The position numbers were made by a program, and so were the translations under genes. Shown in pieces: positions 1 to 23,022 of a DNA stretch of 23,022 bases; the stretch's first letter is position 1; every line of letters begins with the position of its first letter. The stretch lies in IMG/VR virus record IMGVR_UViG_3300005548_000477, positions 1 through 23,022 of that record; one strand, 5' to 3'. This DNA is from a virus. The notes under the pieces are model-generated. The model worked only from the letters and a program-made list of their open reading frames with translations, did no database searches and was not told where the DNA came from.

Positions 1-456
1 ATGGTCGAAGTCGTCGAGTGGAACTGGGCTGTCTATGTTGGCCTCAGTAATACAGGCACGCCCGTAAAGTATCGCTTCCAGCGTGGGTTGATGTACTCGC
101 GCACCATCGAGATAACTGGCCGGGTGCGCGCACCGAGCGTCCACCGAGGCAAGCTTATCCAAATTTGGATATCCCCATTTGGCCGCGAAGTTCGCTTCAA
201 CGCCCGCACCGGCGAGGTCGGCCAGTTCTATTCGCAGCGCCTAGGCCCGCAGGGACCAGACTTTGAGGTGAACTTGGAACTTCCCGAGGAAGCCTTGGCG
301 CCCGCGTTGACGTGCCTCAGTTCTGTATGGAAGTTCGTCGATATCTGGACGGCTGAGAAGCAAGGCGAGCCGGCAAAAGTCACGGCCTTCTGCTTCTCCG
401 CCAGCATCCATCCGAACCTGATCGATTGGGCCGGTGCAGAGGCAGCGCCAAGTTAG
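1..456 (+). CDS. hypothetical protein, 151 aa
   Basis: I do not recognise this protein. The frame opens with ATG at the first base of the window and ends at TAG, so the ribosome binding site, and possibly a longer N-terminus, lie outside the window. The composition looks like a soluble, strand-rich domain: alternating hydrophobic and polar residues, several Trp, no membrane segment and no signal peptide. Base composition is visibly less GC-rich than in the phage genes to the right. It converges on the cysteine-rich gene at 486-1124, with about 30 bases between the two stops. It could be flanking chromosome or late-added phage cargo; nothing in the sequence decides between them. Confidence 0.5.
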   Translation: MVEVVEWNWAVYVGLSNTGTPVKYRFQRGLMYSRTIEITGRVRAPSVHRGKLIQIWISPFGREVRFNARTGEVGQFYSQRLGPQGPDFEVNLELPEEALAPALTCLSSVWKFVDIWTAEKQGEPAKVTAFCFSASIHPNLIDWAGAEAAPS

Positions 457-485
457 CAGCATCCTGGTATCTCGCCGGCCGTTGG

Positions 486-1124
486 TCATCGGTTAGGCGG
501 CCCAAATTTAAGTGGAGGTATGGTCACCTCGCCAGTGCGGTCACAATATTCAAGTCGCTTGTTGCTGTTTTCCCAGCACTTGGAATTCCTGGCCTTTTGG
601 CAGATTTTTCTATCGGTCTCGAATTGCTGATGGCATTGCGGTCGTTCGCTCCAACGCGGGTTTGAAGACGAGGCGCCGTCCGATCCGCCAGAGCGGGGGC
701 TGTAGTTGGGTGGGAAAGGAAAGTGTCCTCCGATCGGAGGCAAGCTAGTCGGTGTATAGCCGTGGCAGTTGGCGCAGCCTGGAACACTCCAATAGTCCCC
801 AAAGCGGCGAGGGCTTGCGGCCGCCAGTTGGTAGCCGGAACCGGTATCTGGTCTCGACCCCAAGAGCCCTTGGCTTCCGACCTCGGGTCCATCCGACGAC
901 CGGCTGTCCCCGGCCGCCCAAAGCATTGTGGGGCCGCTTTCGCCTGCATCGATCGCCGGCTTTTTGCCGGCCTGAGCACCCTCGCCGAGCGGCGAAAAGA
1001 ACTCGTCGTAACGCTGCGTTGCACCCACCTGGCGCTCGTGTTCGACGTCTGCAGGTGACCTCAGATACCAACGCGCAAGTGCATCGCCACTCAGGCGTGC
1101 GGGATCGATCTGGCTAGAAGCCAT
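486..1124 (-). CDS. cysteine-rich hypothetical protein, 212 aa
   Basis: The function is unknown. Three zones can be seen. Residues 1-43 form a charged, helix-prone start (PARLSGDALARWYLRSPADV, then RYDEFF). Residues 44-160 are a Gly/Ser/Pro-rich linker. The C-terminal part, about 164-206, has spaced cysteines (Cys164, Cys175, Cys183, Cys194) in the pattern C-x10-C-x7-CW-x10-C, followed by IPPL. I recall similar short Cys/Trp tails on alphaproteobacterial hypothetical proteins, often near prophages; that is memory, not a search result. There is no signal peptide or membrane segment. An AGGAGG element lies 11 bases before the ATG, with GGAGAG closer. The gene diverges from the DUF2239 gene across about 160 bases that probably hold both promoters. 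The N-terminal part may be an adaptor and the tail a disulfide- or metal-stabilised domain. Confidence 0.62.
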   Translation of the reverse strand: MASSQIDPARLSGDALARWYLRSPADVEHERQVGATQRYDEFFSPLGEGAQAGKKPAIDAGESGPTMLWAAGDSRSSDGPEVGSQGLLGSRPDTGSGYQLAAASPRRFGDYWSVPGCANCHGYTPTSLPPIGGHFPFPPNYSPRSGGSDGASSSNPRWSERPQCHQQFETDRKICQKARNSKCWENSNKRLEYCDRTGEVTIPPLKFGPPNR

Positions 1125-1286
1125 GCGGCGCTCTCCTCCTGCGAATGATGGGCGGCGGCTACGCGCCGCGGATGACCCGTTGGTTGCCGATGACGGGTCG
1201 AAGAAATTGCCGGGCGATATTCGGAGCTATTCCCGCGCCTCATGTGGGGCTAAATTTCACCCGGGCAGAACTATTCAGGAGCCACT

Positions 1287-1853
1287 ATGGCGTCTTCCCC
1301 GGGAGGCAGCGTCACCGGTTTCGCAGGATCGCGGCTCATCGCGCGCGGCGATCTGGCAGCGGTGGCTCTCGCCGCGCATGCAAACCAAGATCGCACTCCC
1401 CTGATCCTCAATGACTCAACTGGCCACGCCGTCGAAGTCGATCTGCGTGGCTCCGTGGACGACGTCCTGGCCCGATTGAGCCCAGCCTCTTCCGCTTCGA
1501 AGCCCGCCCGCGGCCGCCCGAAGCTCGGCGTCATCGCCCGCGAGGTTACGTTGCTCCCTCGCCACTGGGACTGGCTTGCGACCCAGCCGGGCGGCGCCTC
1601 GGCGACCCTGCGCCGCCTCGTCGACCAGGCGCGGCGAGAGACCGTAGACGCCGACGCGGTGCGCCAGACGCAGGAGGTGACCTACCGGGTTATGACGGCG
1701 CTGGCCGGCGACCGGCCTGGCTATGAGGAAGCGACGCGCGCCCTCTTCGCCCGCGATCGCGCGCGGTTCGAGGGCCTCGTTGCCGCCTGGCCAAAGGATG
1801 TCGCCGCGTACATCGGCGAGCTCAGCGAGCGGGCTTGGCCCCCTGTCCCCTGA
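1287..1853 (+). CDS. DUF2239 family protein, 188 aa
   Basis: This matches the DUF2239 family as I know it. The N-terminus reads FAGSRLIARGDLAAVALAAH, then a VDLRGSVDDVLARL stretch (about residues 50-64), then the family signature RGRPKLGVIAREVTLLPRHW (about 75-94), the LATQPGGASATLRRLV element, and a C-terminal AWPKDVAAYIGEL segment. Length is typical and the gene looks intact. The biochemical role of the family is not established; the central part looks ribbon-helix-helix-like, but I cannot confirm that. AGGAG lies six bases before the ATG. The gene runs against the phage operon, and its last 32 bases overlap the 3' end of the outer-membrane spanin gene. That is unusually tight for a host gene next to a prophage, so it may be phage cargo. 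Family assignment is firm; the host-or-phage question is open. Confidence 0.85.
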   Translation: MASSPGGSVTGFAGSRLIARGDLAAVALAAHANQDRTPLILNDSTGHAVEVDLRGSVDDVLARLSPASSASKPARGRPKLGVIAREVTLLPRHWDWLATQPGGASATLRRLVDQARRETVDADAVRQTQEVTYRVMTALAGDRPGYEEATRALFARDRARFEGLVAAWPKDVAAYIGELSERAWPPVP

Positions 1854-2124
1854 TCCGGTCCTCCAGATCATGCTCGGCCTGATGCGTCTGCACAGCCAAG
1901 GCCCTCGCCGCATCGCAAGCGACAATCTCAGCGCCGCGCGTCGCGTAGCCCACCTCCAGGTCAGCGGTCGTCGGCGCTGCCGGTAGGCGGTAGAGCGCGC
2001 ACGGCGCCTGCGCCGCTTGGGGCATTTGAATTCTGGGTGCATCCGCCAAGATCGGGCCGTGCGCCGCACAGGCCGTCATCAGCGTCGCGCAGGCGAGCAG
2101 CGCGGGCGGGATCGAGCGGGACAT
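1822..2124 (-). CDS. Rz1-like outer-membrane spanin lipoprotein
   Basis: This is a 100-residue candidate o-spanin. The N-terminus has a positive, hydrophobic signal ending in the lipobox LMTAC, so lipidation is expected on Cys19. The mature part is short, proline- and alanine-rich at first, then helix-forming (RGAEIVACDAARALAVQTHQAE). I chose the second ATG: GGAGG at 2131-2135 lies six bases before it and directly abuts the upstream ATG at 2130. The gene starts inside the Rz-like gene in another frame and runs past its end, the classic spanin overlap. By analogy with lambda Rz/Rz1 it would join the inner and outer membranes across the periplasm at the last step of lysis. Sequence identity in this family is always weak, so the call rests on lipobox, size and position. 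Confidence 0.75.
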   Translation of the reverse strand: MSRSIPPALLACATLMTACAAHGPILADAPRIQMPQAAQAPCALYRLPAAPTTADLEVGYATRGAEIVACDAARALAVQTHQAEHDLEDRIRGQGAKPAR

Positions 2125-2392
2125 TGGCATCCTCCGATTTGAGCGCTTCAGGCATCAGGCGGGCGACAACGCCGTTGGCGGCGTCGCGCTGGCGGACCAC
2201 GACCTCGACCCGCTGAGCGCTCTGTTGCGCGCCCTGCGTCTCAAGGCCCGCGACAGCGGCCTTGGCGAGCGCGGCCTCGGTCTTCGGCCGCTCGCGGGCG
2301 GCGGCGTCATGGCGGCCCTTCAGATAGAGCCCGCCGGCCACGCCCAGCACCGCCAGCATGGCCGTGAGGATCAGGATCAGGCGCGGGCTCAT
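1961..2392 (-). CDS. Rz-like inner-membrane spanin
   Basis: This 143-residue protein has one N-terminal membrane segment (about residues 4-24, ILILTAMLAVLGVAGGLYL) followed by a charged, helical periplasmic stretch (about 26-80), as expected for an i-spanin. The start is the ATG at 2392, which overlaps the endolysin stop in an ATGA arrangement; a longer reading from 2476 would bury the membrane segment. The Rz1-like lipoprotein gene is nested in a different frame from 2124. The pair follows holin and endolysin in the lysis cassette, and the expected job is outer-membrane disruption after peptidoglycan is cut. The C-terminus is Pro/Gly-rich with two Cys, and may be disordered because it shares DNA with Rz1. 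Confidence 0.74.
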   Translation of the reverse strand: MSPRLILILTAMLAVLGVAGGLYLKGRHDAAARERPKTEAALAKAAVAGLETQGAQQSAQRVEVVVRQRDAANGVVARLMPEALKSEDANVPLDPARAARLRDADDGLCGARPDLGGCTQNSNAPSGAGAVRALPPTGSADDR

Positions 2393-2817
2393 TGCGGCAG
2401 CCCCAGGCCATAGCCGCCGGCCCGCCGCGTCAGAACCTGCCGTCGCATCCGCGGATCGAAGGACACGTGACACCACGTCCCCTCCTCGATGATCTGATCG
2501 AAATCCAGATCCGACTCAGCGAGCGCCCGACAGACCGCGAGCGCATCGCCAAAGCCGTAGCAGTTGAAATCCACCGCATGGCCGGTCAGGTGCGCCGAGG
2601 TCGCCGCCCCGCCCACCGCGCGGTTGAGCGAACGGCAGCGATAGCCGCTCGACACGGTGATCACCCGCCCGCCCAACTGGCGGCGCACCTCCTCCATCCG
2701 CGCCGCGGTCTCCCGCAGCGTCGCCACCACCTCCGGCGGCGGGGTGTTGTCAAACTCGCGATGCTGCGTGCACGCGAGCTCTTCCAGCGCGAAGTGCGCC
2801 GTCAGCTGAGTCACCAT
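2389..2817 (-). CDS. M15-family peptidase endolysin, 142 aa
   Basis: This is a peptidoglycan peptidase of the M15A type (D-Ala-D-Ala carboxypeptidase-like fold). The zinc-site motif SAHLTGHAVDF is at residues 74-84, giving His76 and Asp83 as ligands, and WCHVSF at 115-120 supplies the third ligand, His117. The SSGYRC element (56-61) before the motif is also typical. The length matches single-domain phage and GTA-type M15 endolysins. There is no signal peptide, so release depends on the holin upstream. The stop overlaps the Rz-like start by four bases. It would cleave stem-peptide crosslinks during lysis; the exact bond cannot be read from sequence. Confidence 0.88.
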   Translation of the reverse strand: MVTQLTAHFALEELACTQHREFDNTPPPEVVATLRETAARMEEVRRQLGGRVITVSSGYRCRSLNRAVGGAATSAHLTGHAVDFNCYGFGDALAVCRALAESDLDFDQIIEEGTWCHVSFDPRMRRQVLTRRAGGYGLGLPQ

Positions 2818-2847
2818 GAATCTCAGTCCTGCGGTGAATGGGGCCCG

Positions 2848-3087
2848 TTAGGGCGTGGGGCTGCGCGCCGCATGGACCAGCTTCGCCCAGTCCGTGACGG
2901 TCGCGCCGGCTAGGTAGAGGGTCGCCAGGACCACGTTGGCGCCGACCAGCGCCAGGCCTAGCCACTTGAGCGCCGCCGCATCATGCAGCCGCCAGACGAT
3001 GCAGCCGACGCCGGCGCAGTTCAGCACCGTTGCGATGTAGGTGTAGATCCGCCGCCAGAGCCAGCGGACCTCAACGGGCGGCGCCAT
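2848..3087 (-). CDS. putative holin, 79 aa, two membrane segments
   Basis: This small protein has two hydrophobic helices, about residues 14-33 and 41-61, separated by a short charged turn (WRLHDAAALK). The N-terminus is basic and the C-terminus polar. Size, topology and position just before the endolysin gene fit a class II-type holin, which would permeabilise the inner membrane and release the endolysin. The start overlaps the end of the XhlA-like gene by 17 bases, implying coupled translation. I see no family signature, so the call rests on topology and context. The holin could also act together with the neighbouring coiled-coil membrane protein. Confidence 0.62.
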   Translation of the reverse strand: MAPPVEVRWLWRRIYTYIATVLNCAGVGCIVWRLHDAAALKWLGLALVGANVVLATLYLAGATVTDWAKLVHAARSPTP

Positions 3088-3343
3088 CGGTGACCTCCTG
3101 CTTGGCGATGAGTTGCGCGCTTTCGAGCCGAGTGACGCGCGCTTGGTCGGCGGACCACACCTGCGCCAGGGCCCAAGCCAACATGGCCAGCGCGATGGCC
3201 CAGGACCGGTTCTTCAAACCCTCGACGGCTTTGAGGGTGCTGGCAGCCGAGATCTTGATTTCGCCGAGTCGCTCTTCGCAACGGGACTCGTGGTCGGTGA
3301 GGCGCTGTTCGAGCGCGGCCATTCGCTCAGCTTGAGTGGTCAC
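3071..3343 (-). CDS. XhlA-like coiled-coil membrane protein, 90 aa
   Basis: Residues 1-44 form a charged, heptad-like helix (MAALEQRLTDHESRCEERLG), residues about 47-64 a single membrane segment (WAIALAMLAWALAQVW), and the tail is a short helix. This layout resembles haemolysin XhlA-type phage proteins that work with a holin. The start codon is GTG: it shares GTGA with the stop of the upstream virion gene, and no better start is present. Its overlap with both neighbours places it firmly in the lysis cassette. It may assist or restrain the holin; the family assignment is by architecture only. Confidence 0.6.
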   Translation of the reverse strand: MTTQAERMAALEQRLTDHESRCEERLGEIKISAASTLKAVEGLKNRSWAIALAMLAWALAQVWSADQARVTRLESAQLIAKQEVTDGAAR

Positions 3344-4215
3344 GAGATTAGCGGCCCCTTCAAGATTGGCACGTCGAGGCCGGCGTTGACGTTCGTCGTC
3401 TGCCCCTTCGTCTGAGTGTTCGACGTCCCACTCGTCGTCTGCCCCGTGAACAGGTTGATCGGCAGACCGCTCAGCATCGCCACGATCTGCGCCGTGCTGG
3501 TCGTCGGCGCCTGAAGCTGTTGCTGGGTGATGTTGCGCAGGTCGTCGCCGGTCGAAAGCTGGCTCGCGATATTGGCGCGGTTGTTGGCGTCATAGGCTGT
3601 CGAGGCGTCGACGATCCCCTGCGCGGCCGCCAGGCGCTGGGCCTGCTGCTGCTGCTGCAGCTGCGCCTGCGACGTTGCCCCGCCGAGCGCCTGGGCGAAG
3701 CCCTGCGACCGAAGATTGCCCAGCGACGTCGCCCGCGCCCGCGCCAGTTCCCCTTCCGTCGCCGATTGGGTCAGCGCCGCGCCCGATCCGCCGAACGCCC
3801 CGGAACCCGCCAGGTCGAGCGCCTGCTGCGCCCGCACCTTGCCATCGCTCGCGTCGAGGTCCGCCGACGTCGCGTTGACCACATCGTTCAGGTACGGGTC
3901 CATGAACTGGCCGATGTTGGCCGAGATGCTCGGCGCCTGCCGGTTCGCCACGCCGCGGTAGAGGTCGAGCGCGCCGTCGAAATTCCACGGAGAGCCGGAG
4001 AGCACGCCGGCGTTGAGGCCCGCCGCGCTCTGCAGCGGGTTGACCGGCGCGACTTGGCTCTGCGGGTCCTGTCCCACCAAGCTGCCGACGCGCCCAGCCA
4101 CGCTCTGCGTCAGGTTGGACGCCCAGTCGGGCACGATCGGCGTCGTGGTGGAGTTGGTCTGGGTGTTGGACGTGCCGCTCGAGTTCGACTTCGAGCCTCC
4201 GATCTTCAAGCTCAT
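3340..4215 (-). CDS. putative virion (tail/ejection) protein, 291 aa
   Basis: I cannot assign a named family. The protein is rich in Ala, Gln, Ser and Asn, has no membrane helix, and contains a long helical, glutamine-rich stretch (about residues 180-200, with LQQQQQAQRL). The low-complexity motif SGTSNTQT appears near both ends, at about residues 12-20 and again about 263-270, followed each time by Thr/Gln-rich sequence. Position between the gp10-like hub with its GNAT neighbour and the lysis genes is where podoviruses of this kind encode tail-tip or ejected internal proteins. The middle (FMDPYLNDVVNATSADLD, then a GSGAFGGSGAALTQ stretch) resembles uncharacterised phage proteins I have seen in this position. 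An AAGGA element precedes the ATG. Confidence 0.68.
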   Translation of the reverse strand: MSLKIGGSKSNSSGTSNTQTNSTTTPIVPDWASNLTQSVAGRVGSLVGQDPQSQVAPVNPLQSAAGLNAGVLSGSPWNFDGALDLYRGVANRQAPSISANIGQFMDPYLNDVVNATSADLDASDGKVRAQQALDLAGSGAFGGSGAALTQSATEGELARARATSLGNLRSQGFAQALGGATSQAQLQQQQQAQRLAAAQGIVDASTAYDANNRANIASQLSTGDDLRNITQQQLQAPTTSTAQIVAMLSGLPINLFTGQTTSGTSNTQTKGQTTNVNAGLDVPILKGPLIS

Positions 4216-4216
4216 C

Positions 4217-4585
4217 CTAGAGGTCCTTTGCGATGATCCGCGCCAGCGGCGCGTAACCTTTGGTCTTGAGCGCCCGCGCCCAGCCGTCCCGCCCGATCAC
4301 CAGCACGCGCCGGCAACCGCACGCGCGGCCCCACGCCTCGGCCAGCGGCAAGAGTTCGTCTTCCAGCTCGTCTCGCGCGCCGCCGGCCAGCCAGATCAGC
4401 AGCCGCCGCTCGCCCGGATCGTCTTCGATGGCGGCCACCAGGGCGCCGCCTCGGCCGGTCCACAACCGGGCCTCGCCGCGATCGATCGCGGCCCGCACAT
4501 CCTCAAGAGAGTGGGTTCGTCCAGCGTGGTCGAGCGCGGCGTCGAGCCAGGGCGCTGAGCGCGCCCACTCAGCCGCGAAATTCAT
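4217..4585 (-). CDS. small GNAT-fold phage protein, 122 aa
   Basis: This resembles the short acetyltransferase-like proteins often found in virion modules of tailed phages. Features seen: HSLEDVRAAIDRGEARLW near the N-terminus, a strand pair (GGALVAAIED; RRLLIWLAGG), then a helix, and a C-terminal GCRRVLVIGRDGWARALKTK segment ending in GYAPLARIIAKDL. A classic acetyl-CoA loop (Q/RxxGxG/A) is not evident, so catalysis is uncertain. The start chosen is the ATG at 4585, which overlaps the gp10-like stop by four bases; an upstream ATG at 4633 would run far into that gene. One base separates its stop from the next start. Its role is unknown; it could modify a virion protein or act structurally. 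Confidence 0.7.
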   Translation of the reverse strand: MNFAAEWARSAPWLDAALDHAGRTHSLEDVRAAIDRGEARLWTGRGGALVAAIEDDPGERRLLIWLAGGARDELEDELLPLAEAWGRACGCRRVLVIGRDGWARALKTKGYAPLARIIAKDL

Positions 4586-6114
4586 CGTCGCCCGGCCGCC
4601 GTGGCGTCGAACACTGGCTGGCCGATCCGGCACGCAGTTGGCGCGCTGGAGCCCGCGAAGGTCACCTTGAACAGCCGCCCGGAGACCAGGATGTCCGTCT
4701 TGGCGTCGCCGGGCGACATGGCGGGCGCAGCGACGATCAGCTCTTCGTCCTGCGGATGGCGCCGCGCGGTGATGCTCACAGCCACCGGGCCTAGTTGATC
4801 CTTGAAATCCGGCCAGACCTCCCGGACCAGCAGGCAGCTGTCCGGATCGAGATAGCTGTCGGCCGTCTCGATGAACCAGGAAAAGGCCTGGCCGTCCGCC
4901 GAATGTCCCTTCTCGTGGTGGTAGGCCACGCCGTCATAGGTGACGCCGATCGGATAGAGCGATGGCCCCGCGTCGACGAAGGCTGTCCGCGCCATCACAC
5001 CGCGATGCCAGGCGCCTGCATCCGCGCCGGAGAGGGCCAGCGCCAAGTATCGACTGTTCTCATAACCGTCGCGGCTGTCAGGATAGTCGAAACGGATCTC
5101 CGAAAACTCGGCGTTGGACGACGCCACGACCTTGTCGCCCTGGCTGGCCGCCAGCCGATCGGCGAAATCCTGGCGGATCGGGCACGCGATCGGCTCGGGC
5201 TGGCCGCCGACGCCATAGCTGTAGAACTGCCGGTCTGGGCTCGCCCAGAAGGCGGTTTGCCCGACGACCACCGCTGCGTTCGGCCCGACGAGGCCACAGT
5301 TGCGGCCCACCCGGTCGAAGCGCCAGGGCTGGTTCAGCGACCCGACGAAGGTTCCCAGGAACAGGGCGTCGCTCGTCCACACCAGCATGTAGGGCCCGAC
5401 CATCCGCCCGGCGACGATCCGCCCACCGCCGGTCAGCACATATTCGCGCGCGGTCGAGCCGTCGGCGAGCGTGCTCCACTGGGTATTGTCGCGGATCGAG
5501 GAGTGGCGGATGCAGAGCGGGTTGAAGGTCCCGGAAACCTCCTCGTTGCAGCCGAGCGCAAAGACCTGGTAGCCGCCGTTCAACGGCGCCACCAGCATGT
5601 GCGTGACATTCGCCGGGGCATTGGCCAGCGCCGCGGCAGGCGCGCCTGTGTCGTTGGTCCACGCGAAGATCGTCTGGTTGCGCGGGCTCGCCAGCAGGTT
5701 CTGCCCCCATGCCCCGAAGGACCAGGTCAGCGGGAAGTAGTCGGTCGTCGACGGCTGTCCAAAGCCGCCGACCCCATAGCCGCCGGTGCCGTACCCTGCC
5801 CCGCCAGCCCCATCGATCGCGCCGGCCGCGAAGCCCGACGCCGGCGTGATATCGAACAGCGCCCCGCCCTGCCAGAGTTGCAGCTTCGAATGGGTGCCGA
5901 ACGCGATATTCAGCACCGCGGCGTTGTCGGTCCAGGGAAACACCGTCCGGCAGACCCCGGTGAGCGGGTCCGCCGACAGGCTCTCCCACCCACCGATCGT
6001 CTGCGCCCGCCCCAGCCGGAACCGCACATTGGACCCATCAGCCCACCGCCCGTTCCCAGCAAAGCTGGTGTCATCGCCGTTCAACCCCGGCGGAAGGTCG
6101 AGGGGAATTCGCAT
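4582..6114 (-). CDS. P22 gp10-like packaged-DNA stabilisation / tail hub protein
   Basis: This 510-residue protein begins MRIPLDLPPGLNGDDTSFAG and continues with ADGSNVRFRLGRAQTIGGW, the usual opening of the gp10-like phage stabilisation family. Repeated Trp/Tyr-rich strands through the middle fit a beta-propeller-like body, and length is close to P22 gp10 (about 470). In P22, gp10 closes the portal channel after packaging and joins the tail machine. An oddity is the Gly/Tyr-rich insert at about residues 100-120 (GAGGAGYGTGGYGVGGFG). CAGGAG lies six bases before the ATG. The gene diverges from the plus-strand methyltransferase with only 29 bases between starts, a gap that also holds a 6-bp inverted repeat (6126-6140). 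It overlaps the GNAT gene downstream. Confidence 0.8.
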   Translation of the reverse strand: MRIPLDLPPGLNGDDTSFAGNGRWADGSNVRFRLGRAQTIGGWESLSADPLTGVCRTVFPWTDNAAVLNIAFGTHSKLQLWQGGALFDITPASGFAAGAIDGAGGAGYGTGGYGVGGFGQPSTTDYFPLTWSFGAWGQNLLASPRNQTIFAWTNDTGAPAAALANAPANVTHMLVAPLNGGYQVFALGCNEEVSGTFNPLCIRHSSIRDNTQWSTLADGSTAREYVLTGGGRIVAGRMVGPYMLVWTSDALFLGTFVGSLNQPWRFDRVGRNCGLVGPNAAVVVGQTAFWASPDRQFYSYGVGGQPEPIACPIRQDFADRLAASQGDKVVASSNAEFSEIRFDYPDSRDGYENSRYLALALSGADAGAWHRGVMARTAFVDAGPSLYPIGVTYDGVAYHHEKGHSADGQAFSWFIETADSYLDPDSCLLVREVWPDFKDQLGPVAVSITARRHPQDEELIVAAPAMSPGDAKTDILVSGRLFKVTFAGSSAPTACRIGQPVFDATAAGRR

Positions 6115-6143
6115 GCGGAACTCCTGCTGCTAGAAGCAGCGTT

Positions 6144-6917
6144 ATGAAGATCATCGAAACCCTCGCCGCCGACTGCAAGGTATGCGGATCAGAGGTGCGG
6201 CCGTTTGGCCGCATCGACTTCAATCGTTCGTGTGAAGATGAACGATCATCTCCGTTGGTGCCGGCTGGCTACGCGATCCCTTACACACGTTGTGTTAGGT
6301 GTGGGCTGATTTTTACAAGTGCGTTTGATCAATGGTCTACACATGAATTTTCTTCGTTAATATATAACGACGAATACATCCGCGTAGATCCGGATTTTAT
6401 TGAATCTAGACCTAGAAATCACGCAACTATGATTTCTACTGAGTTGCGATCATTCGAGAGTCAAGTACATGGATTAGACTACGGCGGCGGAAACGGTTTA
6501 TTTTCCAAGTTGATGCAAAAATTTGGCTTTAACGATTATGAATCATACGATCCGCTGATCGCCGAATTCTCGGCGAAACCAGAAAAATTGTTCAACTTAA
6601 TAACTTGCTTTGAAACTTTAGAGCATCTTCATAAACCGCTATTTGCAGTAAATGATATGTCATCTATGCTTGACGATCATGGTATTATATTTTTTTCTAC
6701 AATGATTCAACCAGAAAACATCCAAGATATTGGAATTTCATGGTGGTACATCGCGCCAAGAAACGGGCATATTACAATATATACGAAATTGTCATTAAAT
6801 ATTATGTGGAGAAGTCTGGGATTTGAATTTGCGTCATTCAACGACAATTATCACGTTGCATACAAGAAAATCCCAGATTTCGCGGTTAACCTGCTTCGAA
6901 AAGCGCGGCCTACCTAA
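6144..6917 (+). CDS. class I SAM-dependent methyltransferase with N-terminal zinc-type cysteines
   Basis: This 257-residue protein has two CxxC pairs at the N-terminus (Cys11/Cys14 and Cys50/Cys53), likely a zinc site. The SAM-binding loop LDYGGGNGLF is at 111-120, an acidic ribose-binding candidate is in SYDP (Asp136), and CFETLEHLHKP is at 155-165, the post-II/motif IV region of Methyltransf_23-type enzymes. A late RNGHITIYTKLSL element (206-218) is typical of that group. Relatives act on sugars or other small molecules, but the substrate here is unknown. From about base 6220 the gene is strikingly AT-rich, with many TTA, AAT and ATA codons, unlike its neighbours, so it was probably acquired recently. 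It reads against the phage operon and ends in a four-base overlap (CTAA) with the glycine-rich gene. No strong ribosome site is visible. Confidence 0.87.
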   Translation: MKIIETLAADCKVCGSEVRPFGRIDFNRSCEDERSSPLVPAGYAIPYTRCVRCGLIFTSAFDQWSTHEFSSLIYNDEYIRVDPDFIESRPRNHATMISTELRSFESQVHGLDYGGGNGLFSKLMQKFGFNDYESYDPLIAEFSAKPEKLFNLITCFETLEHLHKPLFAVNDMSSMLDDHGIIFFSTMIQPENIQDIGISWWYIAPRNGHITIYTKLSLNIMWRSLGFEFASFNDNYHVAYKKIPDFAVNLLRKARPT

Positions 6918-7765
6918 GATATCTTTAATCGGCCAGCCACACCGGGATTTCCAGCTGCTCCGCGATCTGCGTCAGCATTATTTCCGGGTATTGCTCCTAC
7001 GCCTGCGCTTAGCACCGCGGAAAGCACGCGAGTTGCGTCACAATAGCTCGAGCCGCCACCGCCGCCCCTAGGCAAGAAGAGATTGTCAGGATCACTTGGG
7101 TTCGAGATTGAGCCACCTGAGCCGCCCCCGAAATAGCCGCCACCACCGCCTCCAGTCTGGATGCCGGCGGCTGTAGCGTTGCCACCTTGCAACGTGCTTC
7201 CATCCTGTCCGCTGGAACCCGAACCGATCCCGCGCCCGCCGCCCAAGGTCTGGTTGCCTCCCTTGCCGCCAACGGTAGCGTCCTGCGCGCCACCTCCGAC
7301 CAATCCGCCACCAGCGCCGCCGCCACCCAGTGACATGGCGTTTCCTGCAGCACCGCCGCCTCCGGCTGCAATCAATACGGGAGAGGCGGCCACTTTTCTA
7401 AGGCCGGAGAACCCGCCACCGCCGCCACCTCCGATCCCGCCGCTGCCTCCGCCTGGCGAACCGGCCGCTCCCTCTGAAAATGAGGAACCCACATCAATGG
7501 TGTAATTCAGACCCGGCTCGAAGTAGACTGTCCCGCCCGCAAAGCCTCCGGCACCGCCGTTCCACGTGGTGCTACCGCCCCCGGCGCCCCAGGCTTTGGT
7601 TTGGGCATAGAAGGCCCCTAGTGGGGTGATAGCCCAAGAACCGGGCGATGCCAGATTCAACGGACCATTGGCGTCAAGGTCCCAGGCCGATTTGCCCGAA
7701 ACCGGGGGCGAAATCAGGAACGCTCGACGATTGGACGCTAGCATGGCGATCTTCGAGGCGGTCAT
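6914..7765 (-). CDS. glycine-rich adhesin-like tail protein, 283 aa
   Basis: The N-terminal ~45 residues look like a phage-attachment segment (SGKSAWDLDANGPLNLASPG). The rest is a glycine-rich domain: an opening strand module (AFYAQTKAWGAGGGS, AGGTVYFEPGLNYTIDVGSS) followed by many poly-Gly runs separated by aromatic or polar residues, ending in AAGNPGVAGRLKIS. This matches the glycine-rich domains of phage tail proteins and of metazoan ALK-type receptors, where Gly stretches pack as polyproline-II helices; S16-type phage adhesins use the same architecture for receptor recognition. Function by analogy is host-surface binding at the fibre tip. The start shares ATGA with the tail-fibre-like gene, and the stop overlaps the methyltransferase stop by four bases. 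Confidence 0.8.
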   Translation of the reverse strand: MTASKIAMLASNRRAFLISPPVSGKSAWDLDANGPLNLASPGSWAITPLGAFYAQTKAWGAGGGSTTWNGGAGGFAGGTVYFEPGLNYTIDVGSSFSEGAAGSPGGGSGGIGGGGGGGFSGLRKVAASPVLIAAGGGGAAGNAMSLGGGGAGGGLVGGGAQDATVGGKGGNQTLGGGRGIGSGSSGQDGSTLQGGNATAAGIQTGGGGGGYFGGGSGGSISNPSDPDNLFLPRGGGGGSSYCDATRVLSAVLSAGVGAIPGNNADADRGAAGNPGVAGRLKIS

Positions 7766-8643
7766 GATGCATTCAACGCGAGCACTGCACCGGTCCAGGT
7801 AGTCCCGCCGTTCATGGTGAGGAATGAGATGACACTACGCCCGTTCGGAAGGGTCGGAGCAACACCACCGGACCAGGCAACGGACGTCGGCCATGTAGGT
7901 ATGGCTCCAGCGGAAATTGTTAGCTCCAAAATGAAAGCTTGAGCCTTTCCAGCTGTCGCACCAACGAAACCAAATGACGTATTCACACTTATTGTCTTGA
8001 TAAAAAATTCTCCAGTCGCTACGTCAATAGATGCGCCTAGAATGGACAATACTTCTTCTTTTACACTTCCCGAGAGAGTGTAACCATTGATGATCGATAT
8101 GGCGTCAAACGCGCCAATGTCGGCGGACTGGATGCGGCGAGGCAGCCACACCGTTCCGTCGCAGTAGAGATACTTTCCTCCATTCCCCGTGGCGGCTGGG
8201 AGACTGCCAGTCGCAGAAAGTACAGAGGCGGCGATAAAGTCTTTTAGAGGATAGCCGCCATATCCCGGCGTCTTCACATTGATCCCGTCGCAGGCGACCT
8301 GAACGATATCGCCGGCGTCGACCGCCACGACCGCGCCGGCGCCGGTGGTCAGGGTCACCGCCGACGAACAGGCGTTCCACACCAGGTAGCTCTTGCTCAC
8401 GGACGGCAGCGTCACTGTGAACGGCCCCGCGCCGGTGAATTTCACCATCGCCGCGCGCGCCTCGTCGTCGCCGGCGTTGGCGGTCGCGAGCGCTCCGTCA
8501 GCGGTCAGCGCCTTGGTCAACCAGCCGGCCACCGCATAGTCGGCGTGGCCCAGGACCGCGTTCAGCTTGTCGCCCCACAGGTTGATGTTCTCGCCCGTGA
8601 ACTGCAGCTCGAACCGCAGCGAGGGAGACCAGGACGAGGGCAT
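7762..8643 (-). CDS. tail-fibre-like protein, 293 aa
   Basis: The N-terminus contains FTGENINLWGDKLNAVLGHAD (about residues 13-33), a motif common at the start of phage tail-fibre and base-wedge proteins, followed by a repetitive strand-rich domain (FTGAGPFTVTLPSVSKSYLV, then TLTTGAGAVVAVDAGDIVQV). The C-terminal half, from about residue 140, is a different strand-rich domain with visibly lower GC content (about 7920-8230), suggesting exchange of the receptor-facing part. The start is the ATG at 8643, overlapping the preceding small gene in TGATG; an upstream ATG at 8733 lies inside that gene and would add unrelated residues. It forms a fibre/adhesin pair with the glycine-rich protein, its stop overlapping that start. 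Confidence 0.72.
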   Translation of the reverse strand: MPSSWSPSLRFELQFTGENINLWGDKLNAVLGHADYAVAGWLTKALTADGALATANAGDDEARAAMVKFTGAGPFTVTLPSVSKSYLVWNACSSAVTLTTGAGAVVAVDAGDIVQVACDGINVKTPGYGGYPLKDFIAASVLSATGSLPAATGNGGKYLYCDGTVWLPRRIQSADIGAFDAISIINGYTLSGSVKEEVLSILGASIDVATGEFFIKTISVNTSFGFVGATAGKAQAFILELTISAGAIPTWPTSVAWSGGVAPTLPNGRSVISFLTMNGGTTWTGAVLALNAS

Positions 8644-8888
8644 CAGCCGATCACCGCGCCGGTGTCCTGGCGGATCCAGTGGACGCCGTCGGAATGGGCC
8701 AGGGTGCTGAGGTCGCTGACCAGCGCCACACACTGCGGATAGGACGCGGCCGGCGGCAGCTTGGCCTGGACGGCGGCGAACACCGGCTTGGGCTCCTCCG
8801 GCGTCTGCAGCTCGCGGATCGCGTCGTGGATCGACTTCAGCACGGTGTGGAAGGCGGCCGGGATTCCCGGCCCGATGGGCGTCAGCAT
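8643..8888 (-). CDS. small phage protein, 81 aa
   Basis: This is a short soluble protein: a helical N-terminal half (FHTVLKSIHDAIREL) and a C-terminal half with LAHSDGVHWIRQDTGAVIG. The latter kind of ending (SDG..W.RQDTG) is familiar from small genes next to tail-fibre genes in alphaproteobacterial phages, and may be a fibre-associated or trimerisation-assisting protein. That is context inference. The ATG at 8888 lies two bases after the adaptor stop, and its stop overlaps the fibre gene by one base, so all three are translationally coupled. Confidence 0.68.
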   Translation of the reverse strand: MLTPIGPGIPAAFHTVLKSIHDAIRELQTPEEPKPVFAAVQAKLPPAASYPQCVALVSDLSTLAHSDGVHWIRQDTGAVIG

Positions 8889-8890
8889 GG

Positions 8891-9532
8891 TCAAAGTCCC
8901 CTGGTGATGTCGAAGCCGCCCGCCGTGCGCGGCGGAAGGTCGGTGACGAGCGCCCGCGCCGCCCGGGCGCGGGCGTCCTTGGCGTTGATCTCTTCGATCG
9001 CCCGCGAAAGCCTGGCCTCGTAGGCGCCGGCCAGCGCGTCGTCCCGCAAGAACGGCCCGGCCTCGCAAAGCGTCGCGAACAGATAGGCGTCGGGATAGTC
9101 GCTCAGCAGCGGATTGGTCGGCGCCGTGTCGGACAGCGCGAACTTCACGAGCATGCGCAGGACGAAGCCATAGGCCTGGTCGCAGGGTCGCTCGAAAGCC
9201 AGGTTCGCCCCGTCGATGCTCCAGCAGCGCGGCTCGCCGCGCAGGCTCGAGACGCCCAGCAGGCTGGGTTCGATGAACCGCAGGGCCTCCCGCTCGGCGC
9301 CGCGCACGATCCATAGCGCCAGAGGCTCGGCAAAACCGGGCGGCAGCGCGATAGTCCGCACGCCCACCGTCGCGGTCAGCGCCGCCTCGGTCTCCGCCAA
9401 CCTCGCTCTCAGCACCCGGTTGAGCCGCCTCTCGGCCAGCGCGATGAATTCCGGAATCCGCGCCGTCAGGTCGCCGCGCACCAGCCAGTTGGCCGCAGCC
9501 GCCTGCAGCTCGGCATAGGTCGTGATCGCCAT
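8891..9532 (-). CDS. head-tail adaptor protein (SU10-adaptor / gp4-like)
   Basis: The 213-residue protein opens MAITTYAELQAAAANWLVRG, followed by IPEFIALAERRLNRVLR, the standard start of the small adaptor family that follows the coat gene in many podoviruses and siphoviruses. Later parts show YPDAYLFATLCEAGPFLRDD and an ADP-like helical tail (AYEARLSRAIEEINAKDARA). Such proteins assemble as a ring on the portal and connect it to the tail, the role of gp4 in P22. GAGG precedes the ATG by six bases. It follows the coat gene after a hairpin at 9562-9589. Confidence 0.8.
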   Translation of the reverse strand: MAITTYAELQAAAANWLVRGDLTARIPEFIALAERRLNRVLRARLAETEAALTATVGVRTIALPPGFAEPLALWIVRGAEREALRFIEPSLLGVSSLRGEPRCWSIDGANLAFERPCDQAYGFVLRMLVKFALSDTAPTNPLLSDYPDAYLFATLCEAGPFLRDDALAGAYEARLSRAIEEINAKDARARAARALVTDLPPRTAGGFDITRGL

Positions 9533-9561
9533 GGGCGCCTCGATTGGAAATGTCGGAAGGA

Positions 9562-9589
9562 CCCGGGCGGCCGTCGCCGACCGCCCGGG
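9562..9589 (-). terminator. hairpin after the coat gene, possible weak terminator
   Basis: A perfect 9-bp GC stem (CCCGGGCGG paired with CCGCCCGGG) with a 10-base loop lies 18 bases downstream of the coat stop. On the minus strand it is followed only by TCCTT, not a real T-run. It may reduce transcription of tail genes relative to coat, protect the coat mRNA 3' end, or act as a processing stop. Efficient intrinsic termination is doubtful. Confidence 0.5.
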
Positions 9590-9607
9590 GGTTCAGCGAG
9601 CTTGTCG

Positions 9608-10777
9608 CTAGTGGTTGGCCAGCCGGCAGGCGAGCTGCGGACGGATGGTCTTGAACCCGTAGAGCACGTCGAGGCGGCACGGGAACTTGTCGTTGTTGAT
9701 GTCGTACTGGCGGACGATCCGCATCGACACCCCGTCGAAGGCCTCGCGGGCGGCGAAGTCGACGCCACGCGGCATCACCATGTCGGCGCTGGCGAAGGCG
9801 AAAGCTCCCTTCTGATAGGCCATGGAGATCCCGTAGTTGGTGGAGGCCGTCCCCGAGAAGGTGATGGCGGCCGCCGAGGCCGGCGAGCCAGACACGTTCT
9901 GGCCCGCGCCGCTGGTGACGATCGCCGGGCTGATCGTGAACGAGGTCGTGGTCGAGGTCCCGCTGATCACGAACTGCTGCAGGATCCCCGTCGACTGCTT
10001 GGTCTCCGGATGCACCCGGAAGACGCCGGCGATGGTGAAGACGTCGCCGAGCGCCGGGACGCCCGTGCCGGTGTTCACCGTCAACGCGCCGCCCGCCTGC
10101 GAGGCGCCGTTCACCTGATAGCCCGCCGCGGCGCTGCGCGGATGCGACGGCCACAGCGTGTTCTCCATGAAATCGAACCCGGCGGTCCGGCCCATGAAGC
10201 CCTCGCGGTTCTGCTTGCTGATCGTCGTCTGGTCGTTGAACAGGCCCTTCAACGCGTCCACCAGGTCGACGTTGTCCTGGGTGTTCAGATTGCAGGTCCG
10301 ACCGTTCAGCGGCGCCAGGTTGTCCACCAGGATCTTGCGGCCCTGCAGCACCTTGGTGAAGGTCGCCGCCTGCCCCTGGTTGTCCACCTGGTTGTAGACG
10401 TCGCGGTACATGGTCATGGCGTCGGCCTCGATGTTGGCCGCCAGCACGCTCATCGCTGGTTCGATGATCCGCTCGGAGAAATCGTCCAGCGCCAGCGTCA
10501 GGTCTACCGACGTGAAGTTCAGGTCGACGCCCTTCTGCGTCTGCACCTTCAGGTCCACCGAGGTCTCGGTGGTGTCCTGGGCGGCCAGCGTCGAGCCGGT
10601 CCGCACCGTGTACTGGTTGGGCAGGCGCACCTTCAGGGTGTCGCCCACCTTGGCGCCCTGGCGGGCGAAGCTGTCGTCGTATTCGCGCGTGATCGAGCCC
10701 ACGAAGTTGAGCTTCTGATGCAGCACGCGCAGGGCCTCCCGCGTCACCGCGGTCGGCGTCAGGATGGCGTTGGCCAT
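9608..10777 (-). CDS. P22-type major coat protein, 389 aa
   Basis: This belongs to the P22 coat (gp5) family. The N-terminus MANAILTPTAVTREALRVLH, then NFVGSITREYDDSFARQGAK and LKVRLPNQYTVRTG, is the usual opening, with the N-arm, long spine helix and P-domain regions in order; IEADAMTMYRDVYNQV (about 135-150) is also typical. Length is slightly below P22 gp5 (430). An Ig-like insertion is plausible in the Gly/Thr/Ser-rich middle (about 220-310). A good AAAGGA lies upstream of the ATG. About 220 bases separate it from the divergent membrane-protein gene, the largest gap in the head operon, so a separate promoter for coat could lie there, but I could not find a convincing one. Confidence 0.9.
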   Translation of the reverse strand: MANAILTPTAVTREALRVLHQKLNFVGSITREYDDSFARQGAKVGDTLKVRLPNQYTVRTGSTLAAQDTTETSVDLKVQTQKGVDLNFTSVDLTLALDDFSERIIEPAMSVLAANIEADAMTMYRDVYNQVDNQGQAATFTKVLQGRKILVDNLAPLNGRTCNLNTQDNVDLVDALKGLFNDQTTISKQNREGFMGRTAGFDFMENTLWPSHPRSAAAGYQVNGASQAGGALTVNTGTGVPALGDVFTIAGVFRVHPETKQSTGILQQFVISGTSTTTSFTISPAIVTSGAGQNVSGSPASAAAITFSGTASTNYGISMAYQKGAFAFASADMVMPRGVDFAAREAFDGVSMRIVRQYDINNDKFPCRLDVLYGFKTIRPQLACRLANH

Positions 10778-10995
10778 TCGGTCGTCCTTTCAGGATGGGG
10801 TGTGGAACCGCCGCGCGGAAGCCGCCGAGGCGCAAGGAATGCGCGTGTTCGGGCGGCCGGCGCTCAGCCGGGGGCGGCAGGTCGTGGATGGGTCGGGCCG
10901 AGCCCGGTGATCGAAGCTCTTGGCGTCGCCGCACAGCCTCGATGCGAACTCGAGAAGGCCGCGCGGCTTGCGCTCGCTACGGCTAAGGTCTAGTT

Positions 10996-11451
10996 TTGAA
11001 CGAAACAGGAACTTCGGTCTTGGGTGGCATCTCAAAAACAGGTTGGGTGCGTGTGATCACGCGCTATGTCGTCGCTCCCGTCCTGGCCGGCGTGCTCGCG
11101 GCTCTTGTCGCCTCCGGCGTCGCGGCGGCGCGCCCCGCTGTGGATATCGGACTTATGCCGCTTCTGGGCGTCGCGGGCGCAGTGCTGGTCACCTGGATCG
11201 TGGCCGCGGTCTCGGACAGGGGTCCGATCGTTCGGCGGGTGCTGTTGCCGTGGGCGCCTTGCGCGCTGATCCTCGTGTTCGTGATCGTCATGATGCTGAG
11301 GCCGGCGCACGACAGCTGGGACCGCGACGGCCAAGGCTTGGCCTTGCTGGCTTACTTCGCCGTGCTTCAACTTGCTGCGGTGCTAGCGATGATCGGCAGC
11401 GCGGTCGCGATGGCCTATCATCCACGCGAGGCGCCGCCTCCGCCGACCTAG
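10996..11451 (+). CDS. four-helix membrane protein on the opposite strand, 151 aa
   Basis: Unknown family. Hydrophobic segments lie at about residues 25-45, 52-72, 82-101 and 114-140, with a soluble N-terminus and the proline-rich end APPPPT. The start is TTG at 10996, with AAGG upstream; later GTG codons are possible starts, so the first 20 residues are uncertain. It is one of only two plus-strand genes inside the virion operon and must have its own promoter, which I could not pinpoint. Its stop TAG and the stop of the NSNS-motif gene share the palindrome CTAG (11448-11451), so the two genes end exactly against each other. This suggests a cassette: a putative hydrolase plus a membrane protein that could be its immunity factor, inserted between scaffold and coat. 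Confidence 0.62.
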   Translation: MNETGTSVLGGISKTGWVRVITRYVVAPVLAGVLAALVASGVAAARPAVDIGLMPLLGVAGAVLVTWIVAAVSDRGPIVRRVLLPWAPCALILVFVIVMMLRPAHDSWDRDGQGLALLAYFAVLQLAAVLAMIGSAVAMAYHPREAPPPPT

Positions 11452-12095
11452 AAAGGCGGATTGCGGATGATCGGCGTCCAGTTGTCGGCCCGCAGCGGCC
11501 CGGTGAAAACAGATCCTTGGGGCGCAGGCGCGAGGGCCTCATCCGACAGGCGATGATCGTACCCCGGCGTCCGGCCATCGCCGGGACGATAGCCGAGGAT
11601 CGGTTGAGCAACGTCGGCAGCGTAGCTGTTGGAGTTTGAATCCCAGTCGTAGGCGTTGCCAAAGCGGTCGACTCCCAGGGCATGGGCCCGGGCGGGCGCG
11701 GCTGCGGCGTCCGCGGCGACTCCAGGAAGGAAGCGGGTCGCGATGGTGCGGTAGGGCGCGCCATAGTCCTTGCTCGACGCTTCAGGGGTCACCTCGGCGC
11801 CGACCCGATTTGACCGGCTCAAGAAGCGTGGCCCGAAGCGCTCCGTTGGGCCGCCTCGCGCAATCAGTTGGTTCGCGCCGTCGTCGTAGTGCACGAACAT
11901 GTGGTCCTTCCACCCGTCGAGGGCCTCGATCGGTGTGGCCCGGATCGATACTTCGGTGCCCGGCGACCGCTTCGGCGCCTGCGCGAGCGCCGCCAGTTCA
12001 TCCAAGGTCAGCAGCGGACCCCTGATCAGTCCTGAAGGCGCTGGCTCGGCCTCGCCAAACGGCGCGCCGCCTGGGTTTCCAAGGAACACCGCCAT
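11448..12095 (-). CDS. hypothetical protein with H..RGGP / NSNS motifs, 215 aa, possible papain-like hydrolase
   Basis: This is not a standard P22 gene. Residues 64-83 read DHMFVHYDDGANQLIARGGP, and residues 152-162 read DSNSNSYAADV, followed by PGYDHRLSD (177-185). A histidine strand followed by an 'NSN[ST]' element is reminiscent of permuted NlpC/P60- or DUF3750-like folds, in which the residue after the loop is Cys or Ser. This is a motif impression, not a proven homology. No membrane segment or signal peptide is present. Its ATG directly follows the scaffold stop (TAG-ATG), so it is co-translated with head genes. Its 3' end meets the plus-strand membrane-protein gene in a CTAG overlap. 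It could be a virion-packaged enzyme, a toxin, or a lysis or exclusion factor. Confidence 0.6.
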   Translation of the reverse strand: MAVFLGNPGGAPFGEAEPAPSGLIRGPLLTLDELAALAQAPKRSPGTEVSIRATPIEALDGWKDHMFVHYDDGANQLIARGGPTERFGPRFLSRSNRVGAEVTPEASSKDYGAPYRTIATRFLPGVAADAAAAPARAHALGVDRFGNAYDWDSNSNSYAADVAQPILGYRPGDGRTPGYDHRLSDEALAPAPQGSVFTGPLRADNWTPIIRNPPF

Positions 12096-12929
12096 CTAGT
12101 GGCCCTTTCGCACGATTTCGTTGCGGCGCTTCATCCACTCCTTGGTGCCCAGCTCGTCGCGAACGCCGGAGCCGCCTGCCGCAGATCCGCTGACCAACAC
12201 CGCCGGCCGGACCGCTTGGGCCAGGACCGCCGCGCTCGAGGCGCCCTCGCCCCGGCTGGCTTGGTCGGCGTGGTAGGCCTTGTGCAGCAGTTTCCAGAGC
12301 CGCGGATCGGCCATCTGGGCCAGTTCTTCGTTCGTCACACCGAAGGCGCGGGCATAGTCGACCAGTTTGGCCGCGACCTCCGGCGACCAGCCGTCGATCT
12401 CCTGATGCAGCGCGCGACCGGTCTCGGCCATCTTCTCAGCGGCTTCGCGCGCAGCCCGCAGCTCGCCGCGCTCGGCATGATGCGCCAGCGCCCGCGCCAG
12501 GCCGTCGCGGGCCTGCGCCATCGCCTGGAACCGCCCCCAGAGCGCTTGAGCCCCGTGCGGGTCCTGCGCGGCGTAGGCCTGCCAGTCGACGCCACCGAAC
12601 TCCGATAGTTGGTGATCGAGCGCGGCGAGTCGCACCTGGTCGTGGCTCGCCTGTCCCGCCGCCTGGATCTGGGCGGCCGCCGTCTGCCGCTCGACGACCA
12701 GCGCCCGACGGTGCTCCGCCAGTTCCTGGGTCTTGCGCGTGTAGTCCGCCTGCCGCAGGAACGCGCCCTTCAGCGCGGCCGGCAGGGTGTGGACCTGGCC
12801 ATCCACCTCAAGGTCGAAGGTGTCGTCGGGACCTCCGGCCTCGCTGGCCTCGGGAGCCTCCGCCGAAGCGGAGGCAAGGTCGTCTGCGCGCACGAGGTTA
12901 CCCTCGCCCGCGGCGTCAGCGTTCTTCAT
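12096..12929 (-). CDS. scaffolding protein, 277 aa
   Basis: The protein is acidic at the N-terminus, then has the segment FDLEVDGQVHTLPAALKGAF followed by LRQADYTRKTQELAEHRR, a motif I know from phage scaffolding-type proteins, and then a long charged helical region (about residues 85-190). The C-terminus is a small basic helix (KEWMKRRNEIVRKGH), as in P22 gp8, where a basic helix-turn-helix binds coat. Position between portal and coat fits. The ATG at 12929 has AGGGGA upstream; longer readings to 13382 run through the neighbouring gene. P22 gp8 has 303 residues, so size fits. Confidence 0.82.
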   Translation of the reverse strand: MKNADAAGEGNLVRADDLASASAEAPEASEAGGPDDTFDLEVDGQVHTLPAALKGAFLRQADYTRKTQELAEHRRALVVERQTAAAQIQAAGQASHDQVRLAALDHQLSEFGGVDWQAYAAQDPHGAQALWGRFQAMAQARDGLARALAHHAERGELRAAREAAEKMAETGRALHQEIDGWSPEVAAKLVDYARAFGVTNEELAQMADPRLWKLLHKAYHADQASRGEGASSAAVLAQAVRPAVLVSGSAAGGSGVRDELGTKEWMKRRNEIVRKGH

Positions 12930-12997
12930 GATGTCCCCTGTGATGTGGCGCTCGCGGCGCCGAAGATTGGTCCCGGAGAAGCCGGGCCAGGTTCGTC

Positions 12998-13399
12998 CTA
13001 GGCAGTCGCCATTTTTCGCCGCCGCACCCGCAAGCCGCCGTAGAGGCAGGCCGCCGCAACCGCGATCCAGGCGATCTGCCATGGCGCCGTCGCCAGCACT
13101 CCGACTCCCGCCCACTTCGCGAACGCGCCGAGGCTGGTGAACACGTCGGCCCCATCGCAACGGTGGTCGAAGCGGCAACCGCTGAACAGCGCCATTATCG
13201 ATCCGCCCGCATAGAGGGCGAAGATCCACCCGGCGACGAGACCCACCACGCCGCCACGCCGTCCAAATCTCAACGCTCCCAGAAAGGCCGAGGCGAGAGG
13301 AAGCGCCAGGATCACGGCGACACCAATCAGCAGGAAGCCAACGACCGGCGCCTGGGCGTTCGGCAGTCGGTCCGCAATCCACCCGAAAAGGCCCAGCAT
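12998..13399 (-). CDS. membrane protein next to the alpha/beta hydrolase, 133 aa
   Basis: Unknown family. Three to four hydrophobic segments lie at about residues 19-42, 50-73 and 98-122, with a loop carrying two cysteines (SGCRFDHRCDG, 73-83) between the second and third, and a basic end (RVRRRK). The start is the ATG at 13399, two bases after the hydrolase stop, with GGGGA in the end of that gene. A longer reading from 13468 would lie wholly in the hydrolase gene. The near-fused arrangement suggests the two products work together: an immunity protein against the hydrolase, or a membrane partner or holin-like exporter for it. No standard P22 gene occupies this place. Confidence 0.7.
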   Translation of the reverse strand: MLGLFGWIADRLPNAQAPVVGFLLIGVAVILALPLASAFLGALRFGRRGGVVGLVAGWIFALYAGGSIMALFSGCRFDHRCDGADVFTSLGAFAKWAGVGVLATAPWQIAWIAVAAACLYGGLRVRRRKMATA

Positions 13400-13401
13400 G
13401 A

Positions 13402-14241
13402 CTAGGTCCCCGGCACGCGAGCGACGGCGCCCGGTCCCCGCTTCTGCGCCTCTCGCGCCTGGATCCAATCCATCATGGGCAGGTTGTCGTGCAACTCAGC
13501 TTCAGTGGGCGGCCGGTCGAACGCCACGGACGGATCGGCAACCGCGACTCGGCTGCTGTCGAGAAGCGCACGCGCGCCGCTGTCGCGCATCATCCCCCCG
13601 ACGTCCCAATGGTTCCGCGTCACGGCCACTGGCTGATCGGCTTCGTGCACCGGCAGGTTGGACGGCTTTCGCGAAAAGGGCGGAAGGTGCGTGATCCTGT
13701 CCGTATAATCAGGGTCGGCCGGCGCCGCATAGACGTTCATCCAGGTCTTGGCGTTCGCCGGGCCATAGACAGCGCCGCTTGGACCGCTGACCGGATCGAG
13801 CGTCACCAGGTTGTCGACCGTCAGGCCGTCCGTAGCCGCGGCGGCCGCCGCATTGTAGGCGTCGGGCCCACCCCAGCTGTGCCCGACGATATTCACCGGA
13901 CCGCCGGTCGCATTGCCTTCGCGGATGGCGTCCACGATCTGGGCCAGCTGAGCGTTGGGCAGGTATCGCGTGGGCCGTCCCGTCTGCCGGGCGTAGCCGT
14001 CGGCGTAGCTTCGCATCACCCCGCCGCCCGGCATGAGATCATCCGCCCCGCCGCCGACGAAGATATCGAGCCCACCCTGCTTCTCTCGGGAAGGAGGCGG
14101 CTGCTGAGCGTAGGCGTCCCACGGCTTCGGCGCCGGCAAAAGACCTGGGGCCCGCGAAATCCGTGAGGGACCAGGCCCTTCGCCATCCGATCTGTCCCTC
14201 AGCATCGGCACACCGAACGCCCTCAGCACCTCACCGAACAT
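13402..14241 (-). CDS. alpha/beta-hydrolase (lipase-like) in the head operon, 279 aa
   Basis: The catalytic triad can be read directly: nucleophile elbow GHSWGG (residues 120-125, Ser122), acid in TLDPVSG (Asp149) and RNHWDVGG (His211). A strand with FVGGGADD at 61-68 would form the oxyanion side. The proline-rich N-terminal 50 residues look flexible. This is the lipase/esterase type rather than a cutinase or endolysin; the substrate cannot be read. I chose the ATG at 14241, preceded by GAGG at five bases, over the TTG at 14274 that overlaps the portal stop. No signal peptide is present. It sits between portal and scaffold, with a membrane protein two bases downstream. Possible jobs are a phospholipase used in entry or exit, a cargo effector with immunity, or lipoglycan modification. 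Confidence 0.8.
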   Translation of the reverse strand: MFGEVLRAFGVPMLRDRSDGEGPGPSRISRAPGLLPAPKPWDAYAQQPPPSREKQGGLDIFVGGGADDLMPGGGVMRSYADGYARQTGRPTRYLPNAQLAQIVDAIREGNATGGPVNIVGHSWGGPDAYNAAAAAATDGLTVDNLVTLDPVSGPSGAVYGPANAKTWMNVYAAPADPDYTDRITHLPPFSRKPSNLPVHEADQPVAVTRNHWDVGGMMRDSGARALLDSSRVAVADPSVAFDRPPTEAELHDNLPMMDWIQAREAQKRGPGAVARVPGT

Positions 14242-14270
14242 CGCAACCTCATCAGAACAAATACCGAACG

Positions 14271-16187
14271 TCAAGCCGTCGGCGGCGCGCCGCGCAAGGC
14301 CTTCAGCCGGTTCGTCTCCGCTTCAAACGCATCGATCTCCAGTTTGCGCGCCTCGTGACTGCGATCCTGCTGCAGGGCGGCGATCTGAGCCTTCGCCGCC
14401 GCCAGCGCCTGGGCAAGCTTCGAGAGCTCAGCCTGAGCGGCCTGGGCCTGCGGATCGGCCCCGCGAGCTTGCGGCGGCAGCATCGCCTGCAGGCGCTGTG
14501 CAACATCGTCGGCGCCCGGCCAGTCGAGGTTCTTGGCCAGCAGGTCGCCGATCACCGGCGCGGCGGCGGGATAGGCGCGGATCAACTCCAGCATCTGGTT
14601 GGCCGCCTCTTCCCGGCGGCTGGTGAAGCTCGGCCCCGACCGCACCGTCAGGTCGTACTTGCCGACGGTCAGGTCGTAGATCTTCTCGATCTGCCGCAAC
14701 TGGCCGGTCGGATCGGGTTGCGCCTGGCCCGCGCCCGCGCTCCGCGCGGGCTGGTTCACCGGCGCCGCCCTCGCCTGGCCGTCCGGCCCCAGAACCCGCA
14801 CCACCCGCGGCGCCGCATAGACCTTGGGGATCAGGTCCAACAGGATCCGCCCGGCGTGGCGCATAGCCCGGTTCAGATTGTCCACATAGTGGAAGGTCGA
14901 GACGTCGCCCTCGCGCTGGCGCATCAGGATCGCCCTGCCGGAGGTCTCGTTGGAAGGCGCGCCCAGGCTCGCGTCATAGAGGCCCATGATCGACTTCATG
15001 TCGTCGGCCGCATTGGCCGCCTCGGCCATGGCGCCGGCCGGCGGGCCAGCGAAGCCCTGTCGCATCGGCGGTTCGGGGCCGTCGTACTCGATATAGGCGT
15101 GCGTCTGGGTATTGGCCGTCGCCCACTTGGCGCTGTCGGTCTCGAAGGCGCCCTTGCGGCCGATGAACGGGATCTTGGGCGCCAGCGCCACCAGTTCGGT
15201 CGAGGTCGTGCGCCAGTAGTTGAACATCCGCTGCGGATCCTTGGCGTCGCGCACCAGCCCGCGCAGTCGCCGGCGGCCGTCCACATGCAGTTCCTCGCCA
15301 TAGACTGGCACGATCGGGATGAACTTCCCCGCCCACTCCACAGTTTCCAGCACCTCTGCGCCGGTCAGGATGCGCTGCGTCACCTTGTGGCTCGCCACCT
15401 GCCGCGGACGCCCGACGACAGTGACGCCTAAGGCGTCGAACATCGCCTTCTGTTTCTCGTAGACCGCGATCTCGACGACCTGGCCGTCCGACAGCGCCAC
15501 GATGGTCCGCCGCACCGCCTCCCGCCGCCAGTGCTCGGCCACCATCACTCGGTCGCCCTCCAGCCAGGGGCTGGTCAGCGAAGCGTAGCTGTCGGCGGTC
15601 CAGTCGACTGCATCGGCGCCCTTCCACCGCGCCTCGAAGGCGGCCTTTGGGAGCGTGTCGACCACGAAGGCCGAGTTCCAGTCGGACGAATCGGCCGCCG
15701 TCCCGTCCGGGTCGCCGTAGATCGAGAAAGGGTTCGCCACCCGCTCGATCACCAGGTCCTGGTCGAACCCGTCGTCGGAGGCGTAGCGCGTGTTGATCCG
15801 GAAGTAGCCGAAGCCTGCGGTCACCGCGAAATCGAGCGCGGTGTCATAGGCGACCTCCGCGTCCGAGGACTGCTCGATATGCCGGATCAGCCCGTTGAAC
15901 ACTTCGGCGGTGTCCGGGTCCGCGGCGTCGTCCACCGGATGCACCACGATGGCGGGCTTGTTCTGCCGCGCGTCGTTGACCACCTGGCGGATGAAGGCCG
16001 GCAGCCGGTTGATGGTCAGGCAGGGCCGCCCGTCCAGGTCCCGCTCGCGCTTGATCTGCGCCGGCCACTGTTCGCCCAGCCTCGCGAACCGCAGGTCGTC
16101 CAGCGCCTCGCGCCGGTTCTCGGCCTCGGCGTCCGCCGCCAGCTCGAACGCCTCGCGGGCGTCGCGGATGATCTCGTCGTCGGACAA
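14271..16187 (-). CDS. P22-type portal protein, 638 aa
   Basis: This belongs to the P22 portal family: after an acidic helical start (SDDEIIRDAREAFELAADAE) come LGEQWPAQIKRERDLDGRPC, LTINRLPAFIRQVVNDARQN, a standard opening, then GFGYFRINTRYASDD, IYGDPDGTAADSSDWN and MVAEHWRRE. The wing and stem regions follow, and the last 80 residues are a helical barrel-like, Ala/Gln-rich tail. P22 gp1 has 725 residues; this one has a shorter barrel. The start is TTG at 16187, with GGAG six bases upstream; the upstream ATG at 16259 would be translated through a terminator hairpin. The dodecamer forms the DNA entry vertex. Confidence 0.88.
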   Translation of the reverse strand: MSDDEIIRDAREAFELAADAEAENRREALDDLRFARLGEQWPAQIKRERDLDGRPCLTINRLPAFIRQVVNDARQNKPAIVVHPVDDAADPDTAEVFNGLIRHIEQSSDAEVAYDTALDFAVTAGFGYFRINTRYASDDGFDQDLVIERVANPFSIYGDPDGTAADSSDWNSAFVVDTLPKAAFEARWKGADAVDWTADSYASLTSPWLEGDRVMVAEHWRREAVRRTIVALSDGQVVEIAVYEKQKAMFDALGVTVVGRPRQVASHKVTQRILTGAEVLETVEWAGKFIPIVPVYGEELHVDGRRRLRGLVRDAKDPQRMFNYWRTTSTELVALAPKIPFIGRKGAFETDSAKWATANTQTHAYIEYDGPEPPMRQGFAGPPAGAMAEAANAADDMKSIMGLYDASLGAPSNETSGRAILMRQREGDVSTFHYVDNLNRAMRHAGRILLDLIPKVYAAPRVVRVLGPDGQARAAPVNQPARSAGAGQAQPDPTGQLRQIEKIYDLTVGKYDLTVRSGPSFTSRREEAANQMLELIRAYPAAAPVIGDLLAKNLDWPGADDVAQRLQAMLPPQARGADPQAQAAQAELSKLAQALAAAKAQIAALQQDRSHEARKLEIDAFEAETNRLKALRGAPPTA

Positions 16188-16210
16188 GGATAACTCCCAA
16201 GGCGGCAAGC

Positions 16211-16238
16211 AAAAAACCCCGCGCGAGCGAACCCGGGG
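16211..16238 (-). terminator. intrinsic terminator just upstream of portal
   Basis: On the minus strand a GC stem (CCCCG paired with CGGGG, with one further G-C pair after a mismatch) is followed directly by six T (16211-16216). It lies between the promoter at 16336-16364 and the portal start at 16187, so every transcript entering the head operon from that promoter meets it. This is the layout of a late promoter with an early terminator, controlled by antitermination or attenuation. The stem is short, but it is all GC with a perfect T6 tract. Confidence 0.72.
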
Positions 16239-16293
16239 GTGGATGACGGGCCGAAACACGCCCCGCTGACATCTGGAAGGAAGCGGACCGGAG

Positions 16294-16372
16294 CCTCACC
16301 GCCGCGCGGCGGACGCACCAATCAACGCTGACAAAACTGTAGCGATATCGCGCGCCAAAGTCAAGAACAAAT
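16294..16372 (-). repeat. promoter/leader direct repeat, copy 1 (portal side)
   Basis: A 79-bp segment repeated at 21311-21389 in the same orientation and with the same length. The 39 bases at 16294-16332 are identical in both copies; the other 40 differ at ten positions, all between the identical -35/upstream block and the leader. It contains a promoter, the transcribed leader and a perfectly self-complementary 14-mer (CCGCCGCGCGGCGG, 16299-16312). Confidence 0.9.
16336..16364 (-). promoter_or_regulatory. sigma-70-type late promoter for the head operon
   Basis: On the minus strand: -35 TTGACT (16359-16364), a spacer of exactly 17, and -10 TACAGT (16336-16341) preceded by GC, giving GCTACAG, close to the Caulobacter housekeeping -10 (GCTANAWC). 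Upstream is ATTTGTTCTT, abutting the -35, with a weaker second copy 11 bases away. Transcription would start near 16329 inside the conserved leader. The same geometry is found at 21353-21381. Confidence 0.78.
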
Positions 16373-16385
16373 CAGGAACATTCTC

Positions 16386-16697
16386 TCAGCTGGCCGGCGG
16401 CGCGAGGGCGGCCGACGCCTTGCGCAGAGTTCGATCGGCGAAGATCAGCCCCAGCGAGATCACCAGCAACGCCATGCCGCACACGATGGCGACCGTCGTG
16501 CCGACACGGACGATCCAGGCGATCGCGTCGGCAGCGCCGACAAACCCTGCGGAGCCTGTGAACTTGAGTCCTTCCGGAACCCGTCCGATCAAGGTGCCCA
16601 GCGAGGCCAGGCCGAGAAACAGCGCCGCGCCCGCGATCACGTCGTCAGGCAACTCGCCATGGCCGCCCCCGAAGAGCTGAACGATGCAAAAGGCCAT
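16386..16697 (-). CDS. small membrane protein, 103 aa, possibly N-terminally damaged
   Basis: Two clear hydrophobic helices lie at about residues 18-38 and 66-88, with a basic tail. The family is unknown. The ATG at 16697 has no convincing ribosome site. The same frame stays hydrophobic upstream (LAAIFGSGAV before the ATG) until a TAG, while an ATG one frame away (MTVERVS) lies just before it. A frameshift near the true start is therefore possible and the gene may be decayed. It lies downstream of the decayed gene at 16845-17044 and upstream of the portal promoter. It could be a cargo partner like the other membrane proteins in this operon. Confidence 0.5.
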   Translation of the reverse strand: MAFCIVQLFGGGHGELPDDVIAGAALFLGLASLGTLIGRVPEGLKFTGSAGFVGAADAIAWIVRVGTTVAIVCGMALLVISLGLIFADRTLRKASAALAPPAS

Positions 16698-16781
16698 GAC
16701 CGCGCCGGACCCGAAAATGGCCGCCAGCCGAAACGCGCTCTACCGTCATTGTCCCAACACGCCTTACAGAAATGCGGCGCG

Positions 16782-16817
16782 ACGCTGACAGCGCCGCTTG
16801 GCGACGTCAAGAACAAA
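16782..16817 (-). repeat. degenerate third copy of the promoter repeat
   Basis: ACGCTGAC (16782-16789) and GTCAAGAACAAA (16806-16817) match the two ends of the promoter part of the 79-bp repeat, but 16 bases separate them instead of 27, and no -10 remains. It is probably a dead remnant of a promoter in front of the small membrane-protein gene. Confidence 0.45.
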
Positions 16818-16844
16818 GCAGAAACCGCGAGGGTAGGCCAAACC

Positions 16845-17044
16845 TCAGGGGTCGGTCCGCTGCGGGTCGGGCGCCGCTGAGGCCGCCGGCCCTGCTCCGC
16901 CGCGCAGAACGTCCTGGCCCGTCGCGCCCATGAAGAGCGGATCGTTCCGGGCCTGCAAGACGCGGTTTCACCGCACCATGTCATCCCAGGCATCGCCCAG
17001 CGGATCGGCACGCTGAAGGGGTCGCTATCGAGCACCTGAGCCAT
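16845..17044 (-). pseudogene. decayed small phage gene (frameshift and nonsense)
   Basis: An excellent ribosome site (GGAGG at 17051-17055, six bases before the ATG) starts a frame reading MAQVLDSDPFSVP, which then loses sense. Shifting by one base near 17004 gives DPLGDAWDDMVR, a TGA, and in the same frame RNDPLFMGATGQDVLRGG to a clean TGA at 16845. The downstream part has the flavour of a genuine short phage protein and the start is well formed, so I read it as an intact ~65-residue gene broken by one indel and one stop. Programmed frameshifting is less likely, because the in-frame TGA also has to be bypassed. It directly follows the beta-helix gene, by 28 bases. Confidence 0.5.
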
Positions 17045-17072
17045 GTTGGACCTCCAGTGGAATTGTCGCATC

Positions 17073-18296
17073 TCAGGCCTCGAGCGCCGTCCGCGCCGCG
17101 GCGACGCGGGCCTGCTCGGCGTTCAGCGCGGCGCCTGCGGCGGCCAGCTGCGTCAAGGCGTCGCTGAGCTTTCCCTGGGTGTCGGCCAGCGACGCTTCCG
17201 CCGCCTGCGCCCGCACCGTCAGCGCGGCGATCTGCGCGTCCTTCGGATCGGGTTCAGCGAGCGGCGGCGGCTCCGAACGCTGCGCCAGCCAGGCATCCAG
17301 CGCCGAGGCGTCACCCACTCTGGCGTTGGCTGTCACGGTCGTCCCGCTGACCACCGGCCTCACTGGATCGGCCTCGCCCGCCTGGTGCAGCAGAACAACC
17401 GGCGCCGTCGCGGTATTGTCCTTCACCGCCACGTCAGATGACCCGCCGCGCACGATGATCCGCGCGCCGTAGTCCTCGTAGCCCTGCACCAGGTTCCCCT
17501 GGATCAGGCCGCCGACGCAGGTCGAGAAGGAGATGCCGTTCAGTAGGGTGCCGACCAGCGCGTTGCCGACGACCTGCAGGTTCTGCTGGCTCTCGGCGAA
17601 GATCCCCTGCGCGGCGCCGCCGAACCCCGCCTGCGCGCCAGCGCTGCCGCGCACATAGCTGCAGTTGCGGATCACGTTGTCGACTCCGAGGGCGTTCTTC
17701 GCCGTCGACCAGAACTGGAAGGCGTCGGGATGCACGCTCACCGAGCCGTCGGCGTCCACGGTCGGGCGCAGGTCATGCACCCGCACGCCGTCCAGCACGC
17801 AGTTGGAGCATCCGGCGATGTCGACGCCGTCCGCGCCCAGGTCGTGGATGTCCGTGTCGGTCAAACTCACCCGCTGGCTGTCCATCAGGCCGACGCCGAC
17901 ACCCAGGTGATGGAAGGCGCAAGCCTCCATCGTCAGGTCGCTGCAGTCCCGGACGAACATCCCGACGCCGCCCAGGGACAGATCGGCGGAATGGCCCTGG
18001 AGGTTTCGGAACGCCAGCTGTGACGAGCCCACCGCCTGCACCGCGTACTGCCCCTTGGGCTGTGGCAAGGCGATCTCGAAGCGTTCGAAGCTGAGACCTT
18101 GAGAGCCGTTGACGACCAGGCCGTCCAGCACCACTAGGCCGCCGGCCTTCACTGTCACGCCCGGCTGCGCCTTGCTGAAGTTGGAGAGCGTGAGAACGCC
18201 ATACTTGCCGGTCGCCAGGACGATGGTGTCGCCGGCTGTGGCCGCTTTCACGGCCGCCCAGGCGGCGTCGGTGGTGGTGACGGTGCTGGTCGCCAT
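17073..18296 (-). CDS. right-handed beta-helix tail protein, 407 aa
   Basis: Residues 1-60 (AWAAVKAATAGDTIVLATGK, then GVLTLSNF) and the repeated short strands to about residue 310 have the rhythm of parallel beta-helix proteins (pectate-lyase / Pgp1 / tailspike type): turns such as NGSQGLSFERFEI, CSDLTMEACAFHHLG, SQRVSLTDTDIHDLGADGVDIAG. The end, from about 345, is a coiled coil (DAQIAALTVRAQAAEASLAD and onward), a likely trimerisation element. Such phage proteins often bind or cut surface polysaccharide. A catalytic acidic patch cannot be identified from sequence, so it may be binding only. GGAG precedes the ATG. It is 15 bases downstream of the Ig/lectin-like gene. Having the coiled coil at the C-terminus is less usual for tailspikes, which attach by the N-terminus. 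Confidence 0.78.
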   Translation of the reverse strand: MATSTVTTTDAAWAAVKAATAGDTIVLATGKYGVLTLSNFSKAQPGVTVKAGGLVVLDGLVVNGSQGLSFERFEIALPQPKGQYAVQAVGSSQLAFRNLQGHSADLSLGGVGMFVRDCSDLTMEACAFHHLGVGVGLMDSQRVSLTDTDIHDLGADGVDIAGCSNCVLDGVRVHDLRPTVDADGSVSVHPDAFQFWSTAKNALGVDNVIRNCSYVRGSAGAQAGFGGAAQGIFAESQQNLQVVGNALVGTLLNGISFSTCVGGLIQGNLVQGYEDYGARIIVRGGSSDVAVKDNTATAPVVLLHQAGEADPVRPVVSGTTVTANARVGDASALDAWLAQRSEPPPLAEPDPKDAQIAALTVRAQAAEASLADTQGKLSDALTQLAAAGAALNAEQARVAAARTALEA

Positions 18297-18311
18297 CTCT
18301 GCTCCGCGCGC

Positions 18312-20855
18312 TCAAGGAACCAGTTCGAGGTTGAAGCCGAGCACGAAGCCATTGAACGTCGATGACGCATCGATCGCCTTCAGGTCGACCCGCTGGGCGC
18401 CATAGGCGCCGGCGCTCGCCTTGAGCTCGTCGGCGAGGATGCGCTGGCAACTCCCGCCGCTCCCGGTCTTGTAGTTGCGCCACCGCGCCGCCCAGGTCGC
18501 CCCGGCATGCGGCGTGCAGTGTGGCGTCGCGTCGTCGGCCAGGAAACCGCTGACCACGACCGCGTTCGCGTGGCTCGTGGTGATCCCGCCCGTCGAGATC
18601 GATCCCGGATTGGCCCAGCCCGCCGTCGCGAAGTTCGTGGCGCCCACCGCGCTGACCCCGCCATAGCAGTCGAGGAACGCCTGGCCGGTCTGCAGGGCCG
18701 AGCCCGCGCCGGACCCGCTCATCGTCCAGCGCCAGCGATAGCCGCCGAGCGTCATCGTCCAGTGGGTGTTGCTGGTGACAGAGTCTTCCGAGGCGAAGGC
18801 CGTAAGGTTGGCGACGCCCGTCCCGGCGTCATAGCTGTTCAGCGTCGCCCAGAACCGGGTGAGCCGGTCGTTGATCTGGTTGTTATTGTAGACCTCGACG
18901 ACGTCGCCGGGGACGAAACCCTTGCCCGCCGAGAAGGTCATGTTGAACGCCGCGCCGCCGTTCGGCAGGCCGGGCGGACCGCCGGGAATGGTGACGCTGG
19001 TGCTCGAGGTCGTCACCAGGCTGGCGTCGCGTTGCGAATAGCTCTCGGCCATGCGCACGTCGGCGGCGTCGGCGAAACGGTAGCAGACCTGGAACGTTGA
19101 GACGTCGGCGGACGGATTGACCGACCCGCCCGTGAGCGACGTCCAGGCGCTCGCCTGGTTCGCCCCGGCCGCCGACTTCAGCAGGTCCGGCACGGTGACC
19201 TGGTGATCAAACGCGCCGCTCCGATCCTGCAATTGCATCTGCATCAGCAGGAGGTCGCCGACGGAGATCCGATGGCCGTCCGGTGCGTGGACCTGAGTCC
19301 CGAACGTCACGCTGGCCGGTGAGACGGCGCTGCCGGCGGCGGTCCACCGATAGTGCGGTCCCGCCGGTTCGCCCGCGCCCGGGCCGAAGGCGGCGTCCAT
19401 CAGGCCGAACGCCTCATCGCCCGTGTAGCCGTCGTGCGCCGCGACGCCCTCGATGAACAGCGACGGCGCAACGGCGAACCCGCCGCTGGGCGCTGCGGTC
19501 CCCAGGTTGGTCGTCAGGCCCGCCGCCCCGCCCAGTAGCAGGATCTCCGGCTGGCGGCCGGTCGGGAAAGAAGTGAGGTCCTGCGGCTTTCCCGCGGCGT
19601 AGAACTTGCGCAGGGTCGCCAGCGGGATCGCTCCAGCGCCATTCGAGATCGTCTCGCCGACGCCGGCGTAGATGTCGCCGAGCTGACCGTAGGCGCCGCC
19701 GAACGCCCAGGTGGACGCTCCGATCATCAACCCATTGATGTTGTTCCAGTCCGCAAGGCACCCGCTCGGCAGCGCCACGGCCGTGGCGACGCCCGCGGCG
19801 CGCAGGTCGACCATGTCGCCGGTTGAGCCGTCGCCCCAATACATCGCCCAGTCGCCGGTCACGGTGTCCCAGGTCAGCAGGTAGGTGTTCCAGGCGTCGT
19901 CCGTGAACCAGCGCGTGTAGGGCGAGGCGAGGCCGAACTTGATGTCGTCCACGCCGGGCGTGACCCCGGTCGAGTTGTTGAAGTTGAGCTGCGCGATCCC
20001 CGAGTTCTCGAAGGCCACCAGCAGGCCCGGCGCCACGCCGGCGGTCACCTCGCCCGCCGTCGCCGGGTCGGACTGCATGATCACCTGGCCTGCGAAGCTG
20101 TTCCCCTGGATCGCCGCGCCGGTGAACATCGTCCCGCGCATGCTCCAGGCGACTGTGCACTTGGTGCTGTTGGTCACGCCCAGCCGCGCGGCCTTGACGA
20201 TGGTGTCGCGCATGAAGCTCGCGCCGGCCGAAGCTGAGGCGACGCCCGACGAGGCCGCAGACACGGCGATCGAGAACGGCGCCAGGCTCGCCGTGCGCCC
20301 GTCCGCGTCGGTCACTGTGATCGACAGGCCGCTCTGGGTCTCGACCCCGCTCGGCGTCCCACTGATCACACCGGTGGCGCCGTTGAACGAGAGCCCGGCC
20401 GGCAAGGTCCCGGTCAGCACGAAGGTTTTTGTCCCTCGCCCGCCGCTCGCGCCAGGCGTGAAGCTGTAGGCTGAACCCACCGTCCCGACCGCGGGCGCCG
20501 TCCCGCTGATCGCCAGCACCGCCGAGACCACGAACGAGACGCCTGCCAGGTCGGCCGTGGCCGGCGACGTCGCGGAGTCCGTCACTCGCAAGGTGATCCC
20601 CGACGAAGTCCCCACGACGCTCGGCGTGCCGCTGACAACGCCGGTTGTGCTGTTCAGGCTGAGCCCCGTTGGCAGGGTCCCGGCCACGATCGAGAAGCTG
20701 TAGGGCCCCGTCCCGCCGGTCCGCGCCGGCGCAAAGCTGAAGGCCGTGTTCTGCGTGGCCGGCCCCGGCGCGCCGCTCAAGGCCAGCGTCGTCGACACCG
20801 GCCGCCAAGCCGCCGACATGTGACCCGGGCCGCGCAGGCCCGCGTGGATCACCAC
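18312..20855 (-). CDS. large adhesin-like protein with Ig-like and lectin-like domains, 847 aa
   Basis: After ~25 residues come two tandem He_PIG-type Ig-like domains (about 27-110 and 112-198), recognisable by repeated GTGPYSFSIVAGTLPTGLSL, STTGVVSGTPS and again GTLPAGLSFNGATGVISGTP. The next ~250 residues are strand-rich and Trp/Asn-rich (CTVAWSMRGTMFTGAAIQGN, LTWDTVTGDWAMYWGDG), like a concanavalin/LamG-type lectin. The last ~350 residues are further sandwich-like modules without named match. This is a surface adhesin layout, most likely a virion decoration or fibre for host glycan binding. The first codon taken here is GTG at 20855; ATG at 20819 is an equally possible start. It follows the small sandwich-like gene by one base. 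Confidence 0.78.
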   Translation of the reverse strand: MVIHAGLRGPGHMSAAWRPVSTTLALSGAPGPATQNTAFSFAPARTGGTGPYSFSIVAGTLPTGLSLNSTTGVVSGTPSVVGTSSGITLRVTDSATSPATADLAGVSFVVSAVLAISGTAPAVGTVGSAYSFTPGASGGRGTKTFVLTGTLPAGLSFNGATGVISGTPSGVETQSGLSITVTDADGRTASLAPFSIAVSAASSGVASASAGASFMRDTIVKAARLGVTNSTKCTVAWSMRGTMFTGAAIQGNSFAGQVIMQSDPATAGEVTAGVAPGLLVAFENSGIAQLNFNNSTGVTPGVDDIKFGLASPYTRWFTDDAWNTYLLTWDTVTGDWAMYWGDGSTGDMVDLRAAGVATAVALPSGCLADWNNINGLMIGASTWAFGGAYGQLGDIYAGVGETISNGAGAIPLATLRKFYAAGKPQDLTSFPTGRQPEILLLGGAAGLTTNLGTAAPSGGFAVAPSLFIEGVAAHDGYTGDEAFGLMDAAFGPGAGEPAGPHYRWTAAGSAVSPASVTFGTQVHAPDGHRISVGDLLLMQMQLQDRSGAFDHQVTVPDLLKSAAGANQASAWTSLTGGSVNPSADVSTFQVCYRFADAADVRMAESYSQRDASLVTTSSTSVTIPGGPPGLPNGGAAFNMTFSAGKGFVPGDVVEVYNNNQINDRLTRFWATLNSYDAGTGVANLTAFASEDSVTSNTHWTMTLGGYRWRWTMSGSGAGSALQTGQAFLDCYGGVSAVGATNFATAGWANPGSISTGGITTSHANAVVVSGFLADDATPHCTPHAGATWAARWRNYKTGSGGSCQRILADELKASAGAYGAQRVDLKAIDASSTFNGFVLGFNLELVP

Positions 20856-20856
20856 C

Positions 20857-21183
20857 TCAGATGCCCGCGCCGGTGGTGATGTAGAGGTCGGCCGTCCCGC
20901 TCGCGGTCACCGCCGCCACATGGGTGATCGGCGCGCTCGGCGAGTTGATCACCGTCAGCACCTCCATCGCACCCGCCGCGATCGGCTTGTCCGGATTGCT
21001 GGCCGAGGCGGTCACCGTCGCGTCGGCGCCTTTGCGGATGAACACCGGCACAGCGCCGGCGTTGAAGAACTCCAGCTGCACCGCGCCGCTCGGCATTTTC
21101 AGCAGCTTGGCCCGGTCGGAGCCTGAGGTCGTGGCGGTGATCTTCACCGTCGCGTCCTCGAGCCAGTGGAACGGCGTGTCCAT
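20857..21183 (-). CDS. small strand-rich structural protein, 108 aa
   Basis: The protein is almost all beta strand: HWLEDATVKITATTSGSDRA, LKMPSGAVQLEFFNAGAVPV, FIRKGADATVTASASNPDKP, and the end ADLYITTGAGI. Small sandwich proteins like this are frequent in phage head or fibre operons as decoration or fibre-foot proteins. AGGAG lies six bases before the ATG at 21183, which beats the longer reading from 21237. It is the first gene after promoter copy 2, at the head of the adhesion operon, and may anchor the adhesin that follows. Confidence 0.68.
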   Translation of the reverse strand: MDTPFHWLEDATVKITATTSGSDRAKLLKMPSGAVQLEFFNAGAVPVFIRKGADATVTASASNPDKPIAAGAMEVLTVINSPSAPITHVAAVTASGTADLYITTGAGI

Positions 21184-21310
21184 GCGATCTCCTGGAATGT
21201 GAGGCTGGCCCGCCGCGAGGGCGGGGAATACGGACACGCCTTCGCAACCGCGGACGCAAAACCGTCCCGGCTCAGGCTGCCAACTGCTTGTCTGGACGAA
21301 CGTCGAGGGC

Positions 21311-21389
21311 CCTCACCGCCGCGCGGCGGACGCACCAATCAACGCTGACGAAAATCTATCGAAACCGCCGCGCAAAGTCAAGAACAAAT
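21311..21389 (-). repeat. promoter/leader direct repeat, copy 2 (terminase side)
   Basis: Partner of 16294-16372, at the same length and orientation; 69 of 79 bases agree by my count. Copy 2 additionally has two perfect ATTTGTTCTT boxes with an 11-base period (minus strand; plus-strand positions 21380-21389 and 21391-21400), the outer one touching the terminase stop. The self-complementary 14-mer is at 21316-21329. Confidence 0.9.
21353..21381 (-). promoter_or_regulatory. sigma-70-type late promoter for the adhesion operon
   Basis: Minus strand: -35 TTGACT (21376-21381), spacer 17, -10 TAGATT (21353-21358) in the context GATAGATT. It lies just downstream of the large terminase stop and would drive the small structural gene, the Ig/lectin-like protein and the beta-helix gene. 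The leader to 21184 is about 160 bases. It contains a 6-bp hairpin (21209-21225) without a T-run, so no intrinsic terminator is evident here, unlike copy 1. Confidence 0.75.
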
Positions 21390-21400
21390 GAAGAACAAAT

Positions 21401-22726
21401 TCACCCCATCCAGCCCAACGGCTCCCCCAGCCGCGCCCGCGCCCGCCTCGCCATCGCCCCGCCCGCCCGGTTGGCCGCGAACTCCCCGAACGCATCCGCC
21501 CCATGGCTCATCTGGTCATGCAGCGGCCCGCCGTAGCTGCGGGTCGCCCGGTTCCAGCGCTTGCGGTAGCCCCGCAGCCGTTCGAGCCCGGCAGCGCACT
21601 TCTCCCCGTCGAACCAGGTCATCGGAATCATCAGCCGCCCGGCGTTGATCCGTTCTTCCGGATCCATCGCCGCGCCCACCGAGATCGGAGCCACACCCAG
21701 TCCGCCCAGGGTCTCGAACCGCGAGCGACCGGCCGCGCCCAGCTCGCGCACCATCACGTCGTGCGGCAGGTGGTGCGTCCCGAAGACATAGGGCTTGCCG
21801 GCGATCGCCTGCTTTGCCACCGCCTGCAGCCCCTCGCCCGAAGTCTCGAAATAGTCGATCGCGCGCACCTCGCGCCCCGCCTGCTGGAAGAACCAGATGG
21901 CGGTGTAGTCGTCGATGCCGAGGTCCCACGCAGTGTCGACCCTGAGCGCCGGGTCGTAGGGAACGCGCCCGATACGCCCGTCCCGCTCGGCCTGACCCAG
22001 CAGGCCCGCGTAGTAGGCGCCCGGCGCCGCGGCGTCGAAGTCCACCAGATACTCCGAGGCATAGCGCGCGTGGCCCTCCTCCTCGCTGCCGAGCTCGGCG
22101 ACCAGCTCCGCTCGCTCGCGGTCTAGCTGCTCGCGCGTGAAGACGTCGGTCTGCGTCGCCGGCGAGCGGAGGGTGAACCACTCCGGATCGCGCGCCCTCG
22201 CCTCGAACGCCCGCGTCGCATGGCCCCGGCCACGCGGTGTCCAGAGGAACAGCGCCCACCCGCCGTTCTCCGCCAGGATCGGGCGGATGAAGCTCCAGGC
22301 GTCCGGTTTGGCCAGTGACCACTCGGAAAACACCACGCCCCGCGGGGGGGAGCCCATCAGGGAGTTGAAGTTGTCCGATCCCACGACCTGCCAGGTCGAC
22401 CCTTCCTTCAGGTGGATCATCATCTCCGCATCTCGCGTCCGCGCGCGGATCGATTTCGGGAATGCCTCATCGATGCGGCGGCGGCCCGAATGCGGGTTCA
22501 CCGCATCCCACACCGCCTTGCGCCCCTGGCTCGCCTCGGGCAGCAGGTGCCAGTAGGTCCCGGGCTTGGTCGCAGCCTGGCTGGCCGTCCAGTTCAAGGC
22601 CACCTCGTCCTTGCCCCAACGGCGATGGGCGACGATGTCCGCCCGCTTCCCGCCGCCTTCGAGATAATCCCACAGCGCCCGTTGATAGCCGCGCGGCTCC
22701 CACTTCGCCGGAAGGATGGCCTTCAT
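21401..22726 (-). CDS. terminase large subunit, 441 aa
   Basis: This is the ATP-driven DNA packaging motor with its headful nuclease. The N-terminal ATPase has PRGYQRALWDYLEGGGKRAD, then HRRWGKD at residues 34-40 as a Walker A variant (the usual GKS/T is GKD), and VVFSEW at 131-136 as Walker B with Glu135 catalytic. WTPRGRGHA (162-170) is the coupling motif. The C-terminal RNase H-like nuclease has DTAWDLG (264-270), DYFETSGEG (291-299) and DQMSHGADAFGE (404-415) with Asp411, supplying the acidic metal ligands. The length is typical. The start overlaps the small-subunit stop in ATGA. Confidence 0.92.
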   Translation of the reverse strand: MKAILPAKWEPRGYQRALWDYLEGGGKRADIVAHRRWGKDEVALNWTASQAATKPGTYWHLLPEASQGRKAVWDAVNPHSGRRRIDEAFPKSIRARTRDAEMMIHLKEGSTWQVVGSDNFNSLMGSPPRGVVFSEWSLAKPDAWSFIRPILAENGGWALFLWTPRGRGHATRAFEARARDPEWFTLRSPATQTDVFTREQLDRERAELVAELGSEEEGHARYASEYLVDFDAAAPGAYYAGLLGQAERDGRIGRVPYDPALRVDTAWDLGIDDYTAIWFFQQAGREVRAIDYFETSGEGLQAVAKQAIAGKPYVFGTHHLPHDVMVRELGAAGRSRFETLGGLGVAPISVGAAMDPEERINAGRLMIPMTWFDGEKCAAGLERLRGYRKRWNRATRSYGGPLHDQMSHGADAFGEFAANRAGGAMARRARARLGEPLGWMG

Positions 22727-23022
22727 CGGAACATCGCCTCGGTAGCTTCGGCCTCGGCCTCGTCTTGCGGGGTCACCTCGCTGAAGCGCTTGACGATCAC
22801 CGTCATGCCCCCCGCCGCGGGGTCCTTCGTGGCCTTGGGCTTGGCCTTCGCCGCGGGTTTCGGCTTGCCGTGCGCGCGGTCCAGAACCTCGCGCGCCGCC
22901 GCCAGCTTCACCCCATCCTGGCCAGTCCCTCCCATGATGGCGGCCAGCGTCTTCAGCGCCAGCTCGCTCAGTTTCTGCGCCTCCTTTCGCAGCGCGGCCT
23001 CGGACATCGGCTGTGACGCCAT
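22723..23022 (-). CDS. putative terminase small subunit, 99 aa, at window edge
   Basis: The product is helical at the start (MSEAALRKEAQKLSELALKT), then LAAIMGGTGQDGVKLAAARE, VLDRAHGKPKP, a pattern common in small terminase-type DNA-binding subunits of alphaproteobacterial phages (a short helix bundle followed by LLDRGxGKP). The next part is a Lys/Ala/Pro-rich linker and an acidic end. The ATG lies at the last base of the window, so a longer N-terminus upstream cannot be excluded. Coupled by ATGA to the large subunit. It would recognise the packaging site. Confidence 0.75.
   Translation of the reverse strand: MASQPMSEAALRKEAQKLSELALKTLAAIMGGTGQDGVKLAAAREVLDRAHGKPKPAAKAKPKATKDPAAGGMTVIVKRFSEVTPQDEAEAEATEAMFR

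Follow-up and report, generated by a model that had tools for sequence, protein, structure and literature searches.

A low-GC methyltransferase gene as one allele of an exchangeable adhesin/enzyme slot in a probably domesticated P22-type particle cluster

The window, by which we mean the whole stretch of DNA analysed here, is an IMG/VR fragment of 23,022 bases that carries a cluster of P22-type virion genes (Table 1). The cluster comprises terminase, scaffold, portal, major head protein, tail, gp10 and endolysin genes, with a CI/S24-type repressor present in its relatives. Within it, an open reading frame with an ATG start and a TAA stop encodes a 257-residue protein on the plus strand, whereas the virion genes on both sides lie on the minus strand. 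A gap of 29 bases separates this gene from the start of the gp10-like gene at 6114, and the bases CTAA (6914-6917) are common to its stop and that of the adjacent adhesin gene. This placement agrees with the preliminary description of this DNA, as does a plot of base composition along the window. GC content drops sharply from about 0.69 to 0.35-0.39 over approximately 6300-6900, and no other 774-bp stretch of the window has so low a GC content as the gene (0.412; window mean 0.669, sd 0.052). Its GC3 is 0.42, compared with 0.85-0.95 in the gp10, MCP and portal genes. The initial ~70 bp of the gene are not AT-rich.

Table 1. Positions of the genes, motifs and exchanged block in the window
Feature	Position	Strand	Basis and remarks
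DUF2239 gene at cluster/murA junction	1287..1853	+	Pfam DUF2239
M15 endolysin	2389..2817	-	Pfam Peptidase_M15_3; phrog_894
P22 gp10-like tail/head-completion protein	4582..6114	-	phrog_3287 virion structural protein, E 7e-48; gp10-like name from the preliminary description; left border of cassette
Exchanged cassette: fibre tip, adhesin and methyltransferase	6116..8254	.	Breakpoints against L003
Class I SAM-dependent methyltransferase	6144..6917	+	257 aa, GC 0.41; Pfam Methyltransf_23, AF2 model, PDB fold match, dN/dS
N-terminal CxxC...CxxC codons (C11, C14, C50, C53)	6174..6302	+	Putative zinc-binding domain; metal binding predicted
SAM-binding motif I LDYGGGNG, residues 111-118	6474..6497	+	Conserved in alignments
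Family signature PRNGH, residues 205-209	6756..6770	+	Nearly invariant; candidate active-site region with a putative catalytic role
Glycine-rich adhesin-like protein	6914..7765	-	Pfam ALK_LTK_GRD, E 1.3e-8; convergent with enzyme; putative adhesin
Tail-fibre protein	7762..8733	-	phrog_9017; N-terminus conserved, tip ~7762-8254 exchanged
Major head protein	9608..10777	-	phrog_283, E 1e-79
P22-like portal protein	14271..16259	-	Pfam P22_portal, E 1.6e-202
Probable large terminase, cut by record end	21401..23020	-	77% identical to G276 protein, itself a weak terminase-PHROG match

The related locus L002 carries the same gene in the same place, with 91% amino-acid identity to the window methyltransferase. 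Comparison of the two gave dN 0.041 and dS 0.176 (dN/dS 0.23), so the gene encodes a real, intact methyltransferase under purifying selection. Its product matches Pfam Methyltransf_23 at E 2.8e-23 (82.9 bits, cut-off 27), while the PHROG search yielded no assignment and the phage collection searched held no homologue. A search upstream of the gene for a sigma-70 or other standard promoter found none.

We modelled the protein with AF2 from an alignment of 32 sequences, which gave a pLDDT of 93; a single-sequence model (pLDDT 33) was discarded in favour of this one. The top PDB fold matches of the model are the dTDP-sugar C-3'-methyltransferases KijD1 and TcaB9, with E values down to 3.6e-11, and the profile match to KijD1 spans residues 10-234, covering both the cysteine region and the methyltransferase domain. 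The profile score above the cut-off, motif I and a Rossmann-type fold with methyltransferase matches place the protein among the class I SAM methyltransferases. Like KijD1 and TcaB9, it has an N-terminal CxxC zinc-type region joined to a Rossmann methyltransferase domain. However, it lacks the C-terminal domain and the ~400-residue length of that type (257 residues versus ~410), its identity to these enzymes is 14-18%, and the TM-score is ~0.40 on target length.

The two cysteine pairs, C11/C14 and C50/C53, are invariant in the alignment of 32 homologues, and the four cysteines, motif I and the C-terminal PRNGH signature are invariant or nearly so across the viral homologues. Invariant H161, Y202 and H209 fall near the expected positions of the KijD1/TcaB9 catalytic His and Tyr, as placed by alignment offsets only. 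The earlier assignment to Methyltransf_23-like enzymes with N-terminal CxxC pairs thus holds, given the Pfam match and the four invariant cysteines. That the modelled fold lies nearest to those of sugar methyltransferases is among our most secure conclusions, and from the model we infer that the enzyme methylates a sugar.

Relatives of the cluster were gathered with the gp10-like and portal proteins among viral contigs and by gp10 alignment among genomes. Genes in these loci were called with our own script and not a standard gene finder, and some may be missed or added. The interval from the fibre N-terminus to gp10 is variable in 69 distinct related loci. Its usual order is fibre, a ~136-residue protein, the glycine-rich adhesin, one or two opposite-strand genes and gp10; the ~136-residue gene is absent from the window. 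The enzymes found in the slot include methyltransferases of the Methyltransf_23, _24, _25 and FkbM types, GT1/GT4 and TPR/GT9-like proteins, a hexapeptide acyltransferase, alpha/beta-hydrolases, HipA and Fic. An opposing gene lies adjacent in 41 cassettes; of these, 14 have a stop-to-stop overlap of exactly four bases, and in 38 the enzyme has a lower GC content than gp10. In L033, L034, L112, L136, L145 and L146 there is no enzyme and the adhesin abuts gp10. A HipA gene with an HTH-like protein and a Fic gene occupy the glycan-enzyme slot at L005:5023-6755 and L007:6691-7800, respectively.

Comparison with L003 defines the exchanged block. The two flanks of this locus match the window at 99.2% and 98.2% identity. 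Between them, window 6116-8254 is replaced, a block that runs from the start of gp10 to mid-way through the fibre gene. The AT-rich gene is therefore no isolated insertion; it belongs to a swapped module, of which it is the most extreme part. Distances between adhesin tips do not follow those of gp10 (r 0.07). A strict matching of adhesin and enzyme was also considered and set aside, as a permutation test found a weak association between their families (p 0.06). On these comparisons of loci, the methyltransferase is one allele of a hypervariable adhesin/enzyme slot, a conclusion that ranks with the modelled fold as most secure. The suggestion that an exchangeable enzyme gene of foreign composition is paired with the adhesin gains support here, with a sugar-methyltransferase-like fold and neighbouring alleles that are often glycan-modifying.

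A short element, TTGT[GCT]TC-N17-(ATTGATC/AATGATC/ATTCATC), is conserved upstream of gp10 in 18 of the 69 loci (for example L008, L123 and L131). It points from gp10 into the cassette, mostly precedes a ~550-residue GT4 gene, and is absent from the window; it is a candidate cassette promoter. A GCTANA motif resembling a -10 box in 4 of 18 upstream regions was not taken as evidence, having been picked after seeing the data and coming from three independent loci. A second variable island lies between terminase and portal (window 16386-20855). Here the window encodes an Ig-domain (He_PIG) protein and a beta-helix protein for which the genome loci searched contained no homologue. At the same island, G276 carries a TPR/GT9-like gene and a histidine kinase.

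With respect to the origin of the gene, a tree of 60 sequences groups it with two Phenylobacterium chromosomal copies (GC 0.68-0.69; support 99/91) and with a same-slot allele from L012 (GC 0.58), and a clade of AT-rich phages is separate. Large AT-rich phages were considered as donors since such phages carry the family, and were rejected because the tree places the gene with the GC-rich Phenylobacterium copies. No donor of matching composition was found among the homologues. The preliminary description had proposed recent acquisition from an AT-rich source. This proposal is partly supported. The swap is indeed recent relative to L003, since the flanks are 98-99% identical, but the closest homologues are the GC-rich Phenylobacterium copies and the GC-0.58 allele, which makes an AT-rich source doubtful.

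The family recurs in the AT-rich large phages L177, L194, L196, L201 and L208, beside recombination-nuclease-like genes, and also occurs in T4-like phages in non-fibre contexts. On chromosomes, a Phenylobacterium homologue (44-45%) lies near GT41 and FkbM genes. In L154/L163 these neighbours are a GT41 O-GlcNAc-transferase-like gene and an FkbM methyltransferase, together with an ALTTAQ-repeat protein. L163:397-10271, from Phenylobacterium, holds the repeat protein (21 matched stretches), GT41, FkbM and the homologue of the window methyltransferase, and is possibly a protein O-glycosylation locus. The relative in L164 lies near TPR/GT9 proteins and a sugar dehydratase. Several other chromosomal homologues are orphans amid housekeeping genes, which counts against a sugar-enzyme context.

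The named genomes that carry the cluster all belong to Phenylobacterium, to Caulobacteraceae/Caulobacterales, or to unclassified Alphaproteobacteria/Proteobacteria. The gp10-like gene was found in 49 of the 101 Phenylobacterium-genus genomes searched, usually in one copy, and the portal in 16 of 398 genomes of the order (~4%). The cultured P. kunshanense BUT-10 (locus L119) is one of the carriers. In these relatives the cluster sits next to tRNA-Thr and murA-hisD. Six of seven genomes examined over 60 kb show the cluster, then murA, hisD and/or the same downstream genes, and among the 27 genome loci whose sequence reaches 6.4 kb or more past gp10, 24 have murA or hisD there. The exceptions are L128, where the distance is ~20 kb, and L132 and L149, which have neither within the available sequence. 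The left end of the cluster in relatives carries an S24/HTH (CI/S24-type) repressor and an Sf6-type small terminase. At the right end, the window has the relatives' arrangement of endolysin followed by DUF2239, a domain matched 29 times in the genome loci searched, in most cases 3.5-5 kb past the start of gp10. Since the record ends before murA would begin, we infer the window's own chromosomal position.

No tyrosine integrase was found near the cluster in 10 of 11 genomes; in the exception, G182, an integrase lies 8.5 kb from gp10 and murA is not adjacent. Similarly, no serine recombinase was found on the cluster contigs of four genomes. Recent integration at tRNA-Thr was considered and rejected, as the far (left) side of the cluster showed no matching repeat in five genomes. 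Amino-acid distances of the cluster proteins correlate with those of murA (Mantel r 0.84 for gp10, 0.84 for the gp4-like protein, 0.77 for the portal and 0.71 for the fibre N-terminus), comparable to the murA-hisD reference of 0.74. Part of the gp10 value may reflect linkage, as the gene lies physically close to murA. The correlation with murA is weak for the major head protein (r 0.38) and not significant for terL (n=7 genomes), which suggests that some parts of the cluster move horizontally. Taken as a whole, the cluster appears to be resident and to co-diversify with its host, a conclusion that these comparisons support well but do not prove.

Genomes without gp10 show apparent relics at the murA locus, namely terL and an endolysin in G786 and a repressor and an endolysin in G806. 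In L305 (G793), another gp10-less locus, a divergent P22-type portal (37%) and head protein (29%) lie upstream of murA; the murA site may therefore have held more than one such cluster.

Because of the murA adjacency, the usual lack of an integrase, divergence that tracks murA and carriage in 49 of 101 genomes, we think that the window probably belongs to a domesticated P22-type particle cluster that is GTA- or PBSX-like and inherited vertically, and that it is not clearly a phage. The cluster would be a domesticated prophage that makes such particles. The fibre tip, the glycine-rich adhesin and the enzyme are exchanged as one block, probably by recombination in the conserved flanks, with the surrounding P22-type virion genes staying in place. 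The enzyme would methylate a sugar of the producing cell, as a nucleotide-sugar or within a surface glycan. A cassette swap would then change the particle's adhesin and the surface modification jointly, much like the variation in O-antigen type and tailspike among P22-like phages. For this account as a whole, an exchangeable allele in a domesticated particle cluster that encodes a sugar-methylating enzyme and belongs to a cassette altering adhesin and surface modification together, we estimate a probability of roughly 0.55.

Set beside the published definition of GTAs (PMC9662315), the cluster has caudoviricete-derived structural proteins (P22 portal, head protein, scaffold and gp10-like protein), and in relatives it is endogenised, mostly vertically inherited and co-diversifying, more weakly so for the major head protein and terL. 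The definition also requires that mostly random host DNA is packaged, that the head is too small for the whole element, and that DNA is delivered. The cluster fits the genomic parts of this definition; a role as a PBSX-like element or some other defective prophage is no less plausible.

The preliminary description had suggested lysogenic conversion, in which the cluster would be an ordinary temperate P22-like phage, the methylated glycan of the lysogen would block or alter adsorption of phages using the adjacent adhesin, and murA would mark a favoured tRNA-Thr attachment site. A tRNA-Thr, a classic kind of phage attachment site, does abut the cluster, with a CI/S24-like repressor at the left end, a nearby integrase in G182 and weak congruence of the major head protein with the host. 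Additionally, P22-like phages carry and exchange glycan-modifying gtr operons (PMC2629481). We consider this explanation a real possibility but a doubtful one, since the cluster has a fixed place at murA, co-diversifies with it in what is usually a single copy per genome, and has left apparent relics at the same locus, while most genomes (10 of 11) lack a tyrosine integrase near it, the five genomes inspected have no tRNA repeat on its far side, and no annotated phage portal reaches at least 60% identity. Rather doubtful, too, is a generic accessory (moron) slot, in which the methyltransferase would act on an unrelated small molecule, RNA or defence target and the adhesin would be adjacent only because the site tolerates insertions. 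HipA with its HTH protein, Fic and alpha/beta-hydrolases share the slot, the moron-like HipA and Fic genes counting against a glycan-only role, and the family occurs in T4-like phages and as chromosomal orphans. Against this, sugar C-methyltransferases are the best fold matches, many other alleles are of glycan-modifying types, and the convergent overlap with the adhesin stop is repeated.

The enzyme might instead modify the particle's own adhesin or fibre, as protein or protein-linked glycan, and so tune receptor binding. Its joint exchange with the adhesin and fibre tip as a single block fits such a role, as do the TPR/GT9-like glycosyltransferases in the slot and the chromosomal homologue near a GT41 O-GlcNAc-transferase-like gene and an ALTTAQ-repeat protein. 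We think it unlikely, given the weak association of adhesin and enzyme families and the retention of the adhesin in loci with an empty enzyme slot. A more specific proposal is that of a P22-type Phenylobacterium GTA whose matched adhesin and glycan enzyme are exchanged as one cassette, with particles that recognise the glycan mark of the same cassette, a lock-and-key that would direct gene transfer to kin or steer it away from the producer. As the permutation test gave p 0.06, we offer lock-and-key specificity as a hypothesis, and quite an improbable one.

Among known systems, P22-type phages likewise vary their glycan-modifying genes and receptor-binding proteins by exchange (PMC2629481). Unlike gtrABC serotype conversion, the window has no operon of gtrA, gtrB and membrane gtrC but one gene for a soluble enzyme, which runs convergent with the adhesin and lies between it and gp10 inside the virion cluster, and many unrelated families fill this position across loci. 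The domesticated-cluster reading aligns with the GTAs (RcGTA/CcGTA, BaGTA and BhGTA), FpGTA and PBSX, which are phage-derived chromosomal structural clusters of mostly vertical descent; here, too, an integrase is usually absent. It differs from RcGTA in its P22-type portal, its fixed place at murA and its exchangeable adhesin-enzyme cassette, and in being described so far by gene content. In RcGTA, spike and tail fibre attach to a capsule that varies and is missing from some strains (PMC10218006), which makes an adhesin and glycan-enzyme cassette plausible in a GTA-like system. FpGTA, from a 2026 report (PMC12946183), was presented as the first GTA-like element resembling a podovirus, so an element of podovirus type is not without precedent. 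The closest phage parallel is with the Chlorobiaceae phage CV-1-33, a P22-portal podophage whose portal is 51% identical to that of the window. In contrast to CV-1-33 and other P22-portal podophages, the cluster has no close relative among annotated phages and its methyltransferase no homologue in the phage collection. No report of a P22-type element in Phenylobacterium was found in the collection of literature searched.

If the cluster is domesticated, an undescribed P22-type element of GTA- or PBSX-like kind would be present in about half of the Phenylobacterium-genus genomes searched, for the most part at one locus, and IMG/VR would list pieces of a particle system as viruses. The adhesin and enzyme cassette would then offer a direct route to testing recipient choice via a modified surface glycan. 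Even if the cluster is an ordinary phage, these loci would provide a large natural collection of adhesin and surface-modification genes that replace one another at a single fixed slot.
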